Part shown: piece by piece, positions 1 through 61,496 of the stretch
Position numbering within the stretch: position 1 is the stretch's first letter
How the letters are laid out: every line of letters starts with the position of its first letter
NCBI RefSeq assembly: GCF_002694385.1
Contig: NZ_NZMB01000023.1
Span: 1-61,496, forward strand
From: Sneathiella sp.
GTDB taxonomy: Bacteria; Pseudomonadota; Alphaproteobacteria; Sneathiellales; Sneathiellaceae
DNA: 61,496 nucleotides
Direction: 5' to 3'
Made by a program: the position numbers and the translations under genes
Notes under the pieces: generated by a model
Seen by the model: only the letters and a program-made list of their open reading frames with translations
What the model was told of the DNA's origin: nothing
The model's database searches: none

Positions 1-2
1 AG

Positions 3-2222
3 GATCGGTCCGGCGATATCCGGACCATGCTCAGCGACCTGCAAAACAATATCATCAGCGCCATCATCCTTGTGATGATTGTCGTGATCAGCGCGCTTGG
101 TATGCGGACAGCGGGGCTGGTGGGCCTCGCTATTCCGGGGTCATTCCTGATCGGCATTCTGTATATGTATCTGTTCGGGCTGACCATCAATATTGTCGTG
201 CTATTCGGCCTCATCCTTGCTGTTGGCATGCTGGTGGACGGCGCCATTGTGGTAACCGAATTCGCGGACCGGAAACTGGCAGAGGGTCTTAACAAGAGGG
301 ATGCCTACGCTCTTGCGGCCAAACGCATGGCCTGGCCGATTATCGCGTCTACCGCGACAACGCTGGCGGTCTTCATGCCACTGATGTTCTGGCCCGGAAC
401 AGTCGGTGAATTCATGCGTTTCCTGCCCCTCACACTCATTACGACACTGACCGGCTCGCTCCTGATGGCGCTGATTTTCGTCCCCACTCTCGGCTCCGTT
501 TTCGGCAAGGCGGGATCGACCAATTCAAAAACCCTGGCCGCGCTGGCGGCGGCGGAAGGCGGCGACATACGGCAAATCGGCGGGCTGACCGGTCGCTATG
601 TCCGCCTTTTGGAAGTCTGCGTCAAGCATCCGGGCAAAATTGTCCTGCTGGGCCTCGCGACCCTTATCGGTGTGCAGGCCTATTACGCGACCCATGGCAA
701 CGGGATTGAGTTCTTTCCTGATGTCGAGCCGGAAATGGCGCTCGTTTATGTTCATGCCCGCGGCAATATGTCGATGGACGAAAAAGACCAGCTTGTCCGA
801 GAGGTGGAGCATGAAATCCTCAAACTCGATGATTTCAAATCCATCTATACACGCGTCAGCGCCAATGTCCGGGGCCAGCGCGATGTTTCCGAAGACGTCA
901 TCGGGACGATCCAGATGGAATTCAGGGACTGGCAGGATCGCCGCCCCGCCGAAACCGTGTTTGAGGATATTCGCAAGCGGACAGCACATCTGGGCGGTAT
1001 TTTGGTTGAAACGCGCGAGCCTGACGCCGGACCGCCAACCGGCAAGAATATCCAGATTGAATTGTCTTCCCGCAATCCGGAGCTGCTGCCCATCGAGGTA
1101 GCAAAAATCCGCAGCCATCTGGAAACGGGCGTCCAGGATTTGATTGATCTGGAGGATAGCCGCCCGATTCCCGGCATTGAATGGCAGATTACCGTCGATC
1201 GGGCTAAGGCCGGACGCTTTGGCGCCGATATCCAGACGGTCGGAAAAACGATCCAGCTCGTCACCAACGGCATCAAGGTCGATGAGTATCGCCCCAATGA
1301 TGCCGATGACGAAGTTGATATTCGCCTACGCTTTCCGGATGACAAACGCAGCCTTGATCAACTCGACAATCTGCGGGTCATGACGAATATGGGCATGATC
1401 CCGATCTCGAATTTTGTAACCCGATCAGCGCAACAAAAGGTCGGCAGCATCAATCGGTCAAACTCTGAGCGCATCATGACAGTGAAGGCCAATGTTGTCC
1501 CGGGCGTGTTGGTGGATGACAAGGTGCGGGAAATTCAGGCCTGGATGGCAAATGAGGCCAATCTCGACCCGGAAGTCTCCTACCGTTTCAAGGGCGAGGA
1601 TGAAGAACAGAAAAAGGCTCAGGATTTCCTTGGCAAAGCCTTTCTTGTCGCCCTCTTCATCATGGCGATTATTCTGGTGACGCAGTTCAACAGCTTTTAT
1701 CACGCCTTTTTGATCCTGACGGCGGTGATCATGTCGACAATCGGCGTCTTTGTCGGGCTGATTGTGACGGGACAGCCTTTCGGCATTGTTATGACCGGTG
1801 TCGGCGTTATTGCTCTGGCCGGGATTGTCGTGAATAACAATATTGTTCTGATCGATACCTATGCGCATTTACGAAAGCAGGGAATGCCAGCATTGGAAGC
1901 CGTGCTCAGGACCGGCGCGCAGCGCTTACGGCCGGTGATGCTAACGACTGTCACAACAATCTTCGGCCTGTTGCCGATGACGCTACAGCTCAACATCAAT
2001 TTTATCTCACGGGTGGTGGAATTCGGCGCCCCTTCCTCGCAATGGTGGGTGCAGCTTTCAACGGCCGTCGCCTTCGGCCTTACCTTCGCAACCCTGCTCA
2101 CACTGTTGATGACACCAGCCCTTCTGATGTTGGGCGCCAATGTCAGCGCAGCATTGGAGCGACGCCGGGAACGCAAGGCGGAAAAGCAGCAGGCCGGAAG
2201 CCAGACAACCCCCGCCGAATAA
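3..2222 (+). CDS. RND-family efflux transporter, inner-membrane permease subunit (5' partial)
   Basis: This is the C-terminal ~739 residues of an AcrB/MexF-type resistance-nodulation-division pump. The frame is open from the first bases of the window, and the residues before the first ATG (DRSGDIRTM) continue the usual family motif, so the gene starts upstream. The visible part holds TM helices 2-6 with the acidic pair of TM4 in LAVGMLVDGAIVVTE, the second periplasmic porter/docking loop (about residues 220-540), and the last helices with GIVVNNNIVLID. RND pumps are about 1,030-1,090 residues long, so roughly a third is missing. It uses proton motive force to export drugs, solvents or other amphiphiles with a periplasmic adaptor and an outer-membrane channel, which are probably encoded upstream. 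The substrate cannot be told. A hairpin follows the stop codon. Confidence 0.93.
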   Translation, partial: DRSGDIRTMLSDLQNNIISAIILVMIVVISALGMRTAGLVGLAIPGSFLIGILYMYLFGLTINIVVLFGLILAVGMLVDGAIVVTEFADRKLAEGLNKRDAYALAAKRMAWPIIASTATTLAVFMPLMFWPGTVGEFMRFLPLTLITTLTGSLLMALIFVPTLGSVFGKAGSTNSKTLAALAAAEGGDIRQIGGLTGRYVRLLEVCVKHPGKIVLLGLATLIGVQAYYATHGNGIEFFPDVEPEMALVYVHARGNMSMDEKDQLVREVEHEILKLDDFKSIYTRVSANVRGQRDVSEDVIGTIQMEFRDWQDRRPAETVFEDIRKRTAHLGGILVETREPDAGPPTGKNIQIELSSRNPELLPIEVAKIRSHLETGVQDLIDLEDSRPIPGIEWQITVDRAKAGRFGADIQTVGKTIQLVTNGIKVDEYRPNDADDEVDIRLRFPDDKRSLDQLDNLRVMTNMGMIPISNFVTRSAQQKVGSINRSNSERIMTVKANVVPGVLVDDKVREIQAWMANEANLDPEVSYRFKGEDEEQKKAQDFLGKAFLVALFIMAIILVTQFNSFYHAFLILTAVIMSTIGVFVGLIVTGQPFGIVMTGVGVIALAGIVVNNNIVLIDTYAHLRKQGMPALEAVLRTGAQRLRPVMLTTVTTIFGLLPMTLQLNINFISRVVEFGAPSSQWWVQLSTAVAFGLTFATLLTLLMTPALLMLGANVSAALERRRERKAEKQQAGSQTTPAE

Positions 2223-2259
2223 GAATGATGGTCTAAGAACGAATTCCCCGGTGGGTCGG

Positions 2260-2294
2260 AACGGCGATATCAGTTTCTGTTATCGCCGTTTTCA
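2260..2294 (+). terminator. hairpin terminator between convergent RND and pssA genes
   Basis: A 10-bp perfect inverted repeat (AACGGCGATA at 2260-2269, TATCGCCGTT at 2281-2290) has an 11-nt loop and a short T run on the plus strand. It lies 37 bp after the RND stop codon and runs into the 3' end of pssA, so it probably terminates the rightward transcript. Confidence 0.6.
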
Positions 2295-3106
2295 TTCTGT
2301 GCATCCTGCGCGTCGTCGTCATCATCGCAGTAGGCATCCTCAACGGTATGAGAGGCATCCTGCGCCATCAGACGGCGGTAGCTCATAATGGAAAAAGGGA
2401 TTGTTCCCATATAGACAAGGGCTATCAGTGAAAGCAATTGCCAGGGATAGCTGAGTAAAATTGCCGCAAAAACGCCAACCAGCAGCAAGAGTGGCATGAT
2501 AAAGCGCCGGGCAATGCGCAACCGTTTGATGGAAAAGGTGGGAATACGGCTCGCCATCAAAAAGGCGATAAACATCATCCAGGCCGCATTCAGGATAGGG
2601 TTGCGGAAAAAATCATTGTCCGAATAAAAGCTGATCACCATGAAAAGAAGCGAGATTGACGCGCCCGCCGGGGCCGCAATCCCGGTGAAATAGCGGCTCG
2701 CCCAGGCTGGCTGTTTGCGGTCCAGCATGGAATTAAACCGTGCGAGACGAAGCCCGCAGGAAACTGTGAATACCAGTGCAATAATCCAGCCGATCCCGCC
2801 AAGACCGCTGTCCAGCGTCCAGAGGAACAGCACCAGCCCCGGTGCCACGCCAAAGCTGACGAAATCAGAGAGGGAATCAAGTTCCGCACCGAATTTTGAC
2901 GCGCTGTTGAGCAACCGCGCCATCCGCCCATCCAGCCCGTCAAGTACACCGGCGGCCAGTATCGCGACAACCGCCATCTGCCAGCGTTCATCCAGTGCAA
3001 AACGCACCGATGTCAGCCCGGCGCACAGCGCCAGTGTCGTCAGCATGTTGGGGATAAGCGAATTAAGCGAGGTAAAACGCAAACGACGACGCTGTTCGGA
3101 GCTCAT
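2270..3106 (-). CDS. pssA: CDP-diacylglycerol--serine O-phosphatidyltransferase (PssA)
   Basis: This 278-residue integral membrane enzyme makes phosphatidylserine from CDP-diacylglycerol and L-serine, the first step towards phosphatidylethanolamine. The complete CDP-alcohol phosphatidyltransferase signature DG(x2)AR(x8)G(x3)D(x3)D is present around residues 57-80 (DGRMAR, then G, D, D). Several hydrophobic helices follow, and the C-terminal tail is very acidic (EDAYCDDDDDAQDAQ). The start codon directly follows the psd stop codon, so the two genes are translationally coupled and form the psd-pssA operon typical of alphaproteobacteria. The product feeds straight into Psd. Confidence 0.96.
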   Translation of the reverse strand: MSSEQRRRLRFTSLNSLIPNMLTTLALCAGLTSVRFALDERWQMAVVAILAAGVLDGLDGRMARLLNSASKFGAELDSLSDFVSFGVAPGLVLFLWTLDSGLGGIGWIIALVFTVSCGLRLARFNSMLDRKQPAWASRYFTGIAAPAGASISLLFMVISFYSDNDFFRNPILNAAWMMFIAFLMASRIPTFSIKRLRIARRFIMPLLLLVGVFAAILLSYPWQLLSLIALVYMGTIPFSIMSYRRLMAQDASHTVEDAYCDDDDDAQDAQNENGDNRN

Positions 3107-3805
3107 CTAGCGGACCTCCACCACCATCGGCGCGTCATTTTTCGCCTGCAAATCCGCAATAATTGTCTCCCCGCCGCTCATATTTTGACCGACCCCGACA
3201 AGCGGCTCTACCCCATCAGGGAGATAGATATCCGTCCGGCTGCCGAAACGGATCAGGCCGAAGCGTTCCCCGGTGCGGATTTCCTGATTATCTGTGAGAT
3301 AGCAGACAATGCGCCGCGCCACCAGGCCAGCAATCTGTACAAAAACGATATCATTGCCCGCCTTGTCCTTCAGATGGACGGCGTGGCGTTCATTTTCCTC
3401 CGATGCCTTGTCGAGGGAGGCGTTGAGGAATTTGCCGGGGCGATAAACCTGGCGGATTACTGTCCCGCCAATGGGCGCCCGGTTCACATGCACATTGAAC
3501 ACATTTAGGAAGATGCTGATACGAAGCCGCGCATCGGAGCCAAGACCCAGCTCTTCCGGCGGTACCGCGCGCTCAATGAGCTGAACAACACCATCGGCCG
3601 GGCTGACGATCAGTCCCTCCCGTGTCGGGACATGCCGCTCGGGATCGCGGAAAAAATATACGCACCAGAGCGTCAGAATGACCCCGATCCAGCCGAGCAA
3701 GGGCCAGGTGAACAGGAATAGCAGGAGTGTTATCCCGGCAAAGATGGCGATGAATCGATGACCTTCACGATTGATCGGCACCAGAACTGACTTCAGCATA
3801 TCCAT
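3107..3805 (-). CDS. psd: phosphatidylserine decarboxylase proenzyme (Psd)
   Basis: Psd converts phosphatidylserine to phosphatidylethanolamine at the inner membrane. The protein has 232 residues and belongs to the short, pyruvoyl-dependent class. The self-cleavage site is Gly188-Ser189 in [13 protein letters not shown]; Ser189 becomes the pyruvoyl group. A hydrophobic N-terminal segment (residues 18-48) and the conserved FRDPER and FNVHVNR motifs are present. I chose the ATG at 3805 because GGAGG lies 7 bp upstream; the frame also allows a start at 3841. It is the first gene of the psd-pssA operon. Confidence 0.95.
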
Positions 3806-3913
3806 ATAAATGACCTCCGGCCTGCGGAATTTTTGGAACACAGGTCATACCTTATGTGTCCTGCAAAAAGAACAAAAAGATGACGCAGATGATTCTGATG
3901 ACGATTGTAACGT

Positions 3914-5746
3914 CTAATCCATGACCTGCTCAAGCTTCTCCTGATAGCTCGCCGCCTCTTGCTGGCGGGACCACATGGCGGCATATTGCCCCTCCATGGC
4001 CAACAGTTCCTGATGTCGGCCCCGCTCGACAATCCGGCCAGCCTCCAACACAATGATCTCATCCGCCTCCACGACTGTCGAAAGCCGATGGGCGATAATC
4101 AGCGTTGTCCGGTTGCGCGAAACCTCCGCAAGGCTTGTCTGTATCTCCTTCTCGGTTCGGGAATCAAGCGCCGAGGTCGCCTCGTCAAACAGCAGAATAA
4201 GCGGCTGTTTCAGGATGGTACGGGCAATGGCAACGCGCTGCTTCTCCCCACCGGACAACTTCAGTCCCCGCTCCCCAACCAAGGTATTATAACCCTCCGG
4301 CAGTTCACTGATAAATTTATCAATACTGGCGAGACGGGCCGCTTCCTCGATTTCCGCATCACTCGCTCCGGGTCGACCATATCCAATGTTATAGCGAATC
4401 GTATCATTGAACAGAACGGTATCCTGCGGGACTATTCCGATGGCGGCGCGCAAGGAATCCTGCGTCACTTCGTTAATCTTCTGCCCGTCGATGGTGACAT
4501 AGCCCCCATCCACATCATAGAAACGGAACAGGATTCGCGAAATGGTTGACTTCCCCGCGCCCGACGGCCCGACGATGGCGGTTGTCTTCCCCGGTGGCAC
4601 GGCGAAGCTCACATCATGCAGGATCTGGCGATTGCTCTCATACCCGAAATTTACATGATGGAAGACAACCTCTCCACCCTGCGGTTCAAGTGGCCGGGCA
4701 CCCGGCATATCAGCGACTTCACGGCTTATCGTGAGAAGTTCAAACATTTTCTCCATATCCACAAGGCTCTGCTTAACCTCGCGATAGACGAAGCCGAGAA
4801 AATTAAGCGGCATCATCAACAGCATAATGAAGGAATGTATCGCGACAAAATCACCAACGGTATATTTTCCCTCAACAACACCATTCGCTGTGATGAGCAT
4901 AACGGCCACCAGCCCCGCACTGATCACCAGACCCTGACCGATATTGAGCATGGCAAGCGTTGTATTGCTTTTGACGGCTGCGGTTTCATAAGAGGCAAGG
5001 GCGGAATCAAAACGCCTTGCCTCATGTCCTTCATTGCCGAAATATTTCACAGTTTCGAAATTGATCAGGCTGTCGATGGCTTTAGTGTTCGCCTCGCTGT
5101 CCTTCTCATTCATGGTCCGGCGAAAACGCAGTCGCCATTCCGTCACTGAAAAGGTGAAGCTGATAAAAATAATGAGAGTGCCAAGAGTAATGAGCGATAG
5201 TTGCCAGCCATATTCAACGAGCAGAATACCAGAGACGAACAGGATTTTCAAAAGCGTCGGCACGATGTTGAACAGCATAAAACGCAGCAGAAAATCAATG
5301 CTCTTCGTTCCCCGCTCGATCACCCGGTTGAGGCCGCCAGTCTGCCGTTCCAGATGAAACCGAAGGGAAAGCTGATGCAGATGGCGGAAGGTTTTCAGAG
5401 CAACCTGGCGGATGGCATTCTGTCCAACCTTGGCGAAGACCGCATCCCGCAATTCCGAAAAGGACTGGGTCAGCACACGCGCCGCGCCAAAAGCTATGAT
5501 CAGTCCGACCGGCATCACAATTACCGGATTGACATCCCCCGTCATGGAATCGACGATATATTTCATAATATACGGGGAATAGACCGATGCGACCTCAGCG
5601 CAGATGATCAGCAGGGCGGCCGCAACCACCCGGACCTTTAAATCACTCCGCCCCTCCATCCAGAGATATTGCCCCAGAGTCAACAGGGTTTGCATATGAC
5701 CACGCCGGTCAGACTGGTTGTGACTGTCGAATTTGGGGCTGCTCAT
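3914..5746 (-). CDS. Atm1-type ABC exporter (fused permease and ATPase half-transporter)
   Basis: This is a homodimer-forming half-transporter of about 610 residues. The N-terminal ABC-transporter type 1 domain has six helices (about residues 35-325). The ATPase domain follows, with Walker A GPSGAGKST (393-401), signature LSGGE (497-501) and Walker B LILLFDEA (516-523). The stretch FNDTIRYNIGYG and the overall layout match the Atm1/HMT1 family, whose bacterial members export glutathione conjugates and heavy-metal adducts. The start is uncertain: the frame extends to a TTG at 5821, but that lacks a ribosome site. I prefer the ATG at 5746, and a later ATG is also possible. It stands alone between psd and the LysM gene. 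Confidence 0.9.
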   Translation of the reverse strand: MSSPKFDSHNQSDRRGHMQTLLTLGQYLWMEGRSDLKVRVVAAALLIICAEVASVYSPYIMKYIVDSMTGDVNPVIVMPVGLIIAFGAARVLTQSFSELRDAVFAKVGQNAIRQVALKTFRHLHQLSLRFHLERQTGGLNRVIERGTKSIDFLLRFMLFNIVPTLLKILFVSGILLVEYGWQLSLITLGTLIIFISFTFSVTEWRLRFRRTMNEKDSEANTKAIDSLINFETVKYFGNEGHEARRFDSALASYETAAVKSNTTLAMLNIGQGLVISAGLVAVMLITANGVVEGKYTVGDFVAIHSFIMLLMMPLNFLGFVYREVKQSLVDMEKMFELLTISREVADMPGARPLEPQGGEVVFHHVNFGYESNRQILHDVSFAVPPGKTTAIVGPSGAGKSTISRILFRFYDVDGGYVTIDGQKINEVTQDSLRAAIGIVPQDTVLFNDTIRYNIGYGRPGASDAEIEEAARLASIDKFISELPEGYNTLVGERGLKLSGGEKQRVAIARTILKQPLILLFDEATSALDSRTEKEIQTSLAEVSRNRTTLIIAHRLSTVVEADEIIVLEAGRIVERGRHQELLAMEGQYAAMWSRQQEAASYQEKLEQVMD

Positions 5747-5865
5747 AATCTGACTGTAGCTATTTTCAAAAGAAGAGGCTGACCCCCATAGGGGGTCCAT
5801 AGTAGTAAGAATGATAATCAATGGCGGATCGGGTGATTATGACATACCGGTCCGGACGAAGAGTT

Positions 5866-6999
5866 TCAATTCTTTTTCGGCAGATTGAAAATCTGACCCG
5901 GAAAAATCAGGTCCGGATCGCGGATCTGATCCTGATTGGCCTGATAAATAACCGTATATTCCATGCCTTCGCCATAGACACGGCGGGCAATTCGCCACAG
6001 ACTGTTGCCCGGCTGTACGATAGCGCTTAACCCATTACTGGCCTGCGCCAGCACAACATCGCTCGGTTCCGCCTTCTGAAAGGGCAGCTCGATACGGGAA
6101 ATCACCTTGTTATCCTCATCAAGCTGATCAATGCGCAATGTATGGTTCCCCGGTGGCAAGGATTGATCGGGGATCAGAGTCCAGGAACCATCGGCATCGA
6201 CGGTCGCTGTTCCCACCACTTTGTTGTTCATATAAACGATCACCTTGCTCCCCGGGCGGCCATGGCCGGAAAGTTCCAGCTCTCCCTTGTCATCATAATT
6301 GACAGCCCCGAGAGACAATCCCATAGCGGCCGACACGTCCCCCTTCGCTTCCGGCATTTGAAGGAGTTTTGCCGCCCCTGAACTCCCCTCTTTCCCATCC
6401 TTTGGCACCAGCATGGCAATGGCCGGTGCGCGCTGATCGAGCGGAGCCGTGCAGTCCGGGACATTCATGATAACCAGGGAGCCGGATTCCAGCTCCGTTC
6501 CGTCGGGGTTTGTGGCCATCAGATTAATCGTCTGCGATCCCGATGGCAGCGGTTTGTCCGTCGTGAAGACCCATTCGCCGGAGGCGGAGGCTGTTACCTC
6601 TCCCACACGGGTATCCCCAACCAGCAGGGCGACTACCGCGCCCGCAACGGCCCGGCCCGCCGCGACAAGGTCACAATTGGCGTCTATACGGATGATATCA
6701 AACCCGGGGCGGAGAGCGGCCAGCCGTTTGCCTTCTTCATCCGCCGGGTCATCGAGTTTCTTGTCAATTACTGCGGGCTGCGACGGCGTGGTTGCTGTTG
6801 TGCCGTTTGCCTGTGAGGACACAGGGCTGCCATTCCCGGCCTGAGTCTGACCGGCAGATCCCGCCCCTTTCTCACCGGCAGGCGCTGCCGCTCCAACCGT
6901 CGCCTGTTCCGGAGCCCCAAAAAACAGATCGCTGCGATGGTAAAGAAACACACCGGCCACCAAAAGCAGCAAGATTGCCAGAATAACAAAGACGCGCAC
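5866..6999 (-). CDS. LysM and Ig-like domain membrane-anchored protein
   Basis: A 377-residue protein with an N-terminal transmembrane anchor (residues 2-19, FVILAILLLLVAGVFL), then a low-complexity Ala/Gly/Ser/Gln linker. Two bacterial Ig-like modules follow; each has a G(D/S)W(V/T) strand (GEWVFTTDKPLPSG and GSWTLIPDQSLPPG). A C-terminal LysM domain ends the protein (about 325-377: QPGNSLWRIARRVYGEG... PGQIFNLPKK). LysM binds peptidoglycan, so the protein probably spans from inner membrane to cell wall. Proteins of this layout are widespread in alphaproteobacteria but have no assigned function. It is transcribed away from the cytochrome cluster. Confidence 0.85.
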   Translation of the reverse strand: MRVFVILAILLLLVAGVFLYHRSDLFFGAPEQATVGAAAPAGEKGAGSAGQTQAGNGSPVSSQANGTTATTPSQPAVIDKKLDDPADEEGKRLAALRPGFDIIRIDANCDLVAAGRAVAGAVVALLVGDTRVGEVTASASGEWVFTTDKPLPSGSQTINLMATNPDGTELESGSLVIMNVPDCTAPLDQRAPAIAMLVPKDGKEGSSGAAKLLQMPEAKGDVSAAMGLSLGAVNYDDKGELELSGHGRPGSKVIVYMNNKVVGTATVDADGSWTLIPDQSLPPGNHTLRIDQLDEDNKVISRIELPFQKAEPSDVVLAQASNGLSAIVQPGNSLWRIARRVYGEGMEYTVIYQANQDQIRDPDLIFPGQIFNLPKKN

Positions 7000-7108
7000 C
7001 GGAGCCTCACTCGATTAACCATAATCCGGCGTCATTATGAACGCCCAGACCCGATCACGCAATCCTTAGTGAAATAGGGCCTTAGTGAAATACGGGGTGC
7101 CAGGCCTG

Positions 7109-8050
7109 CTAAGAGCCCCCAGTCGCAATCGCCGGGATAGATTTGAGATAGGCGGCAATGGCGGCCAGATCCTCGTCAGTCAGATGCGACAGACCATGTT
7201 CGATCGCCTCCGCCATACTGCCCTGCACATTGTCAAAATCCGGTTTCATCCCGTCACGGAGCAAGGTTACGATATCGCCTTCGCTCCAATCGCCAATTCC
7301 GCTCGCAGAATCGGGCGTAATATTCGGAACCCGTTCCCCATCAGGTCCGTTCGGCGTCCCGGCAAGATACCGGCCTGAATCCGGGCCCCCAAGCGCATTT
7401 CGCGGCGTATGACATTCCCCGCAATGGGTCAAGGCGTCCACAAGGTATCCACCTCGCGCGACCGCTTCGCTGGCGCCCGATGGGGGCTGATAGGGTTCTT
7501 CCTCAAAAAACAATATCCGCCAGCCCCATTGCAGCCAGCGCCAGGAGAAGGGAGCCGCAATTTCATGCGGTTTATTTTCGGCCGCAACCGGTTCAAGTGA
7601 CAGCAGATAGGATTTGATGGCGAGGGCATCCTCATCCTTCATCTTCGTATAGCTGGGATAAGGAAAGGCTGGAAAGTAATAATGTCCTGAGGGGCTTATT
7701 CCCCGCTTCAATGCGCGCAGGAAGTCGTTGTCCGTCCAACTACCAATCCCGTTGATGCGGTCCGCCGTTATATTCGGCGTATAAAACGTCCCGAAAGGAG
7801 TTTCCAGCGCCCGCCCGCCCGCATAGGGCTTCCCGTCGTTTTTGATATCCGTATGACAGCCGTAGCAGCCACCGGCCGCCGTCAGATAAGCGCCCCGTTC
7901 CGTGCCTTGGTCATTATCCGTATCCGCCCGAACCTCTTGCGTCAGGCCGCCCGCCACGCAGAGGGAAAACGCCAGGAGGAAAAAGGCTCTCTCCCCTCCT
8001 GCCCGTTTCAGAATACGTCCTATAAAACCGGTCTGCCCGGAAATGCGCAT
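7109..8050 (-). CDS. diheme cytochrome c, periplasmic
   Basis: A 313-residue protein with a basic-hydrophobic N terminus (signal or anchor, residues 11-42) and two class I cytochrome c domains. The heme-binding motifs are CYGCH (62-66) and CGECH (210-214). The TPNITAD and VPNITPD stretches that follow each heme resemble the cytochrome subunits of alcohol and gluconate dehydrogenases, so it probably relays electrons from a periplasmic dehydrogenase. I chose the ATG at 8050 because the preceding gene stops at 8056 and AAGGA lies just upstream; the frame itself stays open further. It is the last gene of a three-gene cluster of exported proteins. Confidence 0.88.
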   Translation of the reverse strand: MRISGQTGFIGRILKRAGGERAFFLLAFSLCVAGGLTQEVRADTDNDQGTERGAYLTAAGGCYGCHTDIKNDGKPYAGGRALETPFGTFYTPNITADRINGIGSWTDNDFLRALKRGISPSGHYYFPAFPYPSYTKMKDEDALAIKSYLLSLEPVAAENKPHEIAAPFSWRWLQWGWRILFFEEEPYQPPSGASEAVARGGYLVDALTHCGECHTPRNALGGPDSGRYLAGTPNGPDGERVPNITPDSASGIGDWSEGDIVTLLRDGMKPDFDNVQGSMAEAIEHGLSHLTDEDLAAIAAYLKSIPAIATGGS

Positions 8051-8055
8051 ATATA

Positions 8056-8529
8056 TCAGTCCTTGGGTTTGCGGAACTGTTTGTGGCAGGCCCCACAACT
8101 GGCGCCGGTCTCTTTCAGCGCCGCGCCGATAGTCGCCGCATCTCCTCCTTCAACGGCAACGACAAGTTTATCGCTCGCGGCCTTGAACTCGGCGATATCC
8201 TTGTCAAAGGCATCTTTATATTCCGCATTCCAGATTTCCGGCTTGGCGCGGGATTCCTCAACGCCCGACCCTTCCGGGAAAAGAGTGTCCATATTTGCCG
8301 CGATTGCCGCAATCTCCTTGGCATTGCCAACAAGCGCGTCGCTATAGGCCACCTCGCCTTTTGCAAACTTGCTAATTGCGCCCATATTCGCGCCCAGCTT
8401 CTTCATTTCGGCTATCCGCAGATCCGCCTCGGCATTACCGGTACTATGGTTATCGGCCATTGCCGCCCCGGTAAAAAGCACCACCCCCATTGCGATCACG
8501 GCCAGCGACCGCGAGAACTTCTTATCCAT
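8056..8529 (-). CDS. cytochrome c' / c556-like monoheme protein
   Basis: A 157-residue exported protein. It has a signal peptide (MDKKFSRSLAVIAMGVVLF..., cleavage near AMA-DN). The mature part is rich in Ala, Lys and Glu as expected for a four-helix bundle. A single heme motif CGACH sits close to the C terminus, the hallmark of class II cytochromes c (c' and c556). The ATG at 8529 is preceded by GGAGG at good spacing; the longer frame upstream is not coding-like. Class II cytochromes bind NO or shuttle electrons. Its position directly before the diheme cytochrome suggests they are electron-transfer partners. Confidence 0.9.
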   Translation of the reverse strand: MDKKFSRSLAVIAMGVVLFTGAAMADNHSTGNAEADLRIAEMKKLGANMGAISKFAKGEVAYSDALVGNAKEIAAIAANMDTLFPEGSGVEESRAKPEIWNAEYKDAFDKDIAEFKAASDKLVVAVEGGDAATIGAALKETGASCGACHKQFRKPKD

Positions 8530-8605
8530 ATCAACCTCCATATAATGAATAAGTGTTACAAACATATACGGCAAAAAAATGCCGACCTTTAAAATTGTTT
8601 CCCCA

Positions 8606-8974
8606 TCACTCCGGCAATGCCACCTCCATCTCTGCGCCGCCGTATCCATGAGCTGTGTCATGAGCGCGAATGCGTACTTTCTCCACATGTAACGGTAAGG
8701 ACAGGGTCATCGAGCGGGTAAAAGGCTGTTCATTGTCATGCGGATGCATAATCGTTCTGCTGCCCAGCATATTACCCTGCATATCGAGAATATCCCAACG
8801 GTCCACATAATGCTCCCACCCCTCGTCCTTATGCTGCACGGTGACTGAGAAGCGGTAAACATCAGCATCGACTTTCACCACCTTGACGTCGATGACATCC
8901 GCCTCTCCCGCCGATAAAGGGGTTGACGTCAAGGTCAGGGAGACGCACATAAAGCAGGCTAAGAGAAGTTTCAT
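8606..8974 (-). CDS. small secreted protein of the cytochrome cluster, unknown function
   Basis: This is a 122-residue protein with a clear signal peptide (MKLLLACFMCVSLTLTSTPLSAGE). The mature domain is short and beta-rich (VDADVYRFSVTVQHKDEGWEHYVDRWDIL), with a His-rich stretch (MHPHDNEQ, RAHDTAHGYGG) that could bind metal. I do not recognise a named family. It starts at the ATG at 8974 with an AAGGAAAG ribosome site. It is the first gene of the exported cytochrome cluster and lies only 30 bp from the divergent LOG-family gene, so the two promoter regions must overlap. A redox or metal-related role is a guess from context. Confidence 0.7.
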   Translation of the reverse strand: MKLLLACFMCVSLTLTSTPLSAGEADVIDVKVVKVDADVYRFSVTVQHKDEGWEHYVDRWDILDMQGNMLGSRTIMHPHDNEQPFTRSMTLSLPLHVEKVRIRAHDTAHGYGGAEMEVALPE

Positions 8975-9004
8975 ATCTTTCCTTTTGCCAGTATAGTTTG
9001 CATC

Positions 9005-9589
9005 ATGATCAAGACTAAATCCCTTTGCGTTTACTGCGGCTCCCGGATGCCGAGAGATCCCGCTCATGTCGACGCGGCAAAAACCCTTGGTACGGCACTC
9101 GCAACGCACGGGATTCGTCTCGTCTACGGCGGCGGGCATGTTGGCCTGATGGGTATTATCGCCGATGCGACACTGGATGCCGGAGGACAGGTTATCGGGA
9201 TTATTCCCGCTCATCTACATGATATTGAAGTCGGTCACAAGAAATTGACGGAATTGCATGTGGTTGACAGCATGCATACACGCAAGGCGAAGATGTTTGA
9301 AATGTCTGATGCCTTTGCTGTTTTGCCAGGTGGTCTCGGAACACTCGATGAAACATTCGAAATGATAACATGGCGGCAGATCGGCCTGCATGACAAGCCG
9401 GTTCTGCTCGTCAATCATCACGATTACTGGCGGCCCCTCCTCGACCTGGTGGAGCATATGATCGGCGCCGGATTCGCTGAGCCGGAGGCGCGGGAGTATT
9501 TTACCGTTGTCAGCAATCTGGCGGATATCATCCCGGCCCTGACAAGAGAGCCGGAAGCTGAAATTAACCCCGATATCTCAAAATTTTAG
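9005..9589 (+). CDS. LOG-family protein (TIGR00730; cytokinin riboside 5'-monophosphate phosphoribohydrolase-like)
   Basis: A 194-residue single-domain protein. The nucleotide-binding and catalytic signature PGGLGTLDE is at about residues 108-116, and YGGGHVGLMG is at 41-50. LOG proteins cleave nucleoside 5'-monophosphates such as cytokinin precursors to the free base and ribose 5-phosphate. Many bacterial members were once called lysine decarboxylases. The role in this organism is unknown. A run of seven Ts at 9601-9607 follows a short GC-rich repeat just after the stop and may terminate transcription before icd. Confidence 0.92.
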   Translation: MIKTKSLCVYCGSRMPRDPAHVDAAKTLGTALATHGIRLVYGGGHVGLMGIIADATLDAGGQVIGIIPAHLHDIEVGHKKLTELHVVDSMHTRKAKMFEMSDAFAVLPGGLGTLDETFEMITWRQIGLHDKPVLLVNHHDYWRPLLDLVEHMIGAGFAEPEAREYFTVVSNLADIIPALTREPEAEINPDISKF

Positions 9590-9691
9590 CGGAAAAGCGC
9601 GTTTTTTTGACGGTTCGGCTTGCACTGTTGGCGGGCAATGATATTTTGCTGCCGCAGAGAATAAAATTCACAGGCTGAGAAGGACGTCGAT

Positions 9692-10906
9692 ATGCCAAAA
9701 ATTCAAGTCAAAAATCCGGTTGTTGAACTGGATGGAGACGAAATGACCCGGATCATCTGGGCCTTTATCAAAGACAAGCTCATTCTTCCCTATTTGGATA
9801 TCGATCTGAAATATTACGATCTCGGGATTGAAGCGCGCGATGCCACGGATGATCAGATCACCATTGATGCCGCCAATGCCATCCGGCAATATGGAGTCGG
9901 CGTGAAATGCGCCACCATTACACCGGATGAGGCCCGGGTTGAAGAATTCGGCCTGAAGAAAATGTATCGCTCCCCCAATGGAACGATCCGCAATATCCTG
10001 GGCGGCACGGTGTTCCGCGAACCTATTATCTGTTCCAATGTTCCGCGGCTCGTTCCGGGCTGGACAGATCCGATTGTCATCGGCCGTCATGCCTTCGGCG
10101 ATCAGTATCGCGCCACCGACATGGTCGTGAAGGGCCCCGGCAAGCTGACCATGAAATTCGAACCCGCCGATGGCAGCCCGGCCCAGGAATTTGAAGTTTT
10201 TGACTTCCCCTCCGGCGGTGTCGCCATGAGCATGTATAACCTGGACGACTCCATTCGCGGTTTTGCCCAGGCCTGTATGAATTACGGCCTAAATCGGGGC
10301 TGGCCTGTTTATCTGTCCACCAAGAACACCATCATGAAAGCTTATGATGGCCGCTTCAAAGACTTGTTTGAAGAGGTGTTCAACACCGAATTCAAGGACA
10401 AGTTCGACAAGGCCGGGCTCACTTATGAACATCGCCTGATTGACGACATGGTCGCCTGCGCCATGAAATGGTCCGGCAAGTATGTCTGGGCCTGCAAAAA
10501 CTATGATGGCGACGTGCAGTCCGACACGGTTGCGCAGGGTTTCGGTTCGCTTGGTCTCATGACATCCGTCCTGATGACACCCGATGGCGACACGGTCGAG
10601 GCAGAAGCCGCCCACGGCACGGTGACACGTCACTATCGGATGCACCAGCGCGGAGAAGAAACATCGACCAATCCGATTGCATCCATCTTCGCCTGGACGC
10701 GCGGGTTGATGCACCGCGCCAAGCTCGATAACAATCCGGAATTGCACAAATTCGCAGAATCTCTTGAAAAGGTCTGCGTTGCCACGGTTGAAGGCGGAGA
10801 GATGACGAAAGATCTCGCGTTGCTGGTCGGTCCCGATCAGCCCTGGCTGACCACCAACCAGTTCCTTGATGCGCTGGATGCCAATCTGAAAAAAGCGATG
10901 GCCTGA
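9692..10906 (+). CDS. icd: NADP-dependent isocitrate dehydrogenase
   Basis: This is a 404-residue enzyme of the TCA cycle: isocitrate + NADP to 2-oxoglutarate + CO2 + NADPH. The length and sequence (start [20 protein letters not shown], internal [19 protein letters not shown], and [11 protein letters not shown] near residue 310) are those of the eukaryote-like homodimeric subfamily common in alphaproteobacteria. HGTVTRHYR contributes to the NADP site, and SPNGTIRN binds substrate. The ATG at 9692 has GAAGGA upstream. The gene is monocistronic, flanked by its own terminator hairpin. Confidence 0.97.
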
Positions 10907-10934
10907 TCGCCAGTCATACAGCAATCACTAAATG

Positions 10935-10962
10935 AAAAGTCGACCCTCGCGTCGGCTTTTCT
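10935..10962 (+). terminator. rho-independent terminator of icd
   Basis: AAAGTCGAC and GTCGGCTTT form a 9-bp stem with one G-T wobble around a short CCTCGC loop, followed by TTTTCTT. It begins about 30 bp after the icd stop codon. Confidence 0.65.
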
Positions 10963-11170
10963 TATGCCCTTTCATTGCCCGCGACCGGCAGGCAACATGC
11001 CACTACCATGGATCTCATAATGTACCTGGAGCGATGTGGCAGGACATCCATTTCCCTCTCCCGTCACGAAAAACGAACCCGGCTTTCCCGCGCCCTGCAA
11101 ATTTCACTACAGACATCTCTCTTTTTCTGGTCTTTCACCCATCAGACCTCAGGGCAAGAAAGGGGATCAC

Positions 11171-11195
11171 AAAAAAACCCCGGCTTTCGCCGGGG
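11171..11195 (-). terminator. rho-independent terminator of recA
   Basis: A 7-bp perfect GC stem (CCCCGGC / GCCGGGG, 11178-11184 and 11189-11195) has a 4-nt loop. Seven As on the plus strand give a T7 tail on the minus strand. It lies 6 bp past the recA stop codon. Confidence 0.85.
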
Positions 11196-11201
11196 CATTT
11201 G

Positions 11202-12287
<1,086 letters not shown>

Positions 12288-12336
12288 CGATATCCCCTTA
12301 TTCCATAGGCCAGTAGCGGATGCAACTGTCTTTAAT

Positions 12337-12351
12337 GTACATGTTTTGTTC
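12337..12351 (-). promoter_or_regulatory. candidate SOS (LexA) box upstream of recA
   Basis: On the minus strand this reads GAAC-N7-GTAC. The alphaproteobacterial LexA site is GAAC-N7-GAAC (equivalently GTTC-N7-GTTC), so this is one mismatch away. It lies 50 bp before the recA start codon, a normal place for it. Assignment rests on position and similarity only. Confidence 0.4.
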
Positions 12352-12478
12352 TTATTTGCAAGAAAATTTTAAATATCTGATATTATTATGTAAATTATAG
12401 TATGTTTGGCTTTTGTTCGCAATTTAAGGGCAGAACAGAAAAAAGCCAGCAACGGCCAAGAAAGAACATCTGCTGACC

Positions 12479-12621
12479 CGGATTCTTTTATTTTTCCATA
12501 TAGCGCTGTTGCGGATGGAGCTATTTTTCCATGAAATAGAGTTAAGTTATTGATTTTTATGAATATTGAAGGGTCCCCAATATGAAATTCATATATTTCA
12601 ATGGGTTATAGCTATTTTTCC
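12479..12621 (+). repeat. left-end transposase-binding sites (three 19-bp repeats)
   Basis: Three copies in the same orientation: 12479-12497, 12512-12530 and 12603-12621. The best conserved part is AGCTATTTTTCC, identical in the second and third copies, with CGGAT upstream in the first two. Spacing is 33 and 91 bp. They lie between the element's left end and the repressor gene, where Mu has its L1-L3 sites. Confidence 0.65.
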
Positions 12622-12664
12622 TTATTGAGGACCCTATTGAGGACCCCCGCACCCACACAATGAT

Positions 12665-13210
12665 TTATAATTCACCCTGTAAAATTTTACCTTCCAACTC
12701 CAACTCATATTCTTCCGTTATGCCGGTCGTAAGTAAATCAATTATCAATTGGTCATCGAAATCCATCTTTTTCAGTTCTTCTAATTCTTTGCTCATTTTA
12801 GAGGCGATGAATAGAACTCTAACAATATAATTCGATAAGATTTTAAGCTGTTTACTAATGGGCAAAAGTGTCCCATTTTTTTTAAAAAATCGTTCTGTGA
12901 AAGCATCGGCTTTTTCAGTCAGTACATTCCCAACTTTTTCTACAAATATTAAATCAGCAAAAAGAACGCTATTTCCCTGAATTTCGGAAGATAAAAAGCT
13001 GCCGATCCCTACCTTTTTCTCACCAGTAAGCAACCACGTAATATCCACACCTTTTTGCGCCAGCCGTATTAAATGCTCGCTTCCAGGGCTTCTTTTTCCG
13101 CTCAGGTAATCCTGAAGGGTTCGATAGGGAATATCAACGTGCGCAGAAAATTCCTTAATACTCTTATTTTGAATGGCAATATAGCTTCTAAGTCGATTTG
13201 ATATCGTCAT
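12665..13210 (-). CDS. Mu-like phage repressor with XRE-type helix-turn-helix
   Basis: This is a 181-residue protein. An N-terminal helix-turn-helix occupies about residues 5-65 (KSIKEFSAHVDIPYRTLQDYLSGKRSPG), ending in VDITWLLTGEKK, a tail seen in many CI/c-type phage repressors. The C-terminal half is acidic and helical and shows no peptidase motif. Location at the left end, leftward and divergent from the ner-transposase operon, matches the Mu c repressor. It is probably the regulator that keeps the element silent. The divergent promoter region holds two inverted repeats that could be its operators. This gene is visibly A+T rich. Confidence 0.8.
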   Translation of the reverse strand: MTISNRLRSYIAIQNKSIKEFSAHVDIPYRTLQDYLSGKRSPGSEHLIRLAQKGVDITWLLTGEKKVGIGSFLSSEIQGNSVLFADLIFVEKVGNVLTEKADAFTERFFKKNGTLLPISKQLKILSNYIVRVLFIASKMSKELEELKKMDFDDQLIIDLLTTGITEEYELELEGKILQGEL

Positions 13211-13235
13211 TTTTGCATTATCATATTTACATTAC

Positions 13236-13270
13236 ACGCATTTGCGTTCATATTGTTCCTATTGAACGTA
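13236..13270. promoter_or_regulatory. candidate operators between repressor and early operon
   Basis: Two inverted repeats lie in the 74-bp divergent gap. One is ACGCATTTGCGT at 13236-13247. The other has arms TGCGTTCA (13243-13250) and TGAACGTA (13263-13270), 7 of 8 complementary. They overlap, so two proteins, for example repressor and Ner-like protein, could compete here. Confidence 0.45.
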
Positions 13271-13284
13271 AGAATGACATAAAT

Positions 13285-13500
13285 ATGAGCAACAAGCACC
13301 AAAATCTTTACCAGCGTGATTACAACAACATTCGTGCTGGGTTTATTAAGCAAGGTAAAAGCCTGGCTCAATGGTGCCGTGAAAACAAAGTACAAAGGCA
13401 AAACGCACGAGATTGTATTTTACGAATTTGGACCGGTCCAAGAGCAGAAATTCTCTTACATAAAATTAGGAAGGCGTCGGGAGTCATACGTAATGGCTGA
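13285..13500 (+). CDS. Ner-like small DNA-binding protein
   Basis: This 71-residue basic protein starts at the ATG at 13285. The stretch FIKQGKSLAQWCRENKVQRQ followed by a second helix and an Arg/Lys-rich end resembles the small helix-turn-helix proteins (Ner/Nlp-like) that open the early operon of Mu-like phages and turn down early transcription. It is the first rightward gene after the repressor and overlaps the transposase start by 8 bp, so the two are probably translationally coupled. Family assignment is from pattern and position. Confidence 0.65.
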   Translation: MSNKHQNLYQRDYNNIRAGFIKQGKSLAQWCRENKVQRQNARDCILRIWTGPRAEILLHKIRKASGVIRNG

Positions 13501-15568
13501 CTCGTTTATTCCAACTTGCGATTTCGCAACTTTATGTTCAATTAGCCTTCGAAAAGCAAATGCGGCACTTTCTCATTGTTATCAAGGCAAAACATGGCGT
13601 GGTCACAGTCTTATCGTTCGCCGCGTACGCGGGCGCGGCGGAAATGGCGGCTGGTGTTATGAAGTTCGGCTGGACAGCCTTCCCGCCGAATTGCAGTTGC
13701 AATATGTTCCCTTAACGCCCTTTGAAACAGGTTTTAAAAGCCCCTCAAAAGGCTCTTCAAACTGGCGTTACGCGATCACTGAAGAAGCCTTAAAATGCCC
13801 TCCGGGAAGCCGGGAGCGCGCCGCTGCGATAAAAGCGGCCGCCGCGAAATCCCATTTCAAGCCGGACGGCTCCCGCAAGCAGTTGTCAGAGCGCACTTTA
13901 CGCAGCTGGATCAAAGAATATGAAAGCAAGGGATATGAGGGGCTTAGCAGGGCGTCCAGGGCTGACAGAAACCAGCGCAAGGTTCTGATCACGCGGCAAT
14001 GGGACCGGGCGATCAAGCTTCCCGACGATATCAAGGAACAGGTAGCCGGAAAGATTGAGCGATATATCCGCTCGCTATGGGCTGGATTGCAGCCGGGGAG
14101 CGGCTGGAAGGAAGTGCAGCGGGAAGCCTCTCGCAAGTTATTGCGCCTGACCCTCGATGCGAATCCGGATATGCCGGAGGGAAAAATCAGGAACCATTGC
14201 CAGATTTCCCGCCCGGCAATCGAACGCTGGCGGCAGTATTCGGCAATTGCCGTTCATGACATGGACGCAAAGGCCTATTTCGACAAGCAACCGCGTATCC
14301 AGCGCGGGATTATAACACTCCTCCCCATGCAGGTTGTGTTGGGAGACGTGCACCCGATCGACATCCTCTATCAGCGGGATGACGGCAGCGTTGCCACGGC
14401 CAAGGGCATATTCTGGATGGATGTTGCCACAGGCCGCATTACAGGAACGGTTGAGTTTTTCCCCAAAGGAAAAGGCGTCCGGCAGGAGCATGTTATTGAA
14501 TCCTTTGCTCAAATGGCGCGTGATCCGCGTTGGGGTGTTCCTGGGGAATTATATCTCGATAACGGCGGGGAATATAACTGGTCTAAGGTCGTTGAGGATG
14601 CGCTGAAACTGACCAGCGTACCCATATGGTGGGCTGACAACGGCAAGTTTACGCAAGTCTCTGATCAGGCCGTGACGAAAGCCCAGCCCTACAATGCACC
14701 CGCAAAAGGACAGCTTGAAGGGGCTTTTGGCATAATCGAGCAAAAGCACTTCTCGAAAATTCCGGGCTGGATCGGCGGCGACCGAATGCGCAAGAAAACC
14801 GCGAATGTCGGCAAAGCACCTGTGCCGTTCCAGGGCAACCGCCAGGAACTGATTAAACTGATTGAGCATGCCGTGGCCGTCTATAATGATACGCCTCAAG
14901 GCGGGCGGCTAAAGGGGCTCTCCCCCAATCAGAGATTTACGGAACTGGTGAACGCGGGCTGGCAATCAACACGATTTGCAGACGGCGTCCTTGAAAGCAT
15001 TTTCTGCAAGACAGAACGGCGGAAAATTCATCAGGGTAGGATCAAATACAAGGGTGAGCCTTATTATCATGATGCGCTGACCAACCCTGCACTGGGTGAG
15101 AACGTTGAAATCCGCATACCCCTGTTTGGACACCAAAAACGGATCGCCGTTTTCGACCTTCACGGGAACTTCGTTTGTATTGCACTCCCTGATCATTCCT
15201 ATGATCACGGTGACAGATCGGGGGCCATCGAATCCGGCCGTCGCAAGACAGCAATGCGCAAGCAAATCCGGCAAATGCGCCGGAATATAGACAAGCTCAA
15301 CACTGCGGAAATCCTGCGCGAACAGGCGGAAAGCATCGATCCCACGCCCCTGCCGGAACTTGGCGGCGTGATCAAGCTCAGCGATCAGGACGAGTACGCC
15401 GGCCGGGAGCTTGCAAAACCCTTATCAGCAATCGAACAGGAAAAGAAAGACGAAGAGGAGGAGTATTTCAGAATATACGACAGACTTATGAGCAATAAAG
15501 GGCCATCGGTTGCAGCCGATGACCCTCTTGAGCCGGAACTCCGGCAGATTTCGTTGAACCAGAAATAA
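13493..15568 (+). CDS. MuA-type DDE transposase
   Basis: The protein has 691 residues, close to MuA (663). An N-terminal Mu-type DNA-binding domain (residues 1-75, with RKANAALSHCYQGKTWRG) recognises the element ends. A second helix-turn-helix region (about 90-255) follows. The RNase H-like catalytic core has Asp285 (GDVHPID), Asp356 (YLDNGGEY) and Glu409 (GQLEGAFG), spaced 71 and 53, like the D-D-E of MuA. A beta-barrel and a basic C terminus for MuB contact close the protein. No frameshift or stop interrupts it, so activity is plausible. I start at the ATG at 13493, which overlaps the previous stop; the frame extends upstream to 13316 but only through the Ner-like gene. Confidence 0.93.
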   Translation: MADSFIPTCDFATLCSISLRKANAALSHCYQGKTWRGHSLIVRRVRGRGGNGGWCYEVRLDSLPAELQLQYVPLTPFETGFKSPSKGSSNWRYAITEEALKCPPGSRERAAAIKAAAAKSHFKPDGSRKQLSERTLRSWIKEYESKGYEGLSRASRADRNQRKVLITRQWDRAIKLPDDIKEQVAGKIERYIRSLWAGLQPGSGWKEVQREASRKLLRLTLDANPDMPEGKIRNHCQISRPAIERWRQYSAIAVHDMDAKAYFDKQPRIQRGIITLLPMQVVLGDVHPIDILYQRDDGSVATAKGIFWMDVATGRITGTVEFFPKGKGVRQEHVIESFAQMARDPRWGVPGELYLDNGGEYNWSKVVEDALKLTSVPIWWADNGKFTQVSDQAVTKAQPYNAPAKGQLEGAFGIIEQKHFSKIPGWIGGDRMRKKTANVGKAPVPFQGNRQELIKLIEHAVAVYNDTPQGGRLKGLSPNQRFTELVNAGWQSTRFADGVLESIFCKTERRKIHQGRIKYKGEPYYHDALTNPALGENVEIRIPLFGHQKRIAVFDLHGNFVCIALPDHSYDHGDRSGAIESGRRKTAMRKQIRQMRRNIDKLNTAEILREQAESIDPTPLPELGGVIKLSDQDEYAGRELAKPLSAIEQEKKDEEEEYFRIYDRLMSNKGPSVAADDPLEPELRQISLNQK

Positions 15569-15600
15569 CACAACTTCAAAGATCAACTACGAGGAAACTT

Positions 15601-16344
15601 ATGACAAATACCGTGGATTTGGTCAACCGAACCAGTCAACTCCAATATGTCGAGACGCCGACCGCCAAGAGAATTATGGAGCTTTTGGATTACTGCAAGG
15701 TGGAAAATGATATCGGCGTCATTGTCGGCAAACCGGGCGTTGGCAAGACAACGGCCCTGAAACGATACGCGATGACGGGGAAAGCCGTGAGATTCTGCCC
15801 GATGACCCCGGCGCTCAACTCAATGGGTGCAATGCTCAAGTTTTTAGTTGAACAGCTAACAGCTTATCGTCCAGAGACGCAACTGCATGCCAACCATGAA
15901 CATCTTATGAATGTCGTCGAGCACTCAGTTATTGGCATGCTGATCATTGATGAAGCACAGCTCTTGAGCGATCCAATTATCGACGAACTGCGCTGCCTCT
16001 ATGATCATAACAATTTCCCGCTGGTCTTCTGCGGTAATGCGGAATTTCGATCCCGTTTCAACAACACGAAGGCCGCCTCTTTCACACAGTTTACATCAAG
16101 AGTGGGCATCCGCTTCGACATTGATGAACCGCGCGATGGCGATATCGAAGCCATCTGTGACAGCCTGCGCATTGACCGTTCTGTCACCGCCAGAAAATAC
16201 ATGACCGAAATTGCAAAATCTTCGGGCGGATTGCGCATTATCGGCAAGATCGCGGGCCTTGCGGGCCGAGGGATCGGAAAAGATGAAACCATCGGGCTGG
16301 ATCGATTGAAAGCCGCCGCCAAACTTTTAGGAGCGAAAGCATGA
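15601..16344 (+). CDS. MuB-type AAA+ ATPase, transposition target selector
   Basis: A 247-residue AAA ATPase with Walker A GKPGVGKTT (43-51) and Walker B LIIDEAQ (114-120). An arginine-finger/sensor region (TSRVGIRFDIDEP) lies downstream. MuB-type proteins bind DNA with ATP, choose the target, stimulate the transposase and give immunity to nearby ends. It follows the transposase by 32 bp with GAGGAAAC as ribosome site, in the canonical A-B order, and ends overlapping the next gene. It is shorter than MuB (312) because it lacks the N-terminal helix-turn-helix extension, as in many Mu-like elements. Confidence 0.92.
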   Translation: MTNTVDLVNRTSQLQYVETPTAKRIMELLDYCKVENDIGVIVGKPGVGKTTALKRYAMTGKAVRFCPMTPALNSMGAMLKFLVEQLTAYRPETQLHANHEHLMNVVEHSVIGMLIIDEAQLLSDPIIDELRCLYDHNNFPLVFCGNAEFRSRFNNTKAASFTQFTSRVGIRFDIDEPRDGDIEAICDSLRIDRSVTARKYMTEIAKSSGGLRIIGKIAGLAGRGIGKDETIGLDRLKAAAKLLGAKA

Positions 16345-16709
16345 CGAGCGAAAACATGAGAGAAGTGGAATTTATCCTTAGAGAAGCAAAATACACAGCG
16401 ACCTTCTTATCGTCTTTTGCGTTTGGATTTTCCTGCCTTAATAACGATTATGACCTTTCCGCAGATGACTGGCAGGGCCTCTATGAACTTTTAAAAAATC
16501 ACTCGAAAAACCTGAAAAAAGCAGAGGAAATGTGCGAGGCTTATAATGCTACTCTTTTCCGAAAACAAGCGATTGAGGAATATGCCGAAGCTCGCAAACA
16601 GAGGATTGAGGAAAGCGTGAAAGAAGCGCTCCTATCGGCAGAAAAAGCCATCCAGGCCGATCCAATTTCGAGAAAATCCGACATGGGAGAAACACCTTAT
16701 GGCTCTTAG
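16341..16709 (+). CDS. hypothetical early-region protein of Mu-like element
   Basis: A 122-residue protein whose start overlaps the ATPase stop by 4 bp and whose end overlaps gemA by 11 bp, so it is clearly part of the early operon. The middle and end are strongly helical and charged (KNLKKAEEMCEAYNATLFRKQAIEEYAEARKQRIEESVKEAL), likely a coiled coil. I do not recognise a family. Mu-like phages carry several small semi-essential genes at this position, some modulating host DNA or nucleases. Confidence 0.7.
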   Translation: MTSENMREVEFILREAKYTATFLSSFAFGFSCLNNDYDLSADDWQGLYELLKNHSKNLKKAEEMCEAYNATLFRKQAIEEYAEARKQRIEESVKEALLSAEKAIQADPISRKSDMGETPYGS

Positions 16710-17118
16710 CAGAAAACAGGTTTCTCTTATCCACATCGCCAAAGACCAGCTCGAACTTCCTGATGCGGAATATCGCAAAATTCTCAAGATTGGCGGCTCT
16801 CATACATCGAGTGAACTGGATCAACTCGGCTTCGAGCTCGTTATGCAGATACTGATTTCCCTGGGCTTCAAGAGTGATTTTAACAAATCATTCTTCGGTC
16901 ATCGCAAAGGCATGGCCAGCCCTGCCCAGCTTCACCTTATCCGAAATATGTGGGAAGAATATACGGACGGTTCAGGAACAGAAATGAGTTTGGCGAAGTG
17001 GCTGGAAGGGTCGTTTAAAATTTCATCACTGCGGTTTCTGACCATCGGCCAAGCCCGCAAGGCGATCACCGCACTCAAAAAGATGAAAAGCCGAAAGCTT
17101 GAAACTCTTGCAGGGTGA
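16699..17118 (+). CDS. GemA-like regulatory protein (Mu gp16, DUF1018 family)
   Basis: A 139-residue protein with the GemA pattern: N-terminal SRKQVSLIHIAKDQLELPDAEYRKIL, then a central (M)ASPAQLHLIRNMWEEY block and a C-terminal helix (ISSLRFLTIGQARKAITALKKMK). In Mu, GemA changes host gene expression and DNA topology and sits with mor in the middle of the early/middle region. Here it is the last gene of the early operon and is followed by a 196-bp gap with RNA secondary structure. Confidence 0.85.
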   Translation: MALSRKQVSLIHIAKDQLELPDAEYRKILKIGGSHTSSELDQLGFELVMQILISLGFKSDFNKSFFGHRKGMASPAQLHLIRNMWEEYTDGSGTEMSLAKWLEGSFKISSLRFLTIGQARKAITALKKMKSRKLETLAG

Positions 17119-17156
17119 CCGCAGCAATACGCCGTAAAGCCAGAATAAGACTCGCT

Positions 17157-17216
17157 GGCGGCCTTTGGAGATAATCAGGAGGTTGGGGACTCAAAAACAG
17201 AGGGCCGCCCCTCCTG
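17157..17216 (+). other. interleaved inverted repeats, possible RNA pseudoknot after gemA
   Basis: GGCGGCC (17157-17163) pairs with GGCCGCC (17203-17209), and CAGGAGG (17176-17182) pairs with CCTCCTG (17210-17216). The two 7-bp stems interleave, so they either form a pseudoknot or are mutually exclusive. The region is non-coding and downstream of gemA. It could be a small RNA, a terminator variant or a cis-regulatory element. Confidence 0.45.
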
Positions 17217-17314
17217 AAACATTTGCGGGCGATTATGAGCACATTCGCATTTGTCTTTAACCGTTTTGTGCAAATCTATTGAACAGTTCTCAACCTAAAC
17301 TTATATTCAGCCTT

Positions 17315-17572
17315 ATGAAAAACTCTTCTGAAATCATGTTTAGCGCCTTAGGCACTACGGCCCTCGGGACTGCGCTGATGGTTTGGTGGCTTGATCTGGA
17401 TTGGGGCGGCGGGTTACTTGTTGCCGTCATCTACTTTCCATGTTTTTATTGGCTGATAAGACGAAAGCATCAGAAAGAACGCCTCAAAAAGCTTGATAAA
17501 ATCGAAAAGGCCGCTGAAATCAAAAAAAGATTAAGAAAGCTGGACCGTATCGAACGGGCGCAATCACGTTAG
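17315..17572 (+). CDS. small membrane protein with charged C-terminal tail
   Basis: This is an 85-residue protein from the ATG at 17315; a TTG at 17279 would add 12 residues. It has two hydrophobic segments (IMFSALGTTALGTALMVWWL and GGLLVAVIYFPCFYWLI) and a very basic, helical tail of repeated LDKIE/LDRIE units (KLDKIEKAAEIKKRLRKLDRIE). Holins and spanin-like proteins of Mu-like phages sit near this position, so a lysis role is possible, but no endolysin is present and no family is recognised. A strong terminator follows it. Confidence 0.55.
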   Translation: MKNSSEIMFSALGTTALGTALMVWWLDLDWGGGLLVAVIYFPCFYWLIRRKHQKERLKKLDKIEKAAEIKKRLRKLDRIERAQSR

Positions 17573-17595
17573 AGCCCTGTTAAATCTGCCTTTTC

Positions 17596-17629
17596 GCCCG
17601 GAAGCCTTTCCGGGCAGCTAATTTTTTTC
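17596..17629 (+). terminator. rho-independent terminator before the mor-like gene
   Basis: GCCCGGAA and TTCCGGGC (17596-17603, 17608-17615) form a perfect 8-bp stem with a 4-nt loop, followed by a T7 run at 17622-17628. It separates the early block from the Mor-like gene. Its arms can also pair with the next hairpin. Confidence 0.8.
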
Positions 17630-17630
17630 A

Positions 17631-17648
17631 CCCGGAGCAATCTCCGGG
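17631..17648 (+). promoter_or_regulatory. hairpin over the translation start region of the mor-like gene
   Basis: CCCGGAG (17631-17637) and CTCCGGG (17642-17648) form a 7-bp stem with a 4-nt loop, ending 2 bp before the ATG at 17651. The only Shine-Dalgarno-like sequence (CGGAG) is inside the stem. Together with the terminator just upstream this forms four mutually complementary segments, as in an attenuator. Confidence 0.5.
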
Positions 17649-17650
17649 CT

Positions 17651-18136
17651 ATGAAAACACCAGATTCGACCAAAACGCCTATCGCATCAACCGCAGAGAT
17701 ACGGGAACTTACTGATATCTGCGAACAGTATCGTGATCTCGTTCTGACCTATTTGAGCTTTTCTGCCGCTGAAATAGCCGATACCACCTCTTTCAAGGCG
17801 ATGTGGAAGCTCCTGAACCGGTATGGAGATGACCGGTTTTATATCCCGCATGAAGGAAATCGCTTTGCCAAGATCATACATCTGATCGGCAAAGAACATG
17901 CCGAAGCCCTATCCCTTAAATTTGGCGGTGATTGGTTCAATCTGTCCAGTTTTAAAGGCGCTGTCAGCGCCGTGAACAGGATGAAGAGAGATATCAATAT
18001 CCTTGAACTTCATCAGGCCGGATACAGCATCCGCCAAATAACCAAAGTGATTGCCGCGACCGCCCCCACTGTTCGGGCTTCTCTTAAACGCCTGAAATGC
18101 GATTGCCCCAACTGCCGTGAAAATGGAGCTCCATAA
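17651..18136 (+). CDS. Mor-like transcription activator (middle/late gene activator)
   Basis: A 161-residue protein resembling the Mor/C family of Mu-like phages. The pattern is IIHLIGKEHAEALSLKFGGDWFNL, which parallels the family's dimerisation part ending in GG-x-x-YIP, followed by a helix-turn-helix (INILELHQAGYSIRQITKVI with TAPTVRASLKRLK). The C-terminal CDCPNC could bind a metal. Mor switches on the middle promoter and so controls structural genes; here the only structural genes downstream are the capsid fusion and its neighbour. Translation may be controlled by the hairpins before it. It ends 2 bp before the capsid gene. Family assignment is by pattern only. Confidence 0.6.
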   Translation: MKTPDSTKTPIASTAEIRELTDICEQYRDLVLTYLSFSAAEIADTTSFKAMWKLLNRYGDDRFYIPHEGNRFAKIIHLIGKEHAEALSLKFGGDWFNLSSFKGAVSAVNRMKRDINILELHQAGYSIRQITKVIAATAPTVRASLKRLKCDCPNCRENGAP

Positions 18137-18138
18137 TT

Positions 18139-19932
18139 ATGGAAACGCAAAATGACTTTATTCTGGGCGAAACCAAAAGCGGCTCCCGCTGGCTGATCCG
18201 TATTATCAAATCTGGATTATCAGGAAATCACAACTACTACAGCGACGAAGTGTTGAGGAAGAGCGCGCCCCTGTTTGAAAGAGCCCGCGTCTTTGTCAAA
18301 TCCGATCATGAACACCTCAAAGGTCAAGGAAAAGATGTTCGAAACATCATTGGCCAAATCAGGGAAATATCCTTCGTTCAAGGAATGTCACCTGACGAAG
18401 GTGAGCTCCAAGGCACTCTGGAACTGATTTCTCCAAACGGCGAAATTGCGAGCAAAATCAAAGAGGCATGGGATAAAAACATGAGCAATCTGTTTGGTTT
18501 TTCCATAGATGCTCAAGGAAAAACATCAACGCGGCGCATCGGCCGGCATATGGCGCGCGTATGCAATGAAATAACAACGGTCGCCTCCGTCGATCTTATC
18601 GTCGAACCCGGTGCGGGCGGTCAAATCCTGAATATTTTGGAAAGTCTGGAAGGTCAGAAAATGGAACATCTCAATGCAACTGAAATGAAGTCAATTATCT
18701 CCGCATCCTCATTACCGCAGCCAGCCAAGGATAAGCTGTATTCGGAGTTCAAACCCCTTCAAAACATCACGGGAACCGAACTTAAAGAAGCCATTTCCAG
18801 AGAAAAGGAATATCTCGCCAAAATGTCAGAAAGCGGACATGTGACGGGCTTGGGAAGCAATGATTTTGATCGGCGTTCGACAGTACGGATTATTGAAGGA
18901 CAGGATGAAAAATCCGAAAAAATGCTTGATGCTTTCTTTGATCCTCAAGATCACAGCGTTGTATCTATCCGGGAGTGCTACTTGCATATGACCGGCGACC
19001 GGAATTTCACCGGCCTGAAACGGTCCTGCGATCCGGTCCGGCTTGCGGAATCCCTGAATAGCACTGATTTTCCAAGTGTTCTTGGGGATGCCATTTCCCG
19101 CCGCCTGATTAAAGAGTATCAGAATGACAGCATTTATGATGTCTGGCGGAATTTGGTGAATGTCGTTCCTGTAAATGATTTCCGGACGCAAGAGCGCACA
19201 AGATTTGGCGGCTATGGGAACCTGCCTATTGTCGCGGAAAGCGGCTCATATAATCCTCTGACATCTCCCACCGACGAAAAGGCCACCTATGCCGTGGCCA
19301 AGCGCGGCGGAACGGAGGATTTGACGCTGGAAATGATCACCAACGATGATGTTGGGGCCGTTCAGCGCATCCCGAAAAGCCTGGTCCGTGCGGCTAAGCG
19401 TACTCTGTCAAAATTCGCCTTGGATTTTCTGAAAGACAATCCAGAGATTTACGACGAAAACACCTTGTTTCATGCCTCTCACGGCAACCTTGGCGCAACT
19501 GCTTTAGGAGCCGCGTCTGTTGCCGCTGGACGCCTCGCTATGAAGTCCCAGACTGAAAAGAATAGCAATGAGAAGCTTGGGATTACGCCGCGCTTTCTGT
19601 GGGTGCCTGACGAACTGGAAGAAACAGCCGTTGACCTGTTCCGGCGCAATACGGAACAGGATCGCAATTTTGTGCAATCTCTCTCCCTTGATATCGTTCC
19701 GGTTTGGTACTGGACGGATGTCAATGATTGGTGCCTGACCGCAGATCCGATGGACCTTGCCACTGTCGAAATCGGTTTCCTGGGCGGGAAGGAGGAACCG
19801 GATTTGTTTATCCAGGACAGCCCGACAGCTGGCAGCATGTTCACCAATGACAAGGTGACATACAAAATCCGCCATATCTACGGCGGAACGGTAACGGATT
19901 ATCGAGGGGCCTATAAATCCGTGGTGGCCTGA
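18139..19932 (+). CDS. prohead protease-major capsid protein fusion
   Basis: This 597-residue protein has two parts. Residues 1-170 match a phage maturation protease, with candidate catalytic His57 (VKSDHEHL) and Ser122 (LFGFSIDAQG) and the typical SVDLIVEPGAGG after them. A helical linker (about 175-270) resembles a scaffold/delta region. Residues 270-597 match an HK97-fold/Mu gpT-type major capsid protein (RFGGYGNLPIVAESGSY, KRGGTEDLTLEMITNDD, DNPEIYDENTLFHASHGN, and a C-terminal IRHIYGGTVTDYRGAY). In Mu the protease and capsid are separate genes. It lies directly after the mor-like gene, where terminase and portal would normally intervene. The reading frame is intact. Confidence 0.8.
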   Translation: METQNDFILGETKSGSRWLIRIIKSGLSGNHNYYSDEVLRKSAPLFERARVFVKSDHEHLKGQGKDVRNIIGQIREISFVQGMSPDEGELQGTLELISPNGEIASKIKEAWDKNMSNLFGFSIDAQGKTSTRRIGRHMARVCNEITTVASVDLIVEPGAGGQILNILESLEGQKMEHLNATEMKSIISASSLPQPAKDKLYSEFKPLQNITGTELKEAISREKEYLAKMSESGHVTGLGSNDFDRRSTVRIIEGQDEKSEKMLDAFFDPQDHSVVSIRECYLHMTGDRNFTGLKRSCDPVRLAESLNSTDFPSVLGDAISRRLIKEYQNDSIYDVWRNLVNVVPVNDFRTQERTRFGGYGNLPIVAESGSYNPLTSPTDEKATYAVAKRGGTEDLTLEMITNDDVGAVQRIPKSLVRAAKRTLSKFALDFLKDNPEIYDENTLFHASHGNLGATALGAASVAAGRLAMKSQTEKNSNEKLGITPRFLWVPDELEETAVDLFRRNTEQDRNFVQSLSLDIVPVWYWTDVNDWCLTADPMDLATVEIGFLGGKEEPDLFIQDSPTAGSMFTNDKVTYKIRHIYGGTVTDYRGAYKSVVA

Positions 19933-19975
19933 TCGAACAAAGCGAAGTCTGACATCCTATAGCGAGAGAAAGCAA

Positions 19976-20350
19976 ATGGTATTTGATGATGATGGAAATG
20001 TAAGCCCTGCCCGAATTGCAGTCCGCATTGTTGACAAGCTGGCAGGCAGAAAATTTCTGGAATGTGATGAAATACTGGACAATATGCGCCGCTTTCTCTG
20101 GCTTAAAAGATTTAGTGGCGCATCCGATGAGATGGTCTTGGAACACCTGAAAGATGCGTCAATTATCGCCGAAATAGCACAGGAAATCATGCCTTTTTCC
20201 ATCTTGGACGCGGAAGAAATTATCATGGAGACCCGCTTAGCTCTATGGATGCAGAACTATGCCCGCGTTCCCGGTTCCGTATTCGGTCGACAATATCTAG
20301 CCAGCACAGGTGATCACTTAAGCGAAGTGAAACCTGTTGACCTTAACTAG
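19976..20350 (+). CDS. hypothetical protein downstream of the capsid gene
   Basis: A 124-residue acidic, helical protein with no family I can name. In Mu-like phages the gene after the capsid encodes a small head-completion or connector protein (gp36-like), but the sequence does not show that pattern. It is 43 bp after the capsid stop and in the same direction, so it is probably co-transcribed with it. Confidence 0.6.
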   Translation: MVFDDDGNVSPARIAVRIVDKLAGRKFLECDEILDNMRRFLWLKRFSGASDEMVLEHLKDASIIAEIAQEIMPFSILDAEEIIMETRLALWMQNYARVPGSVFGRQYLASTGDHLSEVKPVDLN

Positions 20351-20425
20351 CAGTAAGTTAGAGTTTCGCCATCACACTATAAAATAGTTCTTTTGGCAGA
20401 AATGTTCGTTAGAAAGGCAGCAGCA

Positions 20426-20869
20426 ATGGACCTAAAAGAGTTTATTATTGAGACGATATCGGCAATCGCGGATGCAACAAACGAATTACAGAAAAGCTAT
20501 GAAAAAGAAGGGGTTATTATTAACCCGCCAACCTCAAAGGACGCAGAAAACCTTTACCTTGAAGGCGGCTCCAAAAGTATTTACAGGCGAATTGAAAATA
20601 TAAAATTTGATGTCGCACTTACGGTTGGCTCTTCGCGAGAGGCTGAGGGCAATGCGGGCGTGAAGGTGTTTTCTTTAGAAGTCGGAGGTGGAGGCGGCAC
20701 ATCAAAATCTCAAGAACAAGTCAGCCGAGTACAGTTCTCAATCCCACTTTCTTTGAAACCAACGACATATGAAGCAGAGAATATAAACAATGCAAAAAAA
20801 CAAGCTTCTAAGGACAAAAGACGAGCAGCTTCGCGGGGCTTATCAAATAACAGGATAGCACCTCTCTGA
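20426..20869 (+). CDS. trypco2-like protein, right-end cargo gene
   Basis: A 147-residue protein. The layout is an N-terminal helix (MDLKEFIIETISAIADATNE), a linker with INPP, then a beta-rich core (IENIKFDVALTVGSSREAEG, VKVFSLEVGGGGGTSKSQ, VSRVQFSIPLSLKP). This matches the trypsin-co-occurring domain 2 (trypco2) pattern I know from predicted conflict/defence gene neighbourhoods; the similarity is by eye. ATG at 20426 has AGAAAGG upstream. TATAAAAT at 20378-20385 could be its own -10 element, so it may be expressed from the dormant element, like a phage moron. It is the last gene before the right end. Confidence 0.6.
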   Translation: MDLKEFIIETISAIADATNELQKSYEKEGVIINPPTSKDAENLYLEGGSKSIYRRIENIKFDVALTVGSSREAEGNAGVKVFSLEVGGGGGTSKSQEQVSRVQFSIPLSLKPTTYEAENINNAKKQASKDKRRAASRGLSNNRIAPL

Positions 20870-20903
20870 TCCCGATATATCTCATTTTATCCCTCTATAT
20901 CCC

Positions 20904-20942
20904 GGAAGAATAGCTGTATCCGTGGAAGAATAACTAATGCAG
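20904..20942 (-). repeat. right-end transposase-binding sites (two inverted 19-bp repeats)
   Basis: Two copies with a 20-bp period at 20904-20922 and 20924-20942, in inverse orientation to the left-end copies. The inner copy, read on the minus strand, is CGGATACAGCTATTCTTCC and matches the left copy at 12512-12530 at 16 of 19 positions. The outer one is less conserved. The tandem arrangement resembles R1-R2 of Mu. Confidence 0.65.
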
Positions 20943-20964
20943 TAACACCATCGATTTCCTGAAA

Positions 20965-21477
20965 TTACGCCAGAATGTCCGCGTCGATCGGCGTTTCGTA
21001 GGTCTGGAGAAGATAGCCAAGCACGCTATAGAACCCGACAGTTGCAATCAGATCAAAAACCGCCTGATGACCAAGGGCGGCACTCAGCTCCCGCTCCAGC
21101 TCTGCGGACAGGCGATGGTCATCGAACAGAGCATCAACCGCGCGCGCGATTAACCCATCCTCCCCTTCCGCTGCGCCACGCATGGCCTCTATCCGCTCAT
21201 CACTGATCCCAATCAGGCGAGACCGATGCACATGATGCACCCACTCATAAGAAGAGCCGATACGATAAGCGGCCCGCAGAATCACAATTTCGGAGCGTTC
21301 CGGCCCAAGCGCGCTGTCCTTCACGATATGCTGTCGCAGCGGCGCCCAGGCGCGAACAAGGGCAGGATGGTGGGCCATGGTGCGATACACATTGAGCTGC
21401 CCTGCAAAGCCGTCTTTCAGGTCGGCAAGTTCAGCCGGCCAGTCGGCATCCGAAATAGGGGGACGAGGAGATGTCAT
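20965..21477 (-). CDS. carboxymuconolactone decarboxylase (CMD/AhpD)-family protein
   Basis: This is a 170-residue helical protein with the CMD-family core (PERSEIVILRAAYRIGSSYEWVHHVHRSRLIGIS). The EW-x-H-H segment holds the usual acid-histidine pair, but the CxxC of peroxidase-type AhpD is absent. Members act as decarboxylases, lactonases or alkylhydroperoxidase-like proteins, so the exact reaction is open. ATG at 21477 has AAGG upstream. It lies next to, and in the same direction as, the ABC importer operon, 170 bp beyond its end. It may belong to that catabolic module. Confidence 0.85.
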   Translation of the reverse strand: MTSPRPPISDADWPAELADLKDGFAGQLNVYRTMAHHPALVRAWAPLRQHIVKDSALGPERSEIVILRAAYRIGSSYEWVHHVHRSRLIGISDERIEAMRGAAEGEDGLIARAVDALFDDHRLSAELERELSAALGHQAVFDLIATVGFYSVLGYLLQTYETPIDADILA

Positions 21478-21651
21478 CAAAGTGCCTTTTCCAGTTATTG
21501 CGTATCTTGTGTCATGGCTGCGACATAGATGGGCAGCATGCACCCCCTCAAATGCCGATCAGGCAACGATAGGCGGCAATAAGCGACAGGTCCAGCCCCC
21601 GCGGCATTTCCGCACAACCAGCGGCATCCAGAAAGCGGTTCTTACGCTCCT

Positions 21652-22308
21652 CTAACGGCGGCGGCTATATTTCTTTTCCAACCTGTTGAGCAGAATGACC
21701 GTCGGAATACTGATGAGCAGAAAAAAGATACCCACAAGAGTCATGGGTTCAAAATAACGATAGTAGGAGTTGGCAACACCGCGCGCCGCGGTCATCAATT
21801 CATAAACCGTGATGGCGGAAAGCAGCGGCGTCTCCTTGAACATCATCAGCAAATAATTGGCAAGCGCCGGAATCATCGGCGGCACCGCCTGCGGAATGAT
21901 CACATGTATCCAGATCTGGTGGGAACTCAGATTGCAGGCCTTCGCCGCCTCCCACTGGCCCCGCTCGATATTTTCAATCCCTGCGCGGTAGACTTCCGCT
22001 GTATAGGCACTGTAATGCACGCCGATCCCGATGACGCCCGCTGCCAGAGGCGACAGAAGAATGCCAATGTCCGGCAAAACAAAAAACAGGACGTAAAGCT
22101 GCACCAGCAGCGGCGTCCCCCGCACGAACATGGCAAGAGAAGAAACAGGGCGGGATATCCATTTATTGGATGAACGTTTCGCAATGGCGATAAACAGACC
22201 CAGAATGGCGGCCACGAGAGAACCGAGCAATGTCGCCTGCACCGTTACAATCACGCCCTGCCAAAGGGTCGGCAAAATCTGGTATATGAAATTCCAGTCC
22301 CATTGCAT
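21652..22308 (-). CDS. amino-acid-type ABC transporter permease (EhuD-like)
   Basis: A 218-residue inner-membrane permease of the HisM/GlnP family. It has about five TM helices and the conserved EAA loop (GQWEAAKACNLSSHQIWIHVIIPQAVPP) that docks the ATPase. It is the last gene of the four-gene importer operon, 6 bp after the other permease. Order ATPase, binding protein, permease, permease equals ehuABCD of rhizobia. The partner permease is needed to form the channel. Confidence 0.93.
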   Translation of the reverse strand: MQWDWNFIYQILPTLWQGVIVTVQATLLGSLVAAILGLFIAIAKRSSNKWISRPVSSLAMFVRGTPLLVQLYVLFFVLPDIGILLSPLAAGVIGIGVHYSAYTAEVYRAGIENIERGQWEAAKACNLSSHQIWIHVIIPQAVPPMIPALANYLLMMFKETPLLSAITVYELMTAARGVANSYYRYFEPMTLVGIFFLLISIPTVILLNRLEKKYSRRR

Positions 22309-22314
22309 TGATCG

Positions 22315-22986
22315 CTAACTCCTTACCACGTCAAGGCCCTCGGCCATCTTGTTTTCGATCCGCCGGATGCCATAAACAATGATCAGAGACAGGATAAAAT
22401 AGATCAGCAGCGCGCCGGCAAAGGGCAGCAGCGTATTGCCGGTCTGGAGCCGGATCACCTGCGACTGGAAGGTAAGATCGGCAAGAGAAATGAGGGAAAC
22501 AACCGCAGAGGCCTTCATCAGCTCAATCACATTATTGCTGAATGTCGGCAGCATAACCACGATTGCCTGCGGCAAAATGATATGGCGCATTCTCTGGAAT
22601 TTTGTCAGGTTCAGCGCAACCGACGCCTCCCATTGCTCTTTTGGCACTGTCAGTATGGCGCCCCGCACAACTTCAGCGCCATAAGCGCTGACATTGAGAC
22701 CCAGAACCATAATCCCGGTCGCCAGCGCACTCAGCGGAAACCCAATCAGCGGGAGAACGAAATAGGCCCAAAAAAGCTGGACAAAAATGGAACTGCCGCG
22801 AAAAAACTCAATGTAAACAATGGCCAGCCACCGGAGGGGAAACCAGGGAGAAAGCTTTGCCAGACCGAGAATAAAAGCACCGAAAAAAGCGATAATACTT
22901 CCGTAAACTGTGAGCTCAACCGTGACCAGCGCCCCCTCGAGCATCAACTGTACGTAACCCAGCCAATCCGCCTCAATGACATTCAT
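22315..22986 (-). CDS. amino-acid-type ABC transporter permease (EhuC-like)
   Basis: This 223-residue permease of the HisM/GlnP family has the EAA loop KEQWEASVALNLTKFQRMRHIILPQAIVVMLP at about residues 125-155 and hydrophobic helices throughout. It pairs with the neighbouring permease (21652-22308) and the ATPase at 23997-24833. There is a 96-bp gap between it and the binding-protein gene, the only sizeable gap in the operon. The transported solute is set by the binding protein. Confidence 0.93.
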   Translation of the reverse strand: MNVIEADWLGYVQLMLEGALVTVELTVYGSIIAFFGAFILGLAKLSPWFPLRWLAIVYIEFFRGSSIFVQLFWAYFVLPLIGFPLSALATGIMVLGLNVSAYGAEVVRGAILTVPKEQWEASVALNLTKFQRMRHIILPQAIVVMLPTFSNNVIELMKASAVVSLISLADLTFQSQVIRLQTGNTLLPFAGALLIYFILSLIIVYGIRRIENKMAEGLDVVRS

Positions 22987-23082
22987 AGATCACCATCCCT
23001 GTTCACCTGACAATCAACATGTCGAAGAGCAAGCAGCCGCACCGGAACCGGCAAAAACCTCTCGGCGCGGCTGTTATCTGGA

Positions 23083-23961
23083 TCAGGTGTTCGGGCCTCC
23101 GCAAAGCTCATCACGGGACGCTTGCTTTGTAGCTTCCTCGGTAAAGCCGAATTTGCTGAGAATTTCACCGAATTCACCTGAGTCTTTCAGCTCCGCCAGC
23201 GCCTTGTCATAGGCATCGCGGAAAGCGACATCGGTTTTACGAAACGCCGCGCCGGCACAGGCAATCGGCGTATCTTTCGCGGGAGCAAAAATCTCAACAT
23301 CATCTGCACCCGTCTTATTCTGGATGTCATATAGCGCGAGCGATGTCATGGCATATGCGTCGATGCGTCCGTCCTGAACCATTTTGAGGCCCGAAGGAAC
23401 ATCCGGAACAACTACAATCTGCTGCGGTTTCACATTGGCCGCGGCCGCATATTTCTCCTCGATACAGCCGCCGCAGATCCCGACCTTCAAGTCTGGGTTC
23501 GCAGCGATATCAGCCTGGCCATAAATGCCATGCGGATTGCCTTTCTTCACCATCATGCCTTCACTGCCACACACATCAGGATCAGAAAAAAGGATCGCCT
23601 GACACCGCTCCGGCTTCATGAACAGGCCGGCCGCAACCAGATCAAACCGTCCGGCCTGCAACCCCGGGATCATCGCCCCATATTCAACGACAATCCCCTC
23701 AACATTCGAAATGCCAAGCTTCTTTAATACAGCCTTGGCAACCTCGGGCGCCGCCCCGGTTACAGTACTGCCCCCGACCATCTGAGAGTAGGGTGGCTCA
23801 TTCCCGATACCGACACGGGCAACGCCTGCCTTTTGCAGTTTTTCGAGCGTTCCCTCCGCTGTCGCGATCGAGGCATTCGAGCCGTAAGCAAGGGCACCCA
23901 CTACCGCAAACACGACAGCACTTACTATTGAAGAACAATTCCGACCTACAAAGCTTTTCAT
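23083..23961 (-). CDS. ABC transporter solute-binding protein, EhuB-like (family 3)
   Basis: This is a 292-residue periplasmic binding protein with a signal peptide (about residues 1-36, cleavage near TATAEG). The family 3 pattern is clear: VARVGIGNEPPYSQM, APEVAKAVLKKLGI, YGAMIPGLQAGRFDLVAAGLF, MKPERC, and a KVGICGGCIEEKYAA segment. The last two are similar to EhuB, the ectoine/hydroxyectoine binder of rhizobia. Substrate could still be another compatible solute or amino acid, because no ectoine-degradation genes are nearby. The start has a perfect AGGAGG. Confidence 0.85.
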   Translation of the reverse strand: MKSFVGRNCSSIVSAVVFAVVGALAYGSNASIATAEGTLEKLQKAGVARVGIGNEPPYSQMVGGSTVTGAAPEVAKAVLKKLGISNVEGIVVEYGAMIPGLQAGRFDLVAAGLFMKPERCQAILFSDPDVCGSEGMMVKKGNPHGIYGQADIAANPDLKVGICGGCIEEKYAAAANVKPQQIVVVPDVPSGLKMVQDGRIDAYAMTSLALYDIQNKTGADDVEIFAPAKDTPIACAGAAFRKTDVAFRDAYDKALAELKDSGEFGEILSKFGFTEEATKQASRDELCGGPNT

Positions 23962-23996
23962 GCTAACCTCCTAGAGTTTACCGACTGCTGCAGAAT

Positions 23997-24833
23997 TTAA
24001 ATGGCGCGCCCCGCAGCAAGAATTTTCCGCAGGAAAAGCTGTGTTCTCTCTTCCTGGGGAGCGCGAAAAATCTGATCCGGGGGGCCCTGTTCGATGATGC
24101 GTCCGGCATCGAAAAACAGCACACGATCAGCAAAATCATGGGCAAAGCCCATTTCATGCGTCACCAGCAGCATCGTCATATCCGTTTCTGCTGCGAGCTT
24201 GCGCATAACGCCCAGCACTTCTTCCACGATTTCGGGATCAAGTGCGGATGTCACTTCATCAAAAAGCATAATTTTTGGTTGCAGGGCCAGCGCCCGGGCG
24301 ATTGCCACCCGCTGCTTCTGACCGCCGGAAAGTTGCGCAGGCTTGGCCGTTGCCTTATCGGCAAGGCCGACCATGTCCAGCAACTCCATAGCCCGCGCCT
24401 TCGCATCGCTGCGGCTAATACCTTTCGTCAGGATGGGCGCCATGGTGATATTGTCCAGAACCGTCTTGTGAGGGAACAGGTTGAAGAGCTGGAACACCAT
24501 TCCGACTTTTGTCCGCATGCGATGGAGGTGAGCTTCGTTGGCGGGGACGAGTTGGCCTTCCTTTTCCATATGCCAGAGCGGTTCGCCATCTATTCTAATG
24601 ACACCCCCGTCAATCGTCTCCAATGTCATCAATATTCGGAGAATTGTTGTTTTCCCGGACCCACTCGGCCCGATAAGAGCCAGTTTTTCGCCCGGCTGCA
24701 CATCGAAACTCAAATCTTTTAGAACCTGATGGGATCCGAAGCTTTTTGAAATATCCTTGACTTCGATAATTGGTGAGGGCGCCTTCGGCCGCGCCGCATT
24801 CATGCTGTCACCGGTATGGTCATGTTCTTTCAT
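23997..24833 (-). CDS. amino-acid-type ABC transporter ATP-binding protein (EhuA-like)
   Basis: The ATPase subunit (278 residues) has Walker A GPSGSGKTT, signature LSGGQKQRVA, Walker B KIMLFDEVTSALDPE and the H-loop VTHEMGF. It energises the two permeases downstream. It is the first gene of the operon. The start is either the ATG at 24833, without a clear ribosome site, or the ATG at 24803, with GGTGA close by. The promoter region 30-45 bp upstream of 24833 has the first copy of the regulon A operator. Confidence 0.93.
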   Translation of the reverse strand: MKEHDHTGDSMNAARPKAPSPIIEVKDISKSFGSHQVLKDLSFDVQPGEKLALIGPSGSGKTTILRILMTLETIDGGVIRIDGEPLWHMEKEGQLVPANEAHLHRMRTKVGMVFQLFNLFPHKTVLDNITMAPILTKGISRSDAKARAMELLDMVGLADKATAKPAQLSGGQKQRVAIARALALQPKIMLFDEVTSALDPEIVEEVLGVMRKLAAETDMTMLLVTHEMGFAHDFADRVLFFDAGRIIEQGPPDQIFRAPQEERTQLFLRKILAAGRAI

Positions 24834-24860
24834 GGGATAACTATGACAGTTAAAATTTAT

Positions 24861-24876
24861 TTAATCAATCATTTAA
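24861..24876. promoter_or_regulatory. regulon A operator, copy 1 (upstream of the ABC importer)
   Basis: TTAATCAATCATTTAA matches the copy in front of the TetR gene at 13 of 16 positions. It lies 28-43 bp before the importer's first gene. Confidence 0.55.
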
Positions 24877-24939
24877 TTAATTTTGCATGAAATTTGAACG
24901 CAGGCAGGCAAATTATGCTTTTGCAAGGATTGGGATATA

Positions 24940-25130
24940 ATTACATTTTGGGAATACAAAACAAACATTATAAAATATATAATATTATTAAATAAACTTA
25001 CTTTAAATAATATTAATATAACATTTAATATAAATATTAATTTGTATATAATATCATAATTTATATTTAAAATCTAAAAATTTAAATACTTATATTATGA
25101 TATAAATTTCACTATACACAAATTATTACA
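24940..25130. other. very A+T-rich stretch with a large inverted repeat, no gene
   Basis: This ~190-bp stretch between the importer and the TetR gene is almost only A and T. It holds an inverted repeat with arms TATCATAAT (25052-25060) and ATTATGATA (25094-25102), plus TTTAAA repeats inside. No open frame of gene-like character exists in 24834-25404 apart from the operator copies. It may be a bent or nucleoid-protein binding region. Confidence 0.5.
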
Positions 25131-25196
25131 TGCGCAGTAAAAGTTTACCCGCAAACGTCCTTTCACAAATTCTCTTTCCCTTCCTCAACATTATTA

Positions 25197-25212
25197 TTGA
25201 CCAATCAGTTAA
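25197..25212. promoter_or_regulatory. regulon A operator, copy 2 (upstream of the TetR gene)
   Basis: TTGACCAATCAGTTAA, an imperfect palindrome (TTGAC / GTTAA arms). An extra half-like repeat TTAGTAAATTAG follows. It is 193 bp before the TetR start codon, consistent with autoregulation. Confidence 0.6.
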
Positions 25213-25404
25213 TTAGTAAATTAGTTTGACTGCCATCAAAGAATGGAATATGAATTGGCCATGATCTGGCGCATCAGGAGAAGAACGTCCCGTTAATCCA
25301 AAACACCTGCGGTCAATTACTATTTTCGGGAGTGTTGACGCGAATCGCCAAGATCGTTAATGAAACCCCAGACTTTTATTCCCCAAACTTCAAGCTGATT
25401 TCAT

Positions 25405-26091
25405 ATGGATAAAATAGCAAAATCACAGGTGCAGAAAAAACCGGCAATCCGAGGGAAACGGCCTGCCAGAAAAACCCCCAGCATTCGCAAAGAAGAGCTG
25501 GTGACGATTGCTTTTGACCTGTTTTCGGAAAGGCATGTTGCATCTGTCACCATCAAAGATATTGCCCGCGAAACTGGTGTAAACACGGCGCTTATCTATT
25601 ACTATTTCGAGAATAAGGAAGATTTGTTTGGCGCCGTTATCGAATTCGCAATTAATCGCGCATTTGAAAACTTCCGTAAACTTCATGAACAGCATCTCAG
25701 CCCTCTGGATGATCTCAACGCCTGGATCAATAATAATATCGAGGAGTTTGAATCGATCCGCAAACTGGTTCAGATCAGCCTTGATTATTCCCGTACACAA
25801 AAAAGTATCCCCGCCATCGAGCGATCAATTCGGCAGTTTTATGATGAGGAAGTCCGCATTCTTTCCAACTGCATTCGAAAAGGCATCGCCGAGAAAACTT
25901 TCAAACCCGTAGATGCAGATGAATTCTCCCGCTTTATTTCCACTTACCTTGACGGGCTGATGGTTCATTCGACCATTTTGCCGGAAACGGATCTGGACCG
26001 CTCGGTCAATCAGCTGCGGGCCGTGATCTGGACCATGCTGGGTATTGAAGGCACACCGCCGCAATCGCGACAAGGGTCGGCAACGCCCTAA
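25405..26091 (+). CDS. TetR/AcrR-family regulator, candidate controller of regulon A
   Basis: This 228-residue protein has an N-terminal Lys/Arg-rich extension (RGKRPARKTPSIRKEEL) before a standard TetR helix-turn-helix (VTIKDIARETGVNTALIYYYFENKEDLF, about residues 48-75) and a helical ligand-binding domain. It is transcribed alone between the importer and the dehydrogenase genes. A 16-bp palindrome present in its own promoter recurs in front of the importer and of both divergent enzyme operons, so it is the natural candidate to control all four. The ligand is unknown. Confidence 0.88.
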   Translation: MDKIAKSQVQKKPAIRGKRPARKTPSIRKEELVTIAFDLFSERHVASVTIKDIARETGVNTALIYYYFENKEDLFGAVIEFAINRAFENFRKLHEQHLSPLDDLNAWINNNIEEFESIRKLVQISLDYSRTQKSIPAIERSIRQFYDEEVRILSNCIRKGIAEKTFKPVDADEFSRFISTYLDGLMVHSTILPETDLDRSVNQLRAVIWTMLGIEGTPPQSRQGSATP

Positions 26092-26158
26092 TTACTTTGT
26101 TCTTCCAAAAGCTGCATGGGAGCAAACCGCTCAGTTTGCCCTCTCCCGCACAGACAGG

Positions 26159-26209
26159 GAAGCCGCGACGGCTCACCCCGGGCTTCGGGAGCGCGTGCGC
26201 CGCGGCTTC
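26159..26209. terminator. convergent intergenic hairpin
   Basis: A 9-bp perfect inverted repeat (GAAGCCGCG at 26159-26167, CGCGGCTTC at 26201-26209) encloses a second small GC hairpin. It lies between the convergent TetR and dehydrogenase genes. There is no T run, so it would be a weak or factor-dependent terminator. Confidence 0.35.
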
Positions 26210-26282
26210 TGTTGTGGAAAGGGCGACAGGCGGGCTTACCTCAATTTTTCCTATCGACATTTCCAAACTCATTTTGCCGGCC

Positions 26283-27173
26283 TTACAGCTTTTGTCCGAT
26301 TTCGTGACTGGCCAGCAATTCCAGAGCTTTCACCATGGCAGAGTGATCCCAGGCGCTTCCCCCATGTGACGCGCAGGCATTAAATAGCTCCTGACAGGTC
26401 GCCGTGTTGGGAAGGGAAATCCCCATCTGCCGCGCATTCGACAACGCAAGGTTAAGATCTTTCTGATGCAGCTCGATCCGGAAACCCGGATCGAAAGTGC
26501 GGTTGACCATGCGTTCCCCGTGCAGCTCGAGAATACGCGAGCTCGCAAACCCGCCCATCAATGCCTGACGGACCTTGGACGGATCCGCGCCGGCACGGGA
26601 TGCGAAGAGTAATGCCTCCCCCACCGCCTCGATTGTCAGCGCGACGATAATCTGGTTGGCAACCTTGGTTGTCTGGCCATCCCCATTGCCGCCAACAAGA
26701 GTGACATTTTTCCCCATGATGCGAAAGACGGGTTCCACCCTGCTGAAGGCTTTCTCAGGGCCGCCAACCATAATCGTGAGAGTAGCCTCCCGCGCCCCGA
26801 CTTCACCACCAGAGACCGGGGCATCGAGATAGTCGCAGCCCCGATCATTAATGCGGCGCGCGAAATCTTTCGTCGCCATAGGAGATATGGAACTCATATC
26901 AACGACAATTTTGTCTGCCGAAAGGCCGTCCGCCACACCATCTGAACTAAACAGAACTGCTTCCACATGCGGTGTATCGGGCACCATAATGATAATGATA
27001 TCGCTGTTCTCCGCCACCTCGCGGCCAGTGGCACAGCTCATTGCTCCCCCCTCGATCAGGCTTTGCGGAATTTGCGCCCGGTCGTTCAGGTAAAGCTGAT
27101 ACCCGGCTTTCTGAAGATTACCCGCCATGGGCAGCCCCATAATCCCGAGCCCGATAAATCCGATTTTCGCCAT
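26283..27173 (-). CDS. GarR/GlxR-like 3-hydroxyacid dehydrogenase (tartronate semialdehyde reductase or 3-hydroxyisobutyrate dehydrogenase)
   Basis: This is a 296-residue NAD(P)-dependent enzyme of the beta-hydroxyacid dehydrogenase family. It has the N-terminal dinucleotide motif GFIGLGIMGLPMA, substrate motif DAPVSGGEVGA (about residues 117-127), and GGNGDGQTTKVANQI with the catalytic Lys. It is the last gene of an operon with the GS-like, Rieske and D-2-hydroxyacid dehydrogenase genes. If it is a tartronate semialdehyde reductase, its product glycerate could be used by the glycerate kinase at 33979. The neighbourhood favours this over 3-hydroxyisobutyrate, but the sequence does not decide it. 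Confidence 0.87.
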   Translation of the reverse strand: MAKIGFIGLGIMGLPMAGNLQKAGYQLYLNDRAQIPQSLIEGGAMSCATGREVAENSDIIIIMVPDTPHVEAVLFSSDGVADGLSADKIVVDMSSISPMATKDFARRINDRGCDYLDAPVSGGEVGAREATLTIMVGGPEKAFSRVEPVFRIMGKNVTLVGGNGDGQTTKVANQIIVALTIEAVGEALLFASRAGADPSKVRQALMGGFASSRILELHGERMVNRTFDPGFRIELHQKDLNLALSNARQMGISLPNTATCQELFNACASHGGSAWDHSAMVKALELLASHEIGQKL

Positions 27174-27225
27174 TATCTATTCCTCACTGTTCTTTCTGGA
27201 TTATCCTGCCTACCTCTGCCCTGCC

Positions 27226-28236
27226 CTAATAATCGAGATCGGCCTCCACCTTGTTGACCACCGGCTCGCCTGCGAAAATCCGGCGAATGTTGGAAAACAT
27301 CAGATCCAGCGTGTCCGGCATATAAGACTCCGGATCATCCGATGAACAATGTGGTGTAATGATGAGATTGGGCGTATTCCAGAGGGGGGAATCCGAGGGG
27401 AGCGGTTCCTGATCGAAAACATCCAGAACGGCAGAAAGCTCTCTCTTTTCCAATCGCTTCACCAACGCCGCATAGTCAACCAGCTTCGACCGGCTGTAAT
27501 TGACAAGGCCCGCGCCCATTTTCATCGCGTTGATCTCCGCCTCCCCCATAAGATGGCGGGTTGCCTGTGTGGCGGGAGCCGTGACGAGAATATAATCCGC
27601 CTGTGGTACCAGCTTCAGCAAATGATCGGGCGTATACATTTCATCCACGCCATCATGGGGCGCATCAGAGCGCCGTACACCAATCACCCGCATGCCATAT
27701 TTCCGGGCCCAGCGGGCAGCCCCGCCGCCGACACTGCCGACCCCGACAACCAGCAGGGTTTTGCCCATGATCGAGGTGTTGTAAAGCTGCTGCCAGACGG
27801 CCGAGCGCTGGTTCGTCATCATCTCCGGCAGACGGTTATTCAGCATCAGCACCGCCATGAAGCAATATTCCGCCGCCCGATCGCCGTGAACCCCGCGATT
27901 GTTAATAAAAGTCACGCCATCGGGCAGCCAATTTTTAAGCGGGGCAAAAAATTCGATGCCTGCCCCGGTGGCATGAATCCAGCGCAGATTGGGGGCGCGT
28001 TTCGCGATGTCTTTCACATCGAATTTCCACACCAGCAACGCATCCGCCGTTGCAATATGGCTATCGAATTTTTCACTGTCATAATCGACGGTGACATGCA
28101 GACGCTCGGCAACATCGGGAAAGCGTTCCATGGCCGCCTTGAGCCGTTCCGCCGTCACTTCGAAGACTTCGCCAAGACTTCTGTCGTTATCAATATGCAG
28201 ATGAAATTTGCGGTCTTTTGTGAAACTTTCTGTCAT
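27226..28236 (-). CDS. D-2-hydroxyacid dehydrogenase
   Basis: A 336-residue NAD(P)-dependent enzyme. The nucleotide-binding motif GVGSVGGGAARWARKYGM is at about residues 165-182, followed by the catalytic Arg (NYSRSKLVD), Glu (DVFDQEPLP) and His (ITPHCSSDD). Members reduce hydroxypyruvate, glyoxylate or other 2-keto acids. Next to the glycerate kinase gene, hydroxypyruvate reduction to D-glycerate is plausible, but unproven. Third gene of the leftward operon, 53 bp before the GarR-like gene. Confidence 0.9.
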   Translation of the reverse strand: MTESFTKDRKFHLHIDNDRSLGEVFEVTAERLKAAMERFPDVAERLHVTVDYDSEKFDSHIATADALLVWKFDVKDIAKRAPNLRWIHATGAGIEFFAPLKNWLPDGVTFINNRGVHGDRAAEYCFMAVLMLNNRLPEMMTNQRSAVWQQLYNTSIMGKTLLVVGVGSVGGGAARWARKYGMRVIGVRRSDAPHDGVDEMYTPDHLLKLVPQADYILVTAPATQATRHLMGEAEINAMKMGAGLVNYSRSKLVDYAALVKRLEKRELSAVLDVFDQEPLPSDSPLWNTPNLIITPHCSSDDPESYMPDTLDLMFSNIRRIFAGEPVVNKVEADLDY

Positions 28237-28406
28237 CGGCCTTTAACACTCCCGTTGATTATATGTTCGATTTAGCGGCATGTGACGAGCCGAAAGCCGC
28301 CGCATTTGCGATGCCCTCATTTGCCCGAGGACATAAATATGCCCGCGACGCGCCGGGACGACATATTGCCGCCGCGCGCCTTTTTGGTCGCGAACACGGG
28401 AACCTT

Positions 28407-29564
28407 TCAGCTGTGATCCACTTCCTGCGGGAGGATGCGATCCAACCACCACTGCGCCAACTGCGGCACCAACGGCTCCAGATGCGACAGCCTGCCGGAC
28501 GGCGCGAAGGGCGAACACAGACCTTTATGCTGAATTTCCGCAATGTCATTATCCTCGCCAAGCGAGGTATCCCAGCGTTTGTAGTAATATTTAACTTTCT
28601 CATCAAAATCGGGGCGGGCGATTGTCTCCTCGGGGAAGCAGGCGCCAGCAATCACCGTCGTGTGGTGTGGTCCGCGCGGCATAAGCTGGATATACCAGAC
28701 GCAATCAAGGGTCATACCAAGCATGGTTGAGGGGTTGAGTGCCACATAGTTAGTGCCCCCGGCCGCCGCCCCCTGAAGATCCGGAATTTGTGGGAGGGCG
28801 TGCTCCAGATCTCCAGGGAGCAGGGCCCTGGTGTTATCATCATGATTTTCATGAATATAGAACCAATTGCCGATTGTCGGCAGGGCCGAATGCTCCATCT
28901 CCTTCGGGTCCAGCGTTTCCTTGTGAACCGTCGGCAGATGATATTCCTCCATGGCGTTTTCAAAATGCGCCTTCCAGTTACACTTGACCTCATCAACTGT
29001 CTTGCGAACCAAACGCAAATTTTCCATTTTGTAAGAGCCCATCTGCTCCGGAAAATCGCCAAGGTAAGCTGAGAGTGGTTCCGGATCCGCGCTGAAATTG
29101 ATGAAAATGAAACAGCCAAAAATTTCGAGATTAAGGGGAATAAGCCCGTTTTTCTCCTTGTCGAAGCCTTCCGTCCGCTCCATCCCCGGGCAACCGCGGA
29201 GCTTTCCCGTCAGATCATAGGTCCATGAATGATAGGGGCAGGAAAAGACCATCTTGTTACCTTCCCCGAAAGCAACCGGTGCTCCGCGATGACGGCAATT
29301 ATTGGCGAAAGCCCGAACCTGCTGATCCCGCCCCCGCACGATGATGATGGGTACTCCGACATAATCGACAGTGATAAAATCACCCGGCTTTTTCACCTGA
29401 TCCACATGGCCGAAGAAATTCCATGTTTTCATGAAAAGATTTTCGATTTCCGCCTTGTGAAACTCTTCGGATGTATAGCACCAGGCAGGCAGCGTTTCCG
29501 CCTCTTCCACTGGTTTGTACACATTCTGATAATGGGATCTGTCGAAAATATTCAAAGGTTTCAT
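28407..29564 (-). CDS. Rieske-type oxygenase, alpha subunit
   Basis: A 385-residue terminal oxygenase. The Rieske [2Fe-2S] ligands are Cys90/His92 (CRHRG) and Cys109/His112 (CPYHSW). The catalytic domain has the mononuclear iron ligands His209 and His214 (ENAMEEYHLPTVH). The layout fits the group that includes quaternary-amine demethylases (GbcA, CntA) as well as aromatic ring hydroxylases, so the substrate may be an N-alkyl compound rather than an arene. No reductase gene is in the same operon; the VanB-type reductase at 32935 is in the divergent operon, which has the same operator motif. A 170-bp gap separates it from the next gene. Confidence 0.9.
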   Translation of the reverse strand: MKPLNIFDRSHYQNVYKPVEEAETLPAWCYTSEEFHKAEIENLFMKTWNFFGHVDQVKKPGDFITVDYVGVPIIIVRGRDQQVRAFANNCRHRGAPVAFGEGNKMVFSCPYHSWTYDLTGKLRGCPGMERTEGFDKEKNGLIPLNLEIFGCFIFINFSADPEPLSAYLGDFPEQMGSYKMENLRLVRKTVDEVKCNWKAHFENAMEEYHLPTVHKETLDPKEMEHSALPTIGNWFYIHENHDDNTRALLPGDLEHALPQIPDLQGAAAGGTNYVALNPSTMLGMTLDCVWYIQLMPRGPHHTTVIAGACFPEETIARPDFDEKVKYYYKRWDTSLGEDNDIAEIQHKGLCSPFAPSGRLSHLEPLVPQLAQWWLDRILPQEVDHS

Positions 29565-29644
29565 CGTGCCTCGCCTTTTCTATGATTGTGCTCAAATCAA
29601 TCGGTTACCTTTCGGAATACGGCCTCACCATCCGATCCTGCCTG

Positions 29645-31072
29645 TTAGAATTTTGTCAGATAATGCTGAATTTCCCACTCTGAAATCGTGTTGTGATAAC
29701 TCCACCATTCCGATGTCTTGAGCTGAATGTAAGAATTATACAGATCCTCGCCCATGATCTCCCGGCTGATCGGGTCGGCCGCAAATGCCTCAATCGAATG
29801 CAGCAGCGTCCCCGGCAGGGTGCGCACCCCTTTCTCCTTCAACTCGGCCTGACTGAGTTCATACATATTGAGATTGATCGGATCACCCGGATCAAGATCC
29901 TTTTCGATCCCCTCAAGTCCCGCGCCCAGCATCATCGCCGCACCGAGATAGGGGTTGACCGTGGTATCGACTGCGCGACATTCCCAACGGGCGGCAGACA
30001 GATACGGCCCCTTGTGCTTGCTCGGATCCCCCTCGATCTGCGGCCGCAGGGTCGGCACCCGCATCATATGGGTCCGGTTATTCCCGCCGTAGGAAACAAA
30101 AACCGGCGCCCAGGTATAACCGGTTACCGACCCGGACTTGATCAGACGTTTGTAAGAATTGACCGTCGGACAGGTGACCGCAACAATGGCTTCGGCATGT
30201 TTCAACGTGCCTGCAAGAAATTGATAGGCAAGCTTTGACAATCCGCAGCCACGCGGGTCGCCTGCATCCCCAGAGATATTCTTGCCTGTTTTGATATCCG
30301 CCAGCGACATGTTGAAATGCGCGCCACTGCCCGTCTTGTTAGCATAGGGCTTGGGCATAAAGGTGGTTTCCCAGCCATATTTGCGGGCAATTTCCTTCAT
30401 CATCATCCGCCAGAGAACAAACCGATCCGCCGTCGTCATGACATCCGCATAGTTGAAATCAAATTCGAACTGGCCGTTCGCATCCTCATGATCGAAAGAG
30501 TAAACCCCCCAGCCCATCTTGTTCATGTTGCTCACGCATTCATGCAGGAAATCGTAATTTTCAAGGGTCAACTGAACGTCGTAGGCGGCCTTGGCAATGT
30601 CATCCACCACATTGTTCGGCGATATTTCATTGCCATTGCGATTGACGACATAACACTCGCATTCGATACCCAGATTAAACTGAAGGCCAAGCGCCGCCGC
30701 CCGGTCGATCTGCCGCTGCAAAACATTACGCGAACACATGGGCCATGGATCGCCTTTGTATTTCATATAGCCCGGCGCCCAGGCAATTTCAGGTCGCCAG
30801 GGAAGCTGGACAATAGCGCCCGGATCCGGGTAAACCGCCAATTCATCGTCATTCGGCCCCTGCCCCAGCCCTTCAATCGCGGCACCGGTATAAAGCTCTG
30901 ACCCCCGCATCATGCGATCAAAATGGTCAATCGGCACGGCCTTGCCTTTTATGACGCCACTCACATCGACAAAAGATGAAAAGCAGTATTTTACACCCTG
31001 CGCCGCCAGCTGTTCCTGCGTAATACCCCCACGCTCCGGATCGACTGTCATATTTTGCTGTGCAGAAGACAT
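29645..31072 (-). CDS. glutamine synthetase-family ligase (type III/GlnT-like, possible gamma-glutamylamide synthetase)
   Basis: The protein has 475 residues from the ATG at 31072; a TTG at 31102 is in frame but poor. Typical synthetase elements are seen: a beta-grasp N domain (KYCFSSFVDVSGVIKGKAVP), metal ligands in IECECYV and FDHEDANGQFEFDF, the ATP segment GSGAHFNMS, and PTVNSYKRL followed by RVP. This family includes GlnT and enzymes that attach glutamate to an amine (methylamine, isopropylamine, ethanolamine). It heads the leftward operon with a Rieske oxygenase, so a role in activating an amine as its gamma-glutamylamide is a reasonable guess. A glutaminase gene in the divergent operon could remove the glutamyl group. 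Confidence 0.87.
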   Translation of the reverse strand: MSSAQQNMTVDPERGGITQEQLAAQGVKYCFSSFVDVSGVIKGKAVPIDHFDRMMRGSELYTGAAIEGLGQGPNDDELAVYPDPGAIVQLPWRPEIAWAPGYMKYKGDPWPMCSRNVLQRQIDRAAALGLQFNLGIECECYVVNRNGNEISPNNVVDDIAKAAYDVQLTLENYDFLHECVSNMNKMGWGVYSFDHEDANGQFEFDFNYADVMTTADRFVLWRMMMKEIARKYGWETTFMPKPYANKTGSGAHFNMSLADIKTGKNISGDAGDPRGCGLSKLAYQFLAGTLKHAEAIVAVTCPTVNSYKRLIKSGSVTGYTWAPVFVSYGGNNRTHMMRVPTLRPQIEGDPSKHKGPYLSAARWECRAVDTTVNPYLGAAMMLGAGLEGIEKDLDPGDPINLNMYELSQAELKEKGVRTLPGTLLHSIEAFAADPISREIMGEDLYNSYIQLKTSEWWSYHNTISEWEIQHYLTKF

Positions 31073-31160
31073 TGAGGTTACCTTTCCCGCAATCCTGTTC
31101 AAAAAAACACAAATAATGCTGGCGCCCTACCGCGCTGAGCAGGCTTTTACGATAGATAAT

Positions 31161-31176
31161 TTAACTAATTAGTCAA
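31161..31176. promoter_or_regulatory. regulon A operator, copy 3 (upstream of the GS-like operon)
   Basis: TTAACTAATTAGTCAA, which on the minus strand is TTGACTAATTAGTTAA and matches the TetR-promoter copy at 14 of 16 positions. It lies about 90 bp before the ATG at 31072. Confidence 0.6.
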
Positions 31177-31486
31177 TATAATAAATTTGAAAAGCCACAT
31201 CAACCATCAGGCAGTCTGGATTTTCTCCTGCCACGGACCGGCTACCGCCCTACATTGAACGCTCATGAGAAGTGTAAGGTGAGAATACAGCCAATTCTCA
31301 CCATAGGGTATTTATTATTTATATTCATATAGTTATAGTATTAACCTGATAGCACCTACTGTCGAAAATTCACCATAACTGCGACAAATCAACATTTTCC
31401 AGGATAGCCATAACCAATCCGAAGAGTGTGCAAGAAAGCAATCAAAGCTGCCCACTTGCAAAAAAAGCATCTTTCGCATAAATTAA

Positions 31487-31502
31487 TTAACTGAATAATT
31501 AA
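31487..31502. promoter_or_regulatory. regulon A operator, copy 4 (upstream of the DUF1116 operon)
   Basis: TTAACTGAATAATTAA, whose reverse complement matches the TetR-promoter copy at 12 of 16 positions. It ends only 15 bp before the ATG at 31518, overlapping the leader. The rest of the 445-bp divergent gap (31073-31517) contains A+T-rich sequence and no gene. Confidence 0.5.
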
Positions 31503-31517
31503 AATAGGAAATTAAGA

Positions 31518-32777
31518 ATGGCGACTAGCAGCATAAAAAGAGATTCTGCAAATCTTGAAGCCTGGCAGCAAATTTGCCGTGCGGAACCAGTTTTGAAAGA
31601 CATTCGGAATGCTATCGATGTGCTGCCCGGAATGACACCCGATCTGATCCTGACATCCGGCCCGCCGATGAAATGGGAAGACTATGCAGGGGGTCAGCGC
31701 GAAGCTATTATCGGCGGCGCCCAATTTGAAGGTCTAGCCCAGAATCGTGAGACGGCCATCGCCGGACTGGATGCCGGAGACATACGGATTGACGGATGCC
31801 ATGATCATGGCTGTGTCGGCTCGCTGGCCGGAATTTATACAGCGTCTATGCCGGTTCTATTGATTGAGAATGAAACTGCTGGAAATCTCGGTTTTTGCAA
31901 TATGTATGAGGGCACAAACCCTCGACGCCTGAATTACGGGGTCTATGATCAGGGCGTCCATGATCGGTTGACTTACGTCAACACGCGGGTGTCACCAGTG
32001 ATTGCCGAGGCTGTCCGCCTTTCAGGCGGTATCCCCCTCAAGCCGATCATCCGCCGGGCGTTACATATGGGAGATGAGCTGCATAGCCGCAGCACGGCCG
32101 CCGCACTCATCTTCACACGCGAATTGTTTCCTTATCTGATCGAGATTGCAGAAAAGGATAAACAGGCCGTGCATGAAGCCGTCACCGCGCTGACCGAGGA
32201 TCATTATTTCTTTCTGCGCCTGTCCATGGCTGCGGCAAAGGCAACGGCGGATGCGGCGCACCATGTGGAAGGCTCAAGCATGGTGACGGCGATGGCCTTC
32301 AACTGCCGGGGTTTTGCCATCCGGGTAAGCGGACTGGGTGATCAATGGTTTACGGGACCCCACGCCACCGTGGAGGCGCAACTTTTTGACGGCCATACGC
32401 AAGAGGAGATCACCTGGATGGGAGGTGAAAGCACCATTACCGAAACCATCGGCCTTGGCGGCTTTGCACAGGCGGCAGCCTTCCCGCTCCAGCGTTATCA
32501 GGGCGGGTCGGCACAGGCAATGATCGACCGAAATATGGAGCTTTACAACATTACGCTCGGCGAGAACCCAGACTATCAGATTCCGGCTCTCGACTATCGC
32601 GGTTCCCCGACCGGGATTGACATTTTCAAGGTAATTGATACGAAAGTTCTTCCCGCCATGGATATCGGCATCCCCGGCCGGGATGGCGGGCAGATCGGCG
32701 CCGGGATCGTCCGTGCGCCCATGGAATGCTTCACAAAGGCAAGGGAAGCCTATATTCAGAGATATGGAGCCTTCTGA
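31518..32777 (+). CDS. DUF1116 protein, AllG/YlbE-like (carbamoyltransferase subunit family)
   Basis: This is a 419-residue protein closely resembling E. coli YlbE/AllG and YahG. Shared blocks are TSGPPMKWEDYAG, GAQFEGLA, SMPVLLIENETAGN, FAIRVSGLGDQWFTGP, STITETIGLGGFA and GGQIGAGIVRAPMECF. In E. coli AllG is one part of the oxamate carbamoyltransferase (AllFGH) of allantoin catabolism. Here no FdrA/AllF or AllH gene is adjacent, so it is an orphan member and may act on another substrate. It starts the rightward operon with a VanB-type reductase, glycerate kinase and glutaminase. Confidence 0.88.
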   Translation: MATSSIKRDSANLEAWQQICRAEPVLKDIRNAIDVLPGMTPDLILTSGPPMKWEDYAGGQREAIIGGAQFEGLAQNRETAIAGLDAGDIRIDGCHDHGCVGSLAGIYTASMPVLLIENETAGNLGFCNMYEGTNPRRLNYGVYDQGVHDRLTYVNTRVSPVIAEAVRLSGGIPLKPIIRRALHMGDELHSRSTAAALIFTRELFPYLIEIAEKDKQAVHEAVTALTEDHYFFLRLSMAAAKATADAAHHVEGSSMVTAMAFNCRGFAIRVSGLGDQWFTGPHATVEAQLFDGHTQEEITWMGGESTITETIGLGGFAQAAAFPLQRYQGGSAQAMIDRNMELYNITLGENPDYQIPALDYRGSPTGIDIFKVIDTKVLPAMDIGIPGRDGGQIGAGIVRAPMECFTKAREAYIQRYGAF

Positions 32778-32934
32778 TCCTATCAAACAACCATTGCACT
32801 CTTGACCCCATGCAACATAACACGCTGTTACATCAAGTTTCTGATTGGAAATCCCTTTCTTTCGTGGGTGGGAAAATGAGACCCGGCAGCATTACAATCC
32901 TTATAAGTCCAAGCCGAACAGCAGGAATTTCACC

Positions 32935-33897
32935 GTGACAAATTTGATAAAGGTCGTCATCCGCCATAAGAAACGCGAAAGCGATACGATCATGAGTTAC
33001 GAACTGCGGGATGCGGACGAGCGGCCACTACCCGCTTTTACCGCCGGGTCGCATATCGATGTTCATTTGGGGAAAGATCTCATCCGCCAGTATTCCTTGC
33101 TGAACAATCCGGCGGAGACGCACAGATATGTTCTTGGCGTCCTTCGGGAAGAAACCGGCCGAGGCGGATCAAAACATCTGCATGATCATCTTCAGGAGGG
33201 GGATATTTTAACCATCAGTTCCCCGCGCAATGCCTTTTCCCTTGACGAAACGGCCTCAAAAACATTGCTGCTGGCGGGAGGGATCGGAGTTACCCCCCTG
33301 CTCTCCATGGCGGAGCGACTCACTCATATCGGGGCGCAATTTGAAATGCACTACTGCGCCCGCACACGGTCTAATACTGCTTTTCTCGAAATGATGGCCT
33401 CAGCCCCCTATGCGCAAACGGTCAATACCCATTTCGATGACGAAGCGACGGAGCAGCTTCTCAATATTCCGGGGCTTCTCGAGCATTTTGAACCGGGCAT
33501 GCATCTGTATGTCTGCGGTCCGCAAGGCTTTATGGATGCGGTGATCGAAGAAGCGCAAAAAAACTGGCCGGAAGAAGCGATTCACCGCGAATATTTTACC
33601 CCCACTCCCCATCAGGTCAGTGACGGGGACCGGGCTTTTCAGGTAAAAATCGCCAGTACGGGCGAGATTATTGAAGTAGCCGCCGATGAAAGCATTGCCG
33701 CCGCCCTCAAACGCCAGGGCATCCATCTTCCCCTATCCTGCGAACAGGGCATTTGCGGCACCTGCATTACGGCGGTGCTCGGCGGCATTCCCGATCACCG
33801 TGATGATATCCTGAGTGATGAGGAACGGGCTGCAAACGACCTGATCACGCCCTGCTGTTCTCGCTCGAAAAGCGATCTGTTGATACTTGATCTTTAA
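32935..33897 (+). CDS. VanB/PDR-type oxidoreductase (FMN, NAD and [2Fe-2S])
   Basis: This 320-residue protein starts at the GTG at 32935, which has AGGAA upstream; a longer TTG-initiated frame is unlikely. Domain order is FMN-binding (IRQYSLLNNP), NAD-binding (LLLAGGIGVTPLLSMAERL) and a C-terminal plant-type [2Fe-2S] ferredoxin (LSCEQGICGTCITAV ... TPCCSRS) with four Cys ligands. It passes electrons from NADH to a Rieske oxygenase, most likely the one at 28407, which is controlled by the same operator motif. Confidence 0.9.
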   Translation: MTNLIKVVIRHKKRESDTIMSYELRDADERPLPAFTAGSHIDVHLGKDLIRQYSLLNNPAETHRYVLGVLREETGRGGSKHLHDHLQEGDILTISSPRNAFSLDETASKTLLLAGGIGVTPLLSMAERLTHIGAQFEMHYCARTRSNTAFLEMMASAPYAQTVNTHFDDEATEQLLNIPGLLEHFEPGMHLYVCGPQGFMDAVIEEAQKNWPEEAIHREYFTPTPHQVSDGDRAFQVKIASTGEIIEVAADESIAAALKRQGIHLPLSCEQGICGTCITAVLGGIPDHRDDILSDEERAANDLITPCCSRSKSDLLILDL

Positions 33898-33978
33898 GCG
33901 GAAAGATGCATCCGGATTATCCTAGCCCCTCTCCCGCTCCGCTCGACCTTCTCGCTCATAACAGAAAGGCTGAAGGAA

Positions 33979-35247
33979 ATGATGGACATAGACCCCCTAC
34001 AAATCCTGAAAGAATTGTTCGATACAGCGGTGCGGTCGGCGGATCCTATGACACTCATTCCTCCCCTGCTCGGCCCCAAACCGGCAGGACGGCTGTTGGT
34101 GATCGGTGCGGGCAAAGCATCGGCCCGTATGGCAGAGGCAGTGGAAAGCGTCTGGGGCGCCTGTGAAGGTCTTGTCATCACCCGTTATGGTTACGCGCGC
34201 CCCTGCCGCGGCATCGAGATTATCGAAGCCGGCCATCCCATTCCAGATGAAACCGGCGTAACTGCAACACGCCGCCTTCTTGAACTGCTTGAAAGATGCG
34301 GGCCGGAGGATCATGTCCTCACCCTGATATCGGGAGGCGGCTCGGCTCTGCTAGTCTGTCCGGCAGGGGAGATCACTCTCGCTGAAAAACAGCAGATCAC
34401 CAATCAGCTGCTTGCCTCTGGTGTTGCCATCGACAAGATCAATATCGTTCGCAAACATCTGTCCAAGGTCAAAGGCGGGCAGCTCGCCGCGGCGGCATAT
34501 CCCGCCCATATGAGAACGCTGATGATTTCCGACGTGCCGGGCGACAATCCCGCCCACATCGCCTCCGGCCCGACCGTCGGCGATAACAGTACGGCGGCGG
34601 AGGCCCGCGCGATCCTGGACGGGATCAAGGCGAAAATTCCGCCCTCCATCGAGGCTGCCCTTGCCGGATCCTCAGGAGTTCTGGCGCCGGGCGCCGAGGC
34701 CCTTTCCCACACGGAGAACCGAGTCATTGCCTCCCCCGCCCAGTCGTTGGCGGCAGCCATGAAACGCGCGCAAGACTATGGCGTTCAAGTCCGTATCCTT
34801 GGGGATGCTATCGAAGGCGAAGCGCGCGATATCGGAGAGCAGCAGGCGAAACTCGCCCTTGATCTGCAACACAAAATGAAACCGGGGGATGCGCCGCTCC
34901 TGCTGCTTTCCGGTGGGGAATGCACCGTTACGCGGCGCGGCGATGGCGTTGGCGGACCCAATGCGGAATTTCTGTTGTCCGCCTTCATCACCCTGGCAGG
35001 CGCTGAAGGAATCTATGGCCTCGCCTGCGATACGGACGGCGTCGATGGGGCGGCAGAAGTCGCAGGGGCGTTGATCGCTCCTGTCGCATGGCGGCGGGCG
35101 GCGGCAAGGGGATTAGATGTCCACGCCTTCCTTGAGAATAATGACAGCCACAGCTTTTTTGAAAAACTGGAGATGCAGATTATTACCGGTCCCACACTGA
35201 CCAATGTCAATGATTTCAGGGCCTTTCTGATTTATCCTGTTGCTTGA
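33979..35247 (+). CDS. glycerate 2-kinase (GckA/TtuD type)
   Basis: The 422-residue protein has the two family domains: the N-terminal DUF4147 domain (VIGAGKASARMAEAVE, EAGHPIPDETGV, SGGGSALLVCP) and the C-terminal MOFRL domain (LSGGECTVTRRGDGVGGPN, ACDTDGVDGAAEVAGALI). The enzyme phosphorylates D-glycerate to 2-phosphoglycerate, feeding glycolysis; older annotations call it hydroxypyruvate reductase. It could take glycerate from either the GarR-like or the D-2-hydroxyacid dehydrogenase of the divergent operon. Confidence 0.92.
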   Translation: MMDIDPLQILKELFDTAVRSADPMTLIPPLLGPKPAGRLLVIGAGKASARMAEAVESVWGACEGLVITRYGYARPCRGIEIIEAGHPIPDETGVTATRRLLELLERCGPEDHVLTLISGGGSALLVCPAGEITLAEKQQITNQLLASGVAIDKINIVRKHLSKVKGGQLAAAAYPAHMRTLMISDVPGDNPAHIASGPTVGDNSTAAEARAILDGIKAKIPPSIEAALAGSSGVLAPGAEALSHTENRVIASPAQSLAAAMKRAQDYGVQVRILGDAIEGEARDIGEQQAKLALDLQHKMKPGDAPLLLLSGGECTVTRRGDGVGGPNAEFLLSAFITLAGAEGIYGLACDTDGVDGAAEVAGALIAPVAWRRAAARGLDVHAFLENNDSHSFFEKLEMQIITGPTLTNVNDFRAFLIYPVA

Positions 35248-35311
35248 AATACAAACCTTAATCATCTGAAATATCTGCGTTTACATCTTTACTTAATCGG
35301 TGGAGCGAAGC

Positions 35312-36229
35312 ATGAATATCAAACGCCTGCTCGAAAACATCAGCGATATGGCGCGGCAGCATAAGGATCGCGGAAAAGTTGCCGATTATATCCCTGAACT
35401 TGCCCGAATTGACCCTGCACAGTTCGGAATCAGCGTCTGTCTCGCCAATGGGGAGCAGCATTCGGCCGGGGATGCCGCAACGCCCTTCTCCATTCAGAGC
35501 ATTTCGAAGGTATTTTCGCTGGCCCTAGCGCTCGGCCGACTTGGTGACAGCCTGTGGAACCATGTCGGGCGGGAGCCGTCAGGCTATGCGTTCGATTCCA
35601 TCGTTCAGCTTGAGTATGAAAAAGGCATTCCGCGAAATCCCTTCATCAATGCCGGAGCCATTGTTGTGACGGACGCAATTCTAGCAGGCAGCACCCCGGC
35701 GGAAACCCTTGGCGAGTTGCTGCGCTTTATCCGCGTTGCCGCCGATGATGAAGACATTCATATCAATGACCGCGTCGCGCTTTCGGAAAAGGCGACGGGC
35801 GCACGCAATACCGCCCTCGCTCATTTCATGCGATCTTTTGGCAATCTGCGGAACGAAATTGACCTCACGCTTGGCACGTATTTCCATCAATGCGCCATCG
35901 AAATGAACTGCGCACAGCTCGCAAGATCCGGCCGCTTCCTCATGAATGCGGAAGGAAGCATTATTCCTCGGCTGATTTCAAGCGCCCGCATCCGCCGCAT
36001 CAATGCGTTGATGCTGACCTGTGGGCATTATAACGGATCAGGCGATTTTGCCTTCCGGGTTGGGCTCCCCGGAAAAAGCGGCGTCGGCGGCGGCATTCTG
36101 GTAATTGCGCCCATGCGTGCCTCCATCGCGGTCTGGTCGCCGGGCCTTAACAGCTATGGCAATTCCAAACTCGGCACGGAAGCAATGGAAATCTTCGCGC
36201 AAAAAACCGGCTGGTCCGTCTTCGGATAG
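35312..36229 (+). CDS. glutaminase (GlsA type)
   Basis: This is a 305-residue serine-dependent glutaminase. The catalytic Ser-x-x-Lys is in [17 protein letters not shown], and typical segments [11 protein letters not shown] and [11 protein letters not shown] are present. It hydrolyses glutamine to glutamate and ammonia. In this operon it may instead cleave a gamma-glutamyl amide made by the GS-like ligase. The start at 35312 has GGAG 6 bp upstream; an in-frame GTG at 35300 lies before it. It follows the glycerate kinase by 64 bp and ends the rightward operon. Confidence 0.92.
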
Positions 36230-36252
36230 AAGGAGTAGCGAGCACTCCCTTC
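36229..36252. terminator. hairpin between convergent glutaminase and decarboxylase genes
   Basis: GAAGGAGT (36229-36236) and ACTCCCTTC (36244-36252) pair with one bulge around a 7-nt loop, overlapping the glutaminase stop. It has no T run. Confidence 0.35.
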
Positions 36253-36266
36253 GCATCATCCGCAGG

Positions 36267-37259
36267 TTACAGGCTATAGCTTTCAAGGGCATTTTTTGGA
36301 AACAGTTCTTCCATCGTCACACGCCGCTCTGACAGGCCTTGCCGATGATGGTGATCAAGAAAAGCCTCAATCGTTGTTTCATTGCCTGCAATGCCATAGG
36401 ACCAGAAATTGTTGCCCATAAGCGCCCGCGCCTCGCGCAGATGATCTTCGACAAACGGCATCGTCACCTTGGTTGCGGAAGTATCTGAAAGAAGCTCCTC
36501 CGCCATCGCCTTGGAGGCCGAAAATGCCTTCATCAAAGCGCCCGCAAGGAAGGGATGCGCCTCCAGCAGACTGCGGCGAACCCCCAGGAGATGCATGATC
36601 GGGAATATCCCGGTCTTTTTCCAGTAAGCACTCGCGGTCTTTACCGTATTGCCAAACAGCCGGTCGATATCTGGATGATGATCGTCATAGCATTTCGGGC
36701 TGCGCGGGCCGATAAACCCATCAATCTCCCCACTGATCAATAGATCATTGAGAGATTTGCCTTCCGGCGCCGGAGTAATCATCACATCGCTCGGCAGGTT
36801 GAACGCCAGTTTTTCAGGCCGCCCGGCAGAATTCATCCCTCCGCGCACCCAGTTTATATCAGACGGCTTTACGCCATATTCATCTTCCAGCAGCGCACGC
36901 GCCCAGACATTGGCGCTGAGTTGATATTCTGCGATGCCAATCTTTTTCCCTTTCAGTTTTTCCGGAGAGGTGATTCCCTTATCGGTGCGGATATAGATGG
37001 CGCTGTGCCGGAAAGCACGGGAAAGGAAAATCGGCAACGCCTGATATTGCGAACGGTTTTGCGCGATACTGAGGACCTGACTGGCGAAGGAAACCTCCGA
37101 TATGTCGAAATCCTGATGACGAAAAGCGCGAAAGAACATCTCCTCCGGCGACAAAGCCATAAAAACCGGATCAACGCCGTCTATCTGTAGACGCCCATCG
37201 ATCAGAGGCCGGTTCCTGTCATAGTCACCGACCGCAATTGAAAGTCGTAATTTGCTCAT
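36267..37259 (-). CDS. 4,5-dihydroxyphthalate decarboxylase-like protein (Pht5/OphC family)
   Basis: A 330-residue protein with the type 2 periplasmic-binding-protein-like fold used by the cytoplasmic 4,5-dihydroxyphthalate decarboxylases. Typical segments are LRLSIAVGDYDRNRPLIDGR, GKKIGIAEYQLSANVWARALL and NWVRGGMNSAGRPEK. There is no signal peptide, which argues against an ABC binding protein. The reaction would be 4,5-dihydroxyphthalate to protocatechuate. The other three enzymes of the phthalate 4,5-dioxygenase route lie next to it, so it is probably the last step of that path or of a close analogue. Confidence 0.82.
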   Translation of the reverse strand: MSKLRLSIAVGDYDRNRPLIDGRLQIDGVDPVFMALSPEEMFFRAFRHQDFDISEVSFASQVLSIAQNRSQYQALPIFLSRAFRHSAIYIRTDKGITSPEKLKGKKIGIAEYQLSANVWARALLEDEYGVKPSDINWVRGGMNSAGRPEKLAFNLPSDVMITPAPEGKSLNDLLISGEIDGFIGPRSPKCYDDHHPDIDRLFGNTVKTASAYWKKTGIFPIMHLLGVRRSLLEAHPFLAGALMKAFSASKAMAEELLSDTSATKVTMPFVEDHLREARALMGNNFWSYGIAGNETTIEAFLDHHHRQGLSERRVTMEELFPKNALESYSL

Positions 37260-37274
37260 TCCCTTCTCCCGCCT

Positions 37275-38480
37275 TTACTTATTTTCTATAGGGTAACCCG
37301 GCACGGCGACCTGTTCTTTCAGTGGTTGCCAATTTCCGCCTTGCGCACTTTTCAGAATTGCGTGGCAGACCTCCAACGTCGCATGGCCCCAGCGGGCATT
37401 CTGGACGGGGAGATGGTTTTCCCGCACCATCTGCCAAATCGCGTCCATGACATGTCTGCGACCGGCAGCGAGCGGCTCAACGGGAAGTGTTGTCACGGCC
37501 TCATCCCCATATATCCGGATTTTTTCAGGGCCGATGCGAATGTCCGCATGATCAAGACTGAGCATAAGCTCGCCAAAATGCTCATTTCCATCGGGATCGC
37601 GTGGCAGTTCGCCAAGGCCAAAGCCCCGCATGGCTTTCAGGGCGGTCTCTTCCTCCGGATTTTTCACCGTTCGCAGTTTTCGCCGGGCTGCACCATACTC
37701 CGACGGATCCTTGCGCTGCCCCAACTCGCCCATCCAGCCCGCGCTCTCATCCCCATCATAATGCGCATAGCCGGAATAAGTCAGGTTCGCGGTGACGCCA
37801 TTTTCAAATTCCAGCAGCGCCATATAGGCCCCTTCTGACGGACGGGCCTTATCCCAGTTACCCGTCAGCGCCGTAACCCGCCGCGTCTTTCCCCCCGCAA
37901 GCAGACGGACAATGTCGATATGATGGACGGCCTGACTGAAAATAACGCCGCCACCGGTTTTCGTCGTCAACTCCTCCGCCCGCCGGGGACGATACATGAA
38001 ATCGGTGTCATAGTTCGCCCGGATCATACGCAGAGCGCCATATTTTCCGGACTTGATAATCTCCAGCGCCATGGCGATTTGCGGATCGAAACTATGGCTA
38101 GGCCCGACGGCGACATGGCGATTGTTATGGTCCGCCGCATTGATGATTGCGCGGCTGTCATCAAGCGAGAGTGCTACCGGTTTTTCGATGAGCACATGCC
38201 GCCCGGCCGCAAGGGCCGCAAGGGCATGCTCCCTATGTAATTGATGCGGACTTGCGACATACACCAACTCAACCGCCGAATTGTTCAGCATTTCGGAGAG
38301 AGTTTCATAAGCCGGTGCAGAAAACCGGGATGCGAATTCTTCCCGCGCCTCAACGCGCGGATCCACCGCTCCCGCCAACCGGATCCGTTTATCGGCAAGA
38401 ATTGAGGGAAGGGTCAACATAAAGGCTCGACCAAGGCCAACGACACCAAGGCCAAGCGCGGCGATCGCATTCGTCGACAT
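37275..38480 (-). CDS. Gfo/Idh/MocA-family dehydrogenase (Pht4/OphB-like)
   Basis: A 401-residue NAD(P)-dependent dehydrogenase with Rossmann motif GLGVVGLGRAFM, the EKP motif (HVLIEKPVALSLDD) and the central motif with Lys/His (FSQAVHHIDIVRLLAGG). In phthalate degradation Pht4, a member of this family, oxidises the cis-4,5-dihydrodiol to 4,5-dihydroxyphthalate. The position between the decarboxylase and the reductase supports that. I start at the ATG at 38480, one base after the reductase stop codon; a longer frame overlaps the reductase. Confidence 0.83.
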   Translation of the reverse strand: MSTNAIAALGLGVVGLGRAFMLTLPSILADKRIRLAGAVDPRVEAREEFASRFSAPAYETLSEMLNNSAVELVYVASPHQLHREHALAALAAGRHVLIEKPVALSLDDSRAIINAADHNNRHVAVGPSHSFDPQIAMALEIIKSGKYGALRMIRANYDTDFMYRPRRAEELTTKTGGGVIFSQAVHHIDIVRLLAGGKTRRVTALTGNWDKARPSEGAYMALLEFENGVTANLTYSGYAHYDGDESAGWMGELGQRKDPSEYGAARRKLRTVKNPEEETALKAMRGFGLGELPRDPDGNEHFGELMLSLDHADIRIGPEKIRIYGDEAVTTLPVEPLAAGRRHVMDAIWQMVRENHLPVQNARWGHATLEVCHAILKSAQGGNWQPLKEQVAVPGYPIENK

Positions 38481-38481
38481 C

Positions 38482-39435
38482 TCAGAGGTCAATCGTGATC
38501 TCCTCGTCTGCCGCGCGTGAGACACAAATCATAATGAACCTGTCCCTCTCCTTGTCACTCAACACCAGATCCCGATGCTCCACATCCCCGTCTAGCAGGA
38601 CCGTTTTACAGGCGCCGCAGGTGCCGCTCTCACAGGAGGAGCGTAAATCATACCCCCGTTCACGCAGAGTTTCGAGAATGGTCTGGTTTTTCGGAACCGT
38701 GATCCGCGCACCGGATTTTTTTAACAAGACGGTGAACTCCCTGTCATCGGCCTGGCTCACCTCGACCGGCTTGAAATCCTCGAAATGAATCTGCTGCTCC
38801 GGCCAATGCCCGGACATGTCCCGGACATCTTCCATCATCATCTTCGGGCCACAACAATAGACATGCGCCGCCGTCGGCTGCTCAAGATGCGGCCAGAGAT
38901 CATAAAGATGCGCGGGATCGCCCCCATCATGGTGCAGGATGACATTGGCGGCAAAATCGGCGGTCTCCAACTCGTCAGCGAAAACCGTATTTTCCCGCGA
39001 CTGGGTGCAGTAGATGACCCGGAAATTCTGATGCCCGTCTGCGGCCAGCTTGTGACACATGGACAGGATCGGCGTAATGCCAATACCTCCGGCAATGAAG
39101 AGATATTCATTGGCAGGGACCAGTTCGAAATTATTTTCAGGCGGCAGGATTTTCAAAATATCGCCCGCCTGAGTTTTCTCCACCATGCTCCGCGATGCGC
39201 CCCGCCCCACCCTGTCCGCACGAACGGCGATGAGATAGCGATCCCTCTCCAACGGGCTGTTGGCAAGAGAATATTGCCGCATACTACCCTCAGGTGTCCT
39301 TACACCGATGTGCGAACCTGCGGAAAAGGTCGGCAACTCACTTCCATCAACGGGCTTCAATTCCAGAATACCATGATCAGGCCCGACAAGCCGTTTGTCC
39401 GTAATGACAACTTTTATAAATTCACTTTCCATCAT
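38482..39435 (-). CDS. phthalate dioxygenase reductase-like oxidoreductase (Pht2/OphA1-like)
   Basis: A 317-residue protein with FMN (MRQYSLANSP), NAD (YLFIAGGIGITPILSM) and C-terminal [2Fe-2S] domains (RSSCESGTCGACKTV ... ICVSRA). This is the one-component reductase that feeds class IA Rieske oxygenases such as phthalate 4,5-dioxygenase. It is divergent from the oxygenase gene at 39565, with two operator-like palindromes between them. Distinct in sequence from the regulon A reductase at 32935. Confidence 0.9.
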   Translation of the reverse strand: MMESEFIKVVITDKRLVGPDHGILELKPVDGSELPTFSAGSHIGVRTPEGSMRQYSLANSPLERDRYLIAVRADRVGRGASRSMVEKTQAGDILKILPPENNFELVPANEYLFIAGGIGITPILSMCHKLAADGHQNFRVIYCTQSRENTVFADELETADFAANVILHHDGGDPAHLYDLWPHLEQPTAAHVYCCGPKMMMEDVRDMSGHWPEQQIHFEDFKPVEVSQADDREFTVLLKKSGARITVPKNQTILETLRERGYDLRSSCESGTCGACKTVLLDGDVEHRDLVLSDKERDRFIMICVSRAADEEITIDL

Positions 39436-39467
39436 ATTTCCGGATACTCAGTGCTTTTAAAAATTAT

Positions 39468-39481
39468 ATTAGATATCTAAT
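39468..39481. promoter_or_regulatory. regulon B operator, copy 1 (reductase promoter)
   Basis: ATTAGATATCTAAT, a perfect 14-bp palindrome, 33 bp upstream of the reductase start codon and 84 bp before the oxygenase ATG. Confidence 0.65.
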
Positions 39482-39534
39482 TTTATTTTTGCAAGGGCTA
39501 GACAAACCCGCAGTTTCGATTCTACATTGTTTTC

Positions 39535-39546
39535 TTAGATGTCTAA
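39535..39546. promoter_or_regulatory. regulon B operator, copy 2 (oxygenase promoter)
   Basis: TTAGATGTCTAA, 11 of 12 identical to TTAGATATCTAA, 18 bp before the oxygenase ATG and overlapping its leader. Confidence 0.6.
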
Positions 39547-39564
39547 ATTATTTTGGAGGCTCCA

Positions 39565-40869
39565 ATGCTGACGCCAGAAGAGAATGATCTCTTGTGCCGT
39601 GTGGAAGGAAATGCGCCCATGGGGCAATTGATGCGCCGTCACTGGATACCGGCGTTGATGTCAGAGGAGCTCGTTACCGACGGCAAGCCTGTCCGCGTTA
39701 AATTGCTGGGCGAGGAGCTTGTCGCCTTTCGTAATTCCGAAGGTAAAGTCGGGCTGCTGGATGAATTCTGTCCGCATCGCGGCCCTTCTCTCGCTTACGG
39801 CCGCAATGAACAATGCGGGCTTCGCTGCCTTTATCATGGCTGGAAATTCGATATTGAAGGAAATGTGGTCGAAATGCCGTCCGAGCCGGTCGGCACGCCG
39901 ATGAAAGAAAAGACAAAGATCAAATCCTATCCGACAGCGGAGGCAGGTGGCTTTGTTTGGGCTTATATGGGGCCGGCGGCGGAAAAGATAGCATTTCAGC
40001 GCCCTCCCTTTTCCCCCAATGACAGCACGCAAGTCTCCATTACCAAGGTAAAGGTTCCTTGCAACTGGGCGCAAATACAGGAAGGGCAGATCGACTCTGC
40101 CCATTCCTCCAGCCTGCATTCATCCGATATGGTACCGGCCCGCGTTGAATCGGCGGGCGCGACATCGACCAACTGGACACGCCCCTCCACAGACAAAGCC
40201 CCGCGCATGATCTCGCAGGTGACGCCATATGGTTTTCGCTATGTTGCGTTACGCAGGCCAATCAAGAATGCGCAAACCCATGATTATGCCCGCATTACCG
40301 TTTACGTCGCGCCGTTCATCTCCCTGATACCGCCGAATTCCTCCTATAATGTGGCGAGTGTGGTCGTCCCGGCCGATGATACTTCCACCTGGTTCTATTT
40401 CATCTCCTGGGGTGGTACGGATACAGTCGGCACGGACGAATGGCGTGCCTTCAACCATCTGGTGAAGGGCGTCGATATTGACGAGCATTACAATTCCCGT
40501 CGCACCATGGACAATGATTTCGGACAAGATCGCGATGCGATGGCCAGCGGGAACTTCACCGGCATCAAGGGCATCCCCAATCAGGATATCGCCATGTGGG
40601 TCAGCATGGGAAAAATAGCGGACCGCAGCCGTGATACTTTGGGGGCCAGCGATATTGCCGTCGTCGAATTCCGTCGTCTCATGGTGGAGGCGGTGAAGCA
40701 GTTCCGTGATGGCGCCGATGCCGCCATCGGGACAGCAGAACCGCGGGTGCCGCAAATCGAGATTGCCTCCTATCAGGGGATTGTCTCCAAGGGAACGGAC
40801 TGGCTCACCCTTGGCACGCAGGCAACCGAACAGGCCATCCTAAACAATATGGCAAAGGCAGCTTCCTGA
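39565..40869 (+). CDS. phthalate 4,5-dioxygenase oxygenase-subunit-like Rieske protein (Pht3/OphA2-like)
   Basis: This protein has 434 residues from the ATG at 39565, with GGAGG 6 bp before it. Rieske ligands are Cys69/His71 (CPHRG) and Cys88/His91 (CLYHGW). The catalytic domain has His180 and His185 in EGQIDSAHSSSLHSSD, the typical spacing of the phthalate-dioxygenase group (homomultimer, no beta subunit). The reaction would be ring dihydroxylation of phthalate or a related aromatic acid. With the reductase, dehydrogenase and decarboxylase genes it makes a full Pht2-3-4-5-type set. The exact aromatic acid cannot be read from sequence. Confidence 0.88.
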   Translation: MLTPEENDLLCRVEGNAPMGQLMRRHWIPALMSEELVTDGKPVRVKLLGEELVAFRNSEGKVGLLDEFCPHRGPSLAYGRNEQCGLRCLYHGWKFDIEGNVVEMPSEPVGTPMKEKTKIKSYPTAEAGGFVWAYMGPAAEKIAFQRPPFSPNDSTQVSITKVKVPCNWAQIQEGQIDSAHSSSLHSSDMVPARVESAGATSTNWTRPSTDKAPRMISQVTPYGFRYVALRRPIKNAQTHDYARITVYVAPFISLIPPNSSYNVASVVVPADDTSTWFYFISWGGTDTVGTDEWRAFNHLVKGVDIDEHYNSRRTMDNDFGQDRDAMASGNFTGIKGIPNQDIAMWVSMGKIADRSRDTLGASDIAVVEFRRLMVEAVKQFRDGADAAIGTAEPRVPQIEIASYQGIVSKGTDWLTLGTQATEQAILNNMAKAAS

Positions 40870-40899
40870 GTTCTCTTGCGGGAAATATCTCTTGTCGCC

Positions 40900-41463
40900 C
40901 TAAAGATTCCCGGCTCCCAAACTCCTTGTTGAGGGGATTTTCTTTCCCTCGGCAAGGGCGTTGGCTTCATCAAGCGCAAGATTTCTCACCATTTTCAGTA
41001 ACGCGCTACGCACCACCTTCTGCGTTTCCTCATCAATGCCCGCCAGTGCAACCTGGTTCACCTCCTGCGCCAGCGGAACCAGCTTGCTTTCCAGCGCCTT
41101 CCCTGCCTTGGTCAGGAAGATATATTGCTTCTTCAGATTACCTTCGCGGCGACGGCGGGTCACATAGCCAAGTTCAACCATCTTGGTGATCGCCGTATGG
41201 GCTGTCGGCTCCGTCAGGCCGACCTGTATAGCCAGATCACGCTGGGTAACACCATCGCGATGCCACATGGCGCGCAGAAAAATCCAGTGACCGAAGGAAA
41301 CGCCGTAATCGGCAAGCCGGGTCTGCAATGAACGGTTGAATCCACGCGCCAGATCCCGAACCAGATGGGCAATACGATCATCCGGATTTATCTGATCCCA
41401 ATGCGCCAGAATTGCACGGGTTGTCGCATCCGCCTCGATCCGTTCTTTTTCCGATTTGTTCAT
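40900..41463 (-). CDS. MarR-family regulator, candidate controller of regulon B
   Basis: A 187-residue protein with a winged helix-turn-helix (VTQRDLAIQVGLTEPTAHTAITKMVELGYVTRRR ... KKQYIFLTKAGKALE) and helical dimerisation ends, as in HpaR/PcaV-type aromatic-acid regulators. It is the only regulator between 36267 and 53512, where six copies of a TTAGATATCTAA-type palindrome occur at promoters. MarR proteins typically bind A+T-rich palindromes of this size, so it is the natural candidate. It lies 30 bp beyond and convergent to the oxygenase gene. No operator copy is seen in its own 186-bp upstream gap. Confidence 0.88.
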   Translation of the reverse strand: MNKSEKERIEADATTRAILAHWDQINPDDRIAHLVRDLARGFNRSLQTRLADYGVSFGHWIFLRAMWHRDGVTQRDLAIQVGLTEPTAHTAITKMVELGYVTRRRREGNLKKQYIFLTKAGKALESKLVPLAQEVNQVALAGIDEETQKVVRSALLKMVRNLALDEANALAEGKKIPSTRSLGAGNL

Positions 41464-41649
41464 GTTCGCCCATTTCCGTGGATCACAACTCTACGCACAA
41501 GAGGCTTTTTCCTTTGCCCGTAAATACTGCACTGCAATACAGTTTACCCCTTTCTTAGAGGAAGGGAAACCATTGCGTTACAAATATTAACCATAACAGG
41601 CGCGTTGTCTTATCGGCCGGATAACCTCATGTTTCAGATGCTGAAAGAT

Positions 41650-42990
41650 TTACATACTATTCGGCAGCAGCAGGGATATAGCCGGAATAAACAGCAGCAA
41701 CAAAAGGATAGCGCCTTCCGCAATCAGAAATCTGGATATACCCGCGAAAATTGAACTCAACTCCACATCTCGCCCGACAACCGCCTTGATGACAAAGGCG
41801 TTGAGACCCACAGGCGGTGTAATCAGGCCAATTTCCAGCAGCTTGACGACGATGACACCAAACCAGATCAGATCCATCCCCATATTCTCTATCAGAGGTA
41901 CAGAAACGGGCAAAGTGAGCAGCAGGATGCCAATCGGGTCCAGAAACATGCCCAGCACTAGAAACATCAGGCAGATCACCCCGATGACAACCCAGTCGGA
42001 GACATTGGCCGCCTCGATATGATGGATGATCCAGGGGGATACTTCCGTAAGGGAAATGAAAGAGACGAAAATCTTCGCGCCGAAAACAATCATGAAGATC
42101 ATGGCCGTCTGATAGGCCGTTTCTTTCAATGACTCAAAAAAACTCGACCAGGTCAGCCGCCGGAGGATAAAGCCGAGGAGCACCGCAACGCCCGCGCTGA
42201 TGGCCGCCGCCTCTGTTGTTGTGAAAAAGCCGCCATAGATACCAACCACGATGATCAGAAACAGCAGAATTGCGGGCCACGCCTGAGCGGCTGCCCGCCG
42301 CCGGGCGCCCGGGACCCGCTCTTCCCCGAAAGTGGGCGCTTCCGCCGGATTTATTTTCACCCAGAGCATGACAACGATAATAAACCCGGCAATGGATACG
42401 AGACCTGGCAGAATGCCCGCCAGAAACAGCTTGCTGATGGAGGTTTCCGTGAAAATGCCATAAAGAATGAAAGGCACACTCGGCGGTATAAGGGATCCCA
42501 GTGTGCCGCCAACCGCCACCGAAGAGGTTGCAAGCCGAGGACCATACCCCGCCTTCAGCATTTCCGGCGTGCAGATCCGTCCCATTGCGGCCGCGCAGGC
42601 AACACTGGAACCTGTAATTGCTGAAAACCCGCCACAGCCAAGAATGGATGCAATAGCGAGTCCGCCTGGTAGCCTCGCCAACCAGACCCGCGCCGCATTA
42701 TAGATGTCTGTCGTAATGCGGGCATGAAACGCCACCTGACTTAGCAGAATAAACAAAGGCACCATTGTCAGTTCAAATGAATGCACGAAGGCATAGCTGT
42801 TTGCCGTGACAATCGTCGCCGCACTACGCCAACCGGCGTCCATATTGAACTCACCACCTTCAGGCCAGGCATAGAAAAGGAAGGTGCAGCCAACCGCCAC
42901 CGCCCCTAAAGCAAAGGCAATGGGAACCCGCAGAACCAACAGCAGCACGACCAGCAGAAAGCCGCAAATTCCGAGCATAAACGGATCCAT
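41650..42990 (-). CDS. TRAP transporter, large permease subunit (DctM type), system 1
   Basis: A 446-residue permease with about 12 hydrophobic helices and the DctM signature around GCGGFSAITGSSVACAAAMGRI and GTLGSLIPPSVPFILYG; a C-terminal segment LLEIGLITPPVGLNAFV is conserved. TRAP transporters import organic acids by sodium or proton gradient with a periplasmic binding protein. It is 3 bp after the small permease gene and is very similar to the second DctM at 50367, so the two arose by duplication. Confidence 0.95.
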   Translation of the reverse strand: MDPFMLGICGFLLVVLLLVLRVPIAFALGAVAVGCTFLFYAWPEGGEFNMDAGWRSAATIVTANSYAFVHSFELTMVPLFILLSQVAFHARITTDIYNAARVWLARLPGGLAIASILGCGGFSAITGSSVACAAAMGRICTPEMLKAGYGPRLATSSVAVGGTLGSLIPPSVPFILYGIFTETSISKLFLAGILPGLVSIAGFIIVVMLWVKINPAEAPTFGEERVPGARRRAAAQAWPAILLFLIIVVGIYGGFFTTTEAAAISAGVAVLLGFILRRLTWSSFFESLKETAYQTAMIFMIVFGAKIFVSFISLTEVSPWIIHHIEAANVSDWVVIGVICLMFLVLGMFLDPIGILLLTLPVSVPLIENMGMDLIWFGVIVVKLLEIGLITPPVGLNAFVIKAVVGRDVELSSIFAGISRFLIAEGAILLLLLFIPAISLLLPNSM

Positions 42991-42993
42991 CTG

Positions 42994-43551
42994 CTATTCC
43001 TTTACTTTCGGTTCATCATAATCATAGAGGCGTAACAGGTCCGTGATCAGAACCAGCAGCATACGGACAAGCATCAGCGCAAAGCCGATAAAGAACATAG
43101 TCCGGCCCGGCCATTCCGGCAGATACAGGTCACCATCAAAATAGCTGCCATACTCAATCGCCGTCACAAGATCCATCCATGTGGCATATGTCAGCGGCAC
43201 AACCATCACCAGACCGACAAAGGCTGCGAACATATCCAGCAGGATACGCGCCCGGCCCGTCGCCCAGTTGGTAAACAGCTCCACCGCGATATGGCCGCGA
43301 TCAGCGGTCACAAAGGCCCAAGGCAGAGCCACCAGTGTCACCATCAATTCCCCCGCGATAATCAGATCATCTGGAATGATCGAGCCCACGAAATACCGGG
43401 CAACCACGGTGACAATAATCATGGAACCGAGAACAGCTATGCCCGCACAGGAAATCCACAGCCCCAGCTTTTCGAGCCAGACAAGGATTGCCGGATCAAG
43501 CCGACGCAGATCCGACAGATCCTCTTTCGGGAGGCCTATTTCCTGTTCCAC
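42994..43551 (-). CDS. TRAP transporter, small permease subunit (DctQ type), system 1
   Basis: A 185-residue membrane protein with four helices and the DctQ pattern (GELMVTLVALPWAFVTADRGHIAVELF). It begins at a GTG at 43551, overlapping the binding-protein stop by 16 bp; no ATG is nearby. It pairs with the DctM gene just downstream. Confidence 0.92.
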   Translation of the reverse strand: MEQEIGLPKEDLSDLRRLDPAILVWLEKLGLWISCAGIAVLGSMIIVTVVARYFVGSIIPDDLIIAGELMVTLVALPWAFVTADRGHIAVELFTNWATGRARILLDMFAAFVGLVMVVPLTYATWMDLVTAIEYGSYFDGDLYLPEWPGRTMFFIGFALMLVRMLLVLITDLLRLYDYDEPKVKE

Positions 43552-44609
43552 GGATAGCCCTGCTCATCACGAATTTTTTCATATTTTGCGATCAGCGCCA
43601 TATAGCTGTCGTAAATGTCCTGTGCCGGGAGGCCTTCGGAATTCATCCGCTCGATCCAGCCGGGAACCTTGTCATAGCCCATCTGTTCGAGTTTTTCCTT
43701 GTCCGCAGGATCCATCGCCGCGACTTCAACCGGATCATCACCGCTGGTCATACGTTCCAGAGCTTTCACATTAGCTTCGGTCAGCTGCTGTGCAAACCGG
43801 TCAATGAAATCCGATGTGATTTGGCGAATAATCTCCTGATTTTCTTTGGAAATCTCGTTAAAGGCATCTTTATTCATCACAATGCCATAGGACAGATGCT
43901 GCCCCCAATTCAGCTCCGTCAGCTTCTTGGCCACTTCATTCTGCTTGAACACCTCGATGGCATAGAGATAATTCTGGTTACATTCGACCACCCCTGAATC
44001 AAGGGCAGTATAGACCTTGCCCTGGCTCATCCGGACCACATCTGCCCCGAGATCTTTCAGCACGTCGCCATAGGAGCCCGCCGCGCGAATCTTGGTTCCC
44101 TTTATATCATCCAGCGTCGTGATGAACTTGTCTTTGCAGAGAATCTGGATCGCGCTGGTCGACAGGTTTGTGAGATAGACAAGGTTGAGCTCATCGAACA
44201 TCTTCTGCAATGCCGGATGGGTCAGAGACAGCTCATAGATAGCCCGCATCCCAACCCAGACATCGGCATTGGCAATCGGCACATCACCCACGCTGTAGGC
44301 CGCCAGTTCTTTCGGCGTATAGGCGGATATGATCGCAGCAATATCCGCCGCGCGGTTCCCAACCCCCTTCAGGCCGGAGCGTGAATCAAGCAACGCGCCG
44401 CCCCAGTGAATATCCGCCGTTACCTCGCCGTTGGTCCGCTTGCCGATTTCATCGGCCATCCATTGCAGGTTATTGGCCTGTACGCCCCGGTTCGGCTGCC
44501 CTTCAGACCAGCGTAGCTTCGTTTGCGCCAGCGCTGTTGTCGAAAGTGCAACAGCAGCCGAGAGCGTTACGGCGGCCACAGCCCTTGTCCAGTTTCTTGT
44601 CAGTCTCAT
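43536..44609 (-). CDS. TRAP transporter solute-binding protein (DctP type), system 1
   Basis: A 357-residue exported binding protein with a signal peptide (MRLTRNWTRAVAAVTLSAAVALS, ending TALAQ). The DctP family pattern includes KFITTLDDIKGTKIRAAGSYGDVLKDLGADVVRM, with the conserved Arg that binds the substrate carboxylate, and GVVECNQNY. I start at 44609 (GGGAG upstream); an ATG at 44639 is in frame. It is the first gene of the operon, with a perfect regulon B palindrome 124 bp before it. Likely cargo is an aromatic or CoA-activated organic acid. Confidence 0.93.
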   Translation of the reverse strand: MRLTRNWTRAVAAVTLSAAVALSTTALAQTKLRWSEGQPNRGVQANNLQWMADEIGKRTNGEVTADIHWGGALLDSRSGLKGVGNRAADIAAIISAYTPKELAAYSVGDVPIANADVWVGMRAIYELSLTHPALQKMFDELNLVYLTNLSTSAIQILCKDKFITTLDDIKGTKIRAAGSYGDVLKDLGADVVRMSQGKVYTALDSGVVECNQNYLYAIEVFKQNEVAKKLTELNWGQHLSYGIVMNKDAFNEISKENQEIIRQITSDFIDRFAQQLTEANVKALERMTSGDDPVEVAAMDPADKEKLEQMGYDKVPGWIERMNSEGLPAQDIYDSYMALIAKYEKIRDEQGYPWNRK

Positions 44610-44732
44610 TTGGTAGGTCTCCCGCGTTGATTTTTCCATATGGAGTAAAACCCGCTCTCCCGCTCCTAGCCGGAATTATCGGTTTCCACCCCTTCCCCGT
44701 CGTCTTATTTTTATTTCTTATTTCACAAATTT

Positions 44733-44746
44733 ATTAGATATCTAAT
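44733..44746. promoter_or_regulatory. regulon B operator, copy 3 (TRAP system 1 promoter)
   Basis: ATTAGATATCTAAT, a perfect 14-bp palindrome identical to copy 1, in the gap upstream of the TRAP system 1 operon. Confidence 0.65.
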
Positions 44747-44785
44747 TATTGTCAAGGAGCAATGGTGCCCCACTCAAGCCCGCTG

Positions 44786-45955
44786 TCAATATGACTTTGG
44801 CAGCCCCAGAACATGCTCCCCAATATAATTCAGGATCATTTCACGGCTAACGGGGGCGAGCCGCGCCAGAAAGATTTCCCGGAAATATCGTTCGACATGA
44901 AATTCCTTCGCATAGCCCATGCCACCATGGGTCATCACGGCCCGTTCAACCGCCGTAAACCCCGCTTCTGCCGCCAGATATTTCGCGGCATTCGCCTCCG
45001 CCCCACATGGCTTTCCGGCGTCATAGAGCTTCGCGGCCTGGAAACACATCAGGTTGGCCGCTTCAAGCTGCGCCCAAGCATCGGCGAGTGGGTGCTGGAT
45101 GCCCTGGTTCATTCCGATGGGGCGACCGAACACCACGCGTTCCTTCGCATATTCCACGGCCCGGTGCAGTCCAGCCCGGCCATAACCGACAGTTTCCGCG
45201 CCGATCAGGATGCGCTCCGCATTAATGCCATGCAGAATATATTTGAATCCCTTGCCCTCTTCTCCGATCAGATCATCTTTGGAAACCGGCAGACCATCAA
45301 TAAACACGGCGTTTGAATCGACTGCCTTGCGGCCCATTTTGTCAATTCTCTGCACATCCACATATTTGCGGTCGAGATCTGTATAAAAAAGCGACATGCC
45401 ACCGGTCGGTTTGCTGCATTTATCGCGCGGCGTTGTGCGGACCAGCAGCAAGATCTTATTGGCCCGCTGGGCAGTGGAGGTCCACATCTTGCGGCCATTG
45501 ATAATGTATTTAGTGCCGTCCCATTCGGCCCTAGTCTCGATTGCCGAGGTATCGAGGCCCGCATTGGGTTCCGTCACACCGAAACAGCAGCGGTCTTCCC
45601 CGCGGATGAGCGGCGGCAACATCCGCTGTTTCTGCTCCTCCGTCCCGTAGGCAACGATGGGGCTCGGCCCGAAGATATTGATATGAACCCCGCCTCCGCC
45701 CGTATATCCCGCCCCGGATTCCGTGATGGCCTGCATCATGATGCAGGCCTCCGTAACGCCAAGACCTGCCCCGCCATATGCTTCCGGCATGGCAATGCCG
45801 AGCCAGCCATCCGCCGCAATATCCTCTACGAATTCTTCTGGAAACTGACCATCGGTATCCCGCTCCAGCCAATAGTTAGCGCTGTATTTCTGGCATTTCC
45901 TGTCGATGGCATCACGAATTGCCATCTGTTCCTCGGTCCATCCCAAATCGATCAT
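44786..45955 (-). CDS. acyl-CoA dehydrogenase
   Basis: A 389-residue FAD enzyme with the family signatures CCFGVTEPNAGLDTS and the C-terminal AVMTHGGMGYAKEFHVERYFRE. It would oxidise an acyl-CoA thioester to the 2,3-enoyl-CoA in the cytoplasm, passing electrons to ETF. It is the last gene of a three-gene operon with the CoA-transferase and the enoyl-CoA hydratase, 34 bp after the CoA-transferase stop. The start at 45955 has GGAGGGAG just upstream. Substrate chain or ring size cannot be read from the sequence. Confidence 0.9.
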   Translation of the reverse strand: MIDLGWTEEQMAIRDAIDRKCQKYSANYWLERDTDGQFPEEFVEDIAADGWLGIAMPEAYGGAGLGVTEACIMMQAITESGAGYTGGGGVHINIFGPSPIVAYGTEEQKQRMLPPLIRGEDRCCFGVTEPNAGLDTSAIETRAEWDGTKYIINGRKMWTSTAQRANKILLLVRTTPRDKCSKPTGGMSLFYTDLDRKYVDVQRIDKMGRKAVDSNAVFIDGLPVSKDDLIGEEGKGFKYILHGINAERILIGAETVGYGRAGLHRAVEYAKERVVFGRPIGMNQGIQHPLADAWAQLEAANLMCFQAAKLYDAGKPCGAEANAAKYLAAEAGFTAVERAVMTHGGMGYAKEFHVERYFREIFLARLAPVSREMILNYIGEHVLGLPKSY

Positions 45956-45989
45956 TACTCCCTCCAATTTTTCCTGACGGGATCTGTCG

Positions 45990-47246
45990 CTAAGCCTGCT
46001 TGCTGCAGGTCTCGACAATTCCGGCCGCCATCAATTTTTCGATATCCTTCTCCGAAAAGCCAATTTCCTCGAGCAGCTGAATGCTATGCTCACCAAGCTC
46101 CGGGGCGCGACACGCGGGACGCTTCGTAACGCCGTCAATCCAGAGTGGGCTGTTGACAGTACGATCTGCCTTTCCTTCGAGACCATAAAGTGGCGTTAAA
46201 GCGCCGCTGGCATTTGCCTGAATATCCTCCGGGATATCCCGCAGCCGGTGAACGGCGCCAAAGGGAATGTTTTTCGCATCCAGCCGTTGTTGCCAATACG
46301 CCATATCGCGGGAGAGAAAGATCGCATCGAGAATTTCGATCAATTCGCCCGCATGGGCGTGCCGTGCCGCCATAGTTGCAAAACGGATGTCCTGTTGCAG
46401 TTCCTCCCGCTCAATCACGGTCAGCAGATCAGGCCAACGCTTCTGTTCCGGCAGCAAGACAAGGTGAAACCAGCGATCATCCGATGTGCGATAGAGATTA
46501 TGAAGGGCATTATCCGCCGTCTCCCGCGCCGGACGATAATCATACTCCGCCCCGGCCAGCATTGCCTGCACCTGCACCGAATTGCACCACAGACCATTGG
46601 CCATCAGGTTCGATTTGACGGACGCGCCCTCGCCCGTTACCTCCCGGCGATACAACGCCGTCATGATCGAGGCAAAAAGGGTGATCGCGGAGATATGATC
46701 TCCCATCCCAAGGGCAACGCGGGAAGGCGGCGCATCCGGCGCCGGGCGAATAGTGTCCATCAGCCCGGTTCGCGCCCAGAGCGCCGTGTGATCGAAGCCG
46801 GACCTTTCCGCTTCGGGTCCCTCCTCCCCATAGGCGGAGAAGGATGCGTAGATAAGCCGCGGGTTCAACGCTTTCAGATCATCATAGGCAAGGCCCAGCT
46901 TTTTCCGGCTTTTGAGCGGGGTATTCAGGATCAGCACATCCGCGTCACGCAGCAGCCGGTGAAAAACGGCCATCCCCTCCGGCGCCGCAAGGTCCAGGGC
47001 AAGGCTGCGCTTGTTGCGGTTATCCATCTGCCAACTATAGGCGATCTCGCATGGCGGGTTGCCCGCTGACAGATGCACCTGGCGATAAGGATCCCCTGTT
47101 CCGGGCGGCTCCACCTTGATCACATCCGCTCCGAAATCCGCAAGGATTGCCGCTGCCGCCGGTCCGGCGATATAGCTGGACGCATCCAGCACACGGAGAC
47201 GGGAAAAGAGGGTATTCGATGCCGATGCGGGAGAGTTCTCAGCCAT
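45990..47246 (-). CDS. CaiB/BaiF family CoA-transferase
   Basis: A 418-residue class III CoA-transferase. Features are RVLDASSYIAGPAAAAILADFGADVIKVEPPGTGDPYR at the N terminus, the DNRNKRSLALDLAAPEG segment, and a catalytic Asp expected near GLGQDH-like motifs (here ALGMGDHISAI). It moves CoA from a donor to a carboxylic acid, so it could activate the acid imported by a TRAP system. The start at 47246 is 1 bp past the hydratase stop; the longer open frame upstream (to 47729) is a shadow of the hydratase gene. Confidence 0.9.
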   Translation of the reverse strand: MAENSPASASNTLFSRLRVLDASSYIAGPAAAAILADFGADVIKVEPPGTGDPYRQVHLSAGNPPCEIAYSWQMDNRNKRSLALDLAAPEGMAVFHRLLRDADVLILNTPLKSRKKLGLAYDDLKALNPRLIYASFSAYGEEGPEAERSGFDHTALWARTGLMDTIRPAPDAPPSRVALGMGDHISAITLFASIMTALYRREVTGEGASVKSNLMANGLWCNSVQVQAMLAGAEYDYRPARETADNALHNLYRTSDDRWFHLVLLPEQKRWPDLLTVIEREELQQDIRFATMAARHAHAGELIEILDAIFLSRDMAYWQQRLDAKNIPFGAVHRLRDIPEDIQANASGALTPLYGLEGKADRTVNSPLWIDGVTKRPACRAPELGEHSIQLLEEIGFSEKDIEKLMAAGIVETCSKQA

Positions 47247-47247
47247 A

Positions 47248-48021
47248 TCAGCGGCCCTTCCAGACCGGGGCGCGCTTTTCGGCGAAGGCGCGCGGGCCTT
47301 CCTTGCCATCTTCACTTTCCCAATCGACCTGAATGCGCTTCTCATGCATATGGTCATAGAGCGGCCGCCAAGCATACCGCAGATCAAAAGCCCGCTGGAA
47401 GGTTTCCTTCTGGGTCTGCACGGCAAGCGGTGCCTGCTTGGCAATGATTTTTGCAATTTCCAGCGCGCGTTCCACCAGCCGTTCCGCCGGGACGATTTCC
47501 GTGACGATGCCAAGCTCATAGGCACGCTGTACGGGCATACGCTCCGCCGTTCCCATATAGGCCATGCGGCGGATCGGCCCCTGCGGTACGCGCAGCGCCA
47601 TGCCCAGCATTTCCCGGAGTGGCACCCAGCCGACGCTGACATGCGGTTCAAGGAAGCTGGCACTTTCCGACGCGATGGCAAAATCCGCCTGCCACATGAA
47701 ATGCCAGCCACCCCCGGCGACAACGCCATTCACTGCGCAGATGACAGGCTTGAAGAAGTCTTCGGGCACATCGCCCCAGGCATCGAACCCCGTATCACCC
47801 GCCTCGGAAGCGAGCTTCATATCGGCGCCGGTGCAGAAATGGCGTGTTCCTGCACCCGTCAGAACCACCGCCCGCACCGCGTCACTTTCCGCAAGTTCCG
47901 GCCATAGCGCAATCAGCGCATGGGCCATGGCGGCATCGCTGGCATTTCCGGCTTCCGGCCGGTTGAGGGTTACCAGCGCAACGCCTTCATCAATCTCGCA
48001 AAGAACCGGTTGATATCCCAT
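47248..48021 (-). CDS. enoyl-CoA hydratase/isomerase-family protein
   Basis: A 257-residue crotonase-fold enzyme with oxyanion-hole segments HFCTGADMKLASEAG and VNGVVAGGGWHFMWQADFAIAS. The first catalytic Glu position (VSVGWVPLREML) carries a different residue pattern from canonical hydratases, so another crotonase reaction is possible. Start at 48021 with GGGAG upstream. It leads the operon with the CoA-transferase and acyl-CoA dehydrogenase. Two regulon B palindromes lie 57-90 bp before it, spaced 22 bp apart. Confidence 0.88.
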   Translation of the reverse strand: MGYQPVLCEIDEGVALVTLNRPEAGNASDAAMAHALIALWPELAESDAVRAVVLTGAGTRHFCTGADMKLASEAGDTGFDAWGDVPEDFFKPVICAVNGVVAGGGWHFMWQADFAIASESASFLEPHVSVGWVPLREMLGMALRVPQGPIRRMAYMGTAERMPVQRAYELGIVTEIVPAERLVERALEIAKIIAKQAPLAVQTQKETFQRAFDLRYAWRPLYDHMHEKRIQVDWESEDGKEGPRAFAEKRAPVWKGR

Positions 48022-48077
48022 TATAAACACTCCCTGTCTGGCGCTTTTGCGCAGTTTTTATATAACGGAATGTTTAA

Positions 48078-48111
48078 TTAGATATCCAAACCAGTCAAGT
48101 TAGATATCTAA
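48078..48111. promoter_or_regulatory. regulon B operators, copies 4 and 5 (tandem, CoA operon promoter)
   Basis: TTAGATATCCAA at 48078-48089 and TTAGATATCTAA at 48100-48111. Their centres are 22 bp apart, two helix turns, so two dimers could bind side by side. Confidence 0.65.
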
Positions 48112-48190
48112 GAAAAAGGCGTAAATACTACAGAATGAATAGCTCTCGACATAATTATTATAACGCCGGATGCCCTTATCACGATCAAAT

Positions 48191-48226
48191 AAAAAAGCTC
48201 CCGGAAGAAGATAATCTCCCGGGAGC
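48191..48226 (-). terminator. rho-independent terminator of the TRAP2-hydrolase-SDR operon
   Basis: GCTCCCGG (48197-48204) and CCGGGAGC (48219-48226) form a perfect 8-bp stem. The AAATAAAAAA beside it gives a T-rich tail on the minus strand. It lies about 30 bp beyond the SDR stop codon. Confidence 0.8.
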
Positions 48227-48256
48227 GGTATACACACAACCCATCAAAGCGGAGAT

Positions 48257-49042
48257 CTAACGGGCGGCATAGCCGCCATCAAGCGCGAGTTCGGTTCCGG
48301 TCATGAAAGAGGATTCGTCACTGGCAAGGAATAGCGCGCCATAGGCAATCTCGACCGGTTCCGCCCGGCGACCGAGCAGATTACGCCGTTTCACCAGTTC
48401 GGCGAACTTCTCCTGCGAGATATTGCGCGTGGCGAGCGATCCGTCGAACATCGGCGTGACTGTCCCTCCGGGATGCAGGGAATTGCACCGGATATGATAG
48501 CCAAACTCTGCCACCTCGACCGCAACCGCCTTTGAAAAAAGACGGACACCGCCCTTTGACATGGTATAAATGCCGGCTCGTGCTGTCCCGACAAATCCGG
48601 CGGTCGAGGAAACATTAATGATGGACCCCATCTGTAGATCCCTCCCCCGATGCTTCATATGCCGGATGGCGTATTTGCAGCCGAGAAACACCCCCTTCAG
48701 ATTAACATCACAAACTTTGTTATAAATCTCGACAGTCGTGTCCTCAATCGGTGTCTGGTCGCCGACACCGGCGCAGTTCATGAGCACATCAACCCGGCCA
48801 TACTGATCCGCCGCCTTTGTGAAGGCCGTCTGCCAGTCCGCCTCGGATGTTACATCCATCGGCATAGCAAGGGCGGAGCCGGCCGCATCTGTGATACTTT
48901 TAGCAGCTTTGCCGCACGCCTCTTTATTGAGGTCGCAAATGACGACATTTGCCCCCTCCTCCGCAAAAAGGGTTGCGGTGGCGAGGCCTATGCCGCTGCC
49001 CGCGCCGGTGATGATAGCAGTTTTCCCCGCAAGTCGCGCCAT
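48257..49042 (-). CDS. short-chain dehydrogenase/reductase (SDR)
   Basis: A 261-residue SDR. NAD(P) motif TGAGSGIGLATA, catalytic Ser/Tyr/Lys (STAGFVG ... YTMSKGG) and C-terminal DGGYAAR. It reduces or oxidises a hydroxyl/keto group. It is the last gene of the operon with TRAP system 2 and the alpha/beta hydrolase, so it probably processes an alcohol or keto product of the imported compound. ATG at 49042 lies directly after GGAGGGAG; the ATG at 49054 overlaps the hydrolase stop. Confidence 0.92.
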   Translation of the reverse strand: MARLAGKTAIITGAGSGIGLATATLFAEEGANVVICDLNKEACGKAAKSITDAAGSALAMPMDVTSEADWQTAFTKAADQYGRVDVLMNCAGVGDQTPIEDTTVEIYNKVCDVNLKGVFLGCKYAIRHMKHRGRDLQMGSIINVSSTAGFVGTARAGIYTMSKGGVRLFSKAVAVEVAEFGYHIRCNSLHPGGTVTPMFDGSLATRNISQEKFAELVKRRNLLGRRAEPVEIAYGALFLASDESSFMTGTELALDGGYAAR

Positions 49043-49053
49043 TTCTCCCTCCA

Positions 49054-50334
49054 TCAGATCGGAAACCGTTCGCGCGTCCAGGCGACGAGGCGGTCCAACA
49101 TACGGTTCAGCGTCTCGTTGCCGTTATCCCCTTCATCCGGTTCGAAGTAATGCAGCGCTTCCGGAATATCCCAATATTCCTTGTCCTCTGACTGGATGGT
49201 GTTGAAGGTCACCTGGGAATGGGTGGCCGGGAAAACCTCCAGGTCCTTGCCCGCATGGATAACCACCGCGGGTTCAGTTATGGACGGCCCGCTATGCAGA
49301 ATGCTCGCGTTTGAAGACAAACCCGACCATGTGGAAAGCCAGCCATGCGGCGTCATAACCCGGGCAAAACCGAACCGCTGAAAATTCATCAGATCCGGAC
49401 GCGGACTCATGATCGATCCATAACCGCGCGGCGAAGGGTCCAGCGTCTTATCGGCATAATGCAAATTCGCCATTGTCCGGTAGATCACCATGACCGGTTC
49501 GAAATACTGCTGCTGCATCACCCGGCGCTGTACATCGGCGGGAAGGTCTTCAAAATATTCGCTGCCATGTATCCGCGCAGCATCCTCCGCTTCCTTGATC
49601 CATTCACGGGCAATACTGTCGAGCCGCTGGACACGGGCAAGCTGACCGTCGCGGAATTTTTTAACAAACTCCGGAGAATATTCCACCCACTCTGGTGCTG
49701 GTTTGAAACCGTTCGCCGGATCATACATATCAAATTCCGGATTGGTTTTAAGCGGGTCATGCTCATCCGCAACGGACGGATCGATGACCTCGTTGATGAT
49801 CAGGCCTTCGCCTGTATGCGCCGCCATATAGATATGGGCATCGCCGGGAATGAGTTCCGCCTTTTCAAGCCCGGTTGGGCGACCCCCGGGGGTAAATTTG
49901 ATACGGTCTTCTGGCTTCGCGACCGCCTGTGACTGATAAAAGGAGAACAGCGATCCCCCACCGGAATTGCCAAGCAGGATGATCTTTTCAGCCCCGTTTT
50001 CCTTGAGCCATTTCATATAGGCGGCGATATCGAGAACCAGCTTTTCATGCAGGCAGTCGGAATCATTGTTAAGGCTGCGCATATTCGCGCCCATGCAGCC
50101 ATAACCCGCCTTCAGAAATCCGGGAAAGGCATGATGTTCGGAAAAATCCCCGCGCGGATGGGCCGCAATGACAACCACCTTCGGATTTGGATTGTTATCG
50201 GGCCGCCAGAAGGTGCCGCGCACCCGTGTCTTGTCCGCCGCATCGAGCGTCACGGCAATGCCGGTTACCCCTTCAACCGGATCACGGAAACGGATCTGCG
50301 TTCCATGCCAGTATGTTTTGGAAAGTAGTCTCAT
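49054..50334 (-). CDS. alpha/beta hydrolase, large form
   Basis: A 426-residue protein with an alpha/beta-hydrolase core. The nucleophile elbow is GNSGGGS (ILLGNSGGGSLFSFYQSQ, about residues 130-136), and HPRGDF precedes it as an oxyanion-type motif. A large insert (about 180-300) forms a lid. A late acidic residue and the final HYFEPDEGDNGNE His complete a plausible Ser-Asp-His set. Esters or lactones are likely substrates; with a phthalate-like module next door, an aromatic ester is possible. No signal peptide, so it acts in the cytoplasm. The ATG at 50334 is preceded by GGAGG about 12 bp away. Confidence 0.8.
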   Translation of the reverse strand: MRLLSKTYWHGTQIRFRDPVEGVTGIAVTLDAADKTRVRGTFWRPDNNPNPKVVVIAAHPRGDFSEHHAFPGFLKAGYGCMGANMRSLNNDSDCLHEKLVLDIAAYMKWLKENGAEKIILLGNSGGGSLFSFYQSQAVAKPEDRIKFTPGGRPTGLEKAELIPGDAHIYMAAHTGEGLIINEVIDPSVADEHDPLKTNPEFDMYDPANGFKPAPEWVEYSPEFVKKFRDGQLARVQRLDSIAREWIKEAEDAARIHGSEYFEDLPADVQRRVMQQQYFEPVMVIYRTMANLHYADKTLDPSPRGYGSIMSPRPDLMNFQRFGFARVMTPHGWLSTWSGLSSNASILHSGPSITEPAVVIHAGKDLEVFPATHSQVTFNTIQSEDKEYWDIPEALHYFEPDEGDNGNETLNRMLDRLVAWTRERFPI

Positions 50335-50366
50335 AGCCCCAGGGTCCTCCACGTAATTTTATTATA

Positions 50367-51710
50367 TCAAAGCATTGTATTTGGCAGGATGAGTGACAGT
50401 ATCGGGAATGCCAGCAGCAACCCGAGAACAATTATTTCCGCGATCAGGAAACGGCTAATTCCGGCGAAAATGGTATGCACGGGAATATCCCTTCCCACCA
50501 CCGATTTGACGACGAAAGCATTCAGACCAACCGGCGGAGTGATCAGGCCGATTTCCAACAGCTTGACAACAATAACCCCGAACCAGATCAGGTTATATCC
50601 CATGCCCTCAATTAACGGCACGGTGATCGGCAGGGTGAGCAGCAGAATGCCGATCGGATCAAGAAACATGCCGAGCAGAATAAACGCGAGAGTGATCAAG
50701 CCGATAATCATCCAGTTGGCAAGATTGGCATCCTGAAGTTCGGCAATCAGCCAGGGCGCAACCCCGGTGAGCGAAATAAAGGAAACAAAAATCTTGGCGC
50801 CAAAGGCAATCAGGAAAATCATCGCCGTCTGATAGGCGGTTTCACGCAGTGAATTGATGAAGCTTGCGAGATCAAGCCGCTTGAGCAGCACACCGATGAT
50901 GGTTGCCACAACAACGCTGATTGCCGCCGCCTCGGTTGTCGTGAAAAAGCCACCAAAAATTCCGAAAATGATAATGCCGAACAGGGTAACCGCCGGCCAG
51001 GTGCGAAGCGCCGCCCGGCGCCTGTCTCCCCGCTTGAGTTCCATCTCCACCACCGGCGCCTCTGCCGGGTTGAATTTAACCCAGATCAGGACAACGATGA
51101 TAAAAGCAACGAGAGAGATCAGCCCCGGAAGCAAGCCCGCCATAAACAGCTTGCTCACCGACTGTTCCGTGAAAATGCCATAGAGAATGAAAGGAACGCT
51201 CGGCGGAATGAGGGAGCCAAGCGTCCCACCAACCGCGACAGATGACGTTGCAAGCCGCCGCCCATATCCATAGCGCAGCATCTCCGGCGTACAAATACGG
51301 CCCATCGCAGCGGCGCAGGCGACGCTGGAACCGGTGATGGCGGAAAAGCCGCCGCACCCCATGATCGAGGCAATGGCAAGCCCGCCCGGCACCCGGGCCA
51401 GCCAGACCCGCATCGCATAATATATATCCGTCGTTATACCCGTGTGAAAGGCAAGATGGCTGAGCGCGATAAACAGCGGCAGCATGATCAACTCGAACGA
51501 ATGTACGAAATCATAGGTGTTCGATGTCAGAACCGGCGCTGCCGCCCTCCAGCCGCGAATCAGGTCAATTTCGCCGCCGACTGGCCAGGAGTAGTAAGCA
51601 ATGGTGCAGACTACGGCGACGGATCCCAGCGAAAAGGCAATGGGAACACGCGCGATCAGCAAAATCAAAACAGCGAAAAAGCCGCCAAGTCCAAGGAGAA
51701 GGGGATCCAT
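50367..51710 (-). CDS. TRAP transporter, large permease subunit (DctM type), system 2
   Basis: A 447-residue DctM permease that closely parallels the one at 41650: it shares GCGGFSAITGSSVACAAAMG, GTLGSLIPPSVPFILYGIF and LLEIGLITPPVGLNAFV. It is the same length within one residue. It works with the small permease and binding protein upstream in the same operon. Confidence 0.95.
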   Translation of the reverse strand: MDPLLLGLGGFFAVLILLIARVPIAFSLGSVAVVCTIAYYSWPVGGEIDLIRGWRAAAPVLTSNTYDFVHSFELIMLPLFIALSHLAFHTGITTDIYYAMRVWLARVPGGLAIASIMGCGGFSAITGSSVACAAAMGRICTPEMLRYGYGRRLATSSVAVGGTLGSLIPPSVPFILYGIFTEQSVSKLFMAGLLPGLISLVAFIIVVLIWVKFNPAEAPVVEMELKRGDRRRAALRTWPAVTLFGIIIFGIFGGFFTTTEAAAISVVVATIIGVLLKRLDLASFINSLRETAYQTAMIFLIAFGAKIFVSFISLTGVAPWLIAELQDANLANWMIIGLITLAFILLGMFLDPIGILLLTLPITVPLIEGMGYNLIWFGVIVVKLLEIGLITPPVGLNAFVVKSVVGRDIPVHTIFAGISRFLIAEIIVLGLLLAFPILSLILPNTML

Positions 51711-52279
51711 CAGAGTAAATCTTTATCTGTAGTGACGCTTTCGCGGCGATAATTGTATAATCGACACGCATCATCCCTGAGTAAGAAAGCAAAGCGCGCC
51801 AGCATCAGGGCATAGCCAAGAAAAAACATCAACCGCCCGGGCCATTGCGGTAGATACAGATCCCCATCGAAATAGCTGCCATAATCAATTGAGGTCATCA
51901 GCGCACTGCCCACGGCCAGCGTAAGGGGAACCATCATAACGAGGGCGGCAAAAGTGGACAGAATATCCAGCCAGATATTACCCCTGCCCTTTACCCGCGT
52001 CGTAAAAACCTCGACCGCGATATGACCGCGATCCGCCGTTACAATGGCCCAGGGCAAAGCGACCAGCGCAACCATAAGCTCGCCCGCAATAATAATATCG
52101 TCCGATATGGCCGAGCCGAGAATAAGGCGCCCCGCAATGGACAGAGTCACCAGCAGCGCCAGAACAACAATCGCAATGACGGACAGATCAAGACCGGCTT
52201 TCTCAATCACCGAGAGGAAGCGCGGACCGGGCAGATTTTCCCGGTCCAGCCCCGCGCCAGATTCTACTTCGGCGCCCAT
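51710..52279 (-). CDS. TRAP transporter, small permease subunit (DctQ type), system 2
   Basis: A 189-residue four-helix membrane protein with the GELMVALVALPWAIVTADRGHIAVEVF pattern shared with system 1. Its start overlaps the binding-protein stop by 16 bp and its stop overlaps the DctM start, a tightly coupled arrangement. Confidence 0.92.
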   Translation of the reverse strand: MGAEVESGAGLDRENLPGPRFLSVIEKAGLDLSVIAIVVLALLVTLSIAGRLILGSAISDDIIIAGELMVALVALPWAIVTADRGHIAVEVFTTRVKGRGNIWLDILSTFAALVMMVPLTLAVGSALMTSIDYGSYFDGDLYLPQWPGRLMFFLGYALMLARFAFLLRDDACRLYNYRRESVTTDKDLL

Positions 52280-53337
52280 GGATACCCCTTCGTATCCCGA
52301 ATTTCCTCATATTTCGCAACCAGCTTCAGATAGGTATCGAAAATATCCTGCCCGGGAAGACCGGCATCATTCGCCCGTTCCACCCAGCTATCAAAATATT
52401 TCATCCCCTGGGCTTCCAGCTTCGCCTGCGCCTCTGGCGTCATCTTGGCAACCTCAACGGCATCGGCCCCTTCGGTTATTGCCTTGAAGCTTTTGTCATA
52501 GGCTTCGATCGAGGCCTTCGCGTGCACATCAATGAACTCGGAAGAAAGATCCCGAACGAGTTTCTGCTGCTCGGGTGTCAGGTTATTAAAGCTGTTTTTG
52601 TTCATAACCACGCCAAAAGCAAGATTCTGCCCCCAGTCAAGCCGGGTCAGCTTTTTGGCAACTTCATTCTGTTTGAGTGCGTCGATGGCCGTCATATAAT
52701 TCATGTTGCAATCAACAACCCCGGAATCGAGAGCGCTGTATACCTTCGGTTGCTCCATGCGCACCACATTGGCGCCGAAATCGCTGAAAGCCTGACCATA
52801 AGGGCCAACAGCGCGTATTTTCAATCCTTTAAGATCATCCGTTGTCTCAACATGTGTGTTCTTACACAGAAGCTGCACCGCACCGGTTGTCACATTGGTC
52901 AGATAGACGAGATTCAGATCGTCCCACATTTTTTGCAGGGCCGGATGAGTCGTCGCAAGTTCATAGATTGCCCGCATGCCAACCCAGATGTCGGAATTGG
53001 CCAGCGGCAAATCGCCAATACTATAGCCAGTCAGTTCTTTCGGATTATAAGCAGCCACAATCGTACCAACATCCGCCGAGCCACTACCGACGCCAACCGT
53101 CGTTGCACTCCATTTCAGCAGTGCCCCTGCCCAGTGAAAATCGACTTTGACTTCACCATTGCTCTGTTTGGCAAGCTCATCTGCAAACCATTCATAGGTT
53201 TCGGCGCGCGCGCCCCGGTTCGGGTTGCCATCAACCCAGCTCAAGGCCGTCTGGGCAGATGCGCCGCCCGGCCCGAACGCCATCACCGACAGCAAACTGC
53301 CGCCGAGGAGCGCCATAGTTTTAAGGTGACGTTTCAT
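52264..53337 (-). CDS. TRAP transporter solute-binding protein (DctP type), system 2
   Basis: A 357-residue exported binding protein with a signal peptide (MKRHLKTMALLGGSLLSVMAFG). It parallels system 1 over its whole length, for example both have a NRGxxAxxxxWxADE stretch and VWVGMRAIYEL/IWVGMRAIYEL, and the Arg-containing DDLKGLKIRAVGPYGQAFSDFGANVVRM. I chose the ATG at 53337 (GGGAG 6 bp upstream). First gene of the operon; an operator-like palindrome is 164 bp upstream. Confidence 0.93.
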   Translation of the reverse strand: MKRHLKTMALLGGSLLSVMAFGPGGASAQTALSWVDGNPNRGARAETYEWFADELAKQSNGEVKVDFHWAGALLKWSATTVGVGSGSADVGTIVAAYNPKELTGYSIGDLPLANSDIWVGMRAIYELATTHPALQKMWDDLNLVYLTNVTTGAVQLLCKNTHVETTDDLKGLKIRAVGPYGQAFSDFGANVVRMEQPKVYSALDSGVVDCNMNYMTAIDALKQNEVAKKLTRLDWGQNLAFGVVMNKNSFNNLTPEQQKLVRDLSSEFIDVHAKASIEAYDKSFKAITEGADAVEVAKMTPEAQAKLEAQGMKYFDSWVERANDAGLPGQDIFDTYLKLVAKYEEIRDTKGYPWAPK

Positions 53338-53499
53338 TTTCACTCCCTATCAAATTTATTTTCCCTGACGTCCGCTCACACAGATATTCATCTTGTTTCG
53401 CCGATATTATCGGCCCTTGAGGGGATCGCAATTACGCTGTCTGTTTTTTAAGCTGACAGCCTGTTTCCTTGCCTCCCAGGAAACTTGCCGCCACTAATA

Positions 53500-53513
53500 C
53501 TTAGATGACTAAG
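53500..53513. promoter_or_regulatory. regulon B operator, copy 6 (TRAP system 2 promoter)
   Basis: CTTAGATGACTAAG. The core TTAGATGACTAA is 10 of 12 identical to TTAGATATCTAA; arms CTTAG and CTAAG are complementary. The rest of 53344-54042 is non-coding: an A+T-rich part at 53570-53700 and nothing else recognisable. Confidence 0.5.
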
Positions 53514-54042
53514 TTTAATGAGTTTGGCCAGCGCCGAATATAATGTCAAGTTCAAAAGTCATAACAATTCTAAACAAGAAAAAGATGCTTATATGCAGAA
53601 AAATTGAACTGTCGATTAGACATAATCAGGATATTAAAATAATATTTTTATCATTATAATACATATAGTTAACAATTTTTTATGATCTGAAATATAAATT
53701 ATGATCGACCTCCAGATTTGCGGATTCGGTCTTTCCAAAAGGTCCTATCGCAATTGGTTTTTGCTATAGAATAGCCGGTTTTTTACACCTCTCGAAATGA
53801 TGCCATCCATCAATCTGACAGGCCATTACAGCAAAAAACCAGCCGCAGCGAATAGAACAAAAGGGACAAGGTCGGCCGCTCATAAGAAATGGTCCGCTGA
53901 CCCCACGCACGGCAGGTTCGGGCATACCGGTAGATTATTCTAGCGGAGGGATTTAACAGATCGCGCAATCATATATGCGCGATAATCTGCTGGAACCCAC
54001 TCGCCTCTCGGAAAGGCAAAACGGGATCAAAGTCACATAATA

Positions 54043-54663
54043 TCAGTCTGGCGTTGACTTTCGGGCGGACAATCTATCATTCAGCATGGCAATCCACATA
54101 TTGATCACATCACCTTCATGTCCGTTTGCCTCCTCCAGGCTGCCCTGCATGGACAGCCCACGAAACAGGCAAACGGTCATCTGCATGATGATATCACGAT
54201 CCTGCTCCGCGCCCGTTCCTTCAAATATCTGGCGCCACAATGCCTGGCGCAGGGCCGACAGCTCATTAAGAGATTCCACTAGTCCCTGATGCAGCTGCTC
54301 ATCACCACGAGCCGCCAACATCAACTCCAGCGCAGCCACATATTGCGGATGGCCGAAAATTTCCTTCCACAGAAACCGGATATAACTTTCAACGGTAATC
54401 TGCACGGCCGCATCCCCGACCACCGCAGCACGCTTATATTCCCAATCCTGAAGCAGATATTTAAACGACGTAATGACAAGATCATATTTAGTTGGGAAAT
54501 GATGTGTCTGGGCGCCGCGGGAAACACCGGCTCGCTCCGCAATCATTGTTGTCGTCGTCTTTTCATAACCAACATCGGTAATGACTTCCAGTGTCGCCCG
54601 GCAAAGCCGGTCTCTCATCTCCTGCGTCCGTTCCGCCTGGGATCGATGCGCTGTCTTCTTCAT
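54043..54663 (-). CDS. TetR/AcrR-family regulator, candidate controller of regulon C
   Basis: A 206-residue TetR protein with an N-terminal helix-turn-helix (TTTTMIAERAGVSRGAQTHHFPTKYDLV) and a helical ligand domain. It is divergent from the TRAP system 3 operon, with an ACAAACATGTTTGT palindrome in the gap. A longer version of the same palindrome lies in front of the spermidine/putrescine-type operon at 58457, so it probably controls both. Confidence 0.9.
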   Translation of the reverse strand: MKKTAHRSQAERTQEMRDRLCRATLEVITDVGYEKTTTTMIAERAGVSRGAQTHHFPTKYDLVITSFKYLLQDWEYKRAAVVGDAAVQITVESYIRFLWKEIFGHPQYVAALELMLAARGDEQLHQGLVESLNELSALRQALWRQIFEGTGAEQDRDIIMQMTVCLFRGLSMQGSLEEANGHEGDVINMWIAMLNDRLSARKSTPD

Positions 54664-54803
54664 GGAAAATTCTCAACCCACTATTAATAAAATTAACTTC
54701 ATTTCCTGCAAAATTCCGGCGGATATCGCCTGCGGCCCCTCAATAAACCATTGCATGGACAGAGTCACCGCAAGAAATAGAATAGCCGCCTATTGACAAA
54801 CAA

Positions 54804-54817
54804 ACAAACATGTTTGT
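54804..54817. promoter_or_regulatory. regulon C operator, copy 1 (TetR/TRAP system 3 gap)
   Basis: ACAAACATGTTTGT, a perfect 14-bp palindrome, between the divergent TetR gene and the TRAP system 3 operon. Confidence 0.65.
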
Positions 54818-54941
54818 ATTTTTAAATCACTGGAGACCCTTCTTATATGGCACGCATCATAGAAATGGGTTTTCAAGACGTCAAACAGGAATACAAAATG
54901 ATGTATCCTGACAGATGAGCCTCAACAGGGAGATTCAACAA

Positions 54942-55967
54942 ATGGGAAAGTTTAAAAAGACGGCTGTGTCCGTCCTTGCACTGGGCGCGCTGCTTCTCGC
55001 TCCCGTCATTACATCGAAGAGCAGCCTCGCCGCCGACACGAAATGGATCAGCGGAGGTCTTGGCACCGAAAGCTCCGATGAAGGCAAGGCTGCCAAGAAA
55101 TTCCGCGAACTGGTCGCCGAACGTTCCGGCGGGCGAATCCAGATCAATCATCACGACGGCGGACAACTTGGCAATGGCCAGGAGCAGATGGAAGCGGTGT
55201 CAATCGGCACGCAGCAGATGTTCATTTCCGCCGGATCGCAGGCCTCCCGCCTCGTCAAGGCTTTCGGCGTCATCGATGCGGCTTTCCTGTTCAAGGATTT
55301 TGCGCATATGGATCGCTTCATGAAATCCGATATGGGGCAAGAGCTGAACCAGCAGCTAATTGACGAATTTGGCGTGCGTGTCGTCGCCTCCAATTGGTAT
55401 TCGCTGCCACGTTGGCTCATGCATAAAAGCAAATTCATTGAATCCGTCGATGATGTGAAAGGCGTTCGGACCCGCACCGCCACCGTACCCATGTATGTGC
55501 AGAATTATGAGAATATGGGCGCAATCGGGGTGCAAATCGCATATGGCGAACAGTATCTGGCGCTCAGCCAGGGTGTTGTGGAGATGACCGAATCTGCCGC
55601 CAACCGCATTCTGCCAACCAAACTTTATGAGGTTGCCCCCTATATTACCGAGGCGGATATGATGTTTCCGCAGGTCAGTGTTTTTGTAAATGAAAAAGCC
55701 TGGGCAGCGCTTAGCCCGGAAGATCAGAAGCTGATCACCGACGCGGCAGAGGAAGCGGGCGATTATCAGACCAAGCTGGCTCAGGATGGATTCGCCAAGC
55801 AGCGTGAGGAAATCATCGCCAAAGGCGGAAAGTTCCAGCGTATGGATGAAAAAGTACGTCAGCAGTTTGTCGAGAATACCAGCAAGAATATCGACATCAT
55901 GGTTGAAAAGGGCCTAATGCCCGCTGGCTGGTTTGAAAAAATCACGGCGCTCCGGGAAGTCAACTGA
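54942..55967 (+). CDS. TRAP transporter solute-binding protein (DctP type), system 3
   Basis: A 341-residue exported binding protein with a signal peptide (MGKFKKTAVSVLALGALLLAP). Family features include GQLGNGQEQMEAVSIGTQQM, DVKGVRTRTATVPMY with the substrate-binding Arg, and GVVEMTESAANRI. The sequence differs clearly from systems 1 and 2. ATG at 54942 has GGGAG upstream; an ATG at 54915 is in frame. It heads the rightward operon; substrate unknown. Confidence 0.92.
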   Translation: MGKFKKTAVSVLALGALLLAPVITSKSSLAADTKWISGGLGTESSDEGKAAKKFRELVAERSGGRIQINHHDGGQLGNGQEQMEAVSIGTQQMFISAGSQASRLVKAFGVIDAAFLFKDFAHMDRFMKSDMGQELNQQLIDEFGVRVVASNWYSLPRWLMHKSKFIESVDDVKGVRTRTATVPMYVQNYENMGAIGVQIAYGEQYLALSQGVVEMTESAANRILPTKLYEVAPYITEADMMFPQVSVFVNEKAWAALSPEDQKLITDAAEEAGDYQTKLAQDGFAKQREEIIAKGGKFQRMDEKVRQQFVENTSKNIDIMVEKGLMPAGWFEKITALREVN

Positions 55968-56063
55968 CGTTCCAGCCCTTCGGACAATCCGGCAGGCCCC
56001 TTTCCAGTTTCAATCCGGTCGGGGCCTGCCGCAATATCCATATCTTCGGGGATACAAACAATC

Positions 56064-56585
56064 ATGCGCCGTCTATTCGAAACATTCTGCATCGGGCTGG
56101 AGAAAATTACCGGGATCATATGCGTCCTGTTGATGTTTACCATTGTCATCGCTATGGCCTGTCAGATTTTCTTCCGCTATTTCTTTAATTTACCCCTCCC
56201 CTATACGGATGAAATCAGCCTGATTTCACTGACCTGGATGACCTTTCTCGGTGCCGGATGGATTTATCGGCGACGGGCGCATATTACTGTCGAGCTTCTC
56301 TCGGAAACCGGATCCCAAACGCCTTTTCTGCGTATCACCGATTTTATCGGTCAGATCAGCGTTATCGCCATTCTGCTACTGCTGGCGTCACAGGCGCTTG
56401 AGCTCACGCCGCAGGCCATGCGCCTTGAAATGGGAACATTGGAGTTGTCGCGCTTCTTCATGCATTACCTGCCTTTGCTGATCAGCTGTACGGTTATTGT
56501 GATATTCGCCATCGAACATGCCTTTAATGCCTTCTTCGCGCAGGCAGAAAAAGAAATGCATGTCGTCACGTCGGCTTCGGAATAA
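56064..56585 (+). CDS. TRAP transporter, small permease subunit (DctQ type), system 3
   Basis: A 173-residue four-helix membrane protein (ITGIICVLLMFTIVIAMACQ, ... GAGWIYRRRAHITVELL). It is 96 bp after the binding-protein gene and 11 bp before the DctM gene. The small subunit is needed for assembly of the importer. Confidence 0.9.
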   Translation: MRRLFETFCIGLEKITGIICVLLMFTIVIAMACQIFFRYFFNLPLPYTDEISLISLTWMTFLGAGWIYRRRAHITVELLSETGSQTPFLRITDFIGQISVIAILLLLASQALELTPQAMRLEMGTLELSRFFMHYLPLLISCTVIVIFAIEHAFNAFFAQAEKEMHVVTSASE

Positions 56586-56596
56586 GGGGACGCACC

Positions 56597-57877
56597 ATGT
56601 TGTTTGCAATCATACTGGCGCTGTTCCTGATCCTGATATTGATCCGGGTGCCAATCGCCTTCGCGATGCTTATTACTGCCGCTGTCTATCTTCTAGCAGC
56701 AGATATCTCGCTTGTCCTGCTCGCCCAGAAGGTGGCGGGCGGCGTTGATTCCTTCTCCCTGCTCGCGGTGCCGCTGTTCCTGCTGGCGGGATTCCTTATG
56801 AATACGATGGGCATTACCGAACGGATCTTTGCTTTCGCCGGGGCGCTTGTCCGCCATATTCCGGGCGGGCTCGGGCATGTCAATGTTCTCGCATCCGTTA
56901 TCTTTGCAGGGATGTCCGGCTCTATCATTGCGGATGCTGGCGGGCTTGGCGCGGTGGAGATCAAGGCCATGCGTGAGGCGGGCTATCGTGATCGGTTCAG
57001 CGCTGCCATTACGGCCGCGTCGGCATTGATCGGCCCGATCATTCCACCCTCCATTATCATGGTGATCTATGCCTTTGTGACCGAGGTCTCGGTCGGGCGG
57101 CTGTTTCTTGCCGGTGTCATTCCGGGCCTGCTGATGGCGGGCTCCATGATGATACTGATCTATTTCCTCGCCAAAACCGGACGCGAGGTATGTCCCGTTC
57201 TGCCCCGCGCTGATTTCAAGGAGGTACTCAGCACTTTTCATGGAGCCATCCTTCCCATTCTCGCGCCGCTTATCCTGATCGGCGGCATTATGAGTGGCAT
57301 TTTCACCCCGACAGAGGCAGGCGTGGTCGCGGTGGTTTATGTACTTATCGTCGGACTGTTTCTGTTGAAATTCAGTTGGCGTCATATTGTTCATGCCACG
57401 GCGGAAGCGGCGACGGCGACGGCGGCAACCCTCTTTATCATTGCCTGCGCCGCCATTTTCACCTGGATTGTCTCCACCGCCAATATCCCACAGATATTCA
57501 GCGAGTTTGTCAGCGGCTGGGTAACGACACAGGCCGGTGTTTTCATGGTCATCATCATTTCTGTTTTGCTGCTCGGCACGGTAATGGAGGGGCTACCGAT
57601 CCTCATCGTCTTTGGTCCGTTATTCCTCGCCATTGCCACCAATGTCGGGATTGATCCCATCCATCTCGGTATCGTCTTCATCATGAGCATCATGATCGGC
57701 GGTATCACGCCGCCGGTCGGCATTACCCTTTATGTGGTCATGGCGATTGCAAAGGTGCCGCTGCCGGATTTCATGCGGTCCATCTGGCCTTTCTATTTCG
57801 CCATCGTTGCCGTCATCATCCTACTCGTGTTTTTCCCGGCTCTCTGCCTCTGGCTGCCGGATATGGCTTTCGGGTAA
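56597..57877 (+). CDS. TRAP transporter, large permease subunit (DctM type), system 3
   Basis: A 426-residue permease with many helices and DctM signatures (FAGMSGSIIADAGGLGAVEI, IGPIIPPSIIMVIYAF, MIGGITPPVGITLYVVM). It is of the standard DctM type and differs from systems 1 and 2 in sequence, so this importer is not a recent duplicate of them. Confidence 0.95.
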   Translation: MLFAIILALFLILILIRVPIAFAMLITAAVYLLAADISLVLLAQKVAGGVDSFSLLAVPLFLLAGFLMNTMGITERIFAFAGALVRHIPGGLGHVNVLASVIFAGMSGSIIADAGGLGAVEIKAMREAGYRDRFSAAITAASALIGPIIPPSIIMVIYAFVTEVSVGRLFLAGVIPGLLMAGSMMILIYFLAKTGREVCPVLPRADFKEVLSTFHGAILPILAPLILIGGIMSGIFTPTEAGVVAVVYVLIVGLFLLKFSWRHIVHATAEAATATAATLFIIACAAIFTWIVSTANIPQIFSEFVSGWVTTQAGVFMVIIISVLLLGTVMEGLPILIVFGPLFLAIATNVGIDPIHLGIVFIMSIMIGGITPPVGITLYVVMAIAKVPLPDFMRSIWPFYFAIVAVIILLVFFPALCLWLPDMAFG

Positions 57878-57916
57878 ACGGCAGATACAGAATCAGAAAC
57901 CGGAAAACGCATCCCG

Positions 57917-58306
57917 ATGACAGAAATTATCTATTGCCAGCTCGGCTATGCCGCAACTGGCGCCGCTTTCAATCTGGTCAGCTGGTGGCGGATGAAGCAG
58001 GGTATGAAACCCCTGACCGCCACCAGCCCGGCCAAAGGTATGGTGTCGATGCTCGTGGTGGCACTCATCACCTTATCCTTCCCGCTGGTTGCGGGGTGGA
58101 TTTATCGCGCGGGCTGGATCTATCTCATCCTGCGCATCGTTCCGGGGGGGATACTTAAACATTTGAAATCACTCTTTATTGACAGGGACATGACGCACTA
58201 TGCCTCCTTTAAGGCCGGGGTCATTGCCGCCTCTATCAATATTGTCGGCATTTCACTCGGGATAATCGGGCTGATATACAGCTTTATTTCAGGGCTGCCC
58301 ACATAA
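57917..58306 (+). CDS. small membrane protein of unknown function after TRAP system 3
   Basis: A 129-residue protein with about three to four hydrophobic helices (QLGYAATGAAFNLVSWW, GMVSMLVVALITLSFPLVAG, IAASINIVGISLGIIGLIYSF). No family is recognised. It follows the DctM gene by 39 bp in the same direction and probably belongs to that transcript; a regulon C operator starts the next operon 150 bp on. Role unknown. Confidence 0.6.
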   Translation: MTEIIYCQLGYAATGAAFNLVSWWRMKQGMKPLTATSPAKGMVSMLVVALITLSFPLVAGWIYRAGWIYLILRIVPGGILKHLKSLFIDRDMTHYASFKAGVIAASINIVGISLGIIGLIYSFISGLPT

Positions 58307-58456
58307 GCCTCGCCTGCCATCGCTGGCTGTATGCGGGAGTTGGCCCTCTTCTGTGCTTTGCACGTCATGCCGCTTAAACGGCAGCATGTCCCCTAAATGG
58401 CAGCGGACGACCCATTGAGCGAATTATGCTTGACAGGGTCGTCCTTGCCCGAATAT

Positions 58457-58480
58457 AACAAACAAACATATTTGTTTGTT
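58457..58480. promoter_or_regulatory. regulon C operator, copy 2 (polyamine-type ABC operon promoter)
   Basis: Two perfect 10-bp inverted arms, AACAAACAAA and TTTGTTTGTT, separated by CATA. The central ACAAACATATTTGT is 13 of 14 identical to copy 1. It lies 65 bp before the preferred start of the permease gene. Confidence 0.65.
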
Positions 58481-58544
58481 ATTTAACGAGGCCATCAAAC
58501 AGACAAACTGCCGGGAATGTCCGGCGGGCGGGAGGTCCGAAACA

Positions 58545-59339
58545 TTGTTCAGACTGTTTGCATCCATCTTCATCGCCAGTGTTATGGCGTTTCTGGTGTT
58601 GCCAGTCATTTTCATTGTCTGGGTGGCTTTCTTTGACAGCTCATTCCTCACCTTTCCGCCGCCGGGTTATACTCTCAAATGGTTTGCCGCGGCTGCGGAA
58701 ACCCCGGTTTTTCTGAATGGCTTTATCACCAGCATGATTGTTGCCGCCATTTCCTCGACCATTTCCGTCATTTGCGGAATTATGGCGGCGATGGTGCTTG
58801 TCCGGCATGAATTTCCGGGGCGGGATGTACTGAACGGTTTGCTGCTCTCTCCGCTCATTATTCCGAACATCGTGCTCGGCGTCGCGCTTTACATCTTTTT
58901 TATCGCGGTGACTGACCTTTTTGCCTTTGATCCGATCTCCAGCAACGTCGGCCTCATTCTGGCCCATTCCATGCTGGTGATGCCCTGGGCGGTACGTCTG
59001 ATCGGCGCGAACCTCCTCGGCATGGATCGTTCCGTCGAAGAGGCCGCGCGCAATCTCGGCGCCTCCAGCAGCACGGTTTTTTTCCGCGTTACCTTGCCGC
59101 TGATGCGCGGTGGTATTGTTGCCGCCGCCCTCTTCAGCTTCATCATCTCCTTTGAAAATCTGGAACTATCCCTACTGATTGTCAGCCCGGGACGGACGAC
59201 ACTGCCGATCGCGCAGATGCAGTATCTGGAATTCAACATGGATCCCACAATCGCCGCCGTCAGCACCGTGCAGATCATTGTGATCGCCGCCCTGCTGCTG
59301 ATCACCGACAGATTCTTCAAATTGAGCAGGATTGTGTAA
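58545..59339 (+). CDS. ABC transporter permease, spermidine/putrescine type (PotC-like)
   Basis: A 264-residue permease with six helices and the EAA loop (DRSVEEAARNLGASSSTVFFRVTLPLM). I start at the TTG at 58545 with GGAGG 9 bp upstream; the open frame reaches 58476 but that overlaps the operator and has no ribosome site. It is the first gene of an operon with an ATPase and binding protein. Only one permease gene is visible; the partner (PotB-like) may lie beyond the window end. Confidence 0.88.
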   Translation: MFRLFASIFIASVMAFLVLPVIFIVWVAFFDSSFLTFPPPGYTLKWFAAAAETPVFLNGFITSMIVAAISSTISVICGIMAAMVLVRHEFPGRDVLNGLLLSPLIIPNIVLGVALYIFFIAVTDLFAFDPISSNVGLILAHSMLVMPWAVRLIGANLLGMDRSVEEAARNLGASSSTVFFRVTLPLMRGGIVAAALFSFIISFENLELSLLIVSPGRTTLPIAQMQYLEFNMDPTIAAVSTVQIIVIAALLLITDRFFKLSRIV

Positions 59340-60421
59340 TGGCCTCTCTCCACATCGAAAATGTGACGAAAAACTTCGGCTCGGTCAAAGCGATCGACAA
59401 TCTCTCCCTCACAGTAGAAGGTCCGGAACTGATTGCTCTTCTGGGGCCGAGTGGTTGCGGCAAGACGACACTGCTCCGGATGATTGCCGGTTTTATCGAC
59501 GCGACTTCAGGCATCATCCGCATCGGCGAACGGGATGTCACCAAGGTCCCCCCGAACCAACGTAACACCGGCATGATTTTCCAGAGTTATGCCCTCTTCC
59601 CGCATATGACGGTCGGAGAAAATGTTGGCTTCGGGCTTGAAATGCGCAAAATCGCCAAGGAAGAACGCCGGAAACTGGTGAAAGAGGCGCTCTCTCTTGT
59701 CCATCTGGATGGTTATGAAGACCGCTATCCCAAACAGATGTCCGGTGGACAGCGGCAGCGTGTCGCCATTGCCCGCGCGCTTGTCATCAGGCCCGATGTT
59801 TTTTTGCTGGATGAGCCGCTCTCCAACCTGGATGCAGTTCTTCGCCAAAGTGTCGGCAATGAAATCCGAGCGCTCCAGCAGCGGCTTGGGCTGACTTCTG
59901 TCTTTGTGACCCATGACCAGAAAGAGGCCCTGATGCTCGCCGATCGGTTGGTCGTGATGAAAGCAGGACGGATCATGCAATCGGGCAGTGGGGCTGAAGT
60001 CTACAACCGGCCTAATTCGCGCTTTGTTGCCAGCTTCCTCGGGAAATCCAACTTTTTCACGGGCCATTGCAATGGCGGTGGTCATTTCAACACGACAAGC
60101 CATTTACAGCTTCATTGCCCGAAACCAGCCAACGGGACCGCCGATTACACCTTGCTCAGCGTTCGACCGGAAAGCATCCGTCTCGGCCCGGAAGCCAGCA
60201 GCTTTGATAACAGCTTCGAGGGCAAGGTGGAGCGGGTGACCTATCTCGGCTCCCTCACCGAAGTCGAGCTCAGACTGACGGCGGAGGATCTGATCACGGT
60301 TCAGCTACAGAACCGGCCCGGCCAGACTTTCAGCGCCGAGACCGGCGCAAATGTCGTCGCCGGCTGGTCTTCGGACAGCACACATCTGATTGCCGATACG
60401 GAAACCGCCGTACCGGCCTGA
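59339..60421 (+). CDS. ABC transporter ATP-binding protein, PotA-like
   Basis: A 360-residue ATPase with Walker A GPSGCGKTT, signature MSGGQRQRVAIARAL, Walker B VFLLDEPLSNLD, H-loop VFVTHDQKEAL, and a C-terminal TOBE domain (SVRPESIRLG, GSLTEVELRL). Its ATG overlaps the permease stop codon. PotA-type ATPases energise importers of polyamines, iron or other small solutes. Confidence 0.94.
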   Translation: MASLHIENVTKNFGSVKAIDNLSLTVEGPELIALLGPSGCGKTTLLRMIAGFIDATSGIIRIGERDVTKVPPNQRNTGMIFQSYALFPHMTVGENVGFGLEMRKIAKEERRKLVKEALSLVHLDGYEDRYPKQMSGGQRQRVAIARALVIRPDVFLLDEPLSNLDAVLRQSVGNEIRALQQRLGLTSVFVTHDQKEALMLADRLVVMKAGRIMQSGSGAEVYNRPNSRFVASFLGKSNFFTGHCNGGGHFNTTSHLQLHCPKPANGTADYTLLSVRPESIRLGPEASSFDNSFEGKVERVTYLGSLTEVELRLTAEDLITVQLQNRPGQTFSAETGANVVAGWSSDSTHLIADTETAVPA

Positions 60422-60452
60422 GAAAAGACAGAGTTTAACAGGAGGAGAGAAA

Positions 60453-61496
60453 ATGAACAAATTCAACATCGGAAGACGCACATTCGTTAAGGGGGCGGCA
60501 GCCCTGACCGCCGGGGCCGCATTCGCGCCTGCGCTACCTGCTTGGGCCGCCAAGGAAATTGTCATGGCCACATGGGGCGGCGATTATTCCCGCCTGCTCA
60601 CCGAAATTGTCCAGCCTCTCGCCTTGAATGCCGATGGCGTCTCGGTCGTGTTTGATACCGGCAATACCAGTGCGCGCAAGACCAAGGTGATCGCCCAGGC
60701 GTCTCGCCCGACCAATTCACTGGATGTCATCAGCTTTGGCGAATCCGACATGCATCAACTGCATGAAAAGGACTGCCTGGCCCCGCTCACATCGGCTGAC
60801 GTCCCGCTGCTCGACAGTATCTTCCCGCAATTCGAGACCGGCTATTCCATCCCGCATATCTATAGCGGCATGGTCATTGTTTATAACAAGGACACCGTTG
60901 CGGCGCCAAAATCCTACAAGGATCTGTGGAACAAGGAATATGAGGGCAAGATCGGTCTCGCCAATATTCTCTTTGGTCAGGCAATTGTCGCTTCCGCCCT
61001 CGCCCATGGTGGCAGTAATGAAAATTTTGACCCCGGATATGAGCCGCTTCTGGAGCTGAAAAAGTCGGGAGTCAAAATCCTGCCCTCGAACGAGGCTGTC
61101 GCCAATGCCTTCAAGAGCGGGGAAATTTCTGTCTCTCTGATGTGGCGCGCCCGCGCTTATCAGTGGCAGCAGATGGGCCTACCCCTGGCCTTTTCGGTCC
61201 CGAGTGAAGGCGCCTTGCCTGTCGTTTTTGAAGCCGCAATGACCAAAAACGCCGCCAATCCGGACGCCGCGAAGGTTTTCCTCAATGCCATGCTGGATCC
61301 GAAAGCGCAGGCCGGATTTGCAGCCAATATGGGCTATGTTCCGACAGTAAAGGGCGCGGAGCTGCCTGCTGAACTGATCGAAGCCATCAGCTTCACCGAT
61401 GCGGAGCGCGAGAATTTCTACAAGTCCAACTATGCCTATGTCGCAGAGCAAGGACCGAAAATGCTCGAATGGTGGAACCAGACCTTCAAGGCCTGA
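60453..61496 (+). CDS. ABC transporter solute-binding protein, PotD-like, probable Tat substrate
   Basis: A 347-residue extracellular binding protein. The N terminus has a twin-arginine motif (GRRTFVKG) and an Ala-rich hydrophobic region ending in AWA, a likely Tat signal. The rest follows the family 1/PotD pattern (IVMATWGGDYSRLL, LDVISFGESDMHQL, SYKDLWNKEYEGKIGLAN). It starts at the ATG at 60453 with GGAGGAG upstream. The stop codon is the last three bases of the window. Substrate is unknown; polyamines or a similar cation are typical of the family. Confidence 0.9.
   Translation: MNKFNIGRRTFVKGAAALTAGAAFAPALPAWAAKEIVMATWGGDYSRLLTEIVQPLALNADGVSVVFDTGNTSARKTKVIAQASRPTNSLDVISFGESDMHQLHEKDCLAPLTSADVPLLDSIFPQFETGYSIPHIYSGMVIVYNKDTVAAPKSYKDLWNKEYEGKIGLANILFGQAIVASALAHGGSNENFDPGYEPLLELKKSGVKILPSNEAVANAFKSGEISVSLMWRARAYQWQQMGLPLAFSVPSEGALPVVFEAAMTKNAANPDAAKVFLNAMLDPKAQAGFAANMGYVPTVKGAELPAELIEAISFTDAERENFYKSNYAYVAEQGPKMLEWWNQTFKA

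Follow-up and report, generated by a model that had tools for sequence, protein, structure and literature searches.

A candidate amine-degradation regulon in Sneathiella sp. with a glutamine synthetase-like ligase, a Rieske monooxygenase and a separate clade of AllG/DUF1116 proteins

Glutamate tagging ahead of oxidation is known for methylamine and isopropylamine, and the glycerate branch of E. coli consists of Gcl, GlxR and GlxK. Such tagging is also established for aromatic amines: in the aniline and 1-naphthylamine dioxygenase systems AtdA and NpaA, a glutamine synthetase (GS)-like ligase attaches glutamate and a Rieske oxygenase with its reductase follows (PMC11335346). Polyamines and ethanolamine are further known cases. 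The oxamate carbamoyltransferase of E. coli is formed by AllFGH (FdrA-YlbE-YlbF), of which AllG is a required subunit (PMC11326118). Among the Rieske monooxygenases, E205 is the bridging residue of CntA, and a Cys-X-X-Cys pair is confined to some group V enzymes (PMC10952381). Here we compare with these systems a locus of Sneathiella sp., located in a window (the whole stretch of DNA that was analysed) of 61,496 nucleotides on contig NZ_NZMB01000023.1.

The locus comprises two divergent operons, at 26283-31102 on the minus strand and 31518-36229 on the plus strand; no spacer exceeds 415 bp. All eight open reading frames (8/8) that a first-pass annotation had proposed as one gene set are present at its coordinates, and Pfam and NCBIfam profile models assign every gene of both operons to a family. 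An ABC importer of the polar-amino-acid type (21652..24833, minus strand) is encoded nearby, with an ATPase (23997-24833) and a binding protein (SBP_bac_3, 23083-23961) recognized by Pfam and two permeases (21652-22308 and 22315-22986), one recognized by Pfam and the second by eye. It is accompanied by a TetR-family regulator (25405..26091, plus strand; Pfam TetR_N 50 bits), likely the local repressor. Operator-like palindromes precede four window promoters: exact copies lie ahead of the TetR gene (25197..25212, TTGACCAATCAGTTAA) and of the GS operon (31161..31176, TTGACTAATTAGTTAA, minus strand), and weak sites with three mismatches lie ahead of the ABC operon (24861..24876, relative to TTGACYAATYAGTTAA) and of AllG (31487..31502). 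Two sites of the window supplied the pattern, which 3 of 100 shuffled versions of the window matched equally often. Since these palindromes resemble one TetR operator placed before both operons, the importer and the regulator, a single regulon is likely, in line with the first-pass proposal, and co-regulation with an amino-acid-type importer is likewise probable. In that proposal the imported compound would be ectoine- or amino-acid-like. Among the relative loci, the operator-like sites recur in L143 and L059, and a search of L049, L050, L051, L146 and L045 returned none; a TetR relative (156-256 bits) adjoins AllG in L051, L059 and L143. Next to the regulon stands a phthalate-type operon that includes separate Rieske and reductase genes.

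We consider the chances about even that this is an inducible regulon that serves, through glutamate tagging, to degrade a small primary amine taken up from outside and probably amino-acid-like, the chemistry, the substrate and the repression by TetR all being inferred. The importer would bring the compound in, and the TetR repressor would govern importer and enzymes. In an ATP-driven reaction, the GS-like ligase would couple the amine to glutamate at its gamma-carboxyl group; the Rieske monooxygenase and its reductase would hydroxylate the carbon adjoining the amide nitrogen; and the carbinolamide would break down to a 2-oxoacid (or aldehyde) and L-glutamine, which glutaminase would convert to glutamate and ammonia, recycling the tag. 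The carbonyl product, probably hydroxypyruvate or tartronate semialdehyde, would be reduced to D-glycerate by a D-2-hydroxyacid dehydrogenase (2HADH) and a GlxR-like reductase, and a GckA-type kinase would yield 2-phosphoglycerate. AllG and the ligase may together transfer or release the acyl group at the gamma-glutamyl N-acyl bond, with no part for AllF and AllH; this is the least certain element of the scheme. If AllG or another protein frees the glutamate, release of glutamine would be unneeded.

The ligase (29645..31102, minus strand) belongs to the family of gamma-glutamylmethylamide synthetase (GMAS, or glutamate-methylamine ligase) and type III GS and passes TIGR03105 (530 bits, curated cut-off 470). 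The TTG start as annotated may be upstream of the true start. Its nearest structures are the GMAS entries 9qur (318 bits) and 7cql (302 bits), and it is far from 8wwu, a 510-residue GS entry that we take to be the naphthylamine ligase NpaA1 (110 bits). In the window ligase and 6/6 aligned relatives, the Asp in the DGSS motif of the organism's own GlnA is replaced by Thr and the Glu of its GFEAP flap gives way to a TWAP loop; the window protein reads YTGAAIEG for FDGSSITG and GYTWAP for GFEAP. This Asp and Glu belong to the ammonium site of GlnA, and the window ligase keeps neither. Nearest kinship to GMAS combined with loss of these residues argues that the ligase probably joins an organic amine, not ammonia, which favours the amine activation suggested in the first-pass annotation. 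A GMAS serving the methylamine/N-methylglutamate pathway, or an ammonia GS making plain glutamine, would account for TIGR03105 and GMAS being the nearest models, but the replaced residues make this quite unlikely, as do several features of the gene set and genome: the assigned genes of both operons include no N-methylglutamate synthase or dehydrogenase and a Rieske oxygenase instead, a second, GlnA-like GS gene is encoded elsewhere in the genome, and C3 reductases with a glycerate kinase would be senseless for methylamine.

The oxygenase (28407..29564, minus strand; PF00355 and PF00848) is the alpha subunit of a CntA/GbcA-like Rieske non-heme iron monooxygenase. Its closest relative is carnitine monooxygenase (CntA 6y8j, 135 bits), and its nearest NCBIfam model is glycine betaine monooxygenase at 149 bits, far under the cut-off of 670. 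The Rieske ligands (CRH...CPYH), the 2-His-1-Asp motif (EEYHLPTVH) and the bridging Glu (GEDND) of group V Rieske monooxygenases are all kept, the Glu aligning with E205 of CntA. Unlike CntA and GbcA, the enzyme lacks the Cys-X-X-Cys pair next to its iron site (EEYHL for ECYHC), and it is linked with 2HADH and sometimes with a GS-like ligase. Oxidation by a Rieske enzyme, as first proposed, is supported, the enzyme resembling the N-C-cleaving kind. The "Rieske pair" of that proposal holds as two components, not as alpha and beta subunits, the partner being an FAD/NAD(P)H/[2Fe-2S] reductase (32845..33897, plus strand; PF00111, PF00175, PF00970) that starts 67 bp past AllG on the same strand and is likely the electron donor.

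GS-like ligase, Rieske oxygenase and reductase genes occur together at the locus, and the same logic in the aniline and naphthylamine systems (PMC11335346) could suggest a comparable system for an aromatic amine. We rejected this reading, which is highly improbable, on subunit make-up and on the nearest families of ligase and oxygenase. AtdA and NpaA act on aromatic substrates with a two-component dioxygenase and a GAT-like hydrolase, whereas the present locus has a CntA/GbcA-type oxygenase, glutaminase A, AllG and glycerate enzymes. Neither a Rieske beta gene nor a GAT-like gamma-glutamyl-amide hydrolase was found within the two operons, whose fully assigned genes leave no space for them; glutaminase A is present instead of the latter. 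The ligase is closer to GMAS, and the oxygenase to CntA/GbcA, than to the aromatic systems, and no ring-cleavage gene was recognized in the regulon that the phthalate-type operon adjoins.

The 2HADH gene (27226..28236, minus strand; PF02826; 3hg7, 161 bits) belongs to the same operon as the Rieske gene. Our census listed 57 Rieske places besides that of the window, 45 of them in counted stretches and 12 without flanks and outside the count, including both of G086 (best of the 12, 403.7 bits). A 2HADH gene lies no more than 380 bp from the Rieske gene in the best-scoring 12 of 44 Rieske loci. This linkage suggests that the product is a 2-oxoacid. GckA is found 109-118 bp from the Rieske gene in 2/44, and reductase, GlsA and GlxR, sought around the same loci, in 0/44. 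On a Roseovarius plasmid, a distant Rieske gene (34% identity), RidA, 2HADH (53%) and a GlxR-like gene all occur within 8 kb.

At 26283..27173 (minus strand) a tartronate semialdehyde (2-hydroxy-3-oxopropionate) reductase is encoded, which passes PRK15059/NF011633 (461 bits, cut-off 451) and TIGR01505 (417, cut-off 341) and stays under the cut-off of PRK11559 (318 vs 397); its best PDB chain is 1yb4 (430 bits). We take PRK15059 to represent GlxR and PRK11559 GarR, so that GlxR-like fits better than the name GarR-like used earlier. The glycerate 2-kinase-like protein of the GckA/MOFRL type (33979..35247, plus strand; PF13660 and PF05161) exceeds the Pfam cut-offs, and NCBIfam glycerate 2-kinase models match it under theirs. 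By these models and that of 2HADH, enzymes towards 2-phosphoglycerate are present, as the proposed carbon route requires. A GlxR-like reductase and a glycerate kinase are shared with the E. coli glyoxylate/allantoin branch; here, in contrast, a MOFRL-type kinase is encoded and the genome has no glyoxylate carboligase (Gcl) over the cut-off (best 335 vs 711). Tartronate semialdehyde would therefore require a different source, and glyoxylate carboligation was rejected. Glutaminase A (GlsA; 35300..36229, plus strand; NF002133, 451 bits, cut-off 368) had been assigned the removal of glutamate; the recycling of glutamine freed by oxidative N-dealkylation is the more plausible role.

The AllG/DUF1116 protein (31518..32777, plus strand; PF06545, 255 bits, cut-off 27) is of the same Pfam family as the AllG of AllFGH and keeps the family-wide invariant residues. 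In our tree it belongs to a clade with full support, distinct from the oxamate carbamoyltransferase subunits of the E. coli type. FdrA (AllF) adjoins 0/14 AllGs of this clade versus 17/18 other AllGs, and a GS-like ligase lies no more than 2.1 kb from 12/14, among them three similar Rhodococcus plasmids; four of the 14 loci fall within one family, and the three Rhodococcus loci are near-copies. Of the rows present in a short (L096-L110) and a long version (L120-L134; L106 is L131), the tree used the short and the neighbour counts the long, with L042, L043 and L047 left out of the counts as duplicates of L049, L051 and L065; L048 and L106 are the AllG rows of the tree with neither neighbour, and the AllG-like genes found in L091-L093 and L082, which are divergent (50-79 bits), stood outside it. 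In the organism's own genome, the search for an FdrA-like gene returned only one adjacent PF00549 pair (frames of 392 and 305 aa), which is SucCD-like, and none on the window's contig; AllH (PF11392) gave 0 matches, with the E. coli positive control detected. An AllG model from 21 rows (pLDDT 89.4; a poor one based on 6 rows, with pLDDT 55, was left out) had a good match only to the uncharacterized 3clq (Z 56), the remaining matches reaching at most Z 3.1, so that the fold gave no function.

A relation to the allantoin/oxamate branch of E. coli, raised in the first-pass annotation, was rejected on these grounds: AllF, AllH and an over-cut-off Gcl are missing, and the AllG clade is a separate one. 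In a related reading, AllG does what it does in oxamate carbamoyltransferase and cleaves an N-carbamoyl compound, while the other enzymes handle the released amine and a glyoxylate-type fragment. The kept residues, the requirement for AllG in the E. coli enzyme and two DUF1989 genes near AllG in L048 agree with such a ureido pathway, but the same missing partners and the FdrA counts speak against it, no carbamate kinase was seen by eye among the cluster genes, and we consider it unlikely. A clade that lacks AllF at its side and occurs alongside GS-like ligases is probably misnamed by the Pfam name, oxamate carbamoyltransferase subunit AllG. It may be, though this is less likely than not, that the clade swapped its acyl-phosphate partner, from the CoA-ligase-like AllF with carbamoyl phosphate to GS-type ligases with gamma-glutamyl phosphate, and now forms a two-protein system that, both in Alphaproteobacteria and in the case of the Rhodococcus plasmids, adds or removes glutamate on hard-to-degrade amines upstream of C-N-cutting Rieske or flavin oxygenases.

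The core of the grouping exceeds chance. In a class sample of 385 genomes, all eight ligases of at least 702 bits (window included) have a clade AllG no more than 1.4 kb away, and 9/9 genomes with a clade AllG belong to the 17/385 in which such a ligase reaches E 1e-110 or better. In the closest relative locus, L143 (AllG 73%, GS 78%), the 20 kb examined contain neither a Rieske nor a 2HADH gene; a Rieske relative with 61% over 288 residues is on a different contig of that genome. A gene of the asparaginase/glutaminase type is located near GS-AllG in L144. Among the 13 other clade loci, the stretches covered around AllG contain GlxR, GckA and the reductase (>60 bits) in 0/13 and GlsA only in the three similar Rhodococcus loci, so that the carbon and glutamine ends of the scheme may be local additions or unrelated. 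On the latter reading, two modules are adjacent, GS-AllG-Rieske-2HADH acting on an amine and an independent GlxR/GckA/GlsA set sharing the operons, and no single route leads from amine to 2-phosphoglycerate. It agrees with the lack of these three genes around AllG in the other alphaproteobacterial clade loci and with GlsA and GckA being the sole matches to their families in the genome (PF04960 and MOFRL), where they could serve general metabolism. We nevertheless regard it as doubtful, since all three genes lie inside the same two operons, with spacers of 52-81 bp and under shared operator-like sites, GckA adjoins Rieske genes in the two loci given above, and a GlxR-like gene is near 2HADH in Roseovarius.

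On the Rhodococcus plasmids, a clade AllG is accompanied by two ligases of the GS-like kind as well as by glutaminase A and a peptidase C26 hydrolase, an independent case tying AllG and GS to glutamine or gamma-glutamyl hydrolysis. Their ligases are of a different GS subfamily (95-105 bits against the window ligase), an FMO-like oxidase is encoded alongside, and the plasmid stretches contain no Rieske relative. For this cluster, open-access PMC titles and abstracts yielded only ammonia removal by Gordonia. In the same body of titles and abstracts we found no description of the full enzyme combination or of AllG paired with a GS-like ligase, and no open-access PMC paper was found that brings DUF1116 together with Rieske. 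The new element is the DUF1116/AllG clade with GS-like ligases and without AllF. If the proposed scheme is true, a CntA/GbcA-type Rieske enzyme with glutaminase would provide O2-dependent deamination of aliphatic or amino-acid-like amines, with the tag recycled as glutamine. The AllG result has the wider reach, as it puts the clade's Pfam name in doubt and makes AllG function itself testable.

The DUF1989 genes of L048 also gave rise to the idea of a guanidine/urea-carboxylase link; no DUF1989-like gene was recognized in the window. By eye, DUF1989-like genes stand beside Rieske pairs in another locus, L052.

The eight-gene enzyme set described in the first-pass annotation was borne out: all eight genes are present in the window, with families assigned by Pfam and NCBIfam. 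The minus-strand operon (26283-31102) encodes, in order, a GS-like gamma-glutamyl-amine ligase (29645-31102), a Rieske oxygenase, a D-2-hydroxyacid dehydrogenase (2HADH) and a GlxR-like tartronate semialdehyde reductase, and the divergent plus-strand operon (31518-36229) encodes AllG/DUF1116, a reductase, a MOFRL-type glycerate kinase and glutaminase A. Neighbouring genes of an operon are separated by 52 to 170 bp, the two operons by 415 bp. A polar-amino-acid ABC importer (21652-24833, minus strand) and a TetR gene (25405-26091, plus strand) adjoin the pair, which is flanked on the opposite side by a separate phthalate-type operon. A CMD-family gene (20965-21543) lies directly after the importer on the same strand.

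The prediction that these genes form a single regulon is supported by operator-like sites. The exact palindrome TTGACYAATYAGTTAA occurs at 25197 before TetR and at 31161 before the ligase, with 3-mismatch versions at 24861 before the importer and at 31487 before AllG; no further place in the 61 kb scanned matches at 3 or fewer mismatches. The 5 matches on both strands compare with 0.94 expected, a count reached in 3 of 100 shuffles; since the pattern was taken from two of the window sites and the spacers are AT-rich, this count alone is modest, and the placement of the sites carries the argument. Similar sites precede AllG, the ligase and a CMD-family gene in L143, the relative locus with the top-scoring TetR (5 matches at 3 places against 0.24 expected; no shuffle of 200 gave as many), and one lies between TetR and AllG in the relative L059 (3 overlapping matches against 0.06 expected, again unequalled in 200 shuffles). 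None was found in the relatives L049, L050, L051, L146 and L045.

The closest solved structures to the ligase are the glutamate-methylamine ligases 9qur and 7cql; the 510-residue entry 8wwu, which we take to be a naphthylamine ligase, is distant. In the window ligase and six aligned relatives, Thr replaces the Asp of DGSS in the organism's own GlnA and a TWAP loop replaces the flap Glu of GFEAP, while the further active-site stretches RNR/NNR and E.R..D are retained. The replaced positions are presumably ammonium-site residues and the retained stretches glutamate-site residues. Because the Asp and flap Glu are replaced, ammonia is, judging from the alignment, an unlikely substrate, in agreement with the amine activation proposed earlier.

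The unexpected result was a GS-linked, AllF-free clade of AllG, of which no description was found in the open-access papers searched. In a tree of 27 AllG proteins, the window protein falls within a 9-row group (100/100 support) that is separate from the AllG proteins linked to FdrA (AllF) and has a long branch (2.19), a feature of which the program warns. We assigned 14 loci to the clade (the window, L048-L051, L059, L111, L112, L115, L135 and L143-L146), five of which (L135, L143-L146), found after the tree was planned, were placed by score (563-708 bits vs 222-330 for 18 other AllG loci). A GS-like gene lies within 2.1 kb of AllG in 12 of the 14, and FdrA in none. Among the 18 others, several of them close kin, FdrA lies within 260 bp of AllG in 17, and no GS-like gene exceeds 60 bits. 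L048 is one of the two clade loci without a GS-like gene, its stretch ending 1.7 kb upstream of AllG; L145 has none in about 9 kb on each side, with a ligase of the same genome on another contig.

In the 385-genome alphaproteobacterial sample, all nine genomes with a clade AllG (E 1e-100 or better) are among the 17 with the ligase (E 1e-110 or better). AllG adjoins all eight ligases of 702 bits or more and one (G101:C73) of the ten weaker ligases (399-534 bits); genome G389 has its weaker ligase and AllG on different contigs, and no clade AllG at that threshold was found in the genomes of the remaining eight. On L044, a named contig from beyond these 385 genomes, Rieske, 2HADH and ligase genes occur without AllG in the 15 kb examined; the contig ends 1.3 kb past the ligase.

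In E. coli, AllG requires AllF and AllH for oxamate formation, according to PMC11326118, whereas neither was found in the window genome. E71, E131, D186, H189, R191, K241, S305, E309, T310 and D368 are among the residues invariant in 21 rows from both clades, so that AllG chemistry, the making or breaking of an N-acyl bond, is probably kept. The predicted AllG structure matched only the uncharacterised 3clq. On Rhodococcus plasmids, an AllG (60% identity) is accompanied by glutaminase A, two GS-like genes that belong to a different subfamily, a peptidase C26/GGABA-hydrolase-like gene, an FMO-like oxidase, SDRs and an esterase-like gene; these are three near-copies, and in the third, unannotated record only AllG, GS and GlsA were matched. 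In one family (L049, L050, L135 and partly L051), AllG and 2HADH are separated by two PhyH-type (2-oxoglutarate oxygenase) genes, assigned by Pfam for one gene in L049 and otherwise by eye. L049 encodes, in addition, a gamma-glutamyltranspeptidase at a distance of 5.6 kb from its ligase gene. A further divergent branch consists of long AllG-like frames in the window's genus (L091-L093; 575 aa, 72-79 bits), located close to ABC transporter genes.

The nearest relatives of the Rieske enzyme are carnitine and glycine betaine monooxygenases. It carries the Glu corresponding to the bridging E205 of CntA and is without the Cys pair of some group V members; the bridging residue and the Cys pair are described in PMC10952381. 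Rieske matches occurred in 25 of the 385 genomes, the window's included, and the neighbour census covered 44 distinct loci: four named contigs, and 40 stretches drawn from all but one of the 24 other matching genomes. 2HADH lies within 300 bp of the Rieske gene in 15 and anywhere in the stretch in 19, and within 380 bp in all 12 best-scoring loci. This constant neighbour suggests that the oxygenase product is a 2-oxoacid. The ligase and AllG (each >300 bits) occur in eight and five loci, respectively, and glycerate kinase occurs in two. The reductase, the glutaminase and GlxR were found at none of the 44; at these other loci, electron supply must come from a different gene.

In the proposed route, the amine would first be tagged with glutamate, the Rieske enzyme would hydroxylate the carbon alpha to the amide nitrogen, and the product would collapse to a carbonyl and glutamine, the latter recycled by the glutaminase; conversion of a C3 product to 2-phosphoglycerate would fall to the GlxR-like reductase, 2HADH and the glycerate kinase. 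Glutamate tagging ahead of Rieske attack has a precedent in the aniline/naphthylamine system (PMC11335346), although substrate class and subunits differ. No glyoxylate carboligase was found over the cut-off in the window genome (98% complete), which, with AllF and AllH likewise not found, leaves the earlier allantoin parallel unsupported. It also leaves the reductase without the enzyme that normally feeds it and so speaks for a direct C3 product; our guess is that a serine-like amine would give hydroxypyruvate, or an isoserine-like one tartronate semialdehyde. The glycerate genes were seen in this arrangement in the window only and may be an addition.

In two relatives within one family, L068 (11532-14910) and L075 (kinase from 7844, Rieske from 9117), a same-type glycerate kinase lies 109-118 bp from a Rieske gene, followed in L068 by a pyruvate kinase-like gene (by eye). 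L048 and L052 each carry paired Rieske genes together with two DUF1989 genes (Pfam-confirmed in L048 only), 2HADH and an amino-acid ABC transporter, with no GS-like gene within the stretch, perhaps a sister module for a different substrate. On a Roseovarius pelagicus plasmid (L113, 9319-17254), Rieske, RidA, phosphotriesterase-family, 2HADH (53% identity) and GlxR-like genes adjoin an ectoine-type ehu cluster.

Just before the catabolic island, Mu-like transposase, MuB-like ATPase and phage head-like genes (13316-16344 and about 17651-19932, by eye from translations) suggest a Mu-like prophage or remnant. The phthalate-type operon (36267-44639), with a TRAP transporter alongside, includes its own Rieske gene (39553-40869, 558 bits to PDB 7fjl) and, by eye or weak matches, a reductase, a Gfo/Idh-type dehydrogenase and a decarboxylase-like protein. 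A second TRAP set was recognized by eye at about 50367-53343.
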